A DNA stretch of 64,000 nucleotides. Source: Natronosalvus caseinilyticus. GTDB taxonomy: Archaea > Halobacteriota > Halobacteria > Halobacteriales > Natrialbaceae. The notes under the pieces are model-generated. The model worked only from the letters and a program-made list of their open reading frames with translations. It was not told the DNA's origin and did no database searches. Of this stretch, positions 1-64,000 are shown one piece after another. The stretch lies in contig NZ_CP071596.1 in NCBI RefSeq assembly GCF_017357105.1, forward strand, positions 1,922,001-1,986,000. Direction: 5' to 3'. Every line of letters starts with the position of its first letter. The stretch's first letter is position 1. Position numbers and translations under genes: made by a program.

Positions 1-129
1 CGCCGTTCGTTCCCGCCTGAGCTTCCACGATACTCATTCGGCCGTCGAGGTACAGTGCGGTTACTCGAGCAGTCTCCTGTTCTGGAGAACCGGCAGACAC
101 TTTTTCGACCGCACCCTACGCAAGCGTAG

Positions 130-414
130 ATGCACGCGGAGCCCGTCACCGAACCCGAGTACGACGTGCCCGAGGAGGGACCGGCACTGAGCTGTCCCTA
201 CTGCGCTCGCCCGCTCCAGACCGAGGAACTCCTCACGTATCACGTGGGTCTCGCTCACGACGACGTTTGCAGCGACGCTGAGCGCGAGGCGTTCGAGGAG
301 GCCCGCGAGGACGAGGAGTTCGACCTGTTCACCTTCCACGCGAAGGCGGCCGTCTCGGTGTTTCTGATCTACTTCATGTTCGTGTTCCTCTACGGACTCG
401 TCTGGTCGGGCTGA
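130..414 (+). CDS. Small zinc-finger protein with C-terminal membrane anchor
   Basis: 94 residues. A C2H2-type pair is visible: C22 and C25 (CPYC), then H38 and H43 (TYHVGLAH). An acidic, Glu-rich stretch follows, and the last 20 or so residues are hydrophobic (VFLIYFMFVFLYGL), so the zinc finger is probably tethered to the membrane by one segment. Proteins of this shape are common conserved hypotheticals in haloarchaea. No enzymatic motif is seen and the role is unknown; nucleic-acid or protein binding at the membrane is only inference. The next gene on the same strand begins about 100 nt downstream and looks functionally unrelated. Confidence 0.75.
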   Translation: MHAEPVTEPEYDVPEEGPALSCPYCARPLQTEELLTYHVGLAHDDVCSDAEREAFEEAREDEEFDLFTFHAKAAVSVFLIYFMFVFLYGLVWSG

Positions 415-520
415 CGCGATAGGCTTCGAGTCCGCCCCGTTCCGAGCCCAGCCTCCGAGCCCGCCAAGACCGGCACGCGCCGCCCGGACCTATTTTGGGC
501 TCAGCGTGGTGCAGCCGTCT

Positions 521-1312
521 ATGGCGGACCACCACGGATCGACCGATCGGACAGTGGCCATTACCGGCGCCTCCGGACGGGTTGGTCGAGAGGCAATCGA
601 GGCCCTGTCGGCGTACGACTGTCGCCTCTTCAGCCACAGCGAACACGAGGACATCGACAGCGAGACGCTCGAGATCGCCGACCGCGACGCCTTCTCGAAC
701 GCGCTCGAGGGCGCGAACGTGCTGATCCACCTCGCCGCGAACCCCTCCCCCAGGGCCGAGTGGGACGACCTGGAGGGGCCGAATATCGACGGCGTGTACA
801 ACGCGTTTGAGGCTGCCCTCGAGAACGACCTCGAGCGAGTGATCTTCGCGAGTTCGAACCACGCCGTCAACGGCGAGAACGTCGTGGACCCGACGAGGGT
901 CGAGACCACCGGAGGCGATCCGCGCGTCGTCCGCCCCGACGACCCGCCCAGCCCCGACAGTTACTACGGCGTGACGAAGGTCTTCGGGGAGGCGATGGGC
1001 GAGTACTACGCCCGCAGACACGGCCTCGAGGTCGTGAACTTGCGAATCGGCTGGCTCCTGGACGAGGAGGAATTACGCGAAATCTGCGACGAACGCGACG
1101 GCTCCGGCGAGCGTTACGCCCGTGCGATGTGGCTCAGCCCCGCCGATTGCTGGCGCCTTCTCGAAGCGACGGTCTCGGCCTCGCTCTCGACCCACGCTAT
1201 CACCGCCCACGGCGTCTCGAACAACGCGGACCGCTTCCTGTCGCTGGCCGAGACGATGCACGAACTCGAGTATCGGCCCCGCGACGACTCGAGCGTCGTG
1301 CTCGACGAGTAA
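521..1312 (+). CDS. NAD-dependent epimerase/dehydratase, Azf-like
   Basis: 263 residues, extended SDR fold. The N-terminal Rossmann motif TGASGRVG is present, followed by a long SDR-type core with FASSNHAV and a Y-x-x-x-K pair in SYYGVTK. Overall shape and the SSNHAV block resemble the haloarchaeal NAD-dependent glucose-6-phosphate dehydrogenase (Azf) and UxuD-like sugar dehydrogenases, but substrate cannot be assigned from sequence. An in-frame GTG lies upstream at 506; I prefer ATG 521 because a TATA-like TATTTTG sits about 28 nt before it, which fits a leaderless transcript. No operon partner is evident. Confidence 0.8.
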   Translation: MADHHGSTDRTVAITGASGRVGREAIEALSAYDCRLFSHSEHEDIDSETLEIADRDAFSNALEGANVLIHLAANPSPRAEWDDLEGPNIDGVYNAFEAALENDLERVIFASSNHAVNGENVVDPTRVETTGGDPRVVRPDDPPSPDSYYGVTKVFGEAMGEYYARRHGLEVVNLRIGWLLDEEELREICDERDGSGERYARAMWLSPADCWRLLEATVSASLSTHAITAHGVSNNADRFLSLAETMHELEYRPRDDSSVVLDE

Positions 1313-1400
1313 TCGCTCAGCAGATCGATACCGAAAATCGGTTAGATCGTTGGACCGAGACGGATCGAACCGTCGAACGGTTCGATCGTCGTAGGCGGCG

Positions 1401-1811
1401 TTACCCTTGTGTCTCGTAGGACTCGAGCATCGTCAGCAGTTCCTGACCCAGGTCGCCGGTGGCGTTCCGAATCCGATTCGTTTCGGTGTCGCGGACGACC
1501 AGCCTGCACGCTTCCAGTTTCGGGAGGTGGACGTGATGGAGCGCCGTTCGGACGCGTTGTCTGTGCTCGCTGTCTGCTCGATCTGTATTCCGTAGCGCTT
1601 CGGCAACCCGGTCCGCAAGTACGTCCATCTCCATCGCTTCTTCGTCGGCGAGCTCCAACGTTCGAAGAATAACTCGACGTTGCTCGCTGGCAATTGCCAG
1701 GAGAACCTCGTCGAGAGGATTCGGTTCGCTGCCCACCGGTGAACTGGTTCTCGTCGCCTCTCCCCCGATACCCAATCCTTCCGCGCTCGACTTGCTCGAC
1801 TGGCGATCCAT
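1401..1811 (-). CDS. DUF7344-like winged-helix protein
   Basis: 136 residues. After a polar N-terminus comes a region typical of haloarchaeal ArsR-like winged-helix proteins: LDEVLLAIASEQRRVILRTL (helix 1), a middle Asp/Arg-rich segment, then ALHHVHLPKLEACRLV, the LHHxHLPKL signature. No sensor domain or membrane segment. Presumed DNA-binding regulator; targets unknown. ATG 1811 is chosen over an in-frame GTG at 1817. It heads a cluster of regulators (HTH_10 genes at 1873 and 2816, HalOD1 at 3550). A homologue sits at 41964, again next to HTH_10 and HalOD1 genes. Confidence 0.75.
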   Translation of the reverse strand: MDRQSSKSSAEGLGIGGEATRTSSPVGSEPNPLDEVLLAIASEQRRVILRTLELADEEAMEMDVLADRVAEALRNTDRADSEHRQRVRTALHHVHLPKLEACRLVVRDTETNRIRNATGDLGQELLTMLESYETQG

Positions 1812-1872
1812 ATTCACACATTACCGGGTGAGAAGTGTGAGGATTCGCCATGATGCACGAGGGAACCCGAGC

Positions 1873-2529
1873 TTACGTGTCTCCCTCGGAGGGGAGGAGC
1901 GTGTACGTGACGAGCGCCCCGATCGCTCGGCGGAGTCGTTCCGTGACGGCCTGATCGGAAATCTCGAGTTCGTCGGCGAGTTCCTTGGTCGTACAGCCTC
2001 TCGGGATGTCGTAGTAGCCCATCTCCACGGCCAGCGTGATCGCTTCCCGCTGGGGGCCAGTCAGACCGTGCCACGGACCGGCGTCCGGTTCCGTCGGATT
2101 GTACACGCGAGCCACTTCCAGCGAGATCTGTGTGTCCTCACAGCGTGTCGTGAACTCGCTAAGGGCCGTGTGATCGGGAAATCGCAGTTCGAAGGCCCAC
2201 GATTCGGGTGTCCCGGTGGCGCTCAAGAGCTGGCCCTCGGTCTCTCTGATTCCCCGAAAGAGGTGGTCCTGGTTCGCGTCCCAATCGAGTGTGAAGAGCG
2301 TTCGGTCCTCGAAGACATCGACTTCCGACGCGTCGTTGACGGTCGGGTGGCGTTTGACGGCGTCGACAAACGAGCTTCGCGTCGAGTTGTGAATCCAGAA
2401 GAGGGGAACGGTGGCCTCACCGATCGGCACGAGGTTCTCGAGTTCGATAGACGTGATCCCATCGATGTGCAGAATTCGTCCGAGTTCGAAGTCGGCGGAC
2501 GGGATTCGGAATTCTGCGATCACGCTCAT
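1873..2529 (-). CDS. HTH_10 (bacterio-opsin activator type) transcription regulator
   Basis: 218 residues. The C-terminal 50 or so residues are a bacterio-opsin-activator HTH: LTGPQREAITLAVEMGYYDIPRGCTTKELADELEISDQAVTERLRRA (residues about 155-205). The N-terminal part is the beta-rich ligand/partner domain that usually accompanies it (AEFRIPSADFELGRIL onward). It lies 61 nt upstream of the DUF7344-like gene on the same strand, so the two may be cotranscribed. The signal it senses is unknown; the family is a large, rapidly expanded haloarchaeal regulator family. Confidence 0.85.
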   Translation of the reverse strand: MSVIAEFRIPSADFELGRILHIDGITSIELENLVPIGEATVPLFWIHNSTRSSFVDAVKRHPTVNDASEVDVFEDRTLFTLDWDANQDHLFRGIRETEGQLLSATGTPESWAFELRFPDHTALSEFTTRCEDTQISLEVARVYNPTEPDAGPWHGLTGPQREAITLAVEMGYYDIPRGCTTKELADELEISDQAVTERLRRAIGALVTYTLLPSEGDT

Positions 2530-2666
2530 GACTCGCTATCGTCACCATGGTTGGCCATGCTAGTACAAAACTAGGTGGCATGGTACACCATGCTCTGCCG
2601 AGATTGGAATCGGGAAACCATTTCTCCGCCTCGGAATCCCACCGCTCGAATCATCGTAGCCTGCTC

Positions 2667-2768
2667 ATGCTGCCATTACCTGGGTCGCCGCGTCGTCCTC
2701 ATACTACCATTACTCGAGTCGCTGCGTCGTCTTCGAACCGCCATCGTCGGACTGCTGCGTCGTGGCTT
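2667..2768. repeat. Three imperfect 34-bp tandem repeats upstream of an HTH_10 gene
   Basis: Units at 2667-2700, 2701-2734 and 2735-2768 line up with shared blocks CCATTAC, GTCG and CTGCGTCGT (or close variants). The first two units match at roughly three quarters of positions; the third is more divergent. They fill the intergenic space between two divergently placed HTH_10 genes (1873 minus, 2816 plus) and end about 48 nt before the second start. They could be binding sites or simply a slipped duplication. Confidence 0.5.
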
Positions 2769-2815
2769 GATACATCACCCACACCGGTTATTCGCCGTCC
2801 CGACGAACTGGGAGT

Positions 2816-3457
2816 ATGGCTACCGTGTTAGAATTTACGAGTCCAGCAGAGGAGTTTCCGCTGGGTACGGTCTTCGAAAACTTGCCGGGAGTCACGGTCG
2901 AACTCGAGCGACTCATCCCACATGAGACCCTGATCATCCCCTACTTCTGGATCCGTGGCGCGGAGGCCGAGGATATCGAAGCCGCCTTTGAGGCTCACGC
3001 TGGCATAGTCAGCGTCGACCTCGTCGACAGCGTCGATAGCGAGTTTCTCATGCGGGCAGAGTGGGAGGAGTCGTACTTCGGTATCCTGAGCGCTCTCGCC
3101 AAGACCAACGTCGCCGTCCTCTCTGGGATCGGGACGAGTGACGGGTGGCGTTTCGAGGTTCGAGGCGAAAGCCGCGACGCGATCAGCGAGTTCCGAACCA
3201 GTTGCCAGGAACACGAGATTCCCATCGAAATCACCGCCGTGCACGCGTTGCTCCCGGTACAGGGCGACGGCTACGAGTTGACCGACACCCAGCGAGAGGC
3301 ACTGGTGCTGGCCTACGAGCGAGGTTACTTCGACTCGCCGCGCGAGGCGTCGCTGGAGGATGTCGCCGACGAACTCGGTATCACCCAGCAGTCGCTTTCG
3401 TCCCGACTCAGACGCGGCCATCGCCGGCTCATCGGCGGAACGCTCGCTAATCCGTAG
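2816..3457 (+). CDS. HTH_10 (bacterio-opsin activator type) transcription regulator
   Basis: 213 residues. N-terminal sensing domain begins TVLEFTSPAEEFPLGTVF and includes LERLIPHETLIIPYFWIRG; C-terminal HTH_10 is LTDTQREALVLAYERGYFDSPREASLEDVADELGITQQSLSSRLRRGHRRL (about residues 153-205). It is a close paralogue of the protein at 40369: both share FPLGTVF, VTVELERLIP, IPYFW(I/V)RG and VDSVD blocks. Divergent from the regulator at 1873, with a repeat-rich spacer between. A HalOD1 gene follows 92 nt downstream on the same strand. Target genes unknown. Confidence 0.85.
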   Translation: MATVLEFTSPAEEFPLGTVFENLPGVTVELERLIPHETLIIPYFWIRGAEAEDIEAAFEAHAGIVSVDLVDSVDSEFLMRAEWEESYFGILSALAKTNVAVLSGIGTSDGWRFEVRGESRDAISEFRTSCQEHEIPIEITAVHALLPVQGDGYELTDTQREALVLAYERGYFDSPREASLEDVADELGITQQSLSSRLRRGHRRLIGGTLANP

Positions 3458-3549
3458 ACTCGGCTGGAACGCTCGGTAGACCGGTATTAATACCTTCTGT
3501 ATAATCAGTGCCGCTCTTCACCCGATTCAGTCCGCTAGAGTGACGTAGT

Positions 3550-3903
3550 ATGATTGATACACAGGCCGGTGTCGAGTTGGCGTCGATGGCGTTTCATCCA
3601 GAGTCGGAAACGTACAGAGCCGAGTACGACCAGACCTCAGTTTCTGCGAGCATGGCCGTTGTGGCGGTACTCTCGGAGGTGATGGATGTCGATCCAGTCG
3701 AACTGGAACCGCTTCACGCGTCCGTCAACACCAGTGCGCTCGACAATCTTGCCCGGGTTCGAGACGGGACGGGCGAAGAGGTTTCGATCACGTTTCGGGT
3801 AGCGACGTACGCGATAACCGTCTCCAACGACGGCACGGTCGCGCTCACTTCGCGAGAGCAGACGGGAACGGACGGCGTAACCGAGGGAGTGTCTCCCGTA
3901 TGA
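3550..3903 (+). CDS. HalOD1 output-domain protein
   Basis: 117 residues, a single HalOD1 domain: an alpha-helical start (SASMAVVAVLSEVMDVDPVELEPL), the LNP/DALD-type block as NTSALDNLARVRDG, then a beta hairpin ending VTFRVATYAITVSNDG-like (here ITFRVATYAITVSNDGTVALT). HalOD1 domains occur alone or at the C-terminus of haloarchaeal response-regulator-like proteins and are thought to be output modules; their molecular action is not established. Translationally coupled to the next ORF: its TGA overlaps the following ATG (ATGA at 3900). Confidence 0.75.
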   Translation: MIDTQAGVELASMAFHPESETYRAEYDQTSVSASMAVVAVLSEVMDVDPVELEPLHASVNTSALDNLARVRDGTGEEVSITFRVATYAITVSNDGTVALTSREQTGTDGVTEGVSPV

Positions 3904-4085
3904 CCTCCGAAGAGGCCTCGCTCGCGACTCGAGCGGAACTCAACGCCGAAATGCAGTCGCTTCTTCGTCGAGCGCACGGTAACGGTGTCGACGTCGAAGG
4001 TGGGTGGGAGTGTCGAAACGGTCCCGAGCATCCAGACTGGGACGTGATCGTCACCGAAGTGCGAAAGAACGACGGGTCGGAGTGA
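3900..4085 (+). CDS. Small hypothetical protein coupled to a HalOD1 gene
   Basis: 61 residues, not recognised. It starts on an ATGA overlap with the HalOD1 gene, which strongly supports translation. Sequence is polar and acidic, with one Cys (GGWECRNG) and the C-terminal block HPDWDVIVTEVRKN. No membrane segment or catalytic motif. The coupling suggests a partner of the HalOD1 protein, but that is inference only. Confidence 0.6.
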   Translation: MTSEEASLATRAELNAEMQSLLRRAHGNGVDVEGGWECRNGPEHPDWDVIVTEVRKNDGSE

Positions 4086-4191
4086 ACGAGTACGTCGGCG
4101 AACGCGGTTTCTGCGGACGGTGATATTTTCGCTGAACGATGTTCAGCCCCGGTGGCAACGAAGGGGGCGCAGGCATCCGACCTCGCCTCGA

Positions 4192-4626
4192 TTACGTTTC
4201 GCTCTGGACTCGACGGACGAACTCCTCGAGTTCGTCTTCGATGAGCGTCGAAACGCGCTCGCTGTATTGCCAGAGCGCCGCGTTGAGTCGCTCTTCCGTT
4301 TCGTCGTCGATATCGTCTCCGTCTCGGAGGACGGAATCGTCGGTGATCTGTGGGTGATAGACACAGACGACGCCGAGCGGAACGTCAGCCTCGATCTCAC
4401 CAGCGGTGTGAATACCGTACTTATCGGTTCCCCAGACGCCGTCTCCACCCTGTCGCTCGAGTGCCGAGTCGAGCGCATCGAGAAGCTGTACGTCCTCGGC
4501 CGTGAGAATCGGGTCGTCACCTTCGAACAGTTCCGAGTACGCCTCCGTTCGGGCACGGTTCGTCCACTGCTCCAGGTGAGACTGTGCGCGTACGATCAGT
4601 TGCCGTTCGTCCGGACGCTCGGTCAT
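4192..4626 (-). CDS. Conserved haloarchaeal hypothetical protein
   Basis: 144 residues, soluble and acidic. Visible features are an N-terminal helix (RQLIVRAQSHLEQWTNRARTE), a middle segment with IHTAGEIEADVPLGVVCVYHPQIT, and a C-terminal helix rich in Glu (LEEFVRRVQ). Codon use is typical of the neighbours. Function is unknown; I see no metal-binding or catalytic signature. It is flanked by short gaps of about 105 and 145 nt and is not obviously in an operon. Confidence 0.65.
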   Translation of the reverse strand: MTERPDERQLIVRAQSHLEQWTNRARTEAYSELFEGDDPILTAEDVQLLDALDSALERQGGDGVWGTDKYGIHTAGEIEADVPLGVVCVYHPQITDDSVLRDGDDIDDETEERLNAALWQYSERVSTLIEDELEEFVRRVQSET

Positions 4627-4770
4627 GGGCTAGTGACGACTGCCAGGTCAATCAACGTTTGCGTCGACGGCCTGTGAGTTCGCTGGCGACGGCGGCGTGA
4701 CAGCCATTCCTGAGGCGTCCATTAACGTGCCGTCCACAGCGTTATCACGATCACGACTGTATGTCACTGT

Positions 4771-5169
4771 ATGGCAGACACGAAACGGAGTCGAGAGAAA
4801 CAAGCTCGTAACGAGGAGAACCGACAGCGAGAACGGGAAGTCTCGGAGGCGCGCGACCGTGCCGACGAAGCCGAGCCGCCGGGTAACGAATGGGAGGAAG
4901 CCGACGACGAAGGCTCGACGGACGACGGCTCCGACTCGCCTCGAGAGTGCCACCGTCGCGACTGTACCGAACCGGCGACGTTCGTCGTCGTCGAACGCTA
5001 TCAGGAAGAGACCGGTCACGGTGCCGTCGAAGCGAGGGCGTTCCTCTGTCGAGCCCACACCGACGAGGAGAGTCCCGCGAATCTCGACAGTGCTTACGAC
5101 GACTACCTGTTTCGCGTCGAGATGTTGCCGGAGGCAGGGACAGAGACAGGCACTGCGGCGACGGAGTAA
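4771..5169 (+). CDS. Hypothetical protein with charged N-terminal helix and Cys/His motif
   Basis: 132 residues. The first 50 residues are highly charged and helical (KRSREKQARNEENRQREREV), probably coiled-coil or disordered. The rest holds a possible zinc site: CHRRDC (about residues 63-68) and FLCRAH (about residues 95-100). The C-terminus is hydrophobic-poor. A compact Cys/His domain after a charged tail suggests nucleic-acid or protein binding, but there is no family I recognise. Stands alone on the plus strand before the convergent methylaspartate-cycle operon. Confidence 0.65.
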   Translation: MADTKRSREKQARNEENRQREREVSEARDRADEAEPPGNEWEEADDEGSTDDGSDSPRECHRRDCTEPATFVVVERYQEETGHGAVEARAFLCRAHTDEESPANLDSAYDDYLFRVEMLPEAGTETGTAATE

Positions 5170-5262
5170 TTGGCGCCTCGATTTGCATTCGCAGTCGAAC
5201 GCTCGAGGCCGCTCCCCAGCCGCTCGAGGTCGGTCCCCGACCGCTTGGCGCGTCCGACGAGC

Positions 5263-6315
5263 CTACCGATACGATAGCTCGAGTTCGAGCGCCCGCTCGA
5301 GCAATCCCTCGTCGTACAGGTCGTCCGTCTGCTCGGGACGGGTACGGTGGATCGCCCGAACCGTCTCGACGGTGTTCCGGAAGTTCTTGAACGTCGCCTC
5401 GTCGACCATCTGGCCGTCGATCGTTACCGCGCCCGTCCCCTCGACTTTCGCGGCGTTGAACCGTTCGATTTTGTGGACGTCGCGCTCGAGTTCCGTCGGC
5501 GTGGGCGTGTGGATCCGGTTGGCCTGGATCGTCTGTTTGGGGTACAGCGACCAGGAGCCGTCGAGACCGATCCGCGCCTCGCGCTCGACCTGGTCAGCGT
5601 AGCCGTCGGCGTTGTAGACGGTCACGCCCGCGCGCTCGACGAAGAGGTCGTCGAACGGGCCGCCGATGGCGAGCAAATCACCGGCGCTCGCCTCGTTGGA
5701 GAGCGCCTCGAGCAGGCCGTCCCAGCGCGGGCGGCCGTCGCCGAGGTCGCGTCCGCCGAGTTCGGCGGTGTAGTCGACGGGGCCGAAGACGAGGGCGGTG
5801 AGCCGCTCGCTGCCGGGGCCGGTATCGGTCTCCAGCCGGGCAATCTCGCGCAGATCCGATCGGGCGCGTGCCGTTTCGACGATGATCGAGAGGCCAATCG
5901 ATCCCTCGGGATGGCCGTGATCGGCTTCTGCTCTGGCTACCGCCTCGAGGGCGCGCTCGACGTCCGAACGACGGCCGACCTTGGGGACCACGACGCCGTC
6001 GATCTCGTCGCCCACGTCGCGGACGAGCGTGTCTATTTCCTCGCGGCCCCGCGCGCGCAACGTCTCGTCGTCGTAGCTCCACTGGACGCGCGGCCAGATC
6101 TCCCCGGGGAACTCGAATTCTGGGAGTAATTCGCAAACGTTCTCGAGGCCCTCGGCTTTCATGTCCGGGGCAGTGCCGTCCTCGAGGTCGGGGACGAGCC
6201 AGTCGGGAGCCTGGAAGCCCTCGGCGGTGAGGCCGGATCTGAGGTACTTCGCCGTGTCGTCTTTCGGGACGGCGGCCGGTGCGGTCTGGAAGGTGCGGCA
6301 GGTTCGATCGGTCAT
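5263..6315 (-). CDS. citE: CitE-like (beta-methylmalyl-CoA lyase) of the methylaspartate cycle
   Basis: 350 residues, HpcH/HpaI/CitE TIM-barrel. Motifs: PDLEDGTAPDMKAEG (CoA/metal region), VVPKVGRRSDVERA, SIIVETARARSDL with the conserved Glu, and YPKQTIQANRIHTPTPTE near the C-terminus. In haloarchaea this enzyme splits beta-methylmalyl-CoA into glyoxylate and propionyl-CoA. It is the last gene of the minus-strand operon mamS-mamE-mal-mch-citE, 36 nt after mch, which fixes its role better than sequence alone. The related malyl-CoA thioesterase activity cannot be excluded from sequence. Confidence 0.88.
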   Translation of the reverse strand: MTDRTCRTFQTAPAAVPKDDTAKYLRSGLTAEGFQAPDWLVPDLEDGTAPDMKAEGLENVCELLPEFEFPGEIWPRVQWSYDDETLRARGREEIDTLVRDVGDEIDGVVVPKVGRRSDVERALEAVARAEADHGHPEGSIGLSIIVETARARSDLREIARLETDTGPGSERLTALVFGPVDYTAELGGRDLGDGRPRWDGLLEALSNEASAGDLLAIGGPFDDLFVERAGVTVYNADGYADQVEREARIGLDGSWSLYPKQTIQANRIHTPTPTELERDVHKIERFNAAKVEGTGAVTIDGQMVDEATFKNFRNTVETVRAIHRTRPEQTDDLYDEGLLERALELELSYR

Positions 6316-6351
6316 TGGAAGTGTGGTCGTTGTCTCGTAGTGAAACTCGCT

Positions 6352-7551
6352 TCAGTCGTCTCGAGTCAGTATCTCGGCGGTTCGAATTCCGGAGTACACC
6401 GGCTCGTCGCGCTGGTTGAACGCGACGTGCTGGAAGCGGACGGTCCCCGCCCGCTCGTTCGCGGTCGTCGTCTCGCGACTCGTCTCCAGGACGCGCGTGA
6501 AACAGTAGACGGTGTCGCCGGGGGTGACGAACGCGTGGAAGCGTTCGTCCTCGAAACCGACTTCGCGGTGGGTTCGCTCGTCCGAGCGAGCGTGGCCCAG
6601 CGCCGTCGAGCGCGTCACGTCGCCGTAAGCGACGATTCCGCCCGAGGGTGCGTCGGCCATCGCGTCGACGTTGTGGTGCTGTTTCGCCGTGTTGAGCGTC
6701 GCCAGTGGCAGGGTCGCGACGGTCACGTCGTCCATGGTGCGCCCGCGTTCGTGCCGGTAGGCGACGGCGGCGTCCCGGTTATCGGCCGTCTCGAGAGCGA
6801 CTTCGAAGTCCTCGAACGCGTCGCCCTCGGGGGTGACGAACGTTTCGGGGAGCGCGCTCGTGGGACGTTCGGTATCCGATGGGTGGCCGTCGCCATCGGT
6901 TTCGACGCCATCTTCGTCGGTATCACCGCCGTCTCCATCGGTTCCGACGCCTCTTCCGTCCGTCTCGAGTCGCTCGCGTCGCGGAATCATGTTGGTCCGC
7001 TCGTAGGCGCAGAGCGTTTTGCCCGTCCCGGCGTCGTATCCACGAGTCGCCCAGGTGACGATGCCGTAGTTTGGTCTCGAGTTCGATCCCTTCGTAGTCA
7101 GGACTTCGCTCTCGACGCGCAGGTCGGTCCCCGGAGCGACGACGTCGGCCGGAAAGCGGACGTTCGTCCGGCCAAGGAAGTAGCCGCCTTTCTCGCTCAG
7201 GTCCTCGACGGTGCAGCCGAGGGTGGCCGCCAGCAGGTAGTCCGGGTGGATCGGCGGTTCGTCGAAGCCGCGGTCACGGGCGACGTCTGCGCGCCAGTAC
7301 CCGGGGTCGTGGTTCAGCGTCTGGCTCGTCCACAGTTCGTTCCCCCAGCGAGTCAGTCGGAGTCCGGGTTCGTGCTGGATTACGTCTCCCTCCGCGAAGT
7401 CCTCGAAGTGGTGCCCTTTCTCGCGGGTGTCCGCTCGCTCGAGCGCGCTGGTGAAGGTGTCGGGGTCGGTCCACTCGAGGTCGTTCGCGTTCCTGGAATT
7501 GGCACTCGAGTCGTTCTCGTCTCGCGAGCCGTCCTCATCGGCGTCAGTCAT
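6352..7551 (-). CDS. mch: Mesaconyl-CoA hydratase (MaoC-like, double hotdog)
   Basis: 399 residues. Two MaoC/hotdog halves: the first around FEDFAEGDVIQHEPG through NVRFPADVVAPGTDLRVESEV, the second around VTVATLPLATLNTAKQHHNVDAM and FVTPGDTVYCFTRVLE. Hydrates mesaconyl-CoA to beta-methylmalyl-CoA. Between the halves (about nt 6865-6975) lies an acidic Gly/Asp linker made of repeats of TDGDG-like units, which looks like a slipped low-complexity insertion. The start ATGACTGA overlaps the stop of mal by 8 nt, so translation is coupled. Confidence 0.88.
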   Translation of the reverse strand: MTDADEDGSRDENDSSANSRNANDLEWTDPDTFTSALERADTREKGHHFEDFAEGDVIQHEPGLRLTRWGNELWTSQTLNHDPGYWRADVARDRGFDEPPIHPDYLLAATLGCTVEDLSEKGGYFLGRTNVRFPADVVAPGTDLRVESEVLTTKGSNSRPNYGIVTWATRGYDAGTGKTLCAYERTNMIPRRERLETDGRGVGTDGDGGDTDEDGVETDGDGHPSDTERPTSALPETFVTPEGDAFEDFEVALETADNRDAAVAYRHERGRTMDDVTVATLPLATLNTAKQHHNVDAMADAPSGGIVAYGDVTRSTALGHARSDERTHREVGFEDERFHAFVTPGDTVYCFTRVLETSRETTTANERAGTVRFQHVAFNQRDEPVYSGIRTAEILTRDD

Positions 7552-8824
7552 CGGCAGTCACCTCCTCCGCTTCACTCGAGGCGGCCGGTGCGTGCCCGCG
7601 CCGGGCGAGCGTCCGGCGCATCTCGTTCTCGACGATCATGTACCCCTCGTCGAACCCCATGCCGGGTTTGGCCAGCACCTGGGCGGCGTCGGTCGCGAGC
7701 GCTACGTGCGCACAGGCACGCGCGGAGACGTCCGTCTCGTTGCAGGTGCCCCCGAGGTACGCGCGGGTGTCGGTCCCCTCGCAGTAGCGGACGGCCTCGC
7801 CGCTCCGGTGAATCCCGCCGAGATCCGGCGTCTTCACCTGCACGACGTCGGCCGCCCCGGCGTCGACGAACGCCCGGACATCCTCGAGGGTGTTACACCA
7901 TTCGTCGGCCACGACGTCGACTTCGACGCCTGCCGACGAGAGCCCGTCGCGCAGTTCGGCCATCGCGTGAATCTGGTCCTCGCGGGTGCCGACGTCCATC
8001 GGCCCCTCGATCTGGAGGGGGATCGGGCCAGCGGCGGCCTCGAGGTCGGCGAAGTACTCGAGAATTTCGTCGTCGTCGAACGGCGCGCCAAACAGCTCGC
8101 CGATCGTGCCGTAGACGTCGATATGGAAGCGCGGTTCGTAGCCCTCGGAACCCAGTTCGCCGGCGCGCTCGCGAAGCCACTCGAGGTAGGCGACCAGGTT
8201 CTCGCCCTCGGGGCCGAGCTTCGAGGGGCTGTTGAACAGCCCGTGGGGGAGGACGGGGACACCCTTGAGCAGCATCTTCTCGGCGTTCCGTCGACGGTCA
8301 TCGCCGGACTGACCGAAGACGGGGACCGGTCCGGTCGCCGGTTCCGTCTCGAGGGCGTCAGCGAGCACGTCGGTCATAGTCGTTTTTCGCGCACGCGCGG
8401 CCGCGTTGAGGAGTGCCTGGGAGACGCCGTAGCGGACGGCGGTGTGTAGTCGGGAGCCGTTCTGGCGAAGGCCCTCGAGCACGGCCGCGTTTTCGCCGAA
8501 GTCGCTCGGGTCGCGACCGACGAGCGCGTCGGCGACCGCACCCTCGACCAGTGGGGTGTACTCGGCGGCGCGAAAGAGGGGGTCACGCCCGCCCGCCCCG
8601 GAGTACTGGACGGCTGCACAGTCGCCGCGAACGACCGTCCCGTCGCTCAACTCGAGATCGACGAGCAGGGCCTCACCGGCCTGACGGACCGACTCGAAGC
8701 CGTCGGTGAGCGGGTCACCCGCGTAGGCGAAGCCGTCTTCCTGGGCACCTCGCTTGATGGCCAGCTGGTCGTCGGTGTAGAAGCCGGAGACCCCGGGAGT
8801 CGCGCGGACTGATTCAATCTGCAC
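7544..8824 (-). CDS. mal: Methylaspartate ammonia-lyase
   Basis: 426 residues from GTG 8824 (QIESVRATPGVSGFYTDDQ). Enolase-superfamily fold: EGPMDVGTREDQIHAMAEL supplies Mg ligands, and VVQVKTPDLGGIHRSGEA carries the catalytic Lys in the KTPDLGG motif. Removes ammonia from L-threo-3-methylaspartate to give mesaconate. An ATG at 8866 would add 14 residues inside mamE; I prefer 8824 because homologous enzymes begin close to the (Q)IxxVR block and GGTGA lies 5-10 nt before it. Overlaps the end of mamE by 11 nt. Confidence 0.88.
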   Translation of the reverse strand: MQIESVRATPGVSGFYTDDQLAIKRGAQEDGFAYAGDPLTDGFESVRQAGEALLVDLELSDGTVVRGDCAAVQYSGAGGRDPLFRAAEYTPLVEGAVADALVGRDPSDFGENAAVLEGLRQNGSRLHTAVRYGVSQALLNAAARARKTTMTDVLADALETEPATGPVPVFGQSGDDRRRNAEKMLLKGVPVLPHGLFNSPSKLGPEGENLVAYLEWLRERAGELGSEGYEPRFHIDVYGTIGELFGAPFDDDEILEYFADLEAAAGPIPLQIEGPMDVGTREDQIHAMAELRDGLSSAGVEVDVVADEWCNTLEDVRAFVDAGAADVVQVKTPDLGGIHRSGEAVRYCEGTDTRAYLGGTCNETDVSARACAHVALATDAAQVLAKPGMGFDEGYMIVENEMRRTLARRGHAPAASSEAEEVTADD

Positions 8825-10259
8825 GGGTGTCACCCCCGTTCGGCCGACCGATGAGGCGGCCGTCACTGATCGCGTCGACGTCGTCGGCGACCATGCGGAA
8901 CGATTGCTGGCGGCCCTCGGTTTCGGCCCGCTGGGCGAGACGCGCGGCGTGGATTTCCTTGACCTCGTCGCTCATCGCGAGGTCGCCGAACTCGAGGATG
9001 CGGACGCGGCCGTCGTCGTCGCGCGCGGGGAGGACGGCTCCGCGGGCGCTGTCACTCGGAGCGAAGGGAACGTCGAGCGCTCCCGAGTCGAACGCCCGAA
9101 TCGTGCCCCGGGCGACGTCACCGTCGCCGTGCTCGAGGACTGCCTCCAGGAGACAGCGGGTCTCGCGCTCGATCAGATCTTGTTCCTCGTCGATGCCGTC
9201 GATGTCGATGTCCTGCTCGAGTGCCATGTCGATGATCTGTCTCGTGGTTCGGAGGCCGGCCGCGTTCGCCTCCTTCGTCGGAACGCCCTGGAACTCCTGG
9301 GGCGATTTCGTGATTACCTTGTCGGGGCGGGCGATGGCTGCGGTCATGCCGCCGAGACCGATGACGCCATTCGCCCGCGCCTCGTCGGGCGGGAAGCCGC
9401 CCATCCACTCGTGGAAGACGGTGGTGACGCACACCTCGTCGGGGAGGTACTCCTCGCCGAGCGCTCGCAGTGCGCGGAGGGCCGCCACGTCCTGGACGAC
9501 GTTCCCGACCTGGCCGTAGCCCAGTGTGAGCGAACGCACGCCCTGGGTCGCTGCGAGCAGCCCCTCGAGCACCATCACGGTGATCGCGATGCTCGGCGGG
9601 ACGAGCGTCCCCGTGAGTGGGCCGAACGGCTCGCGGTTGATTCGGACGCCGCGTTCGGTGTAGGCACCGGCCAACCGGTCGACGAATTGCCAGTGCTCGA
9701 TGGTCGTCGCCAGATCGTGGCGCTTGGTGTAGGGAATGTTGTAGGAAATCGGGCCGCCTTCGAAGCTCTGGAAGCCGCCCGCGAACGTGATCGCGGCCAG
9801 CAGGCGGGCGTCGGGGGTCCCGTGGCGGACCTCGATCGGCGCGTCGACGGCGTCGATCAACTCGCGACAGCCCTCGACGCCGTGGTTGACCGCCGGGAAG
9901 CCGTTGAGGGTGTCGTCGCCCGACTCGCGGGCGGCCTCGAGTCCCTCCTGGGCCTTCCCGTACTCGTTGTCGCGCGTGTAGGAGTCGATGGTCGTCGGCA
10001 GGAGGTCCGCCTCACCCTCCGAATGAAGGTACTCGAGCAGGGCGATCTGGTCCTCGAGGCGCGGGACGCCCGCTCTCGGTTGCAAGAGCGGGTGGGTGGC
10101 CGACTCGAGTACGTCCGCGAAGCGCTTCGCGGGCGGCAACGACTCGTGGAACTCGACGGCTTCGTCGAAGTCGACGGCCTCGCCAGTGGGCCAGTTCTCG
10201 CGGAGGGCCGCGTCGATGCGTCGCAACTCCTCGGCCGGAATGCGCTCGTCGCGTATCAT
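8814..10259 (-). CDS. mamE: Methylaspartate mutase, E (epsilon) subunit
   Basis: 481 residues, the catalytic large subunit of adenosylcobalamin-dependent glutamate mutase. Clear blocks include LQPRAGVPRLEDQIALLEYL, GFPAVNHGVEGCRELID, TFAGGFQSFEGGPISYNIPYTK and TLGYGQVGNVVQDVAALRAL. Length matches the family (about 480). Rearranges L-glutamate to L-threo-3-methylaspartate. Its ATG follows the mamS stop codon directly (TAG then ATG), so the two subunits are stoichiometrically coupled. Glutamate enters from outside the window. Confidence 0.92.
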   Translation of the reverse strand: MIRDERIPAEELRRIDAALRENWPTGEAVDFDEAVEFHESLPPAKRFADVLESATHPLLQPRAGVPRLEDQIALLEYLHSEGEADLLPTTIDSYTRDNEYGKAQEGLEAARESGDDTLNGFPAVNHGVEGCRELIDAVDAPIEVRHGTPDARLLAAITFAGGFQSFEGGPISYNIPYTKRHDLATTIEHWQFVDRLAGAYTERGVRINREPFGPLTGTLVPPSIAITVMVLEGLLAATQGVRSLTLGYGQVGNVVQDVAALRALRALGEEYLPDEVCVTTVFHEWMGGFPPDEARANGVIGLGGMTAAIARPDKVITKSPQEFQGVPTKEANAAGLRTTRQIIDMALEQDIDIDGIDEEQDLIERETRCLLEAVLEHGDGDVARGTIRAFDSGALDVPFAPSDSARGAVLPARDDDGRVRILEFGDLAMSDEVKEIHAARLAQRAETEGRQQSFRMVADDVDAISDGRLIGRPNGGDTRAD

Positions 10260-10706
10260 CTACGAGGTGACGGTGGCCCGGTCTCGTTCTTGCTCCGTGG
10301 CCGTGAGCTGGAGGTCGCGTTTCAGGGCCGCGATCGCTTCCTCGGGCCGGGTCTCGGCGTCGAAGACGCGATCGAACCCCAGTTCGTGGAAGGTCTCGCG
10401 AGTCCGCTCGAAGTCGTCCTGGCCGACGGCGAGGTTGCCGCCGATGTAGGTCACCGCGTCGACTTCGTGGGCTTCGAGCGTCTCCTGGAACCCCTGGCAG
10501 TCCTGCTCGGCGTGGCCGTAGAGCGAGGAGACCAGTACGGCCTCGGCGTCGTGCTCGCTGGCGGCGTCGGCGAACTCCTCCTGGGAGGTCTGGACGCCGA
10601 GGTTGATGACTTCGAAGCCTGCTGCAGCGAACGCCTGCTCGAGGATCGTGATGCCGACGACGTGGGCGTCGGACCCGATGACCCCGAGAACGACCGTGCG
10701 GGACAT
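10260..10706 (-). CDS. mamS: Methylaspartate mutase, S (sigma) cobalamin-binding subunit
   Basis: 148 residues. B12-binding flavodoxin-like domain with the signature GSDAHVVGITILEQAF (D-x-H-x-x-G, His being the cobalt ligand), VSSLYGHAEQDC and TYIGGNLAVGQ. Together with MamE it forms the glutamate mutase. First gene of the operon. Starts at 10721 or 10706 are possible; 10706 is chosen because TTTAAA at 10734-10739 then lies at the usual archaeal TATA distance for a leaderless message and homologues begin MSRTV. Confidence 0.92.
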   Translation of the reverse strand: MSRTVVLGVIGSDAHVVGITILEQAFAAAGFEVINLGVQTSQEEFADAASEHDAEAVLVSSLYGHAEQDCQGFQETLEAHEVDAVTYIGGNLAVGQDDFERTRETFHELGFDRVFDAETRPEEAIAALKRDLQLTATEQERDRATVTS

Positions 10707-10856
10707 TGTGTGCACAACCATGATAGACCAGTGTTTAAACTTAATGGTCGATTATGATAATACTCCTAATACACCTTAACGCCCCTCCTGTGGGACTCTA
10801 TGACACCATCATGATTTATAGTAAAGATTTTTACTCACATTGCGTGAGGTGAACCC
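10707..10856. promoter_or_regulatory. Divergent promoter region of mamS operon and mct
   Basis: AT-rich compared with the genes on both sides. For mamS (minus) a TTTAAA element occupies 10734-10739, about 28-33 nt before the start. For mct (plus) TTTATA is at 10815-10820 and a ribosome-binding GAGGTGA at 10846-10852. A short palindrome TGTGCACA lies at 10708-10715, at the mamS start, and ATTATGATAAT at 10753-10763 is a near-palindrome in the middle. Such elements could bind a common regulator of the cycle; none is identified. Confidence 0.6.
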
Positions 10857-12029
10857 ATGGGAGCGCTCTCTTCGCTTCGCGTGCTGGACCTGACGCAGGT
10901 GCTCGCCGGACCGTACTGTACGATGTTGCTCGCGGACATGGGCGCGGACGTCGTCAAGATCGAACGGCCGGGTGGGGACCTCATCCGCCCCAATCCACCG
11001 TTCGTCGAAAGCGCTCAGGAAGAGGCCTACGGCGGCTACTTCCAGAGCGTCAATCGCGGAAAGCGCAGCCTCGAACTGGACCTCGAGGCCGAGCGTGACC
11101 GCGAGGCGTTCCTCTCGCTCGTCGAGGAGGCCGACGTGGTCGTCGAGAACTACCGCGCGGGCACGATGGAGCGATTCGACCTGGGCTACGAGACGCTCGC
11201 TGAGCACAACCCGGAACTGATCTACTCCTCGATTCGCGGTTTCGGGGATCCACGGACGGGCGAGACACACCGGCAGGGCCAGCCGTCGTTCGACCTCGTC
11301 GCGCAGGCGCTGGGCGGCGTCATGGAGATCACCGGCCAGGAGGACGGCCCGCCGACGAAGGTCGGCCCCGGCATCGGCGACCTCTTCACGGCGACGCTGA
11401 ACTGCGTCGGCATCCTCGCGGCGTTGCACCACCGCGAGCGAACCGGCGAGGGCCAGTACGTCGACACCGCCATGTACGACGCGATGATCAGCATGACCGA
11501 GCGGGCGATCTACCAGCACTCCTACACCGGCGAGGCGCCGACACGCCAGGGGAACTCCCACCCGACGCTCTTTCCGTACGACGCGTTCGAAGCCGCCGAC
11601 GGCCACGTCGTGATCGCCGCGTTCGGCTCGAACCACTGGAACGCCCTCTGTGAGACGATGGATCGTCCGGACCTCGCCGCCGAGTACCCGGACGCCTCGA
11701 GTCGGCTGGGTAGTCGAGAAACCCTCCGAGCGGCCATCCTCGAGTGGACGCGCGAGCGCACGTGTGACGAAATCTGTGACGCGCTCGAGGGCCGGGTGCC
11801 CGTCGCGCCCGTCCAGAACACGGCAGACATATTCGACGACCCGCACGTGCACGCGCGCGAAATGCTCGTTCCGGTTGTCCAGCCCGGGGCCGACCGCGAG
11901 GTCGAAATCGCGGGCAGTCCGATCAAGATGAGCGAGACGCCCCCACGACCGCGTGGGCGCGCGCCGCTGCTCGACGAACACCGCGAGGAAGTACTCGAGG
12001 ACGCGGTTCGAGCGGCAGAATCAGACTGA
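10857..12029 (+). CDS. mct: Succinyl-CoA:mesaconate CoA-transferase (family III)
   Basis: 390 residues. Family III CoA-transferase: LDLTQVLAGPYCTMLLADMGADVVKIE at the N-terminus, ENYRAGTMERFDLGYE, and the catalytic-Asp region GQYVDTAMYDAMISM. Activates mesaconate to mesaconyl-CoA using succinyl-CoA, linking the ammonia-lyase step to the hydratase. Divergent from mamS across a 150-nt promoter region, the arrangement expected if both arms are co-regulated. Substrate is inferred from the cluster; the sequence alone says only family III CoA-transferase. Confidence 0.88.
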   Translation: MGALSSLRVLDLTQVLAGPYCTMLLADMGADVVKIERPGGDLIRPNPPFVESAQEEAYGGYFQSVNRGKRSLELDLEAERDREAFLSLVEEADVVVENYRAGTMERFDLGYETLAEHNPELIYSSIRGFGDPRTGETHRQGQPSFDLVAQALGGVMEITGQEDGPPTKVGPGIGDLFTATLNCVGILAALHHRERTGEGQYVDTAMYDAMISMTERAIYQHSYTGEAPTRQGNSHPTLFPYDAFEAADGHVVIAAFGSNHWNALCETMDRPDLAAEYPDASSRLGSRETLRAAILEWTRERTCDEICDALEGRVPVAPVQNTADIFDDPHVHAREMLVPVVQPGADREVEIAGSPIKMSETPPRPRGRAPLLDEHREEVLEDAVRAAESD

Positions 12030-12081
12030 GCCGTCGAAGCGGAGAGTAATCCTTTTGCGCCCCCCGGGCACACGCTCTGGT

Positions 12082-12402
12082 ATGGACTGGCCACACGACC
12101 CCGACGGGGAGGAGGGCAGCGAAGGGATGCGCAAGTTCGACATGGCGATCATCGCCAAAAAGGTCGACGAGGACGAGGACTTCCCGCTCGAGCGCGACGC
12201 GTTCGTCGAGGCCCACGGCGAGGAACCCATCCGGATCAACTACCAGTCGGTCGTCGCGCTCGCGGACATCTTCGAGTACGTCGGCGAATCGGAGTTCGAG
12301 ACGATCACGGACATGCACAAGGCGGTCGGCGCGGCCATGCGCGAGGGGAACTTCTGGGACTACCACCCGGTCGGGGCGAACCCCGAGACGAAGTCGGCCT
12401 GA
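12082..12402 (+). CDS. DUF5785-like small haloarchaeal protein
   Basis: 106 residues from ATG 12082 (MDWPHDPDGEEGSEGMRKFD). Conserved haloarchaeal family with this highly characteristic N-terminus, plus HGEEPIRINYQSVVALADIFEYV and the C-terminal FWDYHPVG. The compact, acidic, soluble protein has no transmembrane segment or catalytic motif I can see. Follows mct by 52 nt and could be read through from it, but there is no reason to link it with the methylaspartate cycle. An upstream in-frame start at 11953 would overlap mct and is rejected. Confidence 0.75.
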   Translation: MDWPHDPDGEEGSEGMRKFDMAIIAKKVDEDEDFPLERDAFVEAHGEEPIRINYQSVVALADIFEYVGESEFETITDMHKAVGAAMREGNFWDYHPVGANPETKSA

Positions 12403-12626
12403 TCGACGCCTCGTTTCGATCGAACGTCGTTGTGCCGTTCTCGTTTTCGTTCTCGTTCCAGGTCTCAGTACACATCCACTCGAGTCACCCGATCAGTAAC
12501 CCTTCCTCGGGCGGGCGCGTCCGCGAGGTCGATTGTGGAGGCCTCCGCTCGAATCGCCTCGGATCGTCCATCACGAATCTGGATTACGTATCGCTTATAC
12601 GATATCGTTCGAAACGGACGAGTACC

Positions 12627-13382
12627 GTGACGAACACGCAGGTGACGCTCTTCCAGATCGACAACTACGGACCGTGGACCGTGACGCCGGAACCGCGACG
12701 GGAAGCCGACCTCCAGACGCTCCAGTCGCGACTGTACGCCGACCTCTCGCAGTACATCGGCGCTCGCGACGGCTACGTCTTCTTCACCCGATTCGACAAC
12801 ATGATCGCCGTCACGAACGGCCTCGATTTCGAGGACCACGCATTGATCCAGGAATCCGTCGGTAACCGCTATCCGGTCACCCTGAGCCTCGGCGTCGCGA
12901 CGGGGACGACCCCGGTGCAGGCGCTCTCGGACGCGACGAGCCTCATCCAGGATGCCGGCAGCGCCCAGGACAAGAATCGTCGCGAAATCCTCGAGGGCCG
13001 AACCATCGACGACGCCCACCGAACAGACGGCGACGTTCAAATCGCTCACTTCGACGTGATCGACGCGACCGGCCAGTACACCGACGAACTCAACGCCTTC
13101 GATAGCTTCATCGAGATCGAACAGGGCTACGCCGCGCTCATGCGCCACATGCGTCGCGCCCACGGCAGCCTCTCGTTTTTCGTCGGCGGCGACAACGTCA
13201 TCGTCGTTTGCCCGGACCTCGAGCGAGCGGACTACCTCGAGGCCATCGAACACGTCGAGTCGGCGGTCGACGTGACCATGCAGGTCGGCGTCGGTACAGG
13301 AGCCAGCGCTCACGAGGCGGGGTACGCGGCGAAACACGCCCTCGAGCACTGTCGGGCGAACGGGACGCGCGTGGAGTTCTGA
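12627..13382 (+). CDS. gch3: GTP cyclohydrolase III
   Basis: 251 residues from GTG 12627 (TNTQVTLFQIDNYGPWTVTPEPRREADLQ). Archaeal GTP cyclohydrolase III (ArfA) family: the palm-like fold is visible in GYVFFTRFDNMIAVTNGL and LSFFVGGDNVIVVCPDL, which contains the duplicated D-N motif typical of this cyclase-like enzyme. Opens GTP to a formamidopyrimidine at the start of archaeal riboflavin and F420 synthesis. The longer reading frame from 12432 runs through unlikely sequence; homologues begin with the MTNTQ-like block. Confidence 0.9.
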   Translation: MTNTQVTLFQIDNYGPWTVTPEPRREADLQTLQSRLYADLSQYIGARDGYVFFTRFDNMIAVTNGLDFEDHALIQESVGNRYPVTLSLGVATGTTPVQALSDATSLIQDAGSAQDKNRREILEGRTIDDAHRTDGDVQIAHFDVIDATGQYTDELNAFDSFIEIEQGYAALMRHMRRAHGSLSFFVGGDNVIVVCPDLERADYLEAIEHVESAVDVTMQVGVGTGASAHEAGYAAKHALEHCRANGTRVEF

Positions 13383-13527
13383 ATTCTGAATCGTTCTCGG
13401 TCCGTTCGGGTACGACAGAAGAATCGCCGCCGGGCCGTCAGGGTACTACAGAAAGCGAAACTTCAGTGTGTGACCGTATATACGTGTCGGAGGTACCTTT
13501 TAGGTCGTTTGGGCTGTGTATTTGGCT

Positions 13528-14106
13528 ATGGAATCGGATCTGTCGGTCAAGGATACCCTGACGACTGAATACGTCGGTGTGAGTGAATCCGACACCGTAC
13601 TCGGTGCGGTGCAGTTGATGCGCGAAGAGCGCGCCGGCTGCGTGCTCGTCGTTCGTGGGTCCGAGGCCGTCGGGATCATGACCGAGTGGGACGTCCTGGG
13701 CGTCGTCGAAGACGAGGACGACCCGAGCGAGATGACCGTCGGCGAGGTCATGTCGTCGCCAGTGCTCACGATCGAGACCGACCGCTCGCTGACCGATGCC
13801 GCGGACACGATGGCAAGTCAGAACATTCGCAACCTCGCGGTGGAGGAAAACGGCGAACTCGTCGGCGTGCTTACCCAGCGCGACGTCATCGCCGTCGCGG
13901 GGTCGTTCCACGGTGCGACGAGCCAACCGGCCGCCGAGGGCGTCGGCGTCACGAACGAGGGCACCACGACCCTCTCGGACGAGTACGCGACCAACGGCGG
14001 CGAGGAGTTCAGCACGCAGGGCGTCTGTGAGGCGTGTGGGACGCTCACCGACTCGCTCCAGGAGGCCAACGGCCAACTGGTCTGCGTGGACTGCCGGCAG
14101 GTGTGA
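13528..14106 (+). CDS. Tandem CBS domain protein with C-terminal zinc ribbon
   Basis: 192 residues. Two CBS domains: residues about 8-65 (VKDTLTTEYVGVSESDTVLGAV ... GIMTEWDVL) and 72-130 (MTVGEVMSSPVLTIETD ... VGVLTQRDVIAVA). A small C-terminal zinc ribbon follows, with CEACGTL and CVDC spaced about 20 residues apart. CBS pairs commonly bind adenine nucleotides and act as energy sensors; the ribbon suggests contact with another protein or nucleic acid. Start 13528 is used rather than an in-frame GTG at 13516; a GTATATAC element lies about 50 nt upstream. Confidence 0.85.
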   Translation: MESDLSVKDTLTTEYVGVSESDTVLGAVQLMREERAGCVLVVRGSEAVGIMTEWDVLGVVEDEDDPSEMTVGEVMSSPVLTIETDRSLTDAADTMASQNIRNLAVEENGELVGVLTQRDVIAVAGSFHGATSQPAAEGVGVTNEGTTTLSDEYATNGGEEFSTQGVCEACGTLTDSLQEANGQLVCVDCRQV

Positions 14107-14256
14107 CGTGCCCGCCGAGCTGTGTGACCAGCCGATTCAGACCGTGGCTCGTTCGCCCGGGCATCTCGAGCGGCGAAGCCTGTACCTCGAGCGGCGATAT
14201 CCGTGTCTCGAGCTGCCAGTGTTAGTGAACCTCCCTCGAGCGCCGCTCATCCACGA

Positions 14257-14772
14257 ATGACGGTCGGCGACGATCCCGACCTCGTGATCGAACCGGCAAC
14301 GAGTGACGACCTCGAGGCCGTCACGGAGTGCTGGGTCCGCCTCGCGACCGATCAGCGCCGACACGGCTCCGTCGTTCGCCCGGAGGAAAACCGGGAGACG
14401 ATGCGGGCGACTCTCGGCGCTCACCAGGTCGACGACGGACTGCTGGTCGCCAGAGACGGGGACCGAATCGTCGGATTCGCGTCCTTCTCGGTCGAACACG
14501 GCGCGCTCGAGCTGGCGTGTACGCGTGGCCTGCTCTCGAACATCTACGTCGACCCCGACTACCGCGGTCGGGGACTCGGGTCGGCGTTACTCGACCGCGC
14601 CGAGGCCAGCCTCGCCGACCGCGGCGTCGATCGGCTGGTTCTCGAGGCGATGGCCGACAACGAGGAGGCCAGGCGCTTCTACCGCGAGGCGGGGTACGAG
14701 CCGTTTCGGGTCGGCCTCGAACGCGAACTCGATCGGCCGGCCGAAAACGATACACACTCAAAGGACGAGTGA
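14257..14772 (+). CDS. GNAT family N-acetyltransferase
   Basis: 171 residues. Acetyl-CoA binding motif A is clear: LSNIYVDPDYRGRGLGSALLDRAE (R-G-x-G-L/x-G/S), followed by LVLEAMADNEEARRFYREAGYEP of motif B. Soluble. The substrate cannot be inferred; many such enzymes acetylate protein N-termini, amines or amino acids. ATG 14257 is preferred to an in-frame start at 14203, whose extra residues look non-native. A tRNA gene begins 16 nt after the stop, an unusually close neighbour. Confidence 0.8.
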   Translation: MTVGDDPDLVIEPATSDDLEAVTECWVRLATDQRRHGSVVRPEENRETMRATLGAHQVDDGLLVARDGDRIVGFASFSVEHGALELACTRGLLSNIYVDPDYRGRGLGSALLDRAEASLADRGVDRLVLEAMADNEEARRFYREAGYEPFRVGLERELDRPAENDTHSKDE

Positions 14773-14787
14773 TAACTCACAGACCGC

Positions 14788-14861
14788 GCCAGGGGAGCAT
14801 GGGTGGTACATGCACTCGACTTGTAATCGAGAGTTCACGGGTTCAAATCCCGTCCCTGGCT
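14788..14861 (+). tRNA. tRNA-Thr(UGU), with an atypical D arm
   Basis: Seen as a full cloverleaf: acceptor GCCAGGG/CCCTGGC, D stem GCAT/ATGC, anticodon stem CTCGA/TCGAG with loop CTTGTAA (anticodon UGU, Thr), T stem ACGGG/CCCGT with TTCAAAT loop, and discriminator T. The discriminator U and first base pairs GC fit archaeal threonine tRNAs. Oddly, the positions usually U8 and A14 are both G here, and no CCA is encoded. The intact stems argue for a working gene, but the missing U8-A14 pair should weaken folding. No attachment-site duplicate was found. Confidence 0.8.
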
Positions 14862-15295
14862 CTTTCTCGCGATTGTCGGTTCCGACGTCGAACGGCATGG
14901 ACGATCGCCCCGATTCGGCGTGGTGCTGTCCACGCTCACCTCGAGCGGTTCGCACGAGTGTAGGAGCAGCCCGCCTTCACCTGCTGTCGAACAGTCGTTA
15001 TGCGTGTTACTCTCCCACGCGGTTGATGACGAGAAACCCGGTAAAAATTGCAACCACCTGCGACGTTCGGTCAATCGACCGACTGTTTCATAGAATCCAG
15101 ACGTTCAATGCGTGATTACACTCTCGAGTTCGCCACTGAACTCGTTCAGACTACGCTGACAGTACTAATTTTATGATAAAGTAGATGCCCAAATTGAAGA
15201 ATAATGTCTGTATTAGATGATTGGTGTATAGAAATGTGCAGCAAGAGGGGCTTGAGGCCACAGGTTTTATATCCAACCGTGTAAAGCATCCGCCA
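14862..15295 (+). other. Gene-free stretch after the tRNA, with the promoter of the next gene
   Basis: No convincing ORF on either strand. The first 150 nt are GC-rich; the remainder is AT-rich and contains a TATA element TTTATATC at about 15263-15270 that serves the next gene. Nothing resembling an integrase, a repeat of the tRNA 3' end, or a terminator hairpin was recognised here. Confidence 0.5.
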
Positions 15296-15571
15296 ATGCT
15301 ACTGTCAGCCGACCGATCGAGCATGAACGAAGGAGTTCCTCTTAGTTTCCGTATCGTCGAAGCCGTTGCCAGAGAAGAGGGTGTCGACCCTGTCGAAATC
15401 GAACCTCCCGAGTACGACGCTCTCTACGACGTTCTCAATCCTGAAGCGCTCGACTCCCTGTTCGCGCCGCGCGAGGATGGCACTCCGCGGAGCCCCGGCG
15501 AAGTAACGTTCACGTTCTGTGGGTACGAGATGGTCGTCGAGAGCGACGGCGAAGTCACTATTCTCGATTGA
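15296..15571 (+). CDS. HalOD1 output-domain protein
   Basis: 91 residues from ATG 15296. A single HalOD1 domain: VPLSFRIVEAVAREEGVDPVEIEPP, the conserved YDVLNPEALDSLFAP block and the C-terminal strand pair VTFTFCGYEMVVESDGEVTIL. TTTATATC lies about 26-33 nt upstream, so the message is probably leaderless and starts at or next to this ATG. A start at 15323 is the alternative; the 15221 start is rejected. One of three HalOD1 genes in the window, here without a regulator next to it. Confidence 0.75.
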   Translation: MLLSADRSSMNEGVPLSFRIVEAVAREEGVDPVEIEPPEYDALYDVLNPEALDSLFAPREDGTPRSPGEVTFTFCGYEMVVESDGEVTILD

Positions 15572-15709
15572 CGCGTTCGCGTTACGGTCGTCTCTGCCCA
15601 CACACCTCACAGCAGCGCCCAGAGCGACGTAGTGTCGTCCGCGTCGAACATGGACGGCTATTCGAGCTTGCATCCGGAAACAGTTATTCGAACTCGCGTC
15701 CGCAAATGG

Positions 15710-16468
15710 CTACTCGAGGCTGCGTCCACAAACGGGTTCGAAGACCGACTCGTGGAGGCGTTCGGCCACCGTCTCCATCAGCGGCTCGAGGTTCGCGGTG
15801 TCGGCCCGATTGTACCGCACGAGCGTCTCGAGGGCGTCCTCGTCGCCGCGCTCGTACTGGTGCCAGAGGCGAATCGCGTCGCGGCCGCTGATGTCGGGTT
15901 GGTCGCGGTCGATGCCCAGGTCCCGTTCGATCCGTTTGAGCCCGCCGGTCAGGTCGAGTTTGCGACAGGGGTACATGAGGTCGATGTGGGGCACCGAGGC
16001 GTCGACGTCGAACGCCGTCTCGAGGAACGGGACGTCGAAGCGCTGCCCGTTGAACGTCACGAGCGCCGCGGCGTCGTCGAACTCGCTCTGAAGGCGGTCC
16101 CGCGTGAGGTCCTGGCCGTTGACGTACGTTCGCGTCTCACCACGACGGTGGACGCTCACTGTCGTCACGTCGTGACGACTGGCGTCGAGGCCCGTCGTCT
16201 CGATGTCGAGGTAGCAGACGTCGTCGCGAACGTTCTCGAAGAACCGCCAGCGACTCGCCGCCGGGAGCGCCTCGGCGAACGGCGAGACGTCACCGGCCTC
16301 GAGGTGGCGTCGGCCGTCGTCAATGAAGGCCTCGATGCGGTCGGCGACGGTCGAGCCGACGACGCTGCCGTCGAACTCGTCCCAGTGGGTGATGCCGTGT
16401 TCCCAGAGGCGATGCTCGGTGGTCTCGCCCACGCCGCGAACGGGGAGAAAGCTGTTCTCGATTTGCAC
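15710..16468 (-). CDS. RNase H-like 3'-5' exonuclease family protein
   Basis: 252 residues from GTG 16468 (QIENSFLPVRGVGETTEHRLW). DEDDy/YprB-type exonuclease fold: Exo I DIETTGLDASRHDV (residues about 104-117), Exo II FNGQRFDVPFLE, and Exo III YNRADTANLEPL. The four acidic metal ligands are therefore in place. The role is likely nucleic-acid trimming or repair; substrate unknown. GTG 16468 is chosen over 16519 because homologous proteins begin near (x)IENSF and a weak TATA (TTTTTGC) lies about 27 nt upstream; an ATG-initiated form from 16519 would add 17 residues. Confidence 0.85.
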   Translation of the reverse strand: MQIENSFLPVRGVGETTEHRLWEHGITHWDEFDGSVVGSTVADRIEAFIDDGRRHLEAGDVSPFAEALPAASRWRFFENVRDDVCYLDIETTGLDASRHDVTTVSVHRRGETRTYVNGQDLTRDRLQSEFDDAAALVTFNGQRFDVPFLETAFDVDASVPHIDLMYPCRKLDLTGGLKRIERDLGIDRDQPDISGRDAIRLWHQYERGDEDALETLVRYNRADTANLEPLMETVAERLHESVFEPVCGRSLE

Positions 16469-16693
16469 GTCCGATGAGGGGCGTTCGGGTCGCAAAAACG
16501 TGTGGGTTCGACCGGACACGAAACGAACGGCCCGTCGTCTTTGCTATATTTTCTATAGGTATGGTCGAGGCGCTCTCGGCGTTCGACTCGCCACTATCTG
16601 GCTCGAACGAGATTGAAACCCCCGTTGTACTCCGCAGTCGATTTCGATTGGCTAGCGCTCGGATCGTGAGAATCCGAACCTCCTCCCCGAAAC

Positions 16694-16891
16694 CTAGTAA
16701 TAGTACAGCTCGACGGTGTGACCGCAGTTGTGACACGTCGTCTCCGTACCGCTGAGACGGTGTTCCTCGTCGTCCGCCTCGAGGTGGTGTCCGGATTTCC
16801 TGATCCCCGGTCCGCCGGGGACGGCCGCTCGAACGGACTCGCTACAGGCGGGACAGCCGACCGTTACTCGCGGGCGTTCAGATTGTGACAT
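16694..16891 (-). CDS. Small zinc-ribbon protein
   Basis: 65 residues from ATG 16891 (MSQSERPRVTVGCPACSESVRA). Two CxxC knuckles, CPAC and CHNC, about 35 residues apart, with HLEADDEEHRLSG between them and a C-terminal VELYYY strand: a typical haloarchaeal stand-alone zinc ribbon. A ribosome-binding GGAGG is present immediately upstream on the minus strand (complement of CCTCC at 16893-16897). Function unknown; such proteins may bind nucleic acid or protein. Confidence 0.75.
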   Translation of the reverse strand: MSQSERPRVTVGCPACSESVRAAVPGGPGIRKSGHHLEADDEEHRLSGTETTCHNCGHTVELYYY

Positions 16892-16995
16892 ACCTCCCAC
16901 GTACCGTATCGGTCGTTTTTGTTATACGAGTCATAAGCCCGGTCAGCGCCCGCCTAGCCGGGATCGAACTCGCTGAAACTGTTCGGAAGCGTGTC

Positions 16996-18201
16996 TTACT
17001 GATCGAACGAAACGGGCTCGAAGTCGAAGAACGCAGTCTCGTACCCGTCGTGGCGAGCGACCTGTGGCGCGGTGTCGACGGAGACGGTTACGCGGTCGGC
17101 CGCGGTCAGGTCGTCGATTGCCAGCCCGTAGTGGTGCCCAAACTCGTGATCGAGGGTTTCGACCAGCGGTTCCTCGAGCAGCGTCTCGCCGTCGGCCTCG
17201 AGAGTCGCTGACAGCGACGTGAAGGGGAGCGGGACGTCGTTGTACGGCGTGCGCGGGAAGACGGCGAGGTACGTGTCTGCGTCCGCGTCCGCGTCCGCGT
17301 CATCGCGCAGCCGCTCGAGATCGGTCTCGATGGCGGTGATGTCGGCGTCGCCGCTCCGTTCGGTGCCGAGGCGAGTTCCGGGGAGATTCGAGATAGCGGG
17401 TCCGGTGAACGCGGGTGCGGCGCCGTTTCCGTGTCCGTCGCCCGACCCGGTTTCGTCGTGCTCACCCTCGTGTCCGTTCCCGCTTCCGTGGCTCATCACC
17501 TCGAGCGCCCCCCGCGTCCCCTGTTCGTCCTCGGGAACCGAGATCAGTTCGAGGTCGCGCACGTCCGCGCGGGCGTACTCGAACGGAATCTCGACCGTCT
17601 CGGTCGACTCGAGTCGTCCCTCGAGGTCGCCGGTTCGGCGGGTCGTCACCGGACCGACCTGGATTCGGGCCGTGTACGATCCCTCCTCGGGGAGCGTGAC
17701 GTTGTCGCCGTAGTGAAATCCCATTCGCTGGGCGAGCATCGACCAGGGGGCGTCGCCGTGGACGAGGTCGCCGTCGGCGTCGACGATCTCGAGGCCCAGG
17801 TCGGCGGGGAGGACGACGCCGGTCGCGTCGTCCCAGACGGTCATCATCAGGTGGTGGGTGTCCTCGGTCTGGACGTCGACGCGGTGACGCTCGCCGGAGA
17901 CGAGCCAGAACCGGTGGGGGAACGTGTAGGTGAGCGAGACGGCGTAGTCGCCCGCCGTCCCTTGGCCGTACGCGGCCATCTCCTCCTCGCCAGCCGGCAC
18001 GTAGACGGCGTCGGGGCGATCCTCGATCAGCGGCGGGGTGTTCCAGGCCGACTGCTCCTCGAAGCCGAGGCGCTCGAGGCAGCCGGCGAGCGCGAATCCA
18101 CACCCGGTCGCGCCGGCCTTAAGGACGTTGCGTCGCTCCCAACGAGCGCCGCTCGAGGAGGCGCGTCCGGTGCGGTCCGCGGTTCCCTCCTGTTGATTCA
18201 T
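16996..18201 (-). CDS. Tat-exported lipoprotein, P19-like (probable iron binding)
   Basis: 401 residues from ATG 18201. The N-terminus carries a twin-arginine-like ERRNVLKAG followed by the lipobox ALAGC, so it is anchored on the cell surface. Two parts resemble the P19/Tp34 periplasmic Fe(II)-transport fold: HHLMMTVWDDATGVVLPADLGL and MLAQRMGFHYGDNVTLPEEGSY in the first, DHEFGHHYGLAIDDL in the second. A His/Gly-rich stretch (HGSGNGHEGEHDETGSGDGHG) separates them and could bind metal. A run of four GTCCGC-like hexamers near 17277-17304 encodes DADADADA. Iron role is inference from the fold. Confidence 0.6.
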   Translation of the reverse strand: MNQQEGTADRTGRASSSGARWERRNVLKAGATGCGFALAGCLERLGFEEQSAWNTPPLIEDRPDAVYVPAGEEEMAAYGQGTAGDYAVSLTYTFPHRFWLVSGERHRVDVQTEDTHHLMMTVWDDATGVVLPADLGLEIVDADGDLVHGDAPWSMLAQRMGFHYGDNVTLPEEGSYTARIQVGPVTTRRTGDLEGRLESTETVEIPFEYARADVRDLELISVPEDEQGTRGALEVMSHGSGNGHEGEHDETGSGDGHGNGAAPAFTGPAISNLPGTRLGTERSGDADITAIETDLERLRDDADADADADTYLAVFPRTPYNDVPLPFTSLSATLEADGETLLEEPLVETLDHEFGHHYGLAIDDLTAADRVTVSVDTAPQVARHDGYETAFFDFEPVSFDQ

Positions 18202-18407
18202 ACGATAAATGGGGGCACGGCGCGCAAAACGTCGTTGGTTCGCCGCTCGAGTACTCCCAGCGTCCGGAACCTGCTCGCGGTGTCGGTGGTGCGCTGATCC
18301 ACGTTTAAGTGGGTCCGATAATCGCTGTTTCGGCCCCGACACAGATCGGACGAACCCGGATCCAGTGTTCTATTTTCAAAAGGAATCGAAACGAATCTGA
18401 GAGCTAA

Positions 18408-18458
18408 TTTTATTACGAACCACACACATAGTCGTAACTGCACGCGAGGTGAATAGTA
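18408..18458 (+). promoter_or_regulatory. Promoter and leader of hsp20
   Basis: TATA-like TTTTATTA at about 18408-18415. The leader contains CTGCACGCGAGGTGA at 18438-18452, whose GAGGTGA is a ribosome-binding site 6 nt before the ATG. The same 15 bases occur before the Cdc48 gene at 18871-18885 without change, so the two chaperone-type genes share an identical leader segment. This could be a common regulatory or RBS element, or the result of local duplication. Confidence 0.6.
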
Positions 18459-18830
18459 ATGGCACTGCCACGAAACGCACCAAGCTCCTGGATTCAGGGA
18501 CTCGACTTCCCGAGCCGACTCTTCGAGACCCAGAGTACCGATTACGAACTGTACGAGGAGGAGGACGATTTCGTCCTGAGCGTCGAGATGCCGGGTTTCG
18601 ATCGCGAGGAAATTAGCGTCTCGTGGGACGACGGCATGCTCAACGTCGCCGCGAACCGCGAGGACGACCAGCGCGGTCAGCGGAAGACGTACCACCGACG
18701 GTTCCGCTTCCCGAAGAACGTCGTCGAGGAGGAGATCACCGCTCAGTACCGGAACGGCATCCTCGAGGTGCGTCTTCCGGTCGAGACCGGCGCGACCGTT
18801 AGCGGCACCGAAATCGAGGTTCAGGGCTGA
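18459..18830 (+). CDS. hsp20: Hsp20/alpha-crystallin family small heat-shock protein
   Basis: 123 residues. Alpha-crystallin domain spans about residues 27-115: YELYEEEDDFVLSVEMPGFDREEISVSWDDGMLNVAANRE, then YHRRFRFPKNVVEEEITAQYRNGILEVRLPV, which contains the typical GxLxVxxP-like end (GILEVRLP). Short N-terminus, so probably forms compact oligomers. Holdase that keeps unfolded proteins soluble. Upstream of the Cdc48-type ATPase and likely co-regulated with it under stress. Confidence 0.9.
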   Translation: MALPRNAPSSWIQGLDFPSRLFETQSTDYELYEEEDDFVLSVEMPGFDREEISVSWDDGMLNVAANREDDQRGQRKTYHRRFRFPKNVVEEEITAQYRNGILEVRLPVETGATVSGTEIEVQG

Positions 18831-18870
18831 TCGTCCGCCTCGGGGCGATCCGCTCCCTGTTCCGTTTTTC

Positions 18871-18885
18871 CTGCACGCGAGGTGA
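18871..18885 (+). promoter_or_regulatory. Leader segment before the Cdc48-type gene, identical to the hsp20 leader
   Basis: CTGCACGCGAGGTGA, 15 bases, identical to 18438-18452. It includes GAGGTGA as the ribosome-binding site 6 nt before ATG 18892. No TATA-like element of its own was recognised within the 61-nt gap after hsp20, so the ATPase gene is probably also transcribed from the hsp20 promoter. Confidence 0.5.
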
Positions 18886-18891
18886 GTCACG

Positions 18892-21072
18892 ATGTACCTC
18901 ACGGTGAAACAGCTCAAGAACAGGGACCCGGGCAGTGGAATGGCCGTAATCGACCGCAACGCGCTGGGCGAGCTGGGCGTGAGCAGCGGAGATTTCGTGA
19001 CCATCGACGGTGGTGACGGCGAACGGACGGTCGCTCGCGTCTGGCCCAGCGATAGCGAGGACGCCGGCCGCGGGCTGATCAGGATCGACGGCCAACTTCG
19101 CCACGAGGCGAACGTGCGGATAGACGACCGCGTCGCCGTCGAACCCGCGGATGTCGAGCCGGCTCGGTCGGTGACGATCGCGCTTCCCCAGAACATTCAG
19201 ATCAGCGGTGACGTGGGAGCACACGTTCGGGACAAACTCGTCGATCAGGCGGTAACTGAGGGGCAGACAGTCGCTTTTTCGATCGGCTTCGGACTGTTTT
19301 CGAGCAGGTCCGGTCGGCGGATTCCCGTTCGGATCGTCGACACCGAGCCGTCGGGAACGGTCGTCGTTCGCAACACCACGAAGATTGACACCGTCGGCGA
19401 GGACGGCGACTCGATCACCGTGTCCGACCCCGACGCCGACGACGTCTCCGCACCGACGGTAACCTACGAGGACATCGGCGGCCTCGAGGACGAACTCGAG
19501 CAGGTTCGCGAGATGATCGAGTTGCCGATGCGCCACCCCGAACTGTTCCACACGCTCGGCATCGAACCGCCGAAGGGCGTCTTGCTCCACGGTCCGCCCG
19601 GCACCGGGAAGACCCTGATGGCGAAGGCCGTCGCCAACGAAATCGACGCCCACTTCAAGACGATCTCCGGCCCGGAGATCATGTCGAAGTACTACGGCGA
19701 GAGCGAAGAGCAGCTCCGCGAGGTGTTCGAGGAAGCCGAGGAGAACGCCCCGGCGATCGTCTTCATCGACGAACTCGACTCTATCGCCCCCAAGCGCGAA
19801 GAAGTCGGTGGCGACGTCGAGCGCCGGATCGTCGCCCAACTGCTCTCGCTGATGGACGGCCTCGAGGAACGCGGTCAACTCACCGTCATCGCGACGACCA
19901 ACCGGGTCGACGCGATCGACCCCGCGCTCCGTCGTCCCGGTCGGTTCGACCGCGAGATCGAGATCGGCGTCCCCGACCGCGTCGGCCGCGAGGAGATCCT
20001 CCGGATCCACACCCGGGGGATGCCGCTGACCGAGGACGTCGACCTCGACCAGTACGCCGAGAACACCCACGGCTTCGTCGGCGCCGACCTCGAAAACCTC
20101 GCCAGAGAGAGCGCGATGCGCGCGCTTCGCCGCGTTCGGCCGGAACTGGACCTCGACGCCGAGACGATCGACGCCGACGTTCTCGAGGCGATCGAGGTGA
20201 CGAACGACGACGTGCGGGCGGCGCTCAAGGGAATCGAGCCCTCGGCGCTGCGAGAGGTGTTCGTCGAGGTTCCCGACGTTTCGTGGAGCGACGTCGGCGG
20301 CCTGGACGACGCCAAACAACGCCTCCAGGAGACGGTACAGTGGCCGCTCGAACACTCCGACGCCTACGAGCGCGTCGGTCTCGAACCCGCCAAAGGCGTC
20401 CTCCTGTACGGGCCGCCGGGGACCGGGAAGACGCTGCTCGCCAAAGCTGTCGCTAGCGAGGCCCAGTCGAACTTCATCTCGATCAAGGGTCCCGAACTGC
20501 TGAACAAGTACGTCGGCGAGTCCGAGAAGGGCGTCCGCGAGGTGTTCTCCAAAGCCCGCGAAAACGCTCCGACGGTCGTCTTCTTCGACGAGATCGACTC
20601 CATCGCGACCGAACGCGGTCGGGGCGTGGGCGAGTCGAACGTCGGCGAACGGGTCGTCTCTCAGCTCCTGACCGAACTCGACGGCCTCGAGGAACTCGAG
20701 GACGTGGTCGTCGTCGCGACGACGAACCGGCCGGACCTCATCGACGAGGCCCTGTTGCGGCCGGGAAGACTGGACCGTCACGTCGAGGTGTCCGAGCCCG
20801 ACGACGACGCCCGCCGCGCGATCTTCGAGATTCACACCCGCGACAAGCCGCTGGCCGAAGACGTCGACCTCGAGACGCTCACGGAACGGACCGAAGGCTA
20901 CGTCGGCGCCGACGTCGAGGCCCTCTGTCGGGAGGCGGCGACGATCGCCGTGCGCGAGTACGTCCGGACGGACGACCCGGGTGAGGTCGACGAGATCGAA
21001 CTCACGATGGACCACTTCGAAGCGGCGCTCGAGGACGTCGACTCGAGCCCGAAGCCGATCCCCGCGGAGTAA
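18892..21072 (+). CDS. cdc48: Cdc48/VAT-type AAA ATPase
   Basis: 726 residues with the full archaeal VAT layout: N domain (about residues 1-185), D1 and D2 AAA modules. D1: Walker [13 protein letters not shown] (about residue 232), Walker [13 protein letters not shown], then [14 protein letters not shown]2: Walker [13 protein letters not shown] (about residue 506), Walker [13 protein letters not shown], then [12 protein letters not shown]. Unfolds and extracts proteins, feeding the proteasome. Follows hsp20 by 61 nt with a shared leader sequence, suggesting a protein quality-control pair. Confidence 0.95.
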
Positions 21073-21189
21073 ATCGCGCCGTACGGTGGACAGACCCTCC
21101 GCTCGGCGCCGACAGGACGATCCCGCGGCCATCGGTTTTCGGATTGTCGAACCAACGAGCCTTTGATCGACCGGTCCCAGGATTCGAGT

Positions 21190-22035
21190 ATGGACAGACG
21201 GACGTATCTCGGCGGTCTCTCGACGGCGGGTCTCGCCGGGGTTGCGGGGTGTCTCGGCTCGATCGAGGGCGTGCTCGGCGAGGACGAGCCCGAACCCGGC
21301 CGCGGAAACTGGGGCGACGGCCAGACCGCCCTCGACGCGCCGACCGAGGACCGGGGCGATCCGGTCCACCCGATCTACGGCCAGGAGATGCCGTCGTTTT
21401 CCTTCCCGGACCCCCTGACCGGAGGAACCGTCTCCTCGAGCGACCTCGAGGGGGAGAAGTCGTACCTCATGACGTTCTTCTACACCTCTTGCCCCGACGG
21501 CGCCTGTCCGGCCCTACTGCTGCGCCTGCGCCGTGCCCAGGCCGACGCAGTCGAGAACGACTACGTCGACGACCTCGAACTCCTGGCGATCACGTTCGAT
21601 CCCGACCGGGACACCCCCGAGGTGCTCGAGGCGTACGCCGGCCAGCAGGGAGCCGACCTCGAGGTGGGCAACTGGCACTTCCTTCGTCCCGAAGACAACG
21701 AGACGGCACAGACGACGCTCAACGACAAGTTCGGGATGCGACTCGAGCGGGTCGAGGATCACGAGGCGGCGGGTCACGGTGACGGGAACGAGAGCGAGGA
21801 CGACGAAGACCACGAGAACGATACCGAGGGAACCGATGACGATAGCAACGACTCGAGCGGTCACGAGAACGACTCGAGCGAGAACGAACACGACCACGGC
21901 GACTACGCCTTCACCCACATCAACCTGATCCTGCTCGTCAACGAACACGGCGTCGTCGAACGCTCCTATCCGCGCGGGACCATGGTCGATACCTCGAAGG
22001 TCCTCGAGGACGTACGCACGGTCGTTGGACAGTAA
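21190..22035 (+). CDS. SCO1/SenC family lipoprotein
   Basis: 281 residues. Tat-like N-terminus (DRRTYLGGLSTAGL) with lipobox GVAGC (C21). Thioredoxin-like SCO fold: FYTSCPDGACPALL is the metal site and THINLILLV holds the conserved His. The Cys pair is CPDGAC, i.e. four residues between them, against the usual three (CxxxC). A long Asp/Glu/His/Ser linker (about residues 198-240) sits between the two halves. Presumed copper chaperone for a terminal oxidase or redox protein. Operon with tlpA-like and ccdA genes 1 and 3 nt apart. Confidence 0.85.
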   Translation: MDRRTYLGGLSTAGLAGVAGCLGSIEGVLGEDEPEPGRGNWGDGQTALDAPTEDRGDPVHPIYGQEMPSFSFPDPLTGGTVSSSDLEGEKSYLMTFFYTSCPDGACPALLLRLRRAQADAVENDYVDDLELLAITFDPDRDTPEVLEAYAGQQGADLEVGNWHFLRPEDNETAQTTLNDKFGMRLERVEDHEAAGHGDGNESEDDEDHENDTEGTDDDSNDSSGHENDSSENEHDHGDYAFTHINLILLVNEHGVVERSYPRGTMVDTSKVLEDVRTVVGQ

Positions 22036-22036
22036 C

Positions 22037-22594
22037 ATGCGCAGGCGCGACCTCCTCGCAGGACTCGGCAGTCTCGGCGTCCTCGCCACCGGCGGCGTCG
22101 TCGCCACGACCGACGTCTCGAGCCTGCAGTCTCGCATCCGCCGTCGTTTCGGCGAGGATGCCAACCAACTCGAGGTCGAGACGGTCGACGCCCAGGGGAG
22201 CGAGGCCGGGACGATTTCGCTCCCGTCGCTCGAGCAGCCGACGTTCATCGACTTCTTTGGAACGTGGTGTGCGCCCTGCATCAAGCAGATGCCTGCGCTC
22301 GTCGAGGCTCACAAGCGACTGGGCGACGAGGTGCTGTTCGTCTCGGTGACCAACGAGAATGTCGGGTCGTCGACCGGCGCCTCGATCACGGAGGCGGAAC
22401 TCGCCGACTGGTGGGCCGAACACGACGGCAACTGGACGGTCGGCGTCGACCGAACCGTCGAACTCGCCGAGCGCTACGGGCTCCAGGGCTACCCGTACGC
22501 GGTCGCCGTCGACGAGTACGGCTTCGTCCAGTGGTCCGAGGGGGGCATCAAATCGGCCGACGAACTGGTCGCCGGTATCGAGCGCGCGATCTGA
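22037..22594 (+). CDS. TlpA/thioredoxin-like protein
   Basis: 185 residues. Tat-like start MRRRDLLAGLGSLG, then a thioredoxin-like domain with active site FFGTWCAPCIKQMPALV (CxxC at about residues 78-81) and the cis-Pro region QGYPYAVAVDEYG. Exported disulfide reductase or cytochrome-c/copper maturation factor. ATG 22037 follows the SCO stop by 1 nt, and the CcdA gene starts 3 nt after its stop, so the three form one transcription unit for extracytoplasmic redox work. Confidence 0.88.
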   Translation: MRRRDLLAGLGSLGVLATGGVVATTDVSSLQSRIRRRFGEDANQLEVETVDAQGSEAGTISLPSLEQPTFIDFFGTWCAPCIKQMPALVEAHKRLGDEVLFVSVTNENVGSSTGASITEAELADWWAEHDGNWTVGVDRTVELAERYGLQGYPYAVAVDEYGFVQWSEGGIKSADELVAGIERAI

Positions 22595-22597
22595 TCG

Positions 22598-23272
22598 ATG
22601 GTCGATCTCGCCTTCGTGTCGACGGTCGCGTTCGCAGTGGGCGCCGGTATCGCGACCTTCTTCTCCCCGTGTGCGTACCCGCTGCTTCCCGGCTACGTCG
22701 GCTACTACGCGAGCCGAACCGAGGACGCCGAGCCAACGCTCGGGGGTTCGCTCGCTCGCGGGATCGTCGCCGGTGCCGGCGTCATCATCACGTTTCTGGT
22801 CCTGCTCGGGGCGACGTTCGTGGTCGGCCACGAGACGCTCTCGAACATTACCCTGTTCGAACCGATCGTCGGCGCGTTGCTGATCGTGTTCGGGCTTATG
22901 GTCGTCGCCGGACGGGCGCCCTCGCTATCGTTCGCGCTTCCGAAACGCCGTTCGAGCGTCCTCGGGTTCGGCGTCTTCGGCGCCGGGTACGCGCTCGCGG
23001 CGGCCGGTTGCGTCGCGCCGCTGTTCATCGGCGTCCTGACCAGCGCGCTCTCGTTATCGGCGGGCGCTGGCGCACTCGTCCTCATCGCGTACGTGGGGAG
23101 CGTTACCGGGCTCATGATCTCGCTCACCGTCGCGACGGGGATGGGACTCGTCGCCGGGGCGGGGTGGATCGCGGCGCACACGGGAACGATCGAGCGCCTC
23201 GCTGGCGCAGTCATGATCGTCGCCGGCCTCGGGCAACTCTACCTCGCGATCGTGATCCTCGAGGTGCTGTGA
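22598..23272 (+). CDS. ccdA: CcdA-type cytochrome c biogenesis membrane protein
   Basis: 224 residues, six predicted membrane segments. Opens with AGIATFFSPCAYPLLPGYVGYY, whose Cys in the SPCAYPLLP motif and the second Cys in AAAGCVAPLFIGVL are the two conserved CcdA/DsbD cysteines. Passes reducing equivalents from cytoplasmic thioredoxin to the exported thioredoxin-like partner. Located directly after the TlpA-like gene, as expected for this pathway. Confidence 0.9.
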   Translation: MVDLAFVSTVAFAVGAGIATFFSPCAYPLLPGYVGYYASRTEDAEPTLGGSLARGIVAGAGVIITFLVLLGATFVVGHETLSNITLFEPIVGALLIVFGLMVVAGRAPSLSFALPKRRSSVLGFGVFGAGYALAAAGCVAPLFIGVLTSALSLSAGAGALVLIAYVGSVTGLMISLTVATGMGLVAGAGWIAAHTGTIERLAGAVMIVAGLGQLYLAIVILEVL

Positions 23273-23426
23273 GCGGTTTCGGGACCGACGCGGCGAACGC
23301 AATCGCTCGCTACCGGTCGATACGGTGGGGTTACTTAATCGTCTCAGGACGGTCGTGTTCGACAGTGACTGACGAGACCGGGCGGCTAGACGACTCGCAG
23401 ACGACACCACGTCGGAGGTGACTCCG

Positions 23427-26400
23427 GTGAGCGAGCGCGCCGGTCTCGAGTCCCGCGGTACGCCGCCAGTTCTCGTGATCGACCCGACCGATAGCGTCGG
23501 CGAGATGGCGCGAACGCTCGAGGACGTCCTCGGCCCGAGTGCCGTTCACCGGGTGACCGACCTCGGGACGGCCCTCGAGTACCTCGAGGTCGCGCAGGCA
23601 GGCTGTCTGGTGTACCCGATTGACCTCCCGCCGACCGATCTGGAACGCGTTCGCGAGCGCGCCGACTGTCCGCTCCTGGCGATTGCGAGCGGCGCCGACG
23701 CCGAGGCGGCGCTCGAGGCCGGAGCGACGGACGTACTCGACCCGGACGCCTCGCGAGCGGAGGCTCGCGCACGCGTGGAAACACTATTAAATGCGTCACC
23801 GTCCGCCGCCGACCAGACCCGAACGGCGCTCGAACGGGCCGCCCTCGAGAACGGACCCGGGACGGCTCTCGTCGTCGACTCGACGGGCACCGTCGAGGCC
23901 GCCCTGCCCTCCGTCGAAACCGTGCTGGGCTACACGCCGAGTGAACTCGTCGATCGGCCCGTCGAGGAGGTCGTCCACGACGACCGACAATCGATCCGAC
24001 GCGCACTCGAGGTGGCACGAACCTCGTCGGCGGACGAGGTGGGGGACGAAGCGGGGGACGAGACGGAGGACGAGGGGGGAGTTGAGACGAGAGACGCCCC
24101 GACCTGGCCGCAAACCGTACAGCTTCGCCACGCCGATGGCACGTGGCGAACGCACGTCGCGACGGTGAGAGGCGGCGACCCGGTACCCGACGACAGCCTC
24201 GTTCTGACTGTCGGCCCCGCCCCGGAATCGGACTCGACCGACGTCGAAGCCTGGGTCGGCGCGCTCGAGCGCCCGGCGTTCGCCGTCGACGAGACGTGGC
24301 GGATCGTCGCGGCGTCCGACGAAGCCAGCGTCCTCTTCGTCGACGGTCTCACGGTCCGTACCCCGATTCAGGAGGCGCTGCCGGCGGACCGTCACGAGGC
24401 GATTCTCGACCACCTTCGGGAGGCTCGAGAGAGCGGGTCGTCGGTTCGGTTTCGGACGTCGCTCTCCCTCGACGGGGAGGGGTCACCGGACGAGGAAGGA
24501 TCGACGCTCGAGTGGGTGGCCGCGCCCACGGACTCGGGCGTGCTGGCCATCGCCGTGGGTGCGTCGACCGATCGCGACGAGGCGTCACCGAAGGACGAGG
24601 CGGGTCCGGCCGTCGAGACGGCACGGGCGCTCGAGACGGTGACGACGGCGCTCCGAATCGGTGTCGTCGTCTTCGACCGGGAGACGGAGCGAACGCTCGA
24701 GGCGAACCCGGTCGCGCGGGAACTGCTGGGCGCGACGGACGTGCTCGCCGGAACACTCGATTCACTGGTCGACGAACGGACGTGCGACAGAATCCGACGT
24801 CGAGCGGGCGACTCCACGGTACGGCGCGCGGACACCTTCGAGGCGACCGTCCGAACGGGGGACGGCGATCGAACCGTCTCGGCGACCGTCGTGTCGCTGT
24901 CTCGAGACCGGGCGGCGTTCTGCGTGCTCGGCGACCGGCCGCCGTCGGCGGACGACGCCATCGTCTCCGTCCTCTCCCGGACGAGTCGCGCGCTCCGGTC
25001 GGCGAGTTCGCCGTCGGTAGTGAGCCAGCACCTCGCCGACGGCGCCCTCGCGCTTACCCCATCGTCGGCCGCCTGCTGTTACCTGCTCGACGGTGAGCGA
25101 CTCTATCCGGCGGCCGTCGCGCCGACCGATGCGGATCCGACGATACACTTCCCGACCCTCGACTGTGCGGACGTCCCGGCGCTCGACCCGCGGCGGCTGT
25201 CGGGACCGTCGCTCGGCCGTCTCGAGTCGGGAGCGTTCGACCCGCTGCTCGCAACGGGGGCGGTGGCGACCGATCGGGTGTTCGTCGCTCCAGTCGGCGA
25301 CCGCGGGGTCGTCGTCGCCACGGGACTTGGCCTGCGGACGCTCGATTCGACGGACGTCGAGGCGACCGACTGGATGACGGCGCTGGCCGCGACCGAACTC
25401 GAGACGATGGATCGCCGGCACGCGCTCGAGGCACTGGAGGAGACGGTCGACCGCCTCGAAGCGGATCGCGACCGACTGGGTGAGCTCGAGGCGGTCGTCC
25501 AGGGGCTCGAGTCCACGCTGGCCGACGCCTCGGATCGCCGGGCCACCGAGTCGGTACTCTGCGCCGACCTGGCGGCGCTCGAGTGGGTCGACGGCGCCTG
25601 GTTCGGTGACGTCGATCCGGCCGCCGAGACCGTCACCGAGCGAGCGAGCGCTGGGTCGTTGACCTCGGGTTCGCCGATCGGAACCGACGGCTTCGTAGAA
25701 GACGTCGACTCGATTTCGGCGGCGATCGAATTGAGATCTGTGAGCCACGTCCCCGCCGCCGACCGGAACACGCCGGGGACGGTGGGACGAACCGACCGTC
25801 GTGGTCGATCAGACCGCCCCGACGACCGGGCCGGCGACGCCGTCTATCTCCCGCTGTCGTTCGACGACCGGCGATACGGCGTGCTGGCGCTCTCCATCCC
25901 GGCGGCTACCGTGACGTCGGACTTGCTCGAGCGACTCAAGACCCTCCGAACGCACCTCTCGCTCGCCTTCGCCGTCGGCGAGTACCGACGGTTCCTGACC
26001 GCCGAGGACCGACTCGAACTCTCGTTCACGCTCCCGTCGGCCGACGACGGGGCGGACCGTCCTCGAACCGGGCCGGGGGAGCCGACGGAGGGGAACCAGT
26101 CGGGTGATCCCCTCGTCGTCCTCGCCACACGCTGTCGGTGCCGAATCGACCTACTGGCGCTCTCGGAGGGGCCGAGCGGGACGTCCGTCGTGTGCTCGAT
26201 TGCAGACGACGACCTCGAGGCGGCGACCGTTCGCTCGACCGCCGACGAAATCGAGGGGCTCGAGGCGCTCGACGTATCGAGCGAACGAGGCGCCCGTCTC
26301 CACGTCGAGGCGCGCCTCGTCGGCGAGACGCTCGTCGGACTGGTGGGCGCACATGGGGGAGATCTCCGCACGATAGACGGACGCGAGCGGCAACCGACGT

Positions 26401-26738
26401 TCGTCGTAGATCTCGCGCCCGGAACCAGCATCCGGTCGTTCGTCGACCGCCTCGAGCGCTGGGAACCTGGCGTCGAACTCCACTCGAAACGGGTCGTCTC
26501 GTCCGGGGACCGCCCGTACGGCTCGTTCGAGGACCGTATCAGAGAGCAGCTGACCGAGCGCCAGCTCGAGACGCTCAGGGTCGCGTACTACGCGGGCTAC
26601 TTCGCGTCCCCGCGCGAGCACACCGGCGGCGAGGTCGCCGACCTGCTCGACGTGTCCCAGCCGACGTTCACGCGACACTTGCGCATCGCCGAGCGAAAGG
26701 TGTACGAACTCCTGTTCGAGGCAGGGCGGCTCGAGTGA
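23427..26738 (+). CDS. Bat-type multidomain sensor and HTH_10 regulator
   Basis: 1103 residues from GTG 23427 (GGAGG is 8 nt before it; GTG 23418 is the alternative). Layout seen: receiver-like start (VLVIDPTDSVGEMARTLEDVL) whose expected phospho-Asp region reads CLVYPIDLPP; two to three PAS-like blocks (about residues 130-195, 275-360, 395-505); a GAF block (about 515-660); a short coiled coil; a second GAF-like and HTH-associated region (about 705-1030); and HTH_10 at the end (LTERQLETLRVAYYAGYFASPRE). Probable redox or light sensor controlling transcription; target unknown. No bacterio-opsin gene is in the window. Confidence 0.85.
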   Translation: MSERAGLESRGTPPVLVIDPTDSVGEMARTLEDVLGPSAVHRVTDLGTALEYLEVAQAGCLVYPIDLPPTDLERVRERADCPLLAIASGADAEAALEAGATDVLDPDASRAEARARVETLLNASPSAADQTRTALERAALENGPGTALVVDSTGTVEAALPSVETVLGYTPSELVDRPVEEVVHDDRQSIRRALEVARTSSADEVGDEAGDETEDEGGVETRDAPTWPQTVQLRHADGTWRTHVATVRGGDPVPDDSLVLTVGPAPESDSTDVEAWVGALERPAFAVDETWRIVAASDEASVLFVDGLTVRTPIQEALPADRHEAILDHLREARESGSSVRFRTSLSLDGEGSPDEEGSTLEWVAAPTDSGVLAIAVGASTDRDEASPKDEAGPAVETARALETVTTALRIGVVVFDRETERTLEANPVARELLGATDVLAGTLDSLVDERTCDRIRRRAGDSTVRRADTFEATVRTGDGDRTVSATVVSLSRDRAAFCVLGDRPPSADDAIVSVLSRTSRALRSASSPSVVSQHLADGALALTPSSAACCYLLDGERLYPAAVAPTDADPTIHFPTLDCADVPALDPRRLSGPSLGRLESGAFDPLLATGAVATDRVFVAPVGDRGVVVATGLGLRTLDSTDVEATDWMTALAATELETMDRRHALEALEETVDRLEADRDRLGELEAVVQGLESTLADASDRRATESVLCADLAALEWVDGAWFGDVDPAAETVTERASAGSLTSGSPIGTDGFVEDVDSISAAIELRSVSHVPAADRNTPGTVGRTDRRGRSDRPDDRAGDAVYLPLSFDDRRYGVLALSIPAATVTSDLLERLKTLRTHLSLAFAVGEYRRFLTAEDRLELSFTLPSADDGADRPRTGPGEPTEGNQSGDPLVVLATRCRCRIDLLALSEGPSGTSVVCSIADDDLEAATVRSTADEIEGLEALDVSSERGARLHVEARLVGETLVGLVGAHGGDLRTIDGRERQPTFVVDLAPGTSIRSFVDRLERWEPGVELHSKRVVSSGDRPYGSFEDRIREQLTERQLETLRVAYYAGYFASPREHTGGEVADLLDVSQPTFTRHLRIAERKVYELLFEAGRLE

Positions 26739-26993
26739 TCACCGAACTAACCCGATTGTATGAACCGTCGTCCGCTCGCTGGTACACGCGTCAGGGTCGG
26801 AAATTCCGAATTACTCGTCGTGTCGTGACTGTCACTCGAGCCGATGGATGAATCAGTTTAGCGCCCCGTTAATCGCCCGTTTCACCATTTAGCGTCTACC
26901 ACCAAGTGACTCGGGGCGAAATGCACGCTTGATGTATCTGTCTGCGATAAGCGGCGATTACCCGGCTCGCGCTCCGCGCGGGGTGGTCCGTCG

Positions 26994-27683
26994 ATGAGCA
27001 CCAACCCACTCGATGCCGATTCGGTTCCGCTTCGATCTCAGGCCGACGACGGAATCGTCGCCGAACTCGAACTCGATCACGACGAACTGATTCTCCGACC
27101 GACGCTTCGTCGGCTCTCCAGCGGTCGCGTCGAGCTGGAGTACTCGAGCGAGCTCGAGGACGGCACCACGGTGATATTCTTCGTCGCCGAGGCCGCTCCT
27201 TTCGACGAACTCGAATCTGCGCTCGCGCGCGATACCACGGTCTCGAATCCGACGCTGGTCGAACGGTACCCCCGAAGACGGGTGTATCGCGCCACGGTTA
27301 CCGACCGAGCGGTCCGATTCACGAGCCAGGTCGTCGAAGCCGGCGGCCGCGTCCTCGATCTCTCGAGCGGACAGACCGGCTGGGTACTTCGAACGCGCTT
27401 TCCCGACCGCGATAGCTTACTGGCGTTCAACCAGTCGTGTCGCCGACGAGGAATCTCGTTTCACGTCAACCACTTGCGCCTGGCGAAAGCGAACGAGACG
27501 ACCGCGATCGGGTTGACCGAAAAACAGGAAGAACTTCTGAGCGTCGCCTACGAGGAGGGGTACTTCGACGTTCCGCGCGGCATCTCGCAGGACGAACTCG
27601 CCGAGACGCTGGGGATCTCGAAATCCGCCGTCTCACAGCGGCTCCGGCGGGCAGTGACCGAGCTGTGTGAGTCGTCGCTCTAG
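26994..27683 (+). CDS. HTH_10 (bacterio-opsin activator type) transcription regulator
   Basis: 229 residues. HTH_10 is at the C-terminus: LTEKQEELLSVAYEEGYFDVPRGISQDELAETLGISKSAVSQRLRRAVTEL (about residues 172-222). The N-terminal half is the usual beta-rich domain (VAELELDHDELILRPTLRRL). It lies 255 nt after the Bat-type gene on the same strand, a gap with no clear ORF, so it probably has its own promoter. Target unknown. Confidence 0.85.
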   Translation: MSTNPLDADSVPLRSQADDGIVAELELDHDELILRPTLRRLSSGRVELEYSSELEDGTTVIFFVAEAAPFDELESALARDTTVSNPTLVERYPRRRVYRATVTDRAVRFTSQVVEAGGRVLDLSSGQTGWVLRTRFPDRDSLLAFNQSCRRRGISFHVNHLRLAKANETTAIGLTEKQEELLSVAYEEGYFDVPRGISQDELAETLGISKSAVSQRLRRAVTELCESSL

Positions 27684-28110
27684 GGCTCGATTCGAACTAG
27701 TCGGGTCGCGATTATAGACTGTGTTATAGCCACCGTTTTCGATCGTGTAATCGGTTCAAAACTGTTTCCGGAGACACGATGGGTGAACATACCGATGGAA
27801 AGGACCGTCTGCGCGGGCGGAATTCTCTCCCATCTCGTGAAATAATTCGATCTGCGTCGAAAGACGGCAATTTCGACGGGCTCGAGGCCGGTTCGCGACG
27901 TATCAGCCGGTGGAGAGAGTACGTGGTGACTATCGACCGCGTTAGTGGATCTATAGTAATGGGTCGAGCGCCGCTCTGTAGTGCTATGACAGTGCATCGT
28001 TTGACGGTCCGAGCGACCCGTGGCGGCTCCCCCCGAAACGGCTCCGCATCTCTCCCTCGCACCCGACAGACTCCCGCGGTCGACGTCGCGATCAACGAGG
28101 TGAGCCACTG
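27684..28110 (+). other. Gene-free stretch upstream of glmS
   Basis: 427 nt. A reading frame at 27779-28111 would encode a 110-residue basic peptide without motifs; it is rejected because it runs into the glmS start and looks like non-coding sequence. The segment 27715-27780 is AT-rich and may hold promoters, but no clean TATA-plus-start arrangement was found. A TATA-like CTATAGTAA lies at about 27950-27958, over 150 nt before glmS. Confidence 0.4.
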
Positions 28111-29925
28111 ATGTGTGGCATCATCGGACGCGTGGGCACCGACCAGGCGATCGATACCCTGCTGACCGGCCTCGAGAACCTCGAGTATCGCGGCTACGAC
28201 TCCGCGGGCGTTGCCGTCCAGAACGGCTCCGGAATCAAGGTCCAGAAACGCTCCGGGAAGGTCGACGACCTGAAACGCACGATCGACAGCGACACCCTCC
28301 ACGGCGAGGTTGGCATCGGCCACACCCGCTGGTCCACCCACGGGCCGCCGACCGACGAGAACGCCCATCCTCACACCGATTCGACCCAGGACGTCGCCGT
28401 CGTCCACAACGGCATCATCGAGAACTACGCCGAACTGAAAGCCGACCTCGTAGCCGCGGGCCACGAGTTCACCAGCGACACCGACACCGAGGTCATTCCG
28501 CACCTCATCCAGTCGTACTTCGACGAGGGCGCATCCGCCGAGGCGGCGTTCCGGCAGGCCATCGAGGATCTCGAGGGAAGCTACGCGGTGGCCGCGATGG
28601 TCGCCGACGATCACGTCATCTACGCCGCCCGACAGGGCTCGCCGCTGGTCGTCGGCCTCGACGAGGAGGGCTACTTCCTCGCCAGCGACGTCCCCGCGTT
28701 CCTCGAGTACACCGACAGCGTCGTCTACCTTGAAGACGGCGACGTGGTCGTCGTCCGCCCCGACGGTATCGAGTTCACGGACCTCGAGGGCAACGCCATC
28801 GAACGGGAAGCCGAGACGGTGAACTGGGACCCCGAACAGGCCGGAAAGGGCGAGTACGACCACTTCATGCTCAAGGAGATTTACGAGCAGGGTACCTCGC
28901 TCAGCCAGGCCATCGAGGGCCGGATCGACCACGAGGCCGGCGACGTCGCCCTCGAGTCGTTCCCCCCGGGAACGTTCGAGGGAATCGAGCGCGTACAGTT
29001 CGTCGCCTGCGGCACGTCTTATCACGCCGCCCTCTACGGATCGATTGCGATGAACTGTGCCGGCGTCCAGACGAGCGCCCACCTCGCCAACGAGTACGGA
29101 GTGAGTGCTCCCCCCGTGGACGAGGACACGCTCGTGATCGCCGTCACCCAGAGCGGCGAGACCGCGGACACCCTCTCGGCGATGCGCCAGGCGGCGGCCG
29201 ACGGCGCCCGACTGCTGACCGTGACGAACGTGGTCGGCTCGACGGCCGCGCGACTGGCCGACGACACCCTGCTCATCCGCGCCGGCCCCGAAATCGGCGT
29301 CGCCGCGACGAAGACGTTCTCCTCACAGGCCGTCATGCTCCTGTTGCTCGCCCAGCGGGTGACCGGCGACGTCGTCGGCGAACAGCGGGCGAACCTGGAG
29401 GCGCTGCTCGAGGACGTCTCGGCGCTCCCGGAGACGATCGAGTCGGTCCTCGAGGACGACGATTCGAGGGACCTCGCCGAGCAGTACCTCGACAGCCAGT
29501 CGTTCTTCTTCATCGGTCGCGGTCTCGGGTTCCCGGTCGCGCTCGAGGGCGCGCTGAAGTTCAAGGAGATCACCTACGAGCACGCCGAGGGGTTCGCCTC
29601 GGGCGAACTCAAACACGGCCCGCTGGCGCTCGTCACCCCCGAAACGCCGGTGTTCGCGATCTTCACCGGCGAGGAAGACGAGAAAGTACTGAACAACGCC
29701 GAGGAAGCCCAGACGCGAGGTGCGCCGGTGATCGCGGTGTGTCCCGAGGGCCACCGTGCGTTGAATATCGCGGACGCCCACCTCGAGATTCCGGACGTCG
29801 ATCCGGACCTGGCGGGCCTGCTCGCGAACGTCCAGCTCCAGCTGGTGTCCTACCACGCGGCGAACGCACTGGGGCGACCGATCGACAAGCCCCGGAATCT
29901 GGCGAAGAGCGTCACGGTCGAATAA
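28111..29925 (+). CDS. glmS: Glutamine-fructose-6-phosphate transaminase (isomerizing)
   Basis: 604 residues. N-terminal glutaminase starts with the catalytic Cys (MCGIIGRVG) and contains GIGHTRWSTHGPP; two SIS isomerase domains follow (FVACGTSYHAALYGSIAM, VAVTQSGETADTLSAM and GRGLGFPVALEGALKFKEITYEHAEGF), ending in PRNLAKSVTVE. Makes glucosamine-6-phosphate for surface glycans. The GlmU-type gene lies 0.8 kb away on the other strand, completing the amino-sugar pathway. Confidence 0.95.
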   Translation: MCGIIGRVGTDQAIDTLLTGLENLEYRGYDSAGVAVQNGSGIKVQKRSGKVDDLKRTIDSDTLHGEVGIGHTRWSTHGPPTDENAHPHTDSTQDVAVVHNGIIENYAELKADLVAAGHEFTSDTDTEVIPHLIQSYFDEGASAEAAFRQAIEDLEGSYAVAAMVADDHVIYAARQGSPLVVGLDEEGYFLASDVPAFLEYTDSVVYLEDGDVVVVRPDGIEFTDLEGNAIEREAETVNWDPEQAGKGEYDHFMLKEIYEQGTSLSQAIEGRIDHEAGDVALESFPPGTFEGIERVQFVACGTSYHAALYGSIAMNCAGVQTSAHLANEYGVSAPPVDEDTLVIAVTQSGETADTLSAMRQAAADGARLLTVTNVVGSTAARLADDTLLIRAGPEIGVAATKTFSSQAVMLLLLAQRVTGDVVGEQRANLEALLEDVSALPETIESVLEDDDSRDLAEQYLDSQSFFFIGRGLGFPVALEGALKFKEITYEHAEGFASGELKHGPLALVTPETPVFAIFTGEEDEKVLNNAEEAQTRGAPVIAVCPEGHRALNIADAHLEIPDVDPDLAGLLANVQLQLVSYHAANALGRPIDKPRNLAKSVTVE

Positions 29926-29941
29926 TCGAGCATCGATTCGG

Positions 29942-29981
29942 GTGACCGCCTCGAGGCGGCGAGGCCGCCGCTTCCGGTCAC
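29942..29981 (+). terminator. Nested hairpin just after glmS
   Basis: Outer stem GTGACCG (29942-29948) with CGGTCAC (29975-29981); inner stem GGCGGC (29955-29960) with GCCGCC (29964-29969) and loop GAG. It begins 17 nt after the glmS stop. Strong GC hairpin, no T run after it, so it may be an intrinsic-like terminator or a 3'-end stabiliser. Archaea often end at T-rich tracts instead, hence modest confidence. Confidence 0.45.
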
Positions 29982-30178
29982 GCGATCCCGACTGTCGAGA
30001 CGCTGCTGCGGTGCCAGACGGTTTTCATCGGTTCAACTCCTAACACTATACAAACAATAGTCAGAACGCAGTCTCGCTACAGGTGGGCAGGTGACTCTCT
30101 TCGTCTCGAGTGACACGCCGATTAGCAGCGAACCCGTCGCTCTCGAGGCGAGCCAGCGAGTACCGTCAGCGAAAACAC

Positions 30179-30463
30179 TCAGTCGATGTGCCCTTCGCGG
30201 CGCAACTGGTCGGCGTCCTGGCCGGTGTAGCGCCACTCGATCGTCGCCTTCTCGTCCTGCCAGTCCCAGGGTTCGGCGACGACGATGTCGTCCTCGTTGA
30301 TCCAGGTCCGGTACTTCATGCGGCCGGGAATACGTCCGAGACGGCTCTTGCCGTCCTCACACTGGAGTCGGACGTGGTTGCCGCCGAGGTGTTCGGTGAC
30401 CACGGCGAACACTTCGTCATCGTTGGGCATCCGCAAATTGCGTCGTTGGTGTTCTTCGCTCAC
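30179..30463 (-). CDS. eif1a: Translation initiation factor eIF-1A
   Basis: 94 residues. OB-fold with the archaeal/eukaryal eIF1A signature: [57 protein letters not shown] and the C-terminal [12 protein letters not shown]. Positions initiator tRNA on the small subunit. Initiation codon is GTG 30463; ATG within RMPNDDE would cut off known N-terminal residues. Stands alone between glmS and glmU, with a TATA-like TTATAC on the minus strand upstream. Confidence 0.95.
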
Positions 30464-30695
30464 ACTATCACTACGAACTCCAGCGGTATAACGTATCGGT
30501 GGCTCGTGGTATCATATAACGAGACACTCGAGGGAGGAAACACAGGGATGTATTCGTCGGCTGGCGTCGGACTCGAGGTACGTCGATTCGATCACTACGA
30601 CAAGGTGCTGGTCCTGCGCGCCTCGGTGGCTATCGACTCGAGATTCGTCGGGAGCTGTCCGTGAGTATCGGTCCTGGTCGACGGCCGCCTGCTGG

Positions 30696-31877
30696 TTATC
30701 GGTCCCGGTCGACGGTCTCTCCGGGATAGCTCGTCGCCCCCGCAGAGAGCTTCAACCCCGGCGTCAGACTCGTGTTGATACCCGTCTTGACCTCGTCACC
30801 CGCGACGACGCCGAACTTCCGGCGTCCGGTCGAGACGCGCTCGCCCTTCACGGTGAATCGGACGTCCTCGCCGTCGTGGCGCAGGTTCGCGACGTTCGTC
30901 CCGGCGCCGAAGTTCACGTTCTCTCCGAGGACGCTGTCGCCCACGTACGAGAGGTGGCCCACGGTCGCCCCCGACGAGAGGACGCTGTTTTTCACCTCGA
31001 CGGCGTGGCCGACTTTCGCGCCCTCGCCGACGAGCGTCGAGCCACGAACGTAGGCGTTCGGACCCACGGTCGCCCCCCCGCGAATCAGCGCCGGTCCCTC
31101 GATCACGACACCGGCGCGGACCTCTGCGCCCTCCTCGACCACGACGGGCCCCTCGAGTGTGGCGTCCTCGCTCACCTCGCCGTCGATCCGGGGCTCAAGT
31201 TCGCCGAGTTTCCACTCGTTGGCCTCGAGCAGTTCCCACGGCCGGCCCACGTCGAGCCAGCGGTCGACGACCACGGGCGTGACGTCGTACTCGTCGATGA
31301 CGGTCGCGAGCACGTCGGTAATCTCGTACTCGCCGCGCTCGCTCTCGGGGACCTCGAGCCACGCTTTCGCCTCGGCGGGGAAGGCGTAAGCCCCGGCGTT
31401 GGCGAGGTTGGTGGGTGGATTCTCCGGCTTTTCGACGATGTCCGTGACGCGCTCGTCGTCGGTGCTGAGCACGCCGTAGTGCTGGGGTTCCTCGACTTCG
31501 ATCGCACAGACGGCGGGACAGCGAGTGAAGAGTTCGTCGATGGCCGCCTGATCGTAGAGGTTGTCGCCGTTAAGGACGGCGAAGGGGCCCTCGAGGTGCT
31601 CGCGCGCTGCGTTGACGGCGTGGGCGGTGCCCTCCTGGGAATCCTGGACGGCGTAGCGAATCGGCGTCGAACGGTACTCCGTGCCGAAGTGCGAGCGAAC
31701 CGCATCGGCTTCGTACCCGATTACCAGGACGATCTCGTCGGCTCCGGCGTCGATGGCGGTGTCGACGGTGTGGCCGAGCAGCGGGCGGTCGGCAACCGGG
31801 AGCATCGGTTTCGGCAACTCGCCCGAGAGCGGACGAATCCGAGTCCCCTCCCCAGCAGCGAGAATCACGGCTTTCAT
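30696..31877 (-). CDS. glmU: GlmU-type sugar-1-phosphate nucleotidylyltransferase/acetyltransferase
   Basis: 393 residues. N-terminal nucleotidylyltransferase: KAVILAAGEGTRIRPLSGELPKPMLPVADRPLLGH with the GxGTRxxPxT-like loop and the Lys of PKPMLPV. The C-terminal half is a left-handed beta helix (VVIEGPALIRGGATVGPNAYVRGSTLVGEGAKVGH), as in archaeal GlmU that acetylates glucosamine-1-phosphate. Produces UDP-sugar precursors for glycoproteins together with GlmS. A 19-nt imperfect duplicate of its 3' end (TATCGGTCC then GGTCGACGG) lies just outside the stop at about 30665-30683. Confidence 0.88.
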   Translation of the reverse strand: MKAVILAAGEGTRIRPLSGELPKPMLPVADRPLLGHTVDTAIDAGADEIVLVIGYEADAVRSHFGTEYRSTPIRYAVQDSQEGTAHAVNAAREHLEGPFAVLNGDNLYDQAAIDELFTRCPAVCAIEVEEPQHYGVLSTDDERVTDIVEKPENPPTNLANAGAYAFPAEAKAWLEVPESERGEYEITDVLATVIDEYDVTPVVVDRWLDVGRPWELLEANEWKLGELEPRIDGEVSEDATLEGPVVVEEGAEVRAGVVIEGPALIRGGATVGPNAYVRGSTLVGEGAKVGHAVEVKNSVLSSGATVGHLSYVGDSVLGENVNFGAGTNVANLRHDGEDVRFTVKGERVSTGRRKFGVVAGDEVKTGINTSLTPGLKLSAGATSYPGETVDRDR

Positions 31878-32296
31878 CAGTACCTACGGGTTATACGAAT
31901 TCACGGATAACTATACGGGTTATCGATCACCCGATGGGAGCGTGACCGGCTGTCGGGAACGTCGTCCAGCGAGGGAGAGGCGACGACGTTTCGTCGCCCA
32001 CACCAGTTCGTCGTCGAGATCGTTCCAGTGCCGGAGCGAGCACGGCCGGCTGAACGGTTTGCATCCGTCTTCCCGAATGTTGAAACTGGCCGTATCGGGC
32101 TCGTTCGGGTTCGTCTCCCTCGAAAACGGTAGAGACCACTCGGTCGGCTGGCAATCGTCTATCCCGCGACTAATTTCGTATTACGTGCGAATAACGGTCC
32201 ATTACATGCCTACCGTCGGCCGATTGTCCGGATTTCGGGACACTGTCCCATTCGAGACTTGCACGGCGATTTGAAACGCTTGCAGCCGATTTCATT
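31878..32296. other. Gene-free stretch between glmU and a zinc-ribbon gene
   Basis: No convincing ORF. The segment is of mixed composition with several AT-rich patches (ATACGAATTCACGGATAACT near 31890-31910) that may carry the glmU promoter on the minus strand. No RNA gene recognised. Confidence 0.4.
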
Positions 32297-32327
32297 CGTT
32301 AGGCGACCTATAGTAAATACCCTAACG
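32297..32327. promoter_or_regulatory. Inverted repeat around the promoter of the zinc-ribbon gene
   Basis: CGTTAGG (32297-32303) and CCTAACG (32321-32327) form a perfect 7-bp inverted repeat with a 17-nt spacer that contains the TATA-like CCTATAGTAAAT at 32308-32319. The next start is ATG 32344, about 25-35 nt downstream, the usual archaeal distance. An operator straddling the TATA box is a plausible reading: bound protein would block TBP/TFB. No repressor is identified. Confidence 0.5.
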
Positions 32328-32343
32328 TCGAAAGAGGCTGTTG

Positions 32344-32553
32344 ATGTCGACTGAACCAACGCAGTGGACCCCGATGGCGTCTCGAGAGGCGGCGACCACG
32401 ACTACACCCGAGTGCCTGAACTGTGGCAACCGGGTGACCCGGCAGTTCGCCCGCGTGTTCGGCGACAATCGAGACGACGTCCACGCGTGCCCGGACTGCT
32501 CGACCTACCGGGAGATGAAGACGGCCGATTTCATCCCCGAGGAACGGCGCTGA
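32344..32553 (+). CDS. Small zinc-ribbon protein (DUF7563-like)
   Basis: 69 residues. Two CxxC pairs: CLNCGNRVTRQFARVFGDNRDDVHACPDC, typical of haloarchaeal DUF7563-like zinc ribbons (the ARVFGDN block between the two knuckles is characteristic). C-terminal tail short. Probably nucleic-acid or protein binding; role unknown. Its promoter carries an inverted repeat around the TATA box (32297-32327), suggesting tight transcriptional control. Confidence 0.75.
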   Translation: MSTEPTQWTPMASREAATTTTPECLNCGNRVTRQFARVFGDNRDDVHACPDCSTYREMKTADFIPEERR

Positions 32554-32669
32554 CCGCCCGTCGTGGTTCGTAAATCCCTACCTGACCACTCGGCCCCCAC
32601 GCTCCACGACCTGATCCGAACCCAGAACCGCCTCGTCCAGGAATTGCCTGTCACCCGGTATCGAGGCAA

Positions 32670-33755
32670 TTATTCGACGCGATCGCGCGCCGCCGCTACG
32701 ACCAGCGGCAGCGTGATGGTCGCGTCGGCGTACACCGACACATTTTGAGCCTCCGGCTCGAGTTTCCCCCACGACCGGGCCTCGTCGAGGGTCGCCCCCG
32801 AGAGCCCGCCGGTCTGGGGCGGGTCCATCGTCAGCTGGACGGCGTAGTCGTAGGCTCGCGGGGTGACCAGCATCGTCTGGAGGGTAAAGTTCTTCGGCAC
32901 CCCGCCGCCGACGACGAACGCGCCGGCCTCATCCGCCTCGAACGCGAGGTCGGTCAGGCGGGTCATGTCCCCCAGCGCATCGAGTGAGAAGGCGGTTGTC
33001 TGGGAGTACATCCAGGCCTGGAGTCCCAGCACCGAATCCTGGACCGCGGGACAGTAGATCGGCACGTCGTTCTCGTAGGCCGCCGCCGCGAGACCGGGAT
33101 CCTCGTCGACGCCGTCCCGCTCGTTCACGTCCGCGTTCGCCCGCCCCAGCTCGCGGGTCAGCCGTTCGATCGAGACCGACCCCTCGTCTTCGCACTCGGA
33201 CTCGAGAACGGGGAACACCTCCTCCCGGAGGTGTCTCTCGAACTCCGCGAAGTGTTCCTGGGGGAGGTAGACGTTGTAGATTCGGTCGACGCCCTCCTCG
33301 CGAAGGCTTTCGTCGTGTTCGCGTTCGGTCTTGCCCTCGGCGTGGACGGCGCCGTGGTGGTGTTTCCCGCCTATGGCCTCGATCGAGTCGTGAGTGAGGT
33401 TCGCTCCGGTCGTCACCAGGGCGTCGACGTACCCGTCGCGAACGAGGTCGGAGACGATCTTTCGCATCCCCGTCGGCACCATCGCGCCCGCGAGGCCGAA
33501 GAAGACGGTGACGTCGTCGTCGAACATGGCGCTCGTGACGTCGATTGCCTTGTGGAGGTTCGCCGCGCCGACGCCCGCGCGTCCGTACTGGCTCGCGAGG
33601 TCATCGACGGACATCCCGGAATGGACTTCGGCGTGACCGACGGGGTCGTGAGCGAACGTCTCTCGTTCGGGATCGTGGTGGTCGGGCTCGTGCTCGGCAT
33701 TGGAGTCATCGTGATCGTGACCGTGGTCGTGGTCGTGGTCCTCGTCGCCAGTCAT
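32670..33755 (-). CDS. dys: Deoxyhypusine synthase with His-rich N-terminus
   Basis: 361 residues. Deoxyhypusine synthase: FFGLAGAMVPTGMRKIVSDLV, TTGANLTHDSIEAIGG and the catalytic Lys in EARSWGKLEPEAQNVSVYADATITLPLV. Modifies the lysine of aIF5A using spermidine or agmatine-type donors. Before the catalytic domain is an unusual His/Asp run (DEDHDHDHGHDHDD, then EHEPDHHD) of about 30 residues, coded by 33670-33745. It may bind zinc or nickel, or be a halophilic surface feature. ATG 33755 chosen; upstream in-frame starts lack homology. Confidence 0.92.
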   Translation of the reverse strand: MTGDEDHDHDHGHDHDDSNAEHEPDHHDPERETFAHDPVGHAEVHSGMSVDDLASQYGRAGVGAANLHKAIDVTSAMFDDDVTVFFGLAGAMVPTGMRKIVSDLVRDGYVDALVTTGANLTHDSIEAIGGKHHHGAVHAEGKTEREHDESLREEGVDRIYNVYLPQEHFAEFERHLREEVFPVLESECEDEGSVSIERLTRELGRANADVNERDGVDEDPGLAAAAYENDVPIYCPAVQDSVLGLQAWMYSQTTAFSLDALGDMTRLTDLAFEADEAGAFVVGGGVPKNFTLQTMLVTPRAYDYAVQLTMDPPQTGGLSGATLDEARSWGKLEPEAQNVSVYADATITLPLVVAAARDRVE

Positions 33756-33982
33756 ACTCGAGCCTGGGTGTGCCAGTCGTTTCAACACCGCGATTTTCTG
33801 GCCGACGGTCGCGTCGAACCGCATCTGCATGTTCGACATCCCGTTCCTCAGTCTCGAGCGGTTCAGTCTGAACTGAGAGCCGTCCGTCTCGGGTTCGGGT
33901 TCGGGCTCGAGCCTCGCAACTAACGCGTCGAATCAGCGGCGAAAAAATAATGGAGCGTGGAACAGTCGGCGTTCGCGTCGAC

Positions 33983-35665
33983 TCAGTCGTCGTCGTACTC
34001 CTCACACAGCGTGTCGGTGTCGGCGTCGGCCTCGTCGATCTTCTTGTTGTTGAAGTAGAGGTTGACCATCGCCTTCCCCTTCTTGTCGAGGTCGACCCAG
34101 AAGTAGTGGGTCTCGCCGACATCGAGTTTGATCGTGTCGGCCTCTTTGGTGTAGGCGCTCTTCCAGGTCACCCGGACCTTGTAGTCGTAGCAGTTGTGGA
34201 TGGCGAACCTGGCCTTCCCCGGCTTCTTGCCCTTCCCGGGCCGGTAGCACAGCCCCTCGAGGTCGATGGCCTCTTTGGGGTTCTCGGGGCCACAGACCTT
34301 CTCGGCGACCTCGTCGGTGTCGAGTTCCTCGCCGAGGTACGAGAGGGTCACGTCGTCGTCATCGTCGTCGACGTCGACCCAGAAATCCAGCGAGTCCATC
34401 GCGGGGACGTAGCCGGAGCCGTCGTACTCGCAGTCGTCGTCATCGTCATCGTCGTCGATCGACCAGGACACGGGCACCGTCTGCTGGTTGTAGTTGAACA
34501 CGCGGAACCGTGCGCGACCGTTCTCGTGGCAGACCGCCCGGAACCGGATCTTGTGCGGGTTCGGCGTGCAGCGTTCGTCGGTGTTGGCGTCGGCCTCGTC
34601 GACCTGCTCGTCGTCGTAGAGCAGTTTGACGTGTGCCTTCCCCTTCTTGTCGAGGTCGGCCCAGAAGCACCGCGTGCCGCGTGCGGGAATCGTCAGGAGG
34701 CCCGACTGATGCATGTAGGTGCTGCGCCAGACGACCTCGACGTCCTCGTAGAACTCGTTGTGGACGCAGAACTTCGCCATCCCGGGGAAGTGATCACCCT
34801 TCTTCTTTTTCTTCCCTTTCGAGCCGTCGTCGACCTCGCCGATCGTGAACGCGCTCACCCACGACTCCTCGTCGTTCAGCGTGAACCGCGCGGTGTAGAC
34901 GCCCGCTTCGGCGGGGTTTTTGACGTCGTCGAGGCAGACCCGGATCTCGTCGCCCTCCTCGAGGTCGTAGCTACCGCCGAAGGTGAGCGTGAGCGTCTGG
35001 CCGTCGTTGCTGCCGTCGACCTCGTCCAGATCGTCGGTCACGTCGTCGCCGTTCAGTTCGACCGTCACGTCCTCGTCGCCGACGTCCGAAATGTCGACGC
35101 CGCTTCCACAGAAGTCGGCCTCGATCTCGTTCAGCGAGTTCCCGTCGGCGTCGTCACCCACCGTGAACGTGAAGCAGTACGTCGCCTCGTCGCAGGTCCC
35201 GTCGGGATCGACCGTGACGTCGTTCTCGCCGTTGTAGACGCGCTCGTCGATGTAACACGCGGGCTCGAGGTCGATCGCTTCTTTGGGGTCTTCGGGCGCA
35301 CACACCTTCTGGTCGTTGGCGTGCTTGACGTCGATCTGTTCGCCGTCGTAGAAGAGCCTGACCGTGGCGTCACCGTGGTCGGCGTCGACCCAGAAGTACG
35401 CCGAGTCCTTGCCGGACACTTTGAGCGATCCGGACTGGTCGGTCCCGTAGACGTCCCAGGTGACTTTCACCGTCTTCTTGTTGTGATTGTCGACGCGGAA
35501 CTTCGATCGGTCTTCCTCGTAGCAACTGGCCACGAGCCTGATGTTGTCGGCCATCCCTTCGCCCGCGCTCACGCTGGTGGCGAAACCGGTGCCACCGAGG
35601 AGCGCGCCGGAGGCGGCGATTCGTTTGAGGCTGTCCCGTCTCGTGATGGATCGTTCGTCTGTCAT
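33983..35665 (-). CDS. Tat-exported acidic protein with four related domains
   Basis: 560 residues. N-terminal Tat signal (ITRRDSLKRIAAS ... cleavage near VSA, residue 34). Four copies of a roughly 75-residue unit: about 42-122, 296-366, 374-458 and 485-554. Each has a NH/NY-type strand (RFRVFNYNQQTVPVSW or KFRVDNHNKKTVKVTW), a FWVD/FWAD turn, a LxYDxE-like strand and an ending Cys. The linker after units 1 and 3 repeats CxPExPKEAIDLE. Residues 140-280 form a separate beta-rich domain before a KGKKKKK linker. Likely secreted adhesin or surface-coat component; no known family recognised. Confidence 0.7.
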   Translation of the reverse strand: MTDERSITRRDSLKRIAASGALLGGTGFATSVSAGEGMADNIRLVASCYEEDRSKFRVDNHNKKTVKVTWDVYGTDQSGSLKVSGKDSAYFWVDADHGDATVRLFYDGEQIDVKHANDQKVCAPEDPKEAIDLEPACYIDERVYNGENDVTVDPDGTCDEATYCFTFTVGDDADGNSLNEIEADFCGSGVDISDVGDEDVTVELNGDDVTDDLDEVDGSNDGQTLTLTFGGSYDLEEGDEIRVCLDDVKNPAEAGVYTARFTLNDEESWVSAFTIGEVDDGSKGKKKKKGDHFPGMAKFCVHNEFYEDVEVVWRSTYMHQSGLLTIPARGTRCFWADLDKKGKAHVKLLYDDEQVDEADANTDERCTPNPHKIRFRAVCHENGRARFRVFNYNQQTVPVSWSIDDDDDDDDCEYDGSGYVPAMDSLDFWVDVDDDDDDVTLSYLGEELDTDEVAEKVCGPENPKEAIDLEGLCYRPGKGKKPGKARFAIHNCYDYKVRVTWKSAYTKEADTIKLDVGETHYFWVDLDKKGKAMVNLYFNNKKIDEADADTDTLCEEYDDD

Positions 35666-36124
35666 CGTAGTCTCCCGGGGGATCGCCCCCAGAGTGAGTA
35701 CACCTCCACGAGATGGACAGTTTGTAATCGATGAACTACCGGTTTTCACGAGCATCCTTCGGCGTGAATCGTCTCGCACGCGAGAATAACCCCGCCGTTG
35801 ACCGAACGAGGGCGTGAGAATCGCTCGAGTAATCGGTCCCAAACTCGATTCATCACTAATTAGACGAGTGACAGGATCCGTATCCGGCCAGCCGGCCCGT
35901 CGATTCGTTCCCCGAGTAGCAACTCCCTTCGCCTGAAACCGACCGCTGTTCGAAGGAGTAGGAGGCGATTAGAAGGCTCGAGAACGCCCCGTGTGGGACC
36001 GTCGCCTCTCCCCGATGTGCTCGCGAGCGTCAGGGTAGTGACGGTGGGAACGAACCGAAACTCGGTGCAATGGTTGGCGAGCTAATTGGTAGACGCGGGC
36101 GCGGCTCGTCGCCGGATCACCTGC
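35666..36124. other. Gene-free stretch between the repeat protein and a Nif3-like gene
   Basis: 459 nt. Holds the promoter of the minus-strand repeat protein (AT-rich part 35670-35880). I see no ORF with native codon use and no RNA gene. A small ORF at 36070-36294 overlaps the Nif3-like gene on the other strand and is rejected. Confidence 0.4.
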
Positions 36125-36892
36125 TCACAGCCCCGTCGGCGCCTCGAGGAACGTCATCTCGAGGCCCCACTCCTCGGCCAGCCCTTGCAGTGAGCGCACG
36201 CCGAACGTCTCGGTGGCGTAGTGCCCTGCCAGGACGACGTGTATCCCTGCCTCCTTCGCCTCGTGGTAGACCTGCTGTTTCCCTTCGCCGGTGACGAGCG
36301 CGTCGGCGCCAGCGTCGACGGCCTCTTCGAGCCAGTCGACCCCGGAACCGGTGACGATGGCGACGTTCTCGATCTCGTCGGGCCCGAACTCGAGGAGTTG
36401 TACCGACTGGCCGCCAGTGTCGAGCGTGGACTCGAGTGTCTCCTGGAGTTCTGCTGGCGCGTACGATTCGGCCGCCCGACCCTGCTGGCCGATGTACTCG
36501 GGCCCATACTCGCCGAACGGCCGGCGCTCCTCGAGGTCGAGCACGTCGGCCACGCCGGCGGCGTTGCCCAGTTCCTGGTGGCCGTCGAGCGGCAGGTGGG
36601 AGACGTAGAGCGCCAGGTCACGTTCGATCAGGGGCTCGAGGCGGTCGTAGGTCCGTCCGGTGACGCGCTCGAACCCGCCCCAGGAGAGGCCGTGGTGAGT
36701 GACGAGTACGTCTGCACCCGCCTCCGCGGCGGCGTCGATCGTCTCTCGAGCAGTGTCGACGGCGAAGGCGACGTGCTCGACCGTCTGTTCGTCGGGGCCA
36801 ACCTGGAGGCCGTTCGCGCTGGCGTCGAGGTCGGCGAAGTCCTCGGTTCTGAGTTCCTCGTCGAAGCGGTCGACGAGCGTGGTGAGATCCAT
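36125..36892 (-). CDS. Nif3-like dinuclear metal-centre protein
   Basis: 255 residues. Nif3/YbgI family: the metal ligands are in VLVTHHGLSWGG, YVSHLPLDGHQE, and the C-terminal LAGHYATET, with the conserved GxGVDWLEEAVDAGADALVTGEGKQQ region between. Family members hold a dinuclear metal centre and are hydrolase-like, but their substrate is not settled. Single gene on the minus strand; no operon partner evident. Confidence 0.88.
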   Translation of the reverse strand: MDLTTLVDRFDEELRTEDFADLDASANGLQVGPDEQTVEHVAFAVDTARETIDAAAEAGADVLVTHHGLSWGGFERVTGRTYDRLEPLIERDLALYVSHLPLDGHQELGNAAGVADVLDLEERRPFGEYGPEYIGQQGRAAESYAPAELQETLESTLDTGGQSVQLLEFGPDEIENVAIVTGSGVDWLEEAVDAGADALVTGEGKQQVYHEAKEAGIHVVLAGHYATETFGVRSLQGLAEEWGLEMTFLEAPTGL

Positions 36893-36992
36893 ACTCGAGG
36901 GTTCGTCGGGAGGGGTGTTGAGTCGGACGGTTCGGACTCGTCGTCAAATGACGCTCGACGCATCTGCTGATAGCGGGAGGAAATGACGATAG

Positions 36993-37253
36993 TCAGAGGA
37001 CCAATACGATCAGTGTGACGAGTGTCGCGAGAACGAGTATTCCCACACCGATTCGCAACGGTGTGAAAGCGCTTTCCTCGTTCGCAGGTTGAACCGTCGT
37101 CTCACGAAACTCCGGCCCGAGGGTGTGAACCTGGTCCAGGTTCGGGCAGTTGTGGTTCTCGGGAAGACGGTGTTCGCTACAGTAGTATTCGCCACAGTAG
37201 TTGCAATCGTTCGGAAGATCCAGTGATTCGTGGCACACGTGGCAGCGAGTCAT
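36993..37253 (-). CDS. AN1-type zinc finger membrane protein
   Basis: 86 residues from ATG 37253. AN1-like zinc finger: CHVCHESLDLPNDCNYCGEYYCSEHRLPENHNCPNL with Cys and His in the expected order. The C-terminal 22 residues (LRIGVGILVLATLVTLIVLVL) form one membrane helix. AN1 fingers bind ubiquitin-like or stress proteins in eukaryotes; the haloarchaeal role is not known. ATG 37334 upstream would add a poorly conserved tail and is rejected. Confidence 0.82.
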   Translation of the reverse strand: MTRCHVCHESLDLPNDCNYCGEYYCSEHRLPENHNCPNLDQVHTLGPEFRETTVQPANEESAFTPLRIGVGILVLATLVTLIVLVL

Positions 37254-37349
37254 CTGTACTAGCGCTAGCTCTCGATTAGGACGTGATAACGTTTCCCACG
37301 TTCGAGTTACTGGATAGGAGTTCGATTTAGCCATCGCCGTGGCCCGAGC

Positions 37350-38147
37350 CTACCGGTACTGATTCAACCGCGCTTTCAGCCGCTTCGCCGCCTGTCCAGC
37401 CACGTCCGCGAACTTCTCGCCAGCGTCCTCGCCCGCGAAGATAATCCCGCGCGAGGAGTTCACGAGGCCGACCCCGTTCGCCAGGCCGAACTCGACGGCC
37501 GCCTCGGCGTCACCGCCCTGGGCGCCCACGCCCGGCACCAGGAACGGCAGGTCGGGCACCTGCTCGCGGAGGTCCTCGAGTTCCTCGGGCTTCGTCGCGC
37601 CCACGACCAGCCCCACGTTGTCGTTCTCGTTCCAGAGATCCGCGAGGGCCGCGACGCGTTCGTACAGTGGTTCGCCCGTCTCGAGTTCGAGGTCCTGCAG
37701 GTCGGCCCCGCCGGGGTTAGACGTGCGACAGAGGACGAAGACGCCCGCCTCCTCGTTCGCCAGGAACGGCTGGAGGGAGTCCCGGCCCATGTAGGGATTG
37801 ACGGTGATGGCATCCACTTTCTCGAGCATTTGTGCATATTGTCGCGTCGTGTTCCCAATGTCTGCCCGCTTAGCGTCGAGCAGGACAGGAACGCCCTTCC
37901 CGTGGGCGTAGGCGATGGTCTCCTCGAGCGCCCGCCAACCGTCGGGGTCCTCGTAGAACGCGGCGTTGGGTTTGAACACGGCCGCGTGTTCGTGGGTGGT
38001 GTCGATGATTCGACGGTTGAACGCCCACCGCGGGAGGTCGTAATCTTGCAGGTGGTCGGGAATGCGCTTCGGATCCGGGTCGAGCCCGACGCTGACGACG
38101 CTGTCGACCGTCACGATGCGGTCGTGCAACCGATCGAAGAAGTTCAT
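37350..38147 (-). CDS. pyrF: Orotidine 5'-phosphate decarboxylase
   Basis: 265 residues. Family 2 OMP decarboxylase (long form): VSVGLDPDPKRIPDHL, catalytic Lys-Asp array in VLLDAKRADIGNTTRQYAQ, TVNPYMGRDSLQPFL, FVLCRTSNPGGADLQ and LVPGVGAQGGDAEAAV with SSRGIIFAGE at the end. Last step of UMP synthesis. Adjacent to the gene-poor accessory stretch that begins immediately upstream. Confidence 0.93.
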   Translation of the reverse strand: MNFFDRLHDRIVTVDSVVSVGLDPDPKRIPDHLQDYDLPRWAFNRRIIDTTHEHAAVFKPNAAFYEDPDGWRALEETIAYAHGKGVPVLLDAKRADIGNTTRQYAQMLEKVDAITVNPYMGRDSLQPFLANEEAGVFVLCRTSNPGGADLQDLELETGEPLYERVAALADLWNENDNVGLVVGATKPEELEDLREQVPDLPFLVPGVGAQGGDAEAAVEFGLANGVGLVNSSRGIIFAGEDAGEKFADVAGQAAKRLKARLNQYR

Positions 38148-38713
38148 GGCCTCGAGTGCTCGAGGCAGGGACGAAAACGTTGCTATTGTGGACACGTCCG
38201 GACGGAGTGATGATCACTGGTTCGAACGATCGGTCGGGGTGGAATGGGATTCGATACCTGAGACGATCACTTTGCCCCCTGGGTTGCGCCTCGAGAAGGG
38301 AATCTGGCGCTCATCTCCAGCTACAGGTAGTATCCAGCATAGACTCGGATGCGTTCGAACGCGCCAAAATAAACGCTCGAGCGGCGCTCGCCGCGGAGAG
38401 CGCGGACAGTCGTCACCACGCGCGTAACGCGTGGCGCTCTCGAGCCGCTACTGCCTCGTCGTGGATCGTACGACGATGATCGTTCCAGGACACGTACTTC
38501 GCGACCGGCGTCGCCCCGACTGGGACGGTTGGTCGGTGCTGTGCATTTGGATGCTTCATAGCATAGATACCTATGTCACGTGTGAACATACGACGGTCGT
38601 CGGCCGCCCGTTGACACAATCGTTCGCTGGCACGAACGAGAATTCGTTCGCGGATCGGCTCTCGCTGGATCCTCCTAGCCCTGTTAAAATCCTCAAACGT
38701 TGATAGGAATAGG

Positions 38714-38750
38714 GTGCTGAATACAGAGGGTGGGAGAATGGATGCAGCAC
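38714..38750. repeat. TGCTGAATACAGAGG-family short element, copy 1
   Basis: GTGCTGAATACAGAGG begins the element and CAGCAC closes it, giving a 6-bp inverted pair GTGCTG/CAGCAC around a 25-nt core. The 15-nt GTGCTGAATACAGAG is the exact reverse complement of 42744-42758. Other relatives lie at 39681-39708, 40037-40068 and 41698-41730. Confidence 0.5.
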
Positions 38751-39059
38751 ATTGATCTCGTTTATTTCAATCATATTGAAGGGAACCAACCGGTACATAT
38801 GGGTACGAACTGAACATGCTCCTTAACGAATAGAGGAATTCACAGGGGTAAGCGCTTCTATGATCGTATTGGCCAGACTACCTTGATGATCATAACCACG
38901 ACAACTGTCCGGAAGATATGTGTAGAGTGACCTATGAACGAATCTAGGAAGAGATCATGGAGTAGGCAGTTATCGCTCGAGATGGCTTCCAGAACAGAGA
39001 TAGGCAGGAACAGAGAAAGAGAGTGACCGAAAAAGAGGGAGAAATTACGCTCTCAAAAG

Positions 39060-39621
39060 TTCATAATCGGTTTCTCGCTTGCATTTTCCGGGTTAGCGCT
39101 CACCAGGAAGAGAAGCGTTACGTAGAGAGCCTCAAGCCAGTTTCGCGAAATTGGATTCGTCGGTTTAGAGCCTTCTCTGCAGGGATCTCACTCACCCACT
39201 CGAGGCGAACGGGTGGCCGTCCAGTACACGATTCAAAATTTCATAATCGGTTCCCTGCTATCGGTTTTGAGGTGCTAGACAGCACTGGAATCACCGATGG
39301 GACTGAGACACTTTTCGAGAAGGAAAACACACCATAGAGCGTGTCTCGAACCGGTTATGCACGTTTGACGCTTCGAGCCCTGCATCTGCTCAGCGAGTAC
39401 CGATCACCAAATGGACCTCGCTCGCCCATCAGCCCCGGCAATCACCAACCATACGCGAACGCTCCTTAATTGCCTCGAGGGGGCTCTTACTCGACGATTA
39501 GGTCATAAGTTATACGCTCGAGGGAGATCCTCATCGTGAAATCTTTCCTAGACTAACTTCATAATCGGCCCTCGAAACAGAGACCATACCTACTCTTCCG
39601 GACGTAAAACCCGATTATGAA
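39060..39621. repeat. Cluster of TTCATAATCGG boxes
   Basis: Direct copies at 39060-39070, 39240-39250 and 39558-39568; reverse-complement CCGATTATGAA at 39611-39621. The first two are flanked by AAAA(A/G)T before and TT(T)C after and are exactly 180 nt apart. A weaker relative (CCGGTTATGCA) lies near 39352. All are outside genes. Confidence 0.5.
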
Positions 39622-39680
39622 CCATCTGAAAGGTGATTAGTACGTTTTGTTGTAACCTCCAGTAGATTCCATGAATTCTC

Positions 39681-39707
39681 TGCTGAATATAGAGGAGGAG
39701 TTCAGCA
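39681..39707. repeat. TGCTGAA/TTCAGCA inverted repeat
   Basis: TGCTGAA (39681-39687) and TTCAGCA (39701-39707) form a perfect 7-bp inverted repeat around TATAGAGGAGGAG. Member of the same family as the elements at 38714, 40037 and 41698. A hairpin of this type could be a transposon end or a transcription terminator for something now lost. Confidence 0.5.
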
Positions 39708-39713
39708 CACGGA

Positions 39714-39911
39714 TTAGTTGCCAGGAACTCGCTCAATTCCGTCGTAACGGTCGTGCATCAATACGCGCCCGTGTCCCAGTGTCGATGCCTTCTTTTCGAG
39801 TTGGTGGACAAGTTCCTCACTCGGCTGTCCGTATACGTCGACGACCTCGAGGTCGATGAATTCGCCGATCGGAGAGAACTCGGGGCCCGCGACCTCCATG
39901 TGATATGCCAC
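39714..39911 (-). CDS. Small hypothetical protein in the accessory stretch
   Basis: 65 residues: MAYHMEVAGPEFSPIGEFID, then VVDVYGQPSEELVHQLEKK and MHDRYDGIERVPGN. Codon use resembles real haloarchaeal genes more than its surroundings. A TATA-like GATATATCTC lies about 45 nt upstream on the minus strand. The 3' end reaches almost to the short inverted repeat at 39681-39707. No family recognised; it may be a remnant of a longer gene. Confidence 0.4.
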   Translation of the reverse strand: MAYHMEVAGPEFSPIGEFIDLEVVDVYGQPSEELVHQLEKKASTLGHGRVLMHDRYDGIERVPGN

Positions 39912-40036
39912 TGACGCCGAATCAACGTGCGTATGTACGACGTTCTTTCGAGATATATCCTAACTGAAATAAAAGTTGTAGGATAGAATGTCAGGTTCGT
40001 TGGCGTTAACGAACTCCCGGGGAGCTGTCAGTAGAG

Positions 40037-40068
40037 GCGTGCGAGATATAGAGGAAGAGTTCAGCACG
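40037..40068. repeat. Short element with GCGTGCGA and TTCAGCACG, copy
   Basis: Reads GCGTGCGAGATATAGAGG then TTCAGCACG. The same order (GGCGTGCGA, ATACAGAGG, TTCAGCACGA) is found at 41698-41730, and CTGTCAG precedes both. Conserved over about 45 nt with changes in the middle, so they are copies of one ancestral element. Confidence 0.5.
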
Positions 40069-40119
40069 ATAGTGTGGCGTATTTCCTCGGTCTGCTCAGT
40101 AGCCCACTTGTTTGTCAAC

Positions 40120-40302
40120 TCAGTCGTCACGGAAATCCGTAGTACTCGTCTTTTTGACGGCCTGAAATTCGATTGACCCGCATTGGCATCCGTTTCTCGC
40201 CCCGATCGGCTGCGCCGTTCCGTCAGGCCATTGCTTCGCTGCATAGGCAGCTCCACAATTGAGACATATAACGGCTGCTCGTTTGCTCTTTCCATTAGGC
40301 AT
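40120..40302 (-). CDS. Tiny zinc-ribbon protein
   Basis: 60 residues. CLNCGAAYAAKQWPDGTAQPIGARNGCQCGS: CxxC plus CxC-type ligands, with a basic N-terminus (MPNGKSKRAAVICLNCG). Starts at ATG 40302 with a GTATTA promoter-like element about 25 nt upstream on the minus strand. The clean Cys arrangement argues for a real gene. Function unknown; lies beside the HTH_10 regulator at 40369, same strand. Confidence 0.6.
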   Translation of the reverse strand: MPNGKSKRAAVICLNCGAAYAAKQWPDGTAQPIGARNGCQCGSIEFQAVKKTSTTDFRDD

Positions 40303-40368
40303 AACTATTCCTTCAACGAGTAATACCGTCAGCGCTTCTTTTGGGTATCCAACGGGTTTTTAAGTACC

Positions 40369-41028
40369 TTATCGATTCGACTCCATTGTTTCGGGGAGGG
40401 TACTCTCGAGGATGTGTTTCATCCCTCGACGGAGCCGAGACGCGATGGCCTGCTGAGAGATGCCGAGTTCGTCGCCGAGTTCTTCCATCGTCACTTCGCG
40501 CGGGGATTCGAAGTACCCACGCTCGTGGGCGAGTACCAGTGTGTCTTGTTGCTTGTCAGTGAGTGCGGCTTCGGTTTCGGTCTCAACCGGTGTCAGTGCG
40601 TGTAGTTCCGTCAGCGTGACCGGGATCTCTAACTCTCGACAGCGGGATTGAAAGGTTGCAAGATCGCTTCGACTGTCTCCGCGAATGTCGAACGTCCACC
40701 GACGGCTCGTGCCAGTTGCTTTGATGAGCGGAACGCCGATCTCAGTCAGCACGCTCAGCACGTCGTCGTATTCGAGTGACCACTCGACACGCAGGAGATA
40801 CTCGCCATCAACGGAATCGACGAGTTGGATGTCCCTCACGCCTGGATGGGCAGCAAACGCGTCCTCGATGTCCTCGACTTTCGTTCCTCGAACCCAGAAG
40901 TAGGGAATCACCACGTCCTGTGAAGGGATCAGTCGCTCCAGCTCGACCGTCACGTCCGGGAGTTGTGCGAAGACGGTGCCGAGGGGGAACTGATCGGATG
41001 GAACGGTATAGGTCGCCTCAGTCGCCAT
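40369..41028 (-). CDS. HTH_10 (bacterio-opsin activator type) transcription regulator
   Basis: 219 residues from ATG 41028 (MATEATYTVPSDQFPLGTVF). Closely related to the protein at 2816: shared FPLGTVF, VTVELERLIP, VIPYFWVRG, LVDSVD and C-terminal HTH LTDKQQDTLVLAHERGYFESPREVTMEELGDELGISQQAIASRLRRG (about residues 158-210). It sits in the gene-poor, lower-GC stretch near a DUF7344-like and a HalOD1 gene. The in-frame ATG 41067 is the alternative start. Confidence 0.85.
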   Translation of the reverse strand: MATEATYTVPSDQFPLGTVFAQLPDVTVELERLIPSQDVVIPYFWVRGTKVEDIEDAFAAHPGVRDIQLVDSVDGEYLLRVEWSLEYDDVLSVLTEIGVPLIKATGTSRRWTFDIRGDSRSDLATFQSRCRELEIPVTLTELHALTPVETETEAALTDKQQDTLVLAHERGYFESPREVTMEELGDELGISQQAIASRLRRGMKHILESTLPETMESNR

Positions 41029-41287
41029 GACTCGAACGATGTCACACTGATTGTAAAACTCTTCCATGGAACAATGTGGAGGGGACGAAGGACTCCGTCA
41101 ATCCGCTTTGGTCGCTCTCGCCGTGCTAGCGACGCGCCCTGAGTTCTGCACATACCAAATGAATCGCCTGGCTCCTTTCAAAAATGACATGGGCGACTCA
41201 GAGGGTGTATGCAGTACGGGCAGCCCATTTATTTCGCCGTTTCAGGAAGAGATCAATCACTACATACGAACGCTTACAGACCAACTC

Positions 41288-41494
41288 TCACGATAGCCGT
41301 ACACGGTCGATTTCAGCAATATTCGAATTCATAACGTATACTCTGATACAGTCCTCGCAAACGAATGCCCAATAGATCTTCCCACTCTCATATGTTACTT
41401 TAGTTACTTTCCCATCCTCACTTTGACAGTCGGTACATTCGATAGTTGCTTGAGGGGATAGAAACGGATACTCATGTTCTACAAAATAGTTCAT
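41288..41494 (-). CDS. Small Cys-rich hypothetical protein, AT-rich
   Basis: 68 residues: MNYFVEHEYPFLSPQATIEC, then CTDC, GKVTKVTYESGKIYWAFVCEDC. CxxC twice (TDC and EDC pairs) about 27 residues apart, so a zinc-ribbon-like fold is likely. Base composition is clearly lower in GC than the window average, which suggests recent arrival. No recognised family. Confidence 0.5.
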   Translation of the reverse strand: MNYFVEHEYPFLSPQATIECTDCQSEDGKVTKVTYESGKIYWAFVCEDCIRVYVMNSNIAEIDRVRLS

Positions 41495-41963
41495 GGTTTC
41501 ACTACAGGCTACAGTGACTTATCCTTGGTGTGATTATTTGGGTTACAAGACAGACTCTCTATTCTTCTGAACTGGTGTTACGTCTATTATCTGTACTGAG
41601 CGATCATCGTCTTCGCAGATCGAGCCAAATGTCGTGCATCATTCGCGCTCTGTATCTTGTAGAGACTCGACTAACTACCGAACTGCTGTCAGAAATGGCG
41701 TGCGAAATACAGAGGTGCCATTCAGCACGACGACTTCGTTTGTTTCACGCCGACACCTGAGAACCACCCACTCACTACACGTACGCACAAGCAGTAACCG
41801 GTATCTCACAGTAGGCAATTGGCTCACGACTCCAGCGAGGGACACGGAGAATCCTCGGCAATCCCCTCATTGGGTTGAAGACCTGAACTCAATACTATAT
41901 AAAGAAGTTGTATAACCAAAATGAAGTCTCACGTGGAGCGGTCTCTTCAGAGTTAAGTACACC
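41495..41963. other. Gene-poor stretch with repeat remnants and promoter of the next gene
   Basis: 469 nt with no credible gene. It contains CATTCGCGCTCTGTAT (41640-41655), repeated exactly at 42736-42751, and the GGCGTGCGA/ATACAGAGG/TTCAGCACGA element at 41698-41730. The last part (CTATATAAAG near 41892-41901) is a TATA box for the gene at 41964. The two frames here (41530, 41634) run through the repeats and are rejected. Confidence 0.5.
41698..41730. repeat. Short element with GCGTGCGA and TTCAGCACG, copy
   Basis: GGCGTGCGA (41698-41706), ATACAGAGG (41707-41715) and TTCAGCACGA (41721-41730), matching the copy at 40037-40068. Lies outside genes in the accessory stretch. Confidence 0.5.
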
Positions 41964-42320
41964 ATGTTCACGGAAACCGACTCCTCGCCGATGATTCCCA
42001 GGAGAGATACGCTCCTTCTCGCGCTCGCCAATCGGCACTGTCGTTTTGTCATCGAGTACTTCAAAGACGCGTCCGAAGACCACGCCACTGTCGATGACAT
42101 TGCAACCGCGTTTGCCCGACGTGACCACGCAGACGAGACGCAGGTTGCAATCCGGCTCCACCACGCTGCACTCCCCAAACTGGACGACGCTGGACTCGTT
42201 GACTACGACAGGCGGACCAAAATGGTCCGATATCACGGTCACTCGCAACTCGAACGGGTAGCGGAGCGCTTCTCCGAGTCCGGTTCTCCCAAATGCCATG
42301 GAGGAATGAGAAGTACATGA
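41964..42320 (+). CDS. DUF7344-like winged-helix protein
   Basis: 118 residues. Signature as in the gene at 1401: LLLALANRHCRFVIEYF, then AIRLHHAALPKLDDAGLVDYD (the LHHxxLPKL block), DNA-binding winged helix. Promoter TATA (CTATATAAAG) about 65 nt upstream. Its TGA overlaps the ATG of the HalOD1 gene (ATGA at 42317), so the two proteins are made together. Located near the HTH_10 gene at 40369. Confidence 0.75.
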   Translation: MFTETDSSPMIPRRDTLLLALANRHCRFVIEYFKDASEDHATVDDIATAFARRDHADETQVAIRLHHAALPKLDDAGLVDYDRRTKMVRYHGHSQLERVAERFSESGSPKCHGGMRST

Positions 42321-42610
42321 CGCAAGACAAGCCCAGGCGAACGAGCCAAACACGGGAATGGTACACTCCTAATCAGGACCGCTCGTTGACCGAAGCGGTG
42401 CTCGACGCCATCGAGGACTATAAGGGGGAAGACCTCTTGCGAGCGGATTTCGTCCTCTACGAGGACATAGACGCTGACGCCCTCAATTCCCTCTTTCGCC
42501 ACGACGCACCGTCGAGAACGACCGTGACGTTCGGCACCGACGGGGTCAAGGTCGAACTCTGGGGGGGTGGTGGGGTCGAGATTCGCGTCACGGGGCGATC
42601 AGTCGAATAA
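42317..42610 (+). CDS. HalOD1 output-domain protein
   Basis: 97 residues. HalOD1: RSLTEAVLDAIEDYKGEDLL, the conserved DIDADALNSLFRHDAPSRTTVTF block, then VKVELWGGGGVEIRVTG strands. Overlaps the DUF7344-like gene by 4 nt (ATGA), a direct sign of joint function. Here the glycine-rich GGGG turn is longer than usual. Same pairing of families as at 1401-3903. Confidence 0.75.
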   Translation: MTQDKPRRTSQTREWYTPNQDRSLTEAVLDAIEDYKGEDLLRADFVLYEDIDADALNSLFRHDAPSRTTVTFGTDGVKVELWGGGGVEIRVTGRSVE

Positions 42611-42922
42611 GTGGCCGAGACTGGTCCAGAACGCGCTCTGGGGGCAGTGTTGGATAGGCGACCATTGCCGTGATGAGTTCTTCACTTGGACTGATCGATC
42701 AGCACCCTCCGTGGATCAGCCCTCAGCTCGGGCCACATTCGCGCTCTGTATTCAGCACAGTCGTTAAAATCTATAACTGTAATAGGTATTTCAACAAATA
42801 TGGCAGTTCGACGACCATCAGTCCTCGCACTCGAGAGTGAACGCCTCGAAACCTACGTCGTCGCTCGGCCTATATACTGGGCGCTCATCGACGCTACAGA
42901 AACGTCGAGATCGCGGGCGGGG
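42611..42922. other. Gene-free stretch with a repeat remnant
   Basis: 312 nt. Carries CATTCGCGCTCTGTAT (42736-42751) and CTCTGTATTCAGCAC (42744-42758), both duplicated elsewhere in the island. No ORF with native features; the frame at 42567-42767 reads through these repeats. This is the right-hand edge of the accessory stretch; composition returns to normal in the next gene. Confidence 0.45.
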
Positions 42923-43342
42923 CTACCGCTCGAGTACTTCCACCAGGTTCTCCTCCGGATCGCGCAGAAAGAGGATCGAGGTGCCACTCTCGGTGGTCCG
43001 GGGCTCGCTCAGCGTCTCGACCTCGGCGGGCAGGGACGCGAAGAACGCCTCGAGGTCGGCCACCGAGAAGCCGACGTGGGTCGCTCCCGACTGATTCAGT
43101 TCGGAGTTCGACCTGGCCGCTCCGGTCGGCGCGTACTCGACGAGTTCGAGGCGGACGTCCCCGGCCTCGAGGTGGGCGAACCTGCCCGCGGCGTCTGGGA
43201 CGTCCACGGCGTCGGCGAACGCGGGCCCCGAAACGGCGAAGCGATCGAGCACGTCGAACCCGAGCACGTCGCGGTAGAAGGGCAAGACGGACTCGAGGTC
43301 GGAGACGGTTATTCCGACGTGGTGTGCGCGTGGCGTCGTCAT
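42923..43342 (-). CDS. VOC family (glyoxalase/bleomycin-resistance fold) protein
   Basis: 139 residues. VOC fold with metal-ligand candidates: HHVGITVSDLESVLPFYRDVLGF, DVRLELVEY, ATHVGFSVADLEAFF and ENLVEVLE. Small hydrolase/isomerase-like family that includes lactoylglutathione lyases and methylmalonyl-CoA epimerases; substrate unassigned. Lies 51 nt beyond the TrkH gene on the same strand (downstream of its stop), perhaps incidental. Confidence 0.8.
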   Translation of the reverse strand: MTTPRAHHVGITVSDLESVLPFYRDVLGFDVLDRFAVSGPAFADAVDVPDAAGRFAHLEAGDVRLELVEYAPTGAARSNSELNQSGATHVGFSVADLEAFFASLPAEVETLSEPRTTESGTSILFLRDPEENLVEVLER

Positions 43343-43393
43343 CGACTCGACCTCGGAGGGGCGGCGAAAAAAGCGCGTCGACCGCCTCGCGGA

Positions 43394-44947
43394 TCACGAC
43401 CGCCAGTACGCCGCCGTCAGCAACACCAACACGGGGAAGATCTCGAGGCGGCCGATCCACATGTAGAGGATCATCAGGAGTCGTGAGGTAACCGGGAACT
43501 CGCCGTAGCCGCCCATCGGACCGATGATGCCGAACCCGGGGCCGATGTTGCCCAGGGTGGCGATCGAAGCCGTGACCAGTTCGATCGCCTCGAGGTCGAG
43601 GCCGACGCGGGCGGCGTCGGCAGCCAGTAGCAGAACTCCGAGGAAGAACAGGCAAAAGTACAGCAGCGTGAACGCGTAGATGCCCCGAATCGCCTCCTCG
43701 TCGAGGGTTTTTCCGTTCATACGAACCGGACGGACGGCCTCGGGGTGAACGGTCGTAAACAGCTCTCGACGCAGGGACTTGAGGATGACGAGCCACCGCA
43801 GGACTTTGATCCCGCCGCCGGTCGATCCGGTGCTCCCGCCGATGAACATCGCGAACAGCATCACACCCTTCGCGGTGCCGCCCCACTGATCGAAGTCGAC
43901 GTTCGCAAAGCCAGTCGAGTTGGTCAGCGAGGCGATCTGGAAGGTCGCGTACCGTAACGAGGGCTCGAGGCGACCGCCGATCTGGCCGACCCGATCCGTG
44001 CTGGCGGTGGCATCGAAAAAGAGGACCACTGTGAGCACGACCGAGAGCGTGGTGACGGCCCCGAGGTAGAGGCGGAACTCGTTGTCCCGGAACAGGGCTC
44101 GCGTGTCCCCGGAGACGAGGTGCCACCAGAGGACGAAGTTGACCCCGGCGACGAACATGAACGGTACGATGAGCCACTGAACGGCCGGCGAGAACGCCTC
44201 GATGCTTCTCGCCTCCGGTGAGAAGCCGCCGGTCGGCATCGTCGAGAGACCGTGAGCGATCGAGTTGTACAGATCCATCTCCGGTGCAAATCCAGCGAGG
44301 TGAAGGCCGTACAGCAGCGCCATCAGGAGGAGGGTGAAGCCGATGTAGGCGAACCAGAGCACCCGCGCCGTCTCCGCGATGTGGGGCGTCAGCTTCGAAA
44401 CACCTGGACCAGGACTCTCGGCTTCCATCAACTGGGCGCCACCGACGGACATCTGGGAGAGGATTGCCACCGCGAGGACGATGATCCCCATCCCGCCGAC
44501 CCACTGGGTGAGCTGTCGCCACAGCAACATCGCCCTCGAGTGGGTGTCGAAGGAGATGTCGCCCATCACCGTCGCGCCAGTAGTCGTAAAGCCGCTCATG
44601 CTCTCGAAGAGGGCGTTCGTCGGGTGGGCGACCGTTCCGTTTCCGGCGAGGAGGTAGGGAAGCGCGCCGAAGATTGCGGCGAGAAGCCACGTCAGTGCGA
44701 CGACCATGAACGCCTCTCGAGCGCCGGGATCCGGATCCGGGTCGAACTGTCGCAGCGTGAGCCCGAACCCCGCAGTAACGACCATCGTGGTGACGAACAC
44801 CCAGAGGTCCTGGCCGTCGTACGCGAGCGCCGTTACGATCGGGAGCACGAAAAAGAGCGAGAGAAACGCGAGAATCGTCCCGACGAGGCTCAGCCCAGCC
44901 CGCCAGTCGACGCGGAGGTGGGTGTCGACGTGGAGGTGGGAGTCCAT
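43394..44947 (-). CDS. trkH: TrkH-type potassium transporter
   Basis: 517 residues, eight membrane helices with four selectivity-loop motifs: SGFTTTGATVMG, LSTMPTGGFSP, LTNSTGFANVD and GNIGPGFG, i.e. all four filter glycines are present. K+ uptake driven by Na+/H+. Its ATG shares one base with the trkA stop (TAATG), so translation is coupled. The downstream gene order TrkA-TrkH is the normal Trk operon in haloarchaea. Confidence 0.93.
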   Translation of the reverse strand: MDSHLHVDTHLRVDWRAGLSLVGTILAFLSLFFVLPIVTALAYDGQDLWVFVTTMVVTAGFGLTLRQFDPDPDPGAREAFMVVALTWLLAAIFGALPYLLAGNGTVAHPTNALFESMSGFTTTGATVMGDISFDTHSRAMLLWRQLTQWVGGMGIIVLAVAILSQMSVGGAQLMEAESPGPGVSKLTPHIAETARVLWFAYIGFTLLLMALLYGLHLAGFAPEMDLYNSIAHGLSTMPTGGFSPEARSIEAFSPAVQWLIVPFMFVAGVNFVLWWHLVSGDTRALFRDNEFRLYLGAVTTLSVVLTVVLFFDATASTDRVGQIGGRLEPSLRYATFQIASLTNSTGFANVDFDQWGGTAKGVMLFAMFIGGSTGSTGGGIKVLRWLVILKSLRRELFTTVHPEAVRPVRMNGKTLDEEAIRGIYAFTLLYFCLFFLGVLLLAADAARVGLDLEAIELVTASIATLGNIGPGFGIIGPMGGYGEFPVTSRLLMILYMWIGRLEIFPVLVLLTAAYWRS

Positions 44948-46281
44948 TAAATCGCCTCGAGCACCTGATCGAGAACCGTCGCATCGACGAACAGCACGAT
45001 GTGATCGCCGGGCCTGAGCGTCGTGTCCCCACGGGGGGTCACGAGATTGCCGCCGCGGGAGATGGCGCCGATGACGACGCCCTCGGGGAGGTCGGCGACC
45101 GAGTCCATGATCGTTCGACTGGCCAGGGCGCTGTCGGCGCCGACCTCGATCTCGATGACCTCGGCACGGTCGTGCTCGAGCATGGCCACCTTCTCCGCGC
45201 GGTTCGATCGCGTGAAGCGGACGATCTCCTCGGCGGTCTCCTCGCGGGGATTGATCGCCACGTCGACGCCGACGGTCTCGAACAGTTCGGCGTACTCGAG
45301 GTTCTCGATGACGGCGACGGTGCGGTCGACGCCGAGCCGTCGAGCGAGCAGGGAGACGAGCAGGTTGCGCTCGTCGCTGCCGAGGGCGGAGACGACGATG
45401 TCGGCCTCGTCTATGTGCTCGCGTTCGAGGAACTCGGTGTCGGTGGCGTCGCTCTGCATAACGAGCGTGTTTGGCAAGGCTTCGGCGACTTGCCGGGCGC
45501 GATCGGGATCTCGCTCGATGAGGCGTGGTTCGTAGCCGTGTTCTTCGAACTCGCGGGCGGCCTGGTAGCCGATCTCGCTGGCGCCGACGATGACGACCTC
45601 CTCGTGTTCGGTTTCGGGGAGACAGACGAGATCGTCGGCGAACGTCGAGACGGAGTCGGGGCTCCCGATGACGACGACGCGATCGTTCGGTTCGATCACC
45701 GTCTCTCCGCGGGCGACGATCATGTCCCCGTTTCTGAATATTCCCGCGAACGTCAACGAGTCGTACCGATCGGCATCCTGGACGCTCTGGTTGGCGATCG
45801 GACTCTGGGGGCTGATTTCGAACTCGGCCATTCGCACGAGACCGCCGGCGAACATGTCGACGTCCTGAGCGCCGGGGAGGCCGGAGATGCGGAAGATCGC
45901 CTGGGCCGTGAGCAGGTCGGTACAGACCATGAAGTCGACGCCGAAGGCGCCCTCCGACCCCTCCCACGTCTCGAGCAGCGTCCGTCGTCGCACGCGGGCG
46001 ATGGTGAACGCGTCGGTCAGCGTCTTGGCCGCGCCGCAGATGACGAGGTTCACCTCGTCGTCGTCCGTGCAGGCGATGACGAGGCCGGCCTCCTCGACGT
46101 TCGCCTCGTGAAGCGTCGTGATTTCGGTCCCGTCGCCCTCGATGGTGAGCACGTCGAGCGAGTAGGTGAGTTCTTCGACGATATCCGGATTACGGTCGAC
46201 GACGACCACGTCGTGGGTCTCCTCGAGGTTCGTTGCGATTGCCCGGCCGACTTCGCCAGCGCCGACGATGACTACGTGCAC
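44947..46281 (-). CDS. trkA: TrkA potassium uptake regulator
   Basis: 444 residues. Two tandem TrkA-N/TrkA-C units: first Rossmann motif VVIVGAGEVGRAIATNLE (residues about 2-19), second EVVIVGASEIGYQAAREFEEHG (about 225-245), each with acidic ends of the second strand (DRNPDIVEEL, ERDPDRARQV), so NAD(H) binding is likely in both. Each ends in a TrkA-C-like domain (AEFEISPQSPIANQSV and IEIEVGADSALASRTI). GTG start 46281 has GGGGG upstream. Gates TrkH in response to nucleotides. Confidence 0.92.
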   Translation of the reverse strand: MHVVIVGAGEVGRAIATNLEETHDVVVVDRNPDIVEELTYSLDVLTIEGDGTEITTLHEANVEEAGLVIACTDDDEVNLVICGAAKTLTDAFTIARVRRRTLLETWEGSEGAFGVDFMVCTDLLTAQAIFRISGLPGAQDVDMFAGGLVRMAEFEISPQSPIANQSVQDADRYDSLTFAGIFRNGDMIVARGETVIEPNDRVVVIGSPDSVSTFADDLVCLPETEHEEVVIVGASEIGYQAAREFEEHGYEPRLIERDPDRARQVAEALPNTLVMQSDATDTEFLEREHIDEADIVVSALGSDERNLLVSLLARRLGVDRTVAVIENLEYAELFETVGVDVAINPREETAEEIVRFTRSNRAEKVAMLEHDRAEVIEIEVGADSALASRTIMDSVADLPEGVVIGAISRGGNLVTPRGDTTLRPGDHIVLFVDATVLDQVLEAI

Positions 46282-46599
46282 GATATCCCCCGTGGCGGCT
46301 CGGTCATTGAGGTGGTGTTTTGCTGGTACCGAAATAGACGTTACGACGTAGTGCGATAGCTGACTGACCAGTTAGTATGCACGAGCTAACGCTCGGGACG
46401 TCACTGACGCCGAGAGAGCGAAGCCCTGATATCACCCGTGTGAATACGTGGTGGTAGCAGCCGTATTCTTCCCACCAATGTTCATACTCGCTCACCCATC
46501 TGCCGGCCGCAACGACGGACGAACGCCCCGAAATTACCACGGGACGCCGCGCTCGAGTCGCACTCTCGTCCACGACGAGGTCTCTCGAGGTGATCCGAC
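46282..46599. other. Divergent intergenic region between trkA and an APC-Usp gene
   Basis: 318 nt without a gene. An imperfect dyad CTGACTG-AC-CAGTTAG lies near 46360-46376. A GAGGTGATC ribosome-binding site at 46584-46592 precedes GTG 46600 of the permease gene. Start of trkA on the other strand shows GGGGGATATC before GTG. Both genes may be controlled from here. Confidence 0.45.
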
Positions 46600-48960
46600 G
46601 TGAGTGGCGACGAAGAACTCGCCAAGGACCTCGGGCCCCTCGCGGCGCTGACGATCGGGATCGGGACGATGATCGGGGCGGGCATCTTCGTCCTGCCGGG
46701 GACCGCCGTCTTCCGGGCCGGACCGTTCGCCGCGGCGACGTTCGTCCTCGGCGGCGTGATCGCCCTCTTCACGGCGCTGTCGGCCTCCGAACTGGGGACG
46801 GCGATGCCGAAATCCGGCGGTGCGTACTTCTACGTCAATCGCGCACTCGGACCGCTGTTCGGCTCGATCACCGGGTGGGCCAACTGGATCGGCCTCGCGT
46901 TCGCCTCCGCGTTCTACATGTACGGTCTCGGCGAGTACGTCAACGACCTGGTCGGCCTCGGCGCCCTCGCGCTTGGGCCTGTGACGCTCGGCCCCGCCCA
47001 GTTGATCGGCCTGGTGGGGGCGCTTTTCTTCATCGCCGTCAACTACATCGGCGCGAAGGAGACCGGAACCCTCCAGATCGTCATCGTGCTCTTACTTGTG
47101 GGGATTCTGGCGCTGTTCTCGATCGTCGGTCTGGCTAACGCCGACCTGGACTCGCTCGCCGGATCCGCGCAACCGGGCATGGCCGCTGAAATCCTTCCCG
47201 TCACGGGGATCATCTTCGTCTCCTACCTCGGCTTCGTCCAGATCACCTCCGTCGCCGAGGAGATCAAAGATCCCGGTCGAAACCTCCCCCGTGCCGTGAT
47301 CGGGTCGGTCGTCATCGTCACGACCATCTACGCGTTCTTCCTCGTGGTCTTGCTCGCGGCCGTGCCGAACGAACTCGTCGCCCAGAACAATACGGCCGTC
47401 GTCGACGCCGCTCGCCTCCTGTTCGGCAAGTACGACCTCCTCGGGTACAGCCTCGGCGCCTTCGGCGCTGGCCTTCTGCTCTTCGGTGGCCTGCTCGCGA
47501 CGGCCTCCTCGGCGAACGCCTCAATCCTGTCGTCTTCGCGGATCAACTTCGCGATGGGTCGAGAAAAGATCGTCACTCCGAAACTCAACGAGATCCATCC
47601 CCGATTCGGAACGCCGTACAAGTCCATCGCCGTCACAGGTGGGCTGATCCTCTTCTTCCTGATCGTGGGCGACCTCGCATTGCTCTCGACGGCCGGATCG
47701 GTCCTGCACCTGATCGTCTACGGACTGTTGAACATCGCGTTGATCGTCATGCGCGAGACCGAACCCGAGGGGTACGACCCGGACTTCGAGGTACCGCTCT
47801 ATCCTATCGTCCCGATCATCGGGACGCTCTCCTCGTTCGCCCTCATCGTTTACATCGAACCGCGCGTCGTCTACCTCTCGCTGGGGCTGGTCATCTTCGC
47901 GGCGCTGTGGTATCTCTTCTACGCCCGACGGCACGTCGAAGCGGCTGGCGTCCTCGACGCCTGGATCCTCGACCGCTCGGAACTGCTCCCGGACGTCGCT
48001 GTCTCCGCCGCGACGAGCGTCGCTCCCGAACAGAGCGATTACCGGGTCATGGTGCCGCTGGCCAACCCCGAACACGAGAAGGACCTGATCTCCCTCGGAT
48101 CGGCCATCGCCAACCAGCACGACGGTACCGTCGTCGCCGTCAACATCGTCGACGTCCCGAGACAGACCGCTCTCGAGGCCGCGCGCGAACAGAAAGCACA
48201 CGAGACCGCCCACGACCTGCTCGAGCAAGCACAGGCCGACGCCCAGACTTACGGTGCCGATGTCGAGACGCACATCGTCCTCTCGCACGACCCGTTCGAG
48301 GAAATCTTCGGAGCGGCGAAACGATATGGCGCCGACGTGACGGTGATGGGCTGGGGTCCCGAATCCCACGGTGCCCCGGGCCGGGCCGAAACGACCATCG
48401 ACGAACTCGCTCACTCGCTCCCGTGTGACTTCCTCGTCTTCCGCGACCGCGGGTTCGACCCCTCGAGAATCTTGCTCCCGACCGCCGGCGGCCCCGACTC
48501 CGAACTCGCTGCCGCGGTCGCAACGACCCTCCAGTCGCAGTACGACGCCGACGTGACGCTGCTGCACGTGACCGACCACGGCGAGCGTGAGCAGGGAGAG
48601 GCGTTCCTCTCGTCCTGGGCGGCCGATCACGGACTCGAGGACGCGAGGCTCCGCGTCGAGACCGGCGACGTCCAGAGCCGGATCGCCGAGGCTGCCGAAA
48701 GTGCTACACTTCTCCTGATCGGGGCGACCGAGAAGGGCGTTCTCTCGCGACTCGTTCGCGGGTCGCTCGTGCTCGACGTCCTGGACGAGGTCGAGTGTTC
48801 GGTCCTGCTGGCGGAGAAAAAGCACACGCGAAGCCTCTGGGACCGACTCTTCGGGGGCGGAACCGGCGACAGCGACCTCGAAGACGAACCGACGGGCGTC
48901 GAACCTGAGCCGACGACGCCCGACGTCGACGAGAGCAACTCCGAAACCACCACCCAGTAA
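46600..48960 (+). CDS. APC-family amino acid permease fused to two universal-stress domains
   Basis: 786 residues. About 12 membrane helices with APC signatures near the start: [24 protein letters not shown] (the G-x-G-x-x-x-G region) and [37 protein letters not shown]. From residue about 485 two UspA-like domains follow: one from [14 protein letters not shown], the second from [28 protein letters not shown] with [19 protein letters not shown] (G-x-x-x-G-x(9)-G(S/T) loop, so ATP binding likely). Amino-acid uptake with cytoplasmic stress sensing. Paralogue at 49563. Confidence 0.9.
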
Positions 48961-49138
48961 GCGACGGCGAACGGGACTACTGTCGATTCGACAATACTCG
49001 ACTCTAATATTGCGGATTCGAAAATCCAAGCGAGAGTTTTATCATGTATCGATAGATATCCTCAATTATGATACCATCGGCCAGTCGCTGTACGCTGCTC
49101 GAGAAGAACGCTCTCGAATCGACGAGAGGTGGATTTGG

Positions 49139-49570
49139 ATGAGCGACGAGCCGTTTCGGCGTGTCCTAGTGCCGATTGCGAACGAAGCGGACGCCCGAGT
49201 AACGGGTAAAGCCGTCGCCGATCGGTTCGACGACAGCACCCTGATTCCAATCTACGTCGTCGAAAAAGCTGGCGGTGCTCCCGATGCTGCAGGCGTCGAA
49301 CAGCGAGAGGAGTTCGCCGAAACCCTCTTCAAGATCTTCGAGGCGGTCATCGACGAATCCACGCTCATCGTCGAACCCACCGTTGGATACGGGATCGACG
49401 TCGCGGCGACGATTCTCGAGGTCGCCGACGACGAACGCGCCGACGCGATCGTTTTCGTCCCGCGCAGCGAGAGTCGGTGGCGACAGCTACTAACGGGGGA
49501 CGTCGCGCGAAAATTGATCAACCGAACCGATCGACCGGTCCTGATCCTGCCGGGTGACCGAGATGAGTGA
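49139..49570 (+). CDS. UspA-domain universal stress protein
   Basis: 143 residues from ATG 49139 (GAGGTG lies 8 nt upstream; an upstream in-frame start at 49010 is rejected). Usp fold: RRVLVPIANEADARVTGKAV, VEPTVGYGIDVAATILEVADDERADAIVFVPR and the C-terminal loop RWRQLLTGDVARKLINRTDRPVLILPG. Lacks the classic G-x-x-x-G-x(9)-G(S/T) run, so nucleotide binding is doubtful. Its end overlaps the next gene by 8 nt. It sits between the two permease fusions, likely as a partner. Confidence 0.82.
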   Translation: MSDEPFRRVLVPIANEADARVTGKAVADRFDDSTLIPIYVVEKAGGAPDAAGVEQREEFAETLFKIFEAVIDESTLIVEPTVGYGIDVAATILEVADDERADAIVFVPRSESRWRQLLTGDVARKLINRTDRPVLILPGDRDE

Positions 49571-51875
49571 CGAGGAACTCGCCAAGGACCTCGGCCTGAT
49601 TCCTGCAATGACCATTGGCATCGGGACGATGATCGGAGCGGGCATCTTCGTCCTCCCCGGTGAGGCCGCCCAGGGAACGGGCCCGATCGTCGTGATCTCG
49701 TTCCTCGTCGGCGGGCTCATCGCCATGGTCAACGCCCTGTCGGTCTCCGAACTCGGAACGGCGATGCCGAAAGCCGGCGGCGCTTACTACTACGTCAACC
49801 GCGCGCTCGGCCCGCTGTTCGGTTCGATATCTGGACTGGGCGACTGGCTCGGCCTCGCCTTCGCCTCGGCCTTCTACACCATAGGGTTCGGCCGTTACCT
49901 GGGTGAACTCGTCGAGTTACCCTCGATCCTGTTTCTCAGTAACGTTCAGGTCGGGGCGATCGTTGCCGGCGCGGTCTTCGTCGGCGTCAACTACATCGGC
50001 GCGAAGGAGACAGGCGGCGTACAGACGATCATCGTCTCCATTTTGCTCGCGATCCTGGGGATCTTCACAATCGCGGGCTGGTTCGCCTTCGACTGGGGAA
50101 CGGTGTCGGGAAGCGGCGGCTACACGCCGTTCGGCACCGCCGAACTCTTGCCGGCGACCGGCCTCGTCTTCGTCTCGTTCCTGGGGTACGCCAAGATCGC
50201 CACTGTCGGCGAGGAGATGAAGAACCCGGGACGGAATCTCCCAATCGCCATCGTCGGGAGCGTCGCCATCGTCACGGTGCTCTACGGCATTCTCGTGACG
50301 ATCATGCTCGGCGTCGTCCCGTGGCCGGACCTCGACCTCGAGGCGCCGGTCGCCCAGGCGACCGAAGTGGCGTTCCCCGGAAACTACGCGGGTGCGGCCG
50401 CGGTGATCATGGCCCTCGGTGCGCTGCTGGCGACAGCCTCCTCGGCGAACGCCTCGATCCTGGCGTCGGCCCGGATCAACTTCGCGATGGGACGGGACAA
50501 GATCGTCAACGACTGGCTCAACGAAATCCATCCGCGATTCGCGACACCCTACCGATCAATTATCGTTACCGGCGGGCTGATCCTCGTCTTCGTCATCCTC
50601 ATGGGCGGTGACGTCAAGGTGCTCGCGGAAGCGGCGAGCGTCCTCCACCTGATCGTCTACGCCCTGATGAACGCCGCGCTAATCGTCTTCCGCGAGACCG
50701 AGCATCCCGACTACGATCCCGACTTCACGGTTCCGCTGTACCCGATCGTACCGATTCTCGGGTTCGTCCTGTCGCTGGGACTCATCTACTTCATGGACAC
50801 CACCTCCCAGATCCTGGCGGTGGTGTTCATCGTCGGGGCCGTCCTCTGGTACGTTCTCTACGCACGCTATCGCACGCCGATCCAGGGCGTCCTCGGGGAG
50901 TACGTCCGCGACCGGTCCGAGGAGATGCCCGACATCGCGGTTTCGGCTGCCGAGGCTGCCTCGCCCGACGCGACCGCCCCCTATAACGTGATGGTCCCCG
51001 TCTCGAACCCCCGGACCGAGGACGAACTGGTCGCCCTCGGCTGTACGATGGCCAACCAAAAGGGCGGCGTCGTTCACGCTGTCCACGTCGTGCAGGTTCC
51101 CGACCAGACCTCACTCGATTACGTCGCCGATCAGATCGAACGAATCGACGACGAATCGGATCAGCTCTTCGAAAACGCCCGCGCGGTTGCCGCCGAGTAC
51201 GACGTCGACATCGAAACGCACACCGTCGTCTCCCACCGATCGCTCGAGGAGGTCGTCGACTCCGCCGAACGACTGAACGCCGACACCGTCGTGATGGGAT
51301 GGAGTCCGAGCAGGCCCTGGACCAGCGGGCGAACGGGTGGCGCGCTCGATGAACTCACGACGAACCTCCCATGTGACTTCCTGGTGTTCAAGGACCGTGG
51401 GTTCGACCCCTCGCGCGTACTCGTGCCGACGGCCGGCGGTCCCGACTCGGACCTTAGCGCCGAGGCGGCCAAGGCGCTTCGGGACGTCCACGGCGCCGAC
51501 GTGTCGATCTTGCACGTCGTCGACGAGGATACCGACCGGGCGAAAGGAACGGCGTTCCTCGGCACCTGGGCCGACGATCACGGGCTCGGCAACGCGACCC
51601 TCCTCGTAGAAACAGACGGCAACGTCGAGGGAGCCATCGAGCGCGCCGCGAACGATCACACGATGGTGGTCCTCGGCGCAACCAGGAAGGGGCTGCTCTC
51701 CCGCCTCGTCGGCGGTTCGCTCGTGTTCGACGTCGTCGACGAGGTCGACTGTTCGGTTCTGCTCGCCGAACGTCCGGCCAAGCGGTCGCTCCGGGAACGG
51801 CTCTTCGGCCGTCCAGGAGTCGAAGCGTCCACGGAAACGGAAGAAGGCGAGCCAAAAATGGAATCCGGCACCTGA
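49563..51875 (+). CDS. Second APC permease fused to two universal-stress domains
   Basis: 770 residues from ATG 49563. Near-identical architecture to the gene at 46600: [56 protein letters not shown], and two Usp domains at the C-terminus (YNVMVPVSNPRTEDELVALGC and [28 protein letters not shown] with VVLGATRKGLLSRLVGGS). Starts within the upstream Usp gene. Likely gene duplication followed by divergence; substrate may differ. TrkH follows. Confidence 0.9.
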   Translation: MSDEELAKDLGLIPAMTIGIGTMIGAGIFVLPGEAAQGTGPIVVISFLVGGLIAMVNALSVSELGTAMPKAGGAYYYVNRALGPLFGSISGLGDWLGLAFASAFYTIGFGRYLGELVELPSILFLSNVQVGAIVAGAVFVGVNYIGAKETGGVQTIIVSILLAILGIFTIAGWFAFDWGTVSGSGGYTPFGTAELLPATGLVFVSFLGYAKIATVGEEMKNPGRNLPIAIVGSVAIVTVLYGILVTIMLGVVPWPDLDLEAPVAQATEVAFPGNYAGAAAVIMALGALLATASSANASILASARINFAMGRDKIVNDWLNEIHPRFATPYRSIIVTGGLILVFVILMGGDVKVLAEAASVLHLIVYALMNAALIVFRETEHPDYDPDFTVPLYPIVPILGFVLSLGLIYFMDTTSQILAVVFIVGAVLWYVLYARYRTPIQGVLGEYVRDRSEEMPDIAVSAAEAASPDATAPYNVMVPVSNPRTEDELVALGCTMANQKGGVVHAVHVVQVPDQTSLDYVADQIERIDDESDQLFENARAVAAEYDVDIETHTVVSHRSLEEVVDSAERLNADTVVMGWSPSRPWTSGRTGGALDELTTNLPCDFLVFKDRGFDPSRVLVPTAGGPDSDLSAEAAKALRDVHGADVSILHVVDEDTDRAKGTAFLGTWADDHGLGNATLLVETDGNVEGAIERAANDHTMVVLGATRKGLLSRLVGGSLVFDVVDEVDCSVLLAERPAKRSLRERLFGRPGVEASTETEEGEPKMESGT

Positions 51876-52115
51876 CCGTCGACGATCCGCTCGAGCCTCA
51901 CTCGAGGTTTACCACCCGATGGGGAGACCCGGAGGGACGAACGCTCTGCACTCCTGGACGACTTTCTCGCGGCACTCGAGTGAACGCCGTTTCGCGACAC
52001 TTTCCCCTCGACGCCGTACCCTCGACACCGTGTTCGAGTCCCTGAATCACACCCCGAACTGGACGACCAAACCCAGTATCGTTATCACCGTCGCTGACAC
52101 AGGTCGAGTCGTTCG

Positions 52116-53642
52116 ATGAGGATCCGAGTCGACTGGCGCTCGAGCTGTAGCGTGACGGGAACCGTTCTCTTCTGGCTCGCCGTCCCGCTAGCCGCGCCGC
52201 TCGCGCTCGCGGCCCTCGACGGCGACGAGACGATTCCGTTCGTCGTCGCCATCGCCTGCACCGTCGCCATCGGCACGCTGCTCGAGCGCCTGACCGACGA
52301 GCGCGACCTCGGTCAGCGCGAGGCGTTCCTGATGGTCGCGTTGACGTGGTTCGGGGTCGCGCTGATCGGTGCGATCCCGTTCTTCCTGCTGGGACTGGGT
52401 GCCGACCCCGCCTCTGCCTTTTCTGGCCGACTCGAGGGACCGGTCAACGCGATGTTCGAGAGCATGAGTGGCCTGACCACAACGGGCGCAACGGTGATGA
52501 GCGGCTGGGACTTCACGAATCAGCCGCGATCGATCCTGCTCTGGCGACAGATCCTCCAGTGGCTCGGCGGGCTGGGAATCCTGATCGTCGCCATCGGCCT
52601 GCTCTCGAACCTGATGGTCGGGGGTGCGCAGCTGATGGAGACCGAGACCCAGACCCAGACGGTCACGAAGCTCACCCCCGAGATCGAGAGCACGGCACGG
52701 CTCATCTGGGGGCTCTACGTCGGGCTTACGGTTGCGGCGGCGGCGATCTTCTACGCGTTTCACCTTCTCGGACTGGCCCCGGAGATGGACCTCTTCAACG
52801 CGATTTCCCACGCACTGACGAGCGTCTCGACGGCCGGCTTCTCGCCCGAACCCGACAGCATCGGGGCGTTCACGCCGCTCGTCCAGTGGACGATGATCCC
52901 GATCATGATCGTCGGCGCGACGAACTTCGTGTTGCTCTACGCGGTCGCCCGCGGATCGTACGCACGGCCGCTCGAGTCCGAGGAGTTTCGCTTCTACATC
53001 GGCGTCATCGCCGTCTTCGGAGCGATCGTCTCGGTACTCATCGGCCTCGCCGGCGACACCGTGGGCTACGAGGCGACGCTCAGACACGGCCTGTTCAACG
53101 TCGTCTCGATGGTGACGACGACGGGATACGCGTCGACGAACTTCGACCTCTGGAACCCCGGCGCGAAGCACATCCTCTTTCTGGGGATGTTCGTCGGCGG
53201 CATGGCCGGCAGTACGACCTGCTCGATCAAGTCCCTGCGCTGGCTGGTGATCCTGAAGGGACTGGCTCGCAACCTCTTTCTCTCCGTCCACCCGCGAGCG
53301 GTCAGGCCCGTCCGACTCGGCGATACCGTCGTCGACGAGGACACGATCAACGACATCTTCGCCTACGTGATGCTCGCGATTCTTATCTTCTTCCTGTTGA
53401 CCATCTTCATCGTCGTCGACGCGGCGCGCGATGGGATCACCGTCTCGGAATTCGAGGCTCTCGGCGCGGCCGCCTCCATCTTCCTCAACATCGGCCCCGC
53501 GTTCGGCCTGGCCGGCCCGTTCGACAACTACGCCGGCTTCCCGCTGTTCACCCGCTTCGTCATGATCTTCATGATGTGGATCGGTCGCATCGAGATCATC
53601 CCCGTACTAGTTCTCTTGCTCCCGGCCTACTGGCGCTCGTAG
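52116..53642 (+). CDS. trkH: TrkH-type potassium transporter, second copy
   Basis: 508 residues with eight helices. Filter motifs: SGLTTTGATVMS, LTSVSTAGFSPEP, VTTTGYASTN and LNIGPAFG. Compared with the copy at 43394, the second loop reads STAGF (Gly kept) and the fourth reads NIGPAFG (one Gly changed to Ala) so selectivity or affinity may differ. N-terminal RIRVDWR matches the other TrkH. No trkA-like gene follows; it may use the TrkA at 44947 or another one. Confidence 0.9.
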   Translation: MRIRVDWRSSCSVTGTVLFWLAVPLAAPLALAALDGDETIPFVVAIACTVAIGTLLERLTDERDLGQREAFLMVALTWFGVALIGAIPFFLLGLGADPASAFSGRLEGPVNAMFESMSGLTTTGATVMSGWDFTNQPRSILLWRQILQWLGGLGILIVAIGLLSNLMVGGAQLMETETQTQTVTKLTPEIESTARLIWGLYVGLTVAAAAIFYAFHLLGLAPEMDLFNAISHALTSVSTAGFSPEPDSIGAFTPLVQWTMIPIMIVGATNFVLLYAVARGSYARPLESEEFRFYIGVIAVFGAIVSVLIGLAGDTVGYEATLRHGLFNVVSMVTTTGYASTNFDLWNPGAKHILFLGMFVGGMAGSTTCSIKSLRWLVILKGLARNLFLSVHPRAVRPVRLGDTVVDEDTINDIFAYVMLAILIFFLLTIFIVVDAARDGITVSEFEALGAAASIFLNIGPAFGLAGPFDNYAGFPLFTRFVMIFMMWIGRIEIIPVLVLLLPAYWRS

Positions 53643-53714
53643 GCGGTCGCTGGCGCTCGTAGACTCGAGACCGAGCGTCCGAGGTATCTTGCCCCTCGAG
53701 GACGAACCGAGCCT

Positions 53715-54089
53715 ATGGTCCGACTCGCGCTCATCGCCCACGACGAGAAGAAAGACGACCTCATCGCCTTCGCCCGCGAGTACGAGGACGTACTCGCCGA
53801 CTACGACCTCATCGCGACAGGCACGACCGGCAAACGGTTGATCGAGGCGACCGATCTCGAGATCGACCGGAAGGAGTCGGGGCCCCTCGGCGGCGACCTG
53901 ATGATCGGGAGCGAGGTTGCTCAAGACCTTCTCGACGGGATCGTCTTTCTGCGCGATCCGCTCACGGCCCAGCCCCACGAGCCCGACATCTCGGCACTCC
54001 TGCGGATCTGTGACGTCCATGACACCGCCTTGGCGACGAATCTCGCGAGCGCACGATACCTGCTTGAAGGAATTGACGACGTATCGTAA
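53715..54089 (+). CDS. mgsA: Methylglyoxal synthase
   Basis: 124 residues. MgsA fold: RLALIAHDEKKDDLIAFA, ATGTTGKRLIEATDLEI, SGPLGGDLMIGSEVAQDLLDGIVFLRDPLTAQPHEPDISALLR with the catalytic Asp in GGD and the HEPD motif, then LATNLASARYLL. Converts dihydroxyacetone phosphate to methylglyoxal and phosphate. Slightly shorter than the E. coli enzyme. Follows TrkH by 72 nt; links carbon overflow with ion/osmolyte transport only by position. Confidence 0.9.
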   Translation: MVRLALIAHDEKKDDLIAFAREYEDVLADYDLIATGTTGKRLIEATDLEIDRKESGPLGGDLMIGSEVAQDLLDGIVFLRDPLTAQPHEPDISALLRICDVHDTALATNLASARYLLEGIDDVS

Positions 54090-54549
54090 GATTCCGTACT
54101 ATTCTACAAACATATCATAAACATTTACCTCCAGTCTCGATTTCATCGTCACCACGCTTCGACGATACCAAGACCGACTCTATAGTCGTTATAGAGCTAA
54201 TTACGACAGAATCCGAACTTCGTCGACCTTGTACGCCGGCCGTACGGGACTCCCGACGTCGAAGACCGATGCTGGCATTTTTCGGAAGGACACGCCGTCA
54301 GAGCGGATTCTTCTCGATAAACGCCGTAGGCGCCGATTTCGCTCTCGATACAGAAATATCATAGTATAGTCTATTATTTAATTCCGAGAAATCTCCGATC
54401 CAGACCGAACGCGCCGTATTACGTTAGTAACTGACACACTATTACATAGCTATGCTCGTAATCTATACTAATTCATCACGCTTTTAGCGCGAACGCTCGA
54501 TCGGTCAGATGCGAACCGACGGACGGGTCGTCGGCCAGCGAGAACCGAC
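54090..54549. other. AT-rich gene-free stretch
   Basis: 460 nt, much lower GC than flanks (for example ATAGTATAGTCTATTATTTAATTC near 54360). No ORF longer than the trivial, no RNA gene or clear hairpin. May hold regulatory elements or be a foreign remnant; nothing definite seen. Confidence 0.4.
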
Positions 54550-55026
54550 TCACTCGAGAGGTGTTCCGTCGACGAACAATCGACAGCCCGCGTCCCGCTC
54601 GGCGGCGTACCCTTCGTAGTACTCCATCAGCTGAAAGAGGACGCCCGTGGGATTCGCCGGGGAGACGAACGCCTCGCCCCACGTCTCGAACTCGTTGTGG
54701 TCGATGACCGACACGCCCGCCGCCTCGAGCGCCTCGACTGCGGCCTCGAGGTCAGCCACCTCGAGGGTGACGTGGTGGAGGCCGGGGCCGTGTTCCTCGA
54801 GGTAGTCGGTCAGAAACGAGTTCGACCCCGGTTGTGGGGCAATGAGTTCGAGTCGGGAGGCGCCGCCAAGGACGTAGGTCGCCCAGGTGAACGACCCGTA
54901 CATGCTCGGTTCCTCGTGAATCTTCTCACAGCCGAGGGCGAACAGGAGCGGTTCGGCCTCCGGAATGGATTCGACGACGATTCCGGTGTGATCGACGCGC
55001 ATCGGCGGCAGGTCGTCCCCGTCCAT
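54550..55026 (-). CDS. VOC family protein (epimerase-like)
   Basis: 158 residues from ATG 55026 (alternative ATG 55002). Two VOC halves: DHTGIVVESIPEAEPLLFALGCEKI and HHVTLEVADLEAAVEALEAAG, with SRLELIAPQPGSNSFL and GVLFQLMEYYEG. Typical of methylmalonyl-CoA epimerase-like haloarchaeal proteins; exact role not provable. If it is an epimerase it could serve propionyl-CoA coming from the methylaspartate cycle. Opposite strand to the aldehyde dehydrogenase. Confidence 0.75.
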   Translation of the reverse strand: MDGDDLPPMRVDHTGIVVESIPEAEPLLFALGCEKIHEEPSMYGSFTWATYVLGGASRLELIAPQPGSNSFLTDYLEEHGPGLHHVTLEVADLEAAVEALEAAGVSVIDHNEFETWGEAFVSPANPTGVLFQLMEYYEGYAAERDAGCRLFVDGTPLE

Positions 55027-55258
55027 ACGTCGAAACGTCTCTCGAGGACGATAATCGTTTGGGACGCCATCGTCGCGCTCCCTGTGGCGCCGAGTCCGGA
55101 TTCCAGGCCGAGCCATTGTCTTCCAGGCGGGGGCCACACGGGAGTCGTCTGCACGGCGCTGGACGGCGATAGACGGCGATGATTTCCGCAACCGAGAGGG
55201 GCCGGAGTCGTGCCGTTACACCAACCTATAACACGCTTCCGTCCGTCGTTTTTCGTGC

Positions 55259-56704
55259 ATGAGCTACACGGGTCCAACGGACCTCTACATCGACGGCGAA
55301 TGGACCGGCGGCGAAGACGGCGGGCGGATCGAATCGGTCGATCCGGCGAACGAGACGACCTACGCGACGGTCGCGGCGGCGAGTGAAGCAGACGTCGACG
55401 CTGCCGTGTCGGCAGCCGACGCCGCGCTCGAGCGCGGCAGCGAGTGGGCCTCCCTCGACCCCGCCGAGCGCGCCGCGTACCTGCAGGCGTTTGCGGACCA
55501 GCTCGAGGATTGGAAGGACGAAATCGCGCTCGTCGAATCCCACGACAACGGCAAGACGCAGTTCGAGGCGACCCTCGAGGTTGGGATGGTCATCGACACG
55601 TTCCGGTACTACGCCGGCTGGGCGGACAAGCTCGCGGGCGACCAGATTCCAGTCCCGGGTGACCGCCTCGATTACACCATCCGCGAACCCGTCGGCGTGA
55701 CGGGCCACATCGTCCCGTGGAACTACCCGTTCCAGCTGGCGGGGCGCAGCCTCGCGCCCGCGCTGGCCTGTGGCAATACCGCGGTCGTCAAGCCCTCGAG
55801 CCAGACGCCCCTCTCCGCGCTGTATTACGCGAAGGCCGCCGAGGAAGTCGGGTTCCCCGATGGCGTGCTCAATGTCGTCCCCGGCCGTGGAAGCGTCGCC
55901 GGTGCGGCGCTGGCCGAACACGAGGGTGTCGACCACGTGGCCTTCACGGGCAGTACGGAGATCGGCAAGCGCGTGATGGGCCAGGCCGCCGACAGTGTCA
56001 CCGGCGTTACGCTCGAACTCGGCGGGAAGGGACCGAACGTCATCTTCCCCGACGCGGACCTCGAGGCTGCATCGAAGGGCGTCCACTACGGCATCTTCAT
56101 GAACGCCGGGCAGATGTGCTGGGCAGGCTCCCGGCTGGTCGTCCACGAGGACGTCCACGACGAAGTCGTCGATAGCGTCGTCGCTGGCGCCGAGAACACG
56201 CCGCTGGGGAACGGTATCGACGACGACGCGCGGATGGGCCCGCTCGTCAGCGAGAGTCACCGGGACGAGGTCGCCGACTACGTCGAAACCGCCCTCGAGG
56301 AGGGAGCGACCGTCGCAACCGGCGGCGAGATCCCTGCCCGAGAGGGCTACTTCCTCGAGCCGACCGTGCTCACGGACGTGACCAACGACATGACCGTCGC
56401 CCGCGAGGAGATTTTCGGACCGGTGCTCTCGGTCATCGAGGTCGCAGACGAGGAAGAGGCCCTCGAGGTCGCCAACGACTCACCCTACGGCCTGCTCGCG
56501 GGGGTCTGGACGAACGACCTTTCGCGAGCCCACCGCTTCGCCCGCGACCTCGAGTACGGAATGGTGAGCGTCAACGAGTATCCAGTCACCTTCCCACAGA
56601 CGCCGTTCGGCGGCGTCAAGGAGAGCGGCGAGGGCCGCGAGCAGGGTGCCGAAGCTATCGGCGAGTACACACAGGCGAAGAACGTGAACATCAACTTCGA
56701 GTAG
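55259..56704 (+). CDS. Aldehyde dehydrogenase family protein
   Basis: 481 residues. ALDH signature: VTGHIVPWNYPFQLAGRSLAP, FTGSTEIGKRVM, LELGGKGPNVIF (general-base Glu) and AGQMCWAGSRLVV (catalytic Cys). C-terminal FGGVKESGEGREQGAEAIGEY. Similar overall to betaine/aromatic aldehyde dehydrogenases; substrate not provable from sequence, but the phenylacetate genes beside it make an aromatic aldehyde possible. Soluble, NAD(P)-dependent. Confidence 0.88.
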   Translation: MSYTGPTDLYIDGEWTGGEDGGRIESVDPANETTYATVAAASEADVDAAVSAADAALERGSEWASLDPAERAAYLQAFADQLEDWKDEIALVESHDNGKTQFEATLEVGMVIDTFRYYAGWADKLAGDQIPVPGDRLDYTIREPVGVTGHIVPWNYPFQLAGRSLAPALACGNTAVVKPSSQTPLSALYYAKAAEEVGFPDGVLNVVPGRGSVAGAALAEHEGVDHVAFTGSTEIGKRVMGQAADSVTGVTLELGGKGPNVIFPDADLEAASKGVHYGIFMNAGQMCWAGSRLVVHEDVHDEVVDSVVAGAENTPLGNGIDDDARMGPLVSESHRDEVADYVETALEEGATVATGGEIPAREGYFLEPTVLTDVTNDMTVAREEIFGPVLSVIEVADEEEALEVANDSPYGLLAGVWTNDLSRAHRFARDLEYGMVSVNEYPVTFPQTPFGGVKESGEGREQGAEAIGEYTQAKNVNINFE

Positions 56705-56764
56705 CAGGGCGAACGGACGCGGTCGTCGCCCGGCGCCGATTCAGTCGGTTCGGTGCGACTCGAA

Positions 56765-58048
56765 TCAGCGGTGATCGTACACTCGCTTGACCTTCCCGAC
56801 CTCGGTTCGCTCGATCGAGCCGTACTCGACGAGGGCGAGCGTGTCGGGCGTCAACGAGAGCGTGCTCGAGATCGCCTCGAGCAACCGGTCTCGGAGCGCT
56901 TCTTCGTCCCCGTCGAACCCGCGCTCGAGTTCCACCGTCACCTCGAGTCGGTCGAGCGCGTCCTCGCGGTAGAGGTCGATCCGGTACTGGGGGGCGACGG
57001 CGTCGAACTCGAGGATCACGGCCTCGAGCTGGCTGGGGTAGAGGTTGACGCCGCGGACGATCAGCAGGTCGTCGGCGCGGCCGGTGACGCCGTCCATTCG
57101 GATCGTCGTCCGGCCGCAGTCACAGGGTTCGTCGATCAGGGCGGTCATGTCGCCGGTCCGGTACCGGAGGACGGGCAGGGCTTCCTTCGTGAGCGAGGTG
57201 AGCACGAGTTCGCCTTCCTCACCGGGCGGCAAGGGTTCGCCGGAGTCGGGGTCGACCACCTCGGGGTAGAAGTGGTCGGTCTGGATATGCAGGCCGTCCT
57301 GGGCGTGGGCGCACTCGACGGCGACGCCGGGGCCGATCAGTTCCGAGAGGCCGTAGTTCTCGATGCCCGTGACGCCGAGGCGCTCCTCGATGGCCTCCCG
57401 CATCGGCTCGGTACAGGGTTCGGCGCCGTAGAGGACGATCGACAGCGGGAGTTCCCGCGGATCGACGCCCATCTCCTCGGCCCGTTCGGCGAAGTACAGC
57501 GCGTAGGAGGGCGTACAACAGAGCGCGTCGCTCTCGAGATCCGCGGCGAGTTCGACCTGGCGCTGGGTGTTGCCGCTGCTCGTCGGGATCACCGTCGCCC
57601 CGAGCGACTCCGCTCCGGCGTGAAAGCCGAGGCCACCCGTAAAGAGCCCGTAGCCGTAGGCGTTCTGGACCGTGTCGTCCGGCCCGAGTTCGGCGGCTCG
57701 CATCGCTCGTTCCATCACCTCGTTCCAGAGCTCGAGGTCGCCCACGGTGTAGGCGACGATCTTCGGCTTTCCGGTGGTTCCCGAGGAGGCGTGGATACGG
57801 ACGATGTCTTCGTCGTCGACGGCGAACAGGCCGTCGGGGTAGGTGTCTCGAAAGTCGGCTTTCGTCGTGAACGGCAGTTTGGTGACGTCCTCGAGCGTCT
57901 CGATGTCGTCGGCCGTGACGCCAGCCGCTGTGAGCCGTTCGTCGTAAAATGGGACGTTCTCGCGAACGCGTTCGACGGTCTCGCGGAGCCGCTTCGTCTG
58001 CAGTTCCCGGCGTTCCTCCCTCGGGAGCCGTTCGTCGGATGCGACCAT
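56765..58048 (-). CDS. paaK: Phenylacetate-CoA ligase
   Basis: 427 residues. Adenylate-forming family: HASSGTTGKPKIVAYT (P-loop like), YGYGLFTGGLGFHAG, GAEPCTEPMREAIEERLGV and LRYRTGDMTALI with the ending KVKRVYDHR. Activates phenylacetate with CoA, the first step of the paa pathway. Same strand as and downstream of the paaABCD cluster, with a 146-nt gap after the PaaD zinc ribbon gene. A paralogue is at 62899. Confidence 0.93.
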   Translation of the reverse strand: MVASDERLPREERRELQTKRLRETVERVRENVPFYDERLTAAGVTADDIETLEDVTKLPFTTKADFRDTYPDGLFAVDDEDIVRIHASSGTTGKPKIVAYTVGDLELWNEVMERAMRAAELGPDDTVQNAYGYGLFTGGLGFHAGAESLGATVIPTSSGNTQRQVELAADLESDALCCTPSYALYFAERAEEMGVDPRELPLSIVLYGAEPCTEPMREAIEERLGVTGIENYGLSELIGPGVAVECAHAQDGLHIQTDHFYPEVVDPDSGEPLPPGEEGELVLTSLTKEALPVLRYRTGDMTALIDEPCDCGRTTIRMDGVTGRADDLLIVRGVNLYPSQLEAVILEFDAVAPQYRIDLYREDALDRLEVTVELERGFDGDEEALRDRLLEAISSTLSLTPDTLALVEYGSIERTEVGKVKRVYDHR

Positions 58049-58194
58049 GCTGTCTCGAGGGGACGAAGGGCGAGCCTATAGTTCTTGGCGTCGGTTTCGT
58101 CGCCCGTGACGGGTTTGTGCGTCAGCGAACGCTCCGGGTTTCGCGTGGCCGGCTCGCCGGTGTACGTTAGTATGCTGGCACTCGAGTCCTCGAC

Positions 58195-58362
58195 TCACTC
58201 GAACTTCTCGAACGGCTGCTGGCACTCGTTGCAGTAGTGCATCGAGCGACACAGCGACGGCCCCTTCGGATGCTCGCGGACGGTGTCCGTCGATTCACAG
58301 TACGGACACTCCGCTCCCGACGCTTCGCCGCTCGTCATCACGGACGGATCGGTTTCGCGCAT
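58195..58362 (-). CDS. Split-off PaaD zinc ribbon, small protein
   Basis: 55 residues: MRETDPSVMTSGEASGAECP with the ribbon CPYCESTDTVREHPKGPSLC and CNECQQPFEKFE, four Cys in CxxC...C...CxxC. In bacterial PaaD this same zinc ribbon (CPxCGS ... PF-x-x-F at its end) is joined to the C-terminus of the MIP18 domain. Here the MIP18 part (58364-58897) ends in TAA and this frame starts 1 nt later, so it is a separately translated but coupled chain. Too short to be picked up by an ordinary ORF search. ATG 58338 is a shorter alternative. Confidence 0.7.
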   Translation of the reverse strand: MRETDPSVMTSGEASGAECPYCESTDTVREHPKGPSLCRSMHYCNECQQPFEKFE

Positions 58363-58363
58363 A

Positions 58364-58897
58364 TTAGATGCTCAACCCAAATTCTCGCAGGTCGGATCGG
58401 CCCTGTTCGGTCACCATCTCGATAGTCCAGCCGGGGCTCCAGACGAGCCGGAGGTCGACCGACTCGACGCCGTCGACGTCCGCGACAGTCTCTCGGATTT
58501 CGTCCTGGAGCATGTCCCGTGCGGGACAGCCCGAGTACGTCAGCGTCATGTCGACTGTCGCGTGACCGTCTTCGACTACGAGCCCGTAGATCAGGCCGAG
58601 GTCGACGATGCTGACCGGCATCTCGGGATCTTCGACTCCGTAGAGGGCGTCCCAGACGGCGGCCTCGACGCCCGTCGCGCCCTCGCCGGTCGCCGGGAGG
58701 TCCTCGACGGCCTCGCCGGAGCGGTAGTCGGTGTACGAACACGGGGTCGCCTCGCTCTCGGGGTCCAGGTCCGGGTCGAACTGTGCTCCCGGCTCGAGGC
58801 TGTCGTCGTTCGTTTCGTCGACGCTCTCGGTCGGTGAGTCGGCCTCGAGCGTGGCATCGGCGTCAACGTCGACGTCGGATGGTGTGTTACGGTTCAT
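58364..58897 (-). CDS. paaD: PaaD (MIP18 family) of phenylacetyl-CoA epoxidase
   Basis: 177 residues. MIP18/DUF59 domain: VWDALYGVEDPEMPVSIVDLGLIYGLVV, DMTLTYSGCPARDMLQDEI and LRLVWSPGWTIEMVTEQG. Preceded by about 90 acidic disordered residues (SDVDVDADATLEADSPTE), typical halophilic extension. Likely assembles iron or Fe-S centres of the epoxidase. Lacks the C-terminal zinc ribbon of bacterial PaaD, which is supplied by the adjacent small gene 1 nt downstream. Confidence 0.9.
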   Translation of the reverse strand: MNRNTPSDVDVDADATLEADSPTESVDETNDDSLEPGAQFDPDLDPESEATPCSYTDYRSGEAVEDLPATGEGATGVEAAVWDALYGVEDPEMPVSIVDLGLIYGLVVEDGHATVDMTLTYSGCPARDMLQDEIRETVADVDGVESVDLRLVWSPGWTIEMVTEQGRSDLREFGLSI

Positions 58898-58941
58898 TGT
58901 GGTTGGTAGCAGCGGGTACGGAGTACGGGTAACTGGAGGCG

Positions 58942-59796
58942 TTACTCCGGTTTCTCCATGATCTTCGTCGCCTCCGAGCGACCCAGTTCGCGGTAGGTGC
59001 TAGTGAACTCCTCGCGGAGGTCCGCCCAGGCGTCGGTGTGGTCGCCGTCGCGCCCGCGCGCCAGGTCCGGATCGAGATCGAGGACATCGTCCTCGCCGAT
59101 CGGCACGTCGAGTCCCAGTCCCTCGAGGAACGGCACGACCTCGCTCGCCCAGTCGGTGGCCAGCTCCTCGAGCGTGGCGTCGCGGAAGCCGGCCTCCTCG
59201 ATCGCCGCTTCGGTTTCGTCGTCGACGGGGGCGAACAGGGTCAGCGCGTACGGGAACAGCCGGTCGACGGCCTGCTGGAGGCGTTCTCGGCCGCCGTCGT
59301 CTCCCTCGTCGTCAGCCAGCCGTTCCATCCAGTTCTGGGCGTGCTCCAGGTGGTAGCGCTCCTCGGCCTGGATCTTGCCGACGCGGTCAGCGAGTTTCGG
59401 GTACGCCGAGTCCTCGAGCGCCTCGAGGCGACGCTTCTCGGCCACGTCGTAGAGGTAGTGGCGGACGATGGCGTCTGCCCAGTCGCCCTCGGGGAACGGC
59501 CGCTCGACGAGGGTGCTGTGGCGCCAGGCGTCGGCCTCGCGCTCGTAGATGAGTTCGTGTTCCTCGTAGCCCAGGTCCTCGAGCACGTCGTACCAGAGGC
59601 GGGCGTGGCCCAGTTCGTCCTGGGCGTTGTTCGACAGCGCGAGGTCGGACTCGAGGGTGGGCGAGCGGACCTGCCACTCGGTGTAGCGCTCGGCGAGGAC
59701 GAACTCGTCGTCCGCCAGCCGGAGCAATAGTGCCTCGAGGGCGTCTCGTTCGTCGGCCGAGAGGTCGTCGGCCGTGACGGATTCGGCACTCGCCAT
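58942..59796 (-). CDS. paaC: Phenylacetyl-CoA epoxidase subunit PaaC
   Basis: 284 residues, ferritin-like structural subunit. Blocks: LRLADDEFVLAERYTEWQVRSP, LSNNAQDELGHARLWYDVLEDLGY and EERYHLEHAQNWMERLAD. PaaC pairs with PaaA in the oxygenase core but is not the catalytic di-iron chain. ATG 59796 shares its first base with the paaB stop region, so genes are packed. 44 nt before paaD. Confidence 0.92.
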   Translation of the reverse strand: MASAESVTADDLSADERDALEALLLRLADDEFVLAERYTEWQVRSPTLESDLALSNNAQDELGHARLWYDVLEDLGYEEHELIYEREADAWRHSTLVERPFPEGDWADAIVRHYLYDVAEKRRLEALEDSAYPKLADRVGKIQAEERYHLEHAQNWMERLADDEGDDGGRERLQQAVDRLFPYALTLFAPVDDETEAAIEEAGFRDATLEELATDWASEVVPFLEGLGLDVPIGEDDVLDLDPDLARGRDGDHTDAWADLREEFTSTYRELGRSEATKIMEKPE

Positions 59797-60125
59797 CAGT
59801 CGTCACCCTGCGCTTTCGAGCGCTGTCGTTCGGCGGCTTCCTGTTCTTTGTCCGATTCGATGACCTCGGCGGCGTGGTCGACGTCGGACTTGTAGGTCGG
59901 CCCCCAGCGGTAGCTCTTGTCGGTCGTGCCGCCGAAGGAAGTCTCGTCGGCGTCGATTTCGGCGACCTCTTCCTTCGGGACGACCCAGAGGCTGTTGGTC
60001 GCCTTGCGCCGGCCGTGCTGGATGGCCGCGAACTGCCTGGCCATCTCGCGGTCGGGCGCGTGGACGTTGCCGCAGTGGGTGTGGTACCCACCTTGCTCTT
60101 CCTGTCGGAATACTTCCCAGATCAT
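59796..60125 (-). CDS. paaB: Phenylacetyl-CoA epoxidase subunit PaaB
   Basis: 109 residues. Small subunit: VFRQEEQGGYHTHCGNVHAPD, MARQFAAIQHGRRKATNSLWVVP, and FGGTTDKSYRWGPTYKSDVDHA. Family length about 100. Links PaaAC heterodimers. Starts 2 nt after the paaA stop, and its end touches paaC. Confidence 0.92.
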   Translation of the reverse strand: MIWEVFRQEEQGGYHTHCGNVHAPDREMARQFAAIQHGRRKATNSLWVVPKEEVAEIDADETSFGGTTDKSYRWGPTYKSDVDHAAEVIESDKEQEAAERQRSKAQGDD

Positions 60126-60127
60126 GG

Positions 60128-61066
60128 TCAGTCAGCCGCCTGTGGTTTCGGACTTCCGGCCGGTCGGTTCTCCCACTCGAGACTGTCACGGACCCACTGG
60201 ACGGCGCCCTGGGCCTGCTTGCGGCCGTCGATCTGGCCGAGACCGGGTTCGTAGTCGTTCTTCGCAATCTGGAAGAACTCGTCCCAGTCAAGGTCGTCCT
60301 CGACGACCTCGTAGCCGCTGTCGGTCTCGCGGATGCGTGGCTCGTCGGGGATCTCGAGGCCGTAGCGCTCGGCCTTCGGGATGTACTCCCGGAGGAACAT
60401 CGAGCGCAGGTCGTCGTTGGACTGCGCTTTGAGTCCCACCGCGGCGGAGAAGTCGTGGTGGGTGCTCTTGTCGTTGGTCGGCCCGAAGAACTGGATGATC
60501 CGGGGCCACCAGGTCTCGAAGGCCTCCTGGGTCATCTCCTGTTCCTTCTTCGAGCCAGTCATCAACTCCGCGAGGATGCTCTCGCCGTGTTTGACGTGGA
60601 ACCCCTCCTCGAAGCACACCTTGTCCATGGCGTGGGCGTAGGGCTCCCAGCTCGTCCGGCGGAGCGTCGCCTGGCGGCGCATCGCCGCGCCGTCGACGAA
60701 GAAGGCGATCATCGGCGTCTCGACCCAGCTGTCCATCGGGTAGTGGAAGCAGTTGAGGAACTTCCCCTTCCCGTTGGCCAGGTCGTCGAGCATCTCTTCG
60801 CGCGTTTTCACGCCCAGCGACTCAGCCGCGCGGTAGAGCAACTGCCCGTGGCCGATCTCGTCCTGCACCTTCGCCGAGAAGGCCAGTTTGCGGTCGATAC
60901 TCGGTGCCTGTCGAATGAACGGCCGCTCGAGGTACGCCCCCATGATCTCGCTGTTGGCGTGGAACTCGATCATCCGGGTGGCGGCCTCCCGGTACTCGAG
61001 GGGCATGTCGTCCGCGGGGCTGAACTCCCGCGGCCCGGCCCGTTCTTTGACGGTGTCGATGTCCAT
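60128..61066 (-). CDS. paaA: Phenylacetyl-CoA epoxidase catalytic subunit PaaA
   Basis: 312 residues. Di-iron ferritin-like oxygenase: EFHANSEIMGAYLERP, KVQDEIGHGQLLYRAAESLG (Glu/His ligands) and CFEEGFHVKHGESILAELM (second ligand set). Adds an epoxide to phenylacetyl-CoA using O2 and electrons normally supplied by PaaE. No paaE-like ferredoxin reductase was seen in the window. First gene of paaABCD, divergent from the regulator at 61154. Confidence 0.94.
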   Translation of the reverse strand: MDIDTVKERAGPREFSPADDMPLEYREAATRMIEFHANSEIMGAYLERPFIRQAPSIDRKLAFSAKVQDEIGHGQLLYRAAESLGVKTREEMLDDLANGKGKFLNCFHYPMDSWVETPMIAFFVDGAAMRRQATLRRTSWEPYAHAMDKVCFEEGFHVKHGESILAELMTGSKKEQEMTQEAFETWWPRIIQFFGPTNDKSTHHDFSAAVGLKAQSNDDLRSMFLREYIPKAERYGLEIPDEPRIRETDSGYEVVEDDLDWDEFFQIAKNDYEPGLGQIDGRKQAQGAVQWVRDSLEWENRPAGSPKPQAAD

Positions 61067-61153
61067 CGTTCACTATACTACACGTCGTTTCGACCCTTAG
61101 CAGTTGACCGCCACATGACGGGGTTTTAAATACTCTCGCGCGTATCTTCCCCC

Positions 61154-61792
61154 ATGATCGAGGAGTGTCTCGCCGTCGAATTCCGGGTGCAGCACGACGA
61201 TTGCCCGCTCGCCGAGGCGACAAAGTCAGTCGACCTCGAGGTCCACGCCCAGGCGCCACAGCTGCGGGCCGACGGCTACGACCTGCTGCAGTTTAGCTCG
61301 CCGCGAAACGACCACTTCGTCGAGACGCTCGACGCCGACGACCGCATCCGCTACCTCCACGTCACGGAGGTCGACGGACGGTACCGATTCCGGTGTCTCT
61401 CGAAGCAACCCTGCGTGGTCCACGACCTGATCAACGGCGGCCTGATCGTCGAGACGCTCCGGTATCGAAACGGCGCCGCCACGGTCTTCGGAGCCGTCGT
61501 CGGCCGGGACGTGCTCAAGAACGTGATGGAGACTGCGGGCGACACCGTCGGCGTGCGCCTCGAGCGCGTCTACCCGATGGAGTCGGAGGCCCAGGAAGCC
61601 CCGAGCCAGCAGTGGGATCTGACGCCCGCCCAGGAGGAGTGTATCCGGGTCGCCGTGGAGATGGGTTACTTCGAAATCCCGCGGGGGACGAGTTCGGAGG
61701 CGGTGGCGACGGAACTGGGGATCAGCAAGTCGGCGTTTCTCGAGCGGGTTCGGCGGGCGGAAGAGTCGCTGTTTCGACAGATTTTCGCGTGA
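61154..61792 (+). CDS. HTH_10 transcription regulator, divergent from paa genes
   Basis: 212 residues. C-terminal HTH: LTPAQEECIRVAVEMGYFEIPRGTSSEAVATELGISKSAFLERVRRAEESL (about residues 155-205). N-terminal domain: LAVEFRVQHDDCPLAEATKSV and RYLHVTEVDGRYRFRC. TTTTAAATA at 61124-61132 is 22-30 nt before ATG 61154, so leaderless. Its back-to-back position with paaA suggests it controls the paa operon. Confidence 0.85.
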   Translation: MIEECLAVEFRVQHDDCPLAEATKSVDLEVHAQAPQLRADGYDLLQFSSPRNDHFVETLDADDRIRYLHVTEVDGRYRFRCLSKQPCVVHDLINGGLIVETLRYRNGAATVFGAVVGRDVLKNVMETAGDTVGVRLERVYPMESEAQEAPSQQWDLTPAQEECIRVAVEMGYFEIPRGTSSEAVATELGISKSAFLERVRRAEESLFRQIFA

Positions 61793-61922
61793 GGTGACTC
61801 GCCATTTACGGTACTCGAGTTGCGCCACTCTCGCCTTCGACGTCACTCGAGCCGACGTCGCTCTCGACGACCGGTTGCCCCCACCAGTAGTTTCTTGCCA
61901 CCCGGCCACACTGGCTGTGGGT

Positions 61923-62318
61923 ATGGCAGACACCGACGCGCTGCGCGAGCACATCGAGAGCGATCCCTACTGTGCGACCCTCGGCATCGACCTCGTCGAC
62001 TTCGAACCCGGCCTCGCCCGGACCGAACTCGAGGTCACCGAGGACCTGACGAACTTCCACGGGACGCCCCACGGCGGGGCGGTCTACTCGCTGGCCGATG
62101 CGGCGTTCGCGGCCGCCTCCAATTCCCACGGCGAGACGGCGGTGGCCCTCGAGACGAACATCTCCTACCTCGAGGCGGTAGACGTGGGCGATGTCCTGAC
62201 GGCGACGGCGGAGGAGACCCACGTCGCGGGTCGCACCGCGGAGTACGAGGTGATCGTCACCGACGAGGCCGACGATCGAATCGCCACGTTCCGCGGTCGC
62301 GTGTACATTCTCGGTTGA
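61923..62318 (+). CDS. paaI: PaaI-type hotdog thioesterase
   Basis: 131 residues. Hotdog fold: LGIDLVDFEPGLARTELEVTEDL, NFHGTPHGGAVYSLADAAFAAASNS (HGG(A/V) motif with catalytic Asp), ALETNISYLEAVDVGDVLTA. Hydrolyses phenylacetyl-CoA-type esters that build up as dead-end products. Its last two codons and TGA lie in the first unit of a 19-bp tandem repeat (62311-62459). An upstream in-frame start at 61794 is rejected. Confidence 0.88.
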   Translation: MADTDALREHIESDPYCATLGIDLVDFEPGLARTELEVTEDLTNFHGTPHGGAVYSLADAAFAAASNSHGETAVALETNISYLEAVDVGDVLTATAEETHVAGRTAEYEVIVTDEADDRIATFRGRVYILG

Positions 62319-62459
62319 TCGGTTGGTTCTCGGTTGATCGGTTGGTTCTCGGTTGATCGGTTGGTTCTCGGTTGATCGGTTGGTTCTCGGTTGATCGGTT
62401 GGTTCTCGGTCGATCGGTTGGTTCTCGGTCGATCGGTTGGTTCTCGGTCGATCAGTTGC
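62311..62459. repeat. 19-bp tandem repeat, about 7.8 copies
   Basis: Unit TCGGTTGATCGGTTGGTTC, starting at 62311 and recurring every 19 nt at 62330, 62349, 62368, 62387, 62406, 62425 and partly 62444. Copies 1-5 read TTGATC; copies 6-8 read TCGATC; the last ends ATCAGTTG. The end of paaI, including its stop at 62316-62318, is inside the first copy. The minus strand would read a Thr/Asn/Arg/Pro-rich peptide, not judged real. Confidence 0.8.
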
Positions 62460-62898
62460 GTCGACCTCGAGCCGGCCTTCGTCGAAGTGTGACTCAACGT
62501 GAGACTCGAGATGGACGAACACGGCTCTGACAACGATTACGACGGATCGAGTTGCACGAACACGACGAAACCCCTCACGCCGCTCGCAACCGCAGTGACG
62601 GATATCCTCGCTATGCTCGGATAGGGCCGTCACTGCGACTCCCCGTCGGCGCGAGCGCCGTTCGCCCTTTCGGTCCGCCAGGGGTACCGCCTGCCCTCCC
62701 CCGGGTCGCGCGGCCCGCCGTCGCGGGCACGCGCTCCCGGCCATAGTTCGATTTCACGATTGGCTCCGCCGCAAACGAACCTTCGGTATCGAAAGTAGAG
62801 CTATAACGTACAGAAACGGTAGTACTGTCGGATTGACGGTCGGACGACCCTCGAGAATCGCACCTCGAGTGTACGATCGCGACTCGATACGCGTACGC
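62460..62898. other. Gene-free stretch between the tandem repeat and the second paaK
   Basis: 439 nt. The frame at 62552-62746 has no motif and native look is absent. Nearly palindromic CTCGAG-containing segments occur near 62860-62875. No RNA gene or terminator recognised. It lies between convergent paaI (plus) and paaK (minus). Confidence 0.4.
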
Positions 62899-64000
62899 TC
62901 AGCGGTGGTCGTAGACGCGCTTGACCTTCCCAACCTCGGTTCGCTCGATGCCACCAGGCTCCTCGATCGTGAGGGTATCGGGGGTGAACGAGAGCACGTT
63001 CTGGAGTCGGGTGAGCACCCGGTCGCGCAGTTCCTCGCGGTCGCCGTCGAAGTCGTGCTCGCACTCGATGGTGATCTCGAGGGTGTCCAGGTTGTTCTCT
63101 CTATTCAGGTCGATCCGGTAGTGCGGGGCGACCTCGTCGAATTCGAGGACGACGTCCTCGACCTCGCTCGGGTAGAAGTTGACCCCGCGGACGATCACGA
63201 GGTCGTCGGCGCGGCCGGTGACGTTGTCCATGCGGACCGTGGTGCGACCGCACTCACACTCTCCACTGGAAAGCGTCGTCAGGTCGCCGGTCCGGTACCG
63301 GAGGACGGGCAGAGCCTCCTTCGAGAGCGTCGTGAGGACGAGTTCGCCCTCCTCGCCCTCCGGCAGGGGCTCGCCGGTGTCGGGATCGACGATCTCCGGG
63401 TAGAACCGGTCCTCGTGGATGTGCAGTCCCTCCTGGGCTTCCACGCACTCGATGGAGACGCCGGGGCCGACGATCTCGGAGAGGCCGTAAATGTCGATTC
63501 CCTTTACGCCGAGGCGTTCCTCGATGGCCTCGCGCATCGGGTCCGTGCAGGGTTCGGCACCGAAGATGACCACCCGCAGCGGGAGGTCCTCGATGTCGAC
63601 GCCCATGTCCGCCGCGGTCTCGGCGAGATACAGCGCGTACGACGGCGTGCAGGCGATGGCGTCGCTCTCGAGGTCCTCGAGCATCTCGACCTGGCGCTGG
63701 GTGTTGCCGCCGCCGATCGGGATTACGGTCGCGCCCAGTTCCTCGACGCCGTAGTGGAGCCCGAGGCCCCCGGTGAAGAGCCCGTAGCCGTAGGCGTTCT
63801 GGACCGTGTCGCCCGCGCCGAGGCCGGCAGCCTCGAGACACCGGGCGACGGCGTCGCTCCAGACGTCTACGTCGTTTTGCGTGTAAGAGACGATCTTCGG
63901 CTTCCCCGTGGTTCCCGAGGAGGCGTGGATCCGGACGATGTCCTCGTCGTCGACGGCGAACAGGCCGTCGGGGTACTCGTCGCGGAAGTCCTCCTTCGTC
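62899..64000 (-). CDS. paaK: Phenylacetate-CoA ligase paralogue, 5' end cut by window
   Basis: Partial, 367 codons visible; the reading frame stays open to the end at 64000 (ASSGTTGKPKIVSYTQ is near 63897-63950). Same hallmarks as the copy at 56765: YGYGLFTGGLGLHYG, GGGNTQRQVEML, EPCTDPMREAIEERLGVKGIDIYGLSE, LRYRTGDLTTL and the final KVKRVYDHR. Any internal start (for example 63684) would cut the adenylation site. A different acyl substrate is possible. Flanks the paa block on the far side from the first paaK. Confidence 0.9.
   Translation of the reverse strand, partial: TKEDFRDEYPDGLFAVDDEDIVRIHASSGTTGKPKIVSYTQNDVDVWSDAVARCLEAAGLGAGDTVQNAYGYGLFTGGLGLHYGVEELGATVIPIGGGNTQRQVEMLEDLESDAIACTPSYALYLAETAADMGVDIEDLPLRVVIFGAEPCTDPMREAIEERLGVKGIDIYGLSEIVGPGVSIECVEAQEGLHIHEDRFYPEIVDPDTGEPLPEGEEGELVLTTLSKEALPVLRYRTGDLTTLSSGECECGRTTVRMDNVTGRADDLVIVRGVNFYPSEVEDVVLEFDEVAPHYRIDLNRENNLDTLEITIECEHDFDGDREELRDRVLTRLQNVLSFTPDTLTIEEPGGIERTEVGKVKRVYDHR

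Follow-up and report, generated by a model that had tools for sequence, protein, structure and literature searches.

HalOD1, DUF7344 and a small unnamed protein family as candidate partners of HTH_10 regulators in haloarchaea

Why do genes of the same three families, the HTH_10 regulators and the small HalOD1 and DUF7344 proteins, lie together at two places within 64,000 nucleotides of the genome of Natronosalvus caseinilyticus (here called the window, to whose positions coordinates refer unless a contig or locus is named), and which of these genes would be the partner of which? Bat, NarO and DmsR, like other HTH_10 proteins, act as activators, according to the accessible parts of PMC5847659 and PMC11218638. 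HalOD1 is a signal-transduction domain present in more than 2,000 proteins in 2018; in the accessible parts of Galperin et al. 2018 (PMC5847659) it is tied to response regulators, metal binding is guessed, and its function is left open. No paper naming DUF7344 was found in the literature searched.

An earlier note on this DNA had described the two places as holding the same trio of families. The families are indeed present at both, and every gene named scores above its Pfam cut-off, but the trio left out a second HTH_10 gene at the first place (T1, 1873-2529). The genes of the two sites are the following.

Site 1
1401-1817, minus strand: DUF7344 gene D (PF24035, 56.6 bits), 55-bp gap behind the HTH_10 gene T1
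1873-2529, minus strand: BAT-HTH_10 regulator gene T1 (PF04967, 64.5 bits; PF15915, 41.4 bits)
2816-3457, plus strand: BAT-HTH_10 regulator gene T2 (PF04967, 66.3 bits; PF15915, 49.5 bits)
3550-3903, plus strand: HalOD1 gene H, behind T2 (PF18545, 65.9 bits; 117 aa)
3900-4085, plus strand: gene X, 61 aa, with an ATGA overlap with HalOD1 (3900-3903), reaching the cut-off of neither a Pfam nor an NCBIfam family

Site 2
40369-41067, minus strand: intact HTH_10 gene of a partnerless lineage (HTH_10, 58.3 bits), with a 90% copy on contig C2
41800-41868, plus strand: HTH_10 remnant, the last ~23 codons with one stop, found by tblastn before the DUF7344 gene
41964-42320, plus strand: DUF7344 gene (PF24035, 54.7 bits), with a 90% paralogue at C1:1141134-1141526
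42317-42610, plus strand: HalOD1 gene, with an ATGA overlap with DUF7344 (PF18545, 47.2 bits for the longer 42293-42610 frame of 105 aa)

Each of the three HTH_10 proteins encoded at the two sites scores above cut-off for both BAT-HTH_10 domains (PF15915 and PF04967), both HalOD1 proteins pass PF18545 (65.9 and 47.2 bits against 26.3), and both DUF7344 proteins pass PF24035 (56.6 and 54.7 bits against 27.8). As had been claimed, the HTH_10 genes at 2816 and 40369 encode close relatives (52% identical over 211 aa), and the two reported ATGA overlaps are real (42317-42320 between DUF7344 and HalOD1, 3900-3903 between HalOD1 and X). The DUF7344 proteins of the two sites share 33% identity over 82 aa and the HalOD1 proteins give no BLASTP alignment with each other, so neither site is a simple copy of the other.

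The predicted HalOD1 model (strand-strand-three helices-three strands) is of middling confidence (pLDDT 72, pTM 0.61), as is that of X (helix-strand-strand; pLDDT 75, pTM 0.50). Foldseek gave no match under E 0.001 with either model, and VIA-align, run with the HalOD1 model only, reached a best Z of 4.0, with no fold assigned. Designed armadillo repeats and similar proteins returned by the HalOD1 profile sequence search of the PDB were taken as spurious. The HTH_10 profile had no match in the PDB and DUF7344 no convincing one; a winged helix is hinted at for DUF7344 by weak matches to HTH_20 in 3 of 24 members and to HTH_5 in one of 24.

Several other identities were considered and rejected. 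The HalOD1 proteins are not REC-HalOD1 response regulators, HalOD1 being the sole Pfam family up to E 1 in the frames of 117 and 105 aa, nor are they DdfA (NF053557), for which they score 50.1 and 30.0 bits against a cut-off of 70. A role in anti-phage defence was dismissed with PADLOC, which gave just two matches among eight proteins, both partial and weak at 15-16 bits, and a haloviral origin was set aside with no useful PHROG match.

Co-location and gene order

The genome of N. caseinilyticus holds 34 HalOD1, 51 DUF7344 and 43 HTH_10 genes, merged from 36, 54 and 43 rows (three of the DUF7344 rows being below the cut-off). The window itself also contains a HalOD1 gene at 15224-15571 and HTH_10 genes at 23418-26738 (1106 aa), 26994-27683 and 61154-61792. 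Within a distance of 3 kb, DUF7344 genes accompany 14 of the 34 HalOD1 genes (2.4 expected; reached in none of 5000 circular shifts) and HTH_10 genes accompany eight (1.8 expected; one of 5000 shifts). Four HalOD1 genes have both neighbours, with 0.11 expected and none of 5000 shifts reaching this count, or 42 of 5000 if HTH_10 alone is shifted. The contig extents of this test were rounded guesses, and the true values were used in the orientation counts below.

Six further genomes of five family codes, picked for low contig number before any co-location was known, behave in the same way when pooled. HalOD1 lies near DUF7344 in 24 of 109 cases (3.9 expected) and near HTH_10 in at least 23 of 109 (4.4 expected), DUF7344 lies near HTH_10 in at least 21 of 136 (5.3 expected), and at least nine HalOD1 genes have both neighbours (0.16 expected); none of 1000 shifts reaches any of these counts. 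The HTH_10 counts rest on 150 of 191 rows and are minimum values. Four sub-cut-off DUF7344 rows were dropped from this set and one sub-cut-off HalOD1 row was retained, tandem domain hits were merged, and the second contig of one genome (G234) was taken as 400 kb, an assumed length. The suggestion that co-location exceeds what family size would give, and that the module recurs, is thus borne out by the 3-kb circular-shift test in the own genome and in the six others. Co-location is well beyond chance in the own genome and in the pooled genomes, but not in each genome: in one of them (G112) none of 18 HalOD1 genes is near DUF7344, which counts against the explanation proposed below.

The constant element of these neighbourhoods is an HTH_10 gene of the BAT-HTH_10 type upstream, with HalOD1 or DUF7344 downstream on the same strand. 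Within 900 bp, among 150 of the 191 HTH_10 rows of the six genomes, the order HTH_10 then HalOD1 occurs in at least 15 of 18 pairs (0.34 expected) and HTH_10 then DUF7344 in at least 14 of 16 (0.43 expected), while the reverse orders number zero and one, respectively, among the matches listed. The own genome agrees, with HTH_10 then HalOD1 in five of six pairs (0.13 expected) and HTH_10 then DUF7344 in all three (0.26 expected). The partnered regulators comprise short BAT-HTH_10 proteins as well as multidomain-sized ones of 428-1141 aa. Close neighbours made up of DUF7344 and HalOD1 number three and three by order in the own genome and three and two in the six genomes (each about 0.2-0.3 expected), and direct neighbours are found in either order and also convergent. 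Proteins of 411 aa with two HalOD1 domains were also seen, divergent from DUF7344, on both contigs of the genome (L027, 3269-4504; L026, 6189-7424).

The kind of partner tracks the regulator clade. On a quick tree of 84 regulators, built without bootstraps and including part of the own-genome HTH_10 genes, the clade of the site-1 regulator has 52 rows, of which 45 carry HalOD1 behind the regulator and seven carry nothing. Its sister clade of 30, which holds the site-2 regulator, has DUF7344 in 14 rows, DUF7344 then HalOD1 in two, and nothing in 14. The changes of partner state on the tree amount to 12, compared with 32.8 in shuffles.

A conserved divergent locus at site 1

Site 1 (1401-4085) is a conserved, intact locus of five genes, in which T1 is followed by DUF7344 on one strand and, divergently, T2 is followed by HalOD1 and X on the other. 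The order D<-T1 T2->H recurs at three loci of different family codes (L091, L092 and L093; f1, f12 and f17), where each gene best matches its counterparts, at identities of 63-83% for T1, 76-78% for T2, 44-52% for D and 43-47% for H. A scan of genome contigs for the T2 locus kept 80 loci, of which the 51 with at least 62% identity to T2 were counted. HalOD1 follows T2 in 43 of these orthologous loci, a divergent T1 is present in 39 and DUF7344 lies behind T1 in 31; all four named genes occur together in 30, across many haloarchaeal genera. These numbers are lower bounds because some contigs stop within the locus. Among the genera are Natronorubrum, Natrinema, Halorubrum, Halorussus, Halovivax and Haladaptatus, with Natronorubrum bangense (L111) as one carrier of the intact locus; some of the loci are plasmid-borne (L123 and L138 among others), and the regulators can be near-identical (95%) between different families. 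A subset of the loci has an extra DUF7344 gene at about +1.3 kb. Once the module itself and the frames that overlap it or run antisense to it are set aside, no further family holds a steady place in ten or more of the 51 loci, and no flanking function gene is conserved in that many.

The small gene X belongs to the same arrangement. It was found by tblastn in 46 of the 51 loci (49 of 54 with L091-L093 included), mostly at +1.07 kb from T2 and nearer to it in L128, L148, L151 and L154. Of the 42 loci where HalOD1 and X are both present, 30 show a 4-bp overlap between the HalOD1 stop and the start of X, and nine an 11-bp one. Between the window copy and 25 orthologues, 368, 180 and 705 differences fall on the three codon positions, and dN is well under dS wherever dS is computable; X is therefore a protein under purifying selection. 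Its residue C38 is invariant in the 33 rows of the alignment. Pfam matched two of the 33 members, weakly and below cut-off, NCBIfam has no family for the window copy, and profile comparison gave no kinship with HalOD1.

Of 392 genomes from the order, 148 contain X at E 1e-5. HTH_10 and HalOD1 lie directly upstream in all of the best 30 loci. In 20 more distant loci, taken in rank order with one per genome, an HTH_10 gene is found in the 5-kb stretch in 17, HalOD1 is directly upstream in four, and several show the order D<-T X->. Distant X loci thus lie near HTH_10 with few of them having HalOD1, and X looks like a third kind of HTH_10 partner that is not restricted to the site-1 locus. X-like domains were also seen within open frames of about 411 codons (G329, C1:1303871-1304209; G357, C1:2795900), two of them in one frame, and X may occur as a domain of larger proteins as well.

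The spacer between T1 and T2, most commonly of 191 bp and of 286 bp in the window, carries a short palindrome, TGGTNNACCA, which has an intact and a degenerate copy in the window.

2581-2590, no strand assigned: palindrome TGGTACACCA, which lies upstream of T1 at ~60 nt from its ATG and is the sole TGGTNNACCA in the 64-kb window
2768-2777, plus strand: degenerate T2-side copy TGATACATCA, with two mismatches, at -48 from the T2 ATG and with GGTTAT following it; it aligns with the conserved T2-side palindrome

The pattern was counted in 37 of 40 spacers, three shorter than 150 bp being excluded. It is present in 32 of the 37, upstream of one or both starts and in two copies in 11, compared with means of 0.13 in shuffled and 0.15 in Markov sequences and with none in 36 coding controls; because the loci are related, the occurrences cannot be treated as independent. 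In 19 spacers the palindrome begins at -57 relative to T1, and in 15 at -49 or -48 relative to T2; it adjoins TTTTGT and GGTTAT stretches, inferred to be TATA-like. Genome-wide, TGGTNNACCA occurs 56 times and the reversed pattern 38 times, a mild over-representation; with so weak an excess no regulon is visible, and that idea was dropped. The palindromes are consistent with predicted binding in local auto- or cross-regulation only.

A decayed operon beside a solo regulator at site 2

The proposal that both sites are one and the same module does not hold, since site 2 has a different history. The DNA at 41590-42705 is 88% identical to a paralogous copy on C1, whose DUF7344 and HalOD1 genes span C1:1141134-1141816; the HalOD1 paralogue (81%, C1:1141523-1141816) has an identical overlap with DUF7344. 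At both copies a C-terminal HTH_10 piece of about 23 residues precedes DUF7344. The site-2 remnant resembles the C-termini of HTH_10 proteins from operons with DUF7344 and HalOD1 (74-78% identity for the window copy and 79-83% for the L023 copy). The best four DUF7344 loci of other genomes (61-66%) all have HTH_10, DUF7344 and HalOD1 in this order on one strand, with HTH_10 a partial match in L062 and L064, and a more divergent operon of the same order was found in L094. In those four the first HalOD1 start lies 6 nt beyond the first base of the DUF7344 stop, so there is no ATGA overlap. Used as queries, the site-2 HalOD1 protein was found in 29 of 293 genomes of several families, and the site-2 DUF7344 protein in 133 of 392.

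The intact HTH_10 gene at 40369 belongs to another lineage. It lies in a segment (40060-41655) that is duplicated on contig C2 at 89% identity, and the tree places it in a five-row clade (99% SH-aLRT) whose members are all partnerless. From the remnant, the relatives with a complete operon and the partnerless clade, site 2 reads as a decayed HTH_10-DUF7344-HalOD1 operon from which the regulator has been lost, beside a solo HTH_10 gene that was duplicated separately.

Other features surround this site. A dispersed repeat at 41590-41790, an imperfect inverted repeat by eye, has 21 places in the genome (E 1e-5, query 41560-41900), 16 of them within 3 kb of HTH_10, DUF7344 or HalOD1 genes, compared with 3.0 expected; its single-strand fold is not unusual (z 1.31), and no RNA family was found at site 2. 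Two small open reading frames lie beside the HTH_10 gene in the segment duplicated on C2, one (41288-41494) with a weak, below-cut-off likeness to the HVO_A0556 zinc finger and the other (40120-40302) with Cys pairs by eye. The adjoining stretch 38811-39696 is 81% identical to 10232-11122 of another HTH_10/DUF7344 locus (L030). Farther along the window are two internal DNA repeat pairs, probably duplicated genes (56765-57866 with 62899-64000, 77% identity; 46589-48815 with 49553-51769, 67%).

Partners, outputs or mere neighbours

From the observed gene order, orientation, stop-start overlap, conservation, palindromes and purifying selection on X, we infer a mechanism at the protein level. Haloarchaeal HTH_10 regulators would be co-encoded with small partners that can be exchanged for one another and include no fewer than three kinds, namely HalOD1, DUF7344 and X. 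At site 1, T1 and T2 are transcribed divergently from one spacer, with DUF7344 after T1 and the translationally coupled HalOD1 and X after T2. One or both regulators would bind TGGTNNACCA just upstream of the two promoters and regulate T1 and T2 transcription, both auto- and cross-wise, a HalOD1-X complex would modulate T2, and DUF7344 would modulate T1, in either case as signal input or anti-activation; the T1/T2 pair could then control genes elsewhere. Site 1 would thus probably be a self-contained, autoregulated switch. The whole explanation, including the exchangeable partners, the switch at site 1 and the decay of site 2, is given a probability of about one half.

Counted against it are the minority of regulators that bear a partner (the 150 HTH_10 genes listed form 29 directed pairs), the mild genome-wide excess of TGGTNNACCA, the middling HalOD1 and X models with their lack of a known fold match, the 14 of 30 partnerless rows in the clade of the site-2 regulator, the zero occurrences of TGGTNNACCA in 29 upstream regions of that second clade, and the window palindrome, intact on the T1 side only. 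A bolder version remains tentative: HalOD1, DUF7344 and X would make up a single class of co-encoded, interchangeable modulators acting on Bat-type regulators, and site 1 would be a self-contained two-regulator switch that is mobile and has spread across haloarchaea, with the HalOD1-X complex acting on T2 and DUF7344 on T1.

The small proteins might instead be outputs: they would be the first targets of the HTH_10 activator ahead of them and would exert their effect elsewhere, much as DdfA contributes to cell shape. Small genes downstream of a regulator in one transcription direction do look like the target of an adjacent activator; according to the accessible parts of the two papers, the HalOD1 protein DdfA is required for disk formation in Haloferax volcanii (PMC10869688) and the HalOD1 gene HVO_0777 is induced about tenfold in a low-salt transcriptome table (PMC12852389). 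This is nevertheless rather unlikely, given that members of the same small families stand behind a wide range of HTH_10 proteins, from short to multidomain ones, that HalOD1 and X share an ATGA overlap, and that the site-1 locus has no further conserved target genes.

More doubtful still is a neighbourhood without functional link, in which regulator genes accumulate in exchange-prone islands and travel jointly. The patchy spread of the site-2 HalOD1 protein, the 95% identity of site-1 regulators between different families, the duplicated segments at site 2 and the nearby dispersed repeat would all fit such exchange, which would not predict a fixed order and orientation, the stop-start overlap, promoter palindromes at fixed positions, or conservation over many genera with unrelated flanks.

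The earlier note had suggested HalOD1 as the partner or output of a winged-helix regulator, here taken to be DUF7344 with HTH_10 incidental; the enrichment of close DUF7344-HalOD1 neighbours in either order and the overlapping pair at site 2 and in its copy speak for this, but it is very improbable, with the DUF7344-HalOD1 orientation mixed and at times convergent while an HTH_10 gene upstream is the rule, the two genes on opposite strands behind different regulators at site 1, the site-2 pair following an HTH_10 gene in four other genomes, and the winged-helix fold weakly hinted.

On the reading of HalOD1, DUF7344 and X as exchangeable partners, their ties to HTH_10 by order, orientation, overlap and palindromes would make them testable partners of a partly studied regulator family, and site 1 offers a compact locus for testing them. 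The note's view that this is no named system agrees with the literature searched on HalOD1 and related terms, in whose accessible parts no description of the module was found; known families stand here in an arrangement not found described, together with an unnamed small family, X.

Comparison with known systems sets these loci apart in several respects. NarO and DmsR are, like the regulators of the two sites, short HTH_10-type (bacterio-opsin-activator-like) proteins without PAS and GAF domains. Compared by description, they differ in that no partner of the HalOD1, DUF7344 or X kind appears in the accessible parts of PMC11218638, where the motif for denitrification is given as CGAAYATDKTYG, whereas the site-1 palindrome is TGGTNNACCA. 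The HalOD1 proteins of Galperin et al. (PMC5847659) and DdfA (PMC10869688) belong to PF18545 and are stand-alone, as those of the window are, while the HTH_10-linked order, the coupling to X and the divergent locus are features of the window not found in the accessible parts of these two papers. A further resemblance, as judged from abstracts, is to Bat of Halobacterium salinarum with Brz and Brb, small co-regulators encoded in a neighbouring operon (PMC2253796, PMC3184054). Brz is a zinc-finger protein and Brb a small basic protein in those abstracts, and their likeness to HalOD1, DUF7344 and X, compared by description only, is that of small proteins placed beside an HTH_10 regulator.
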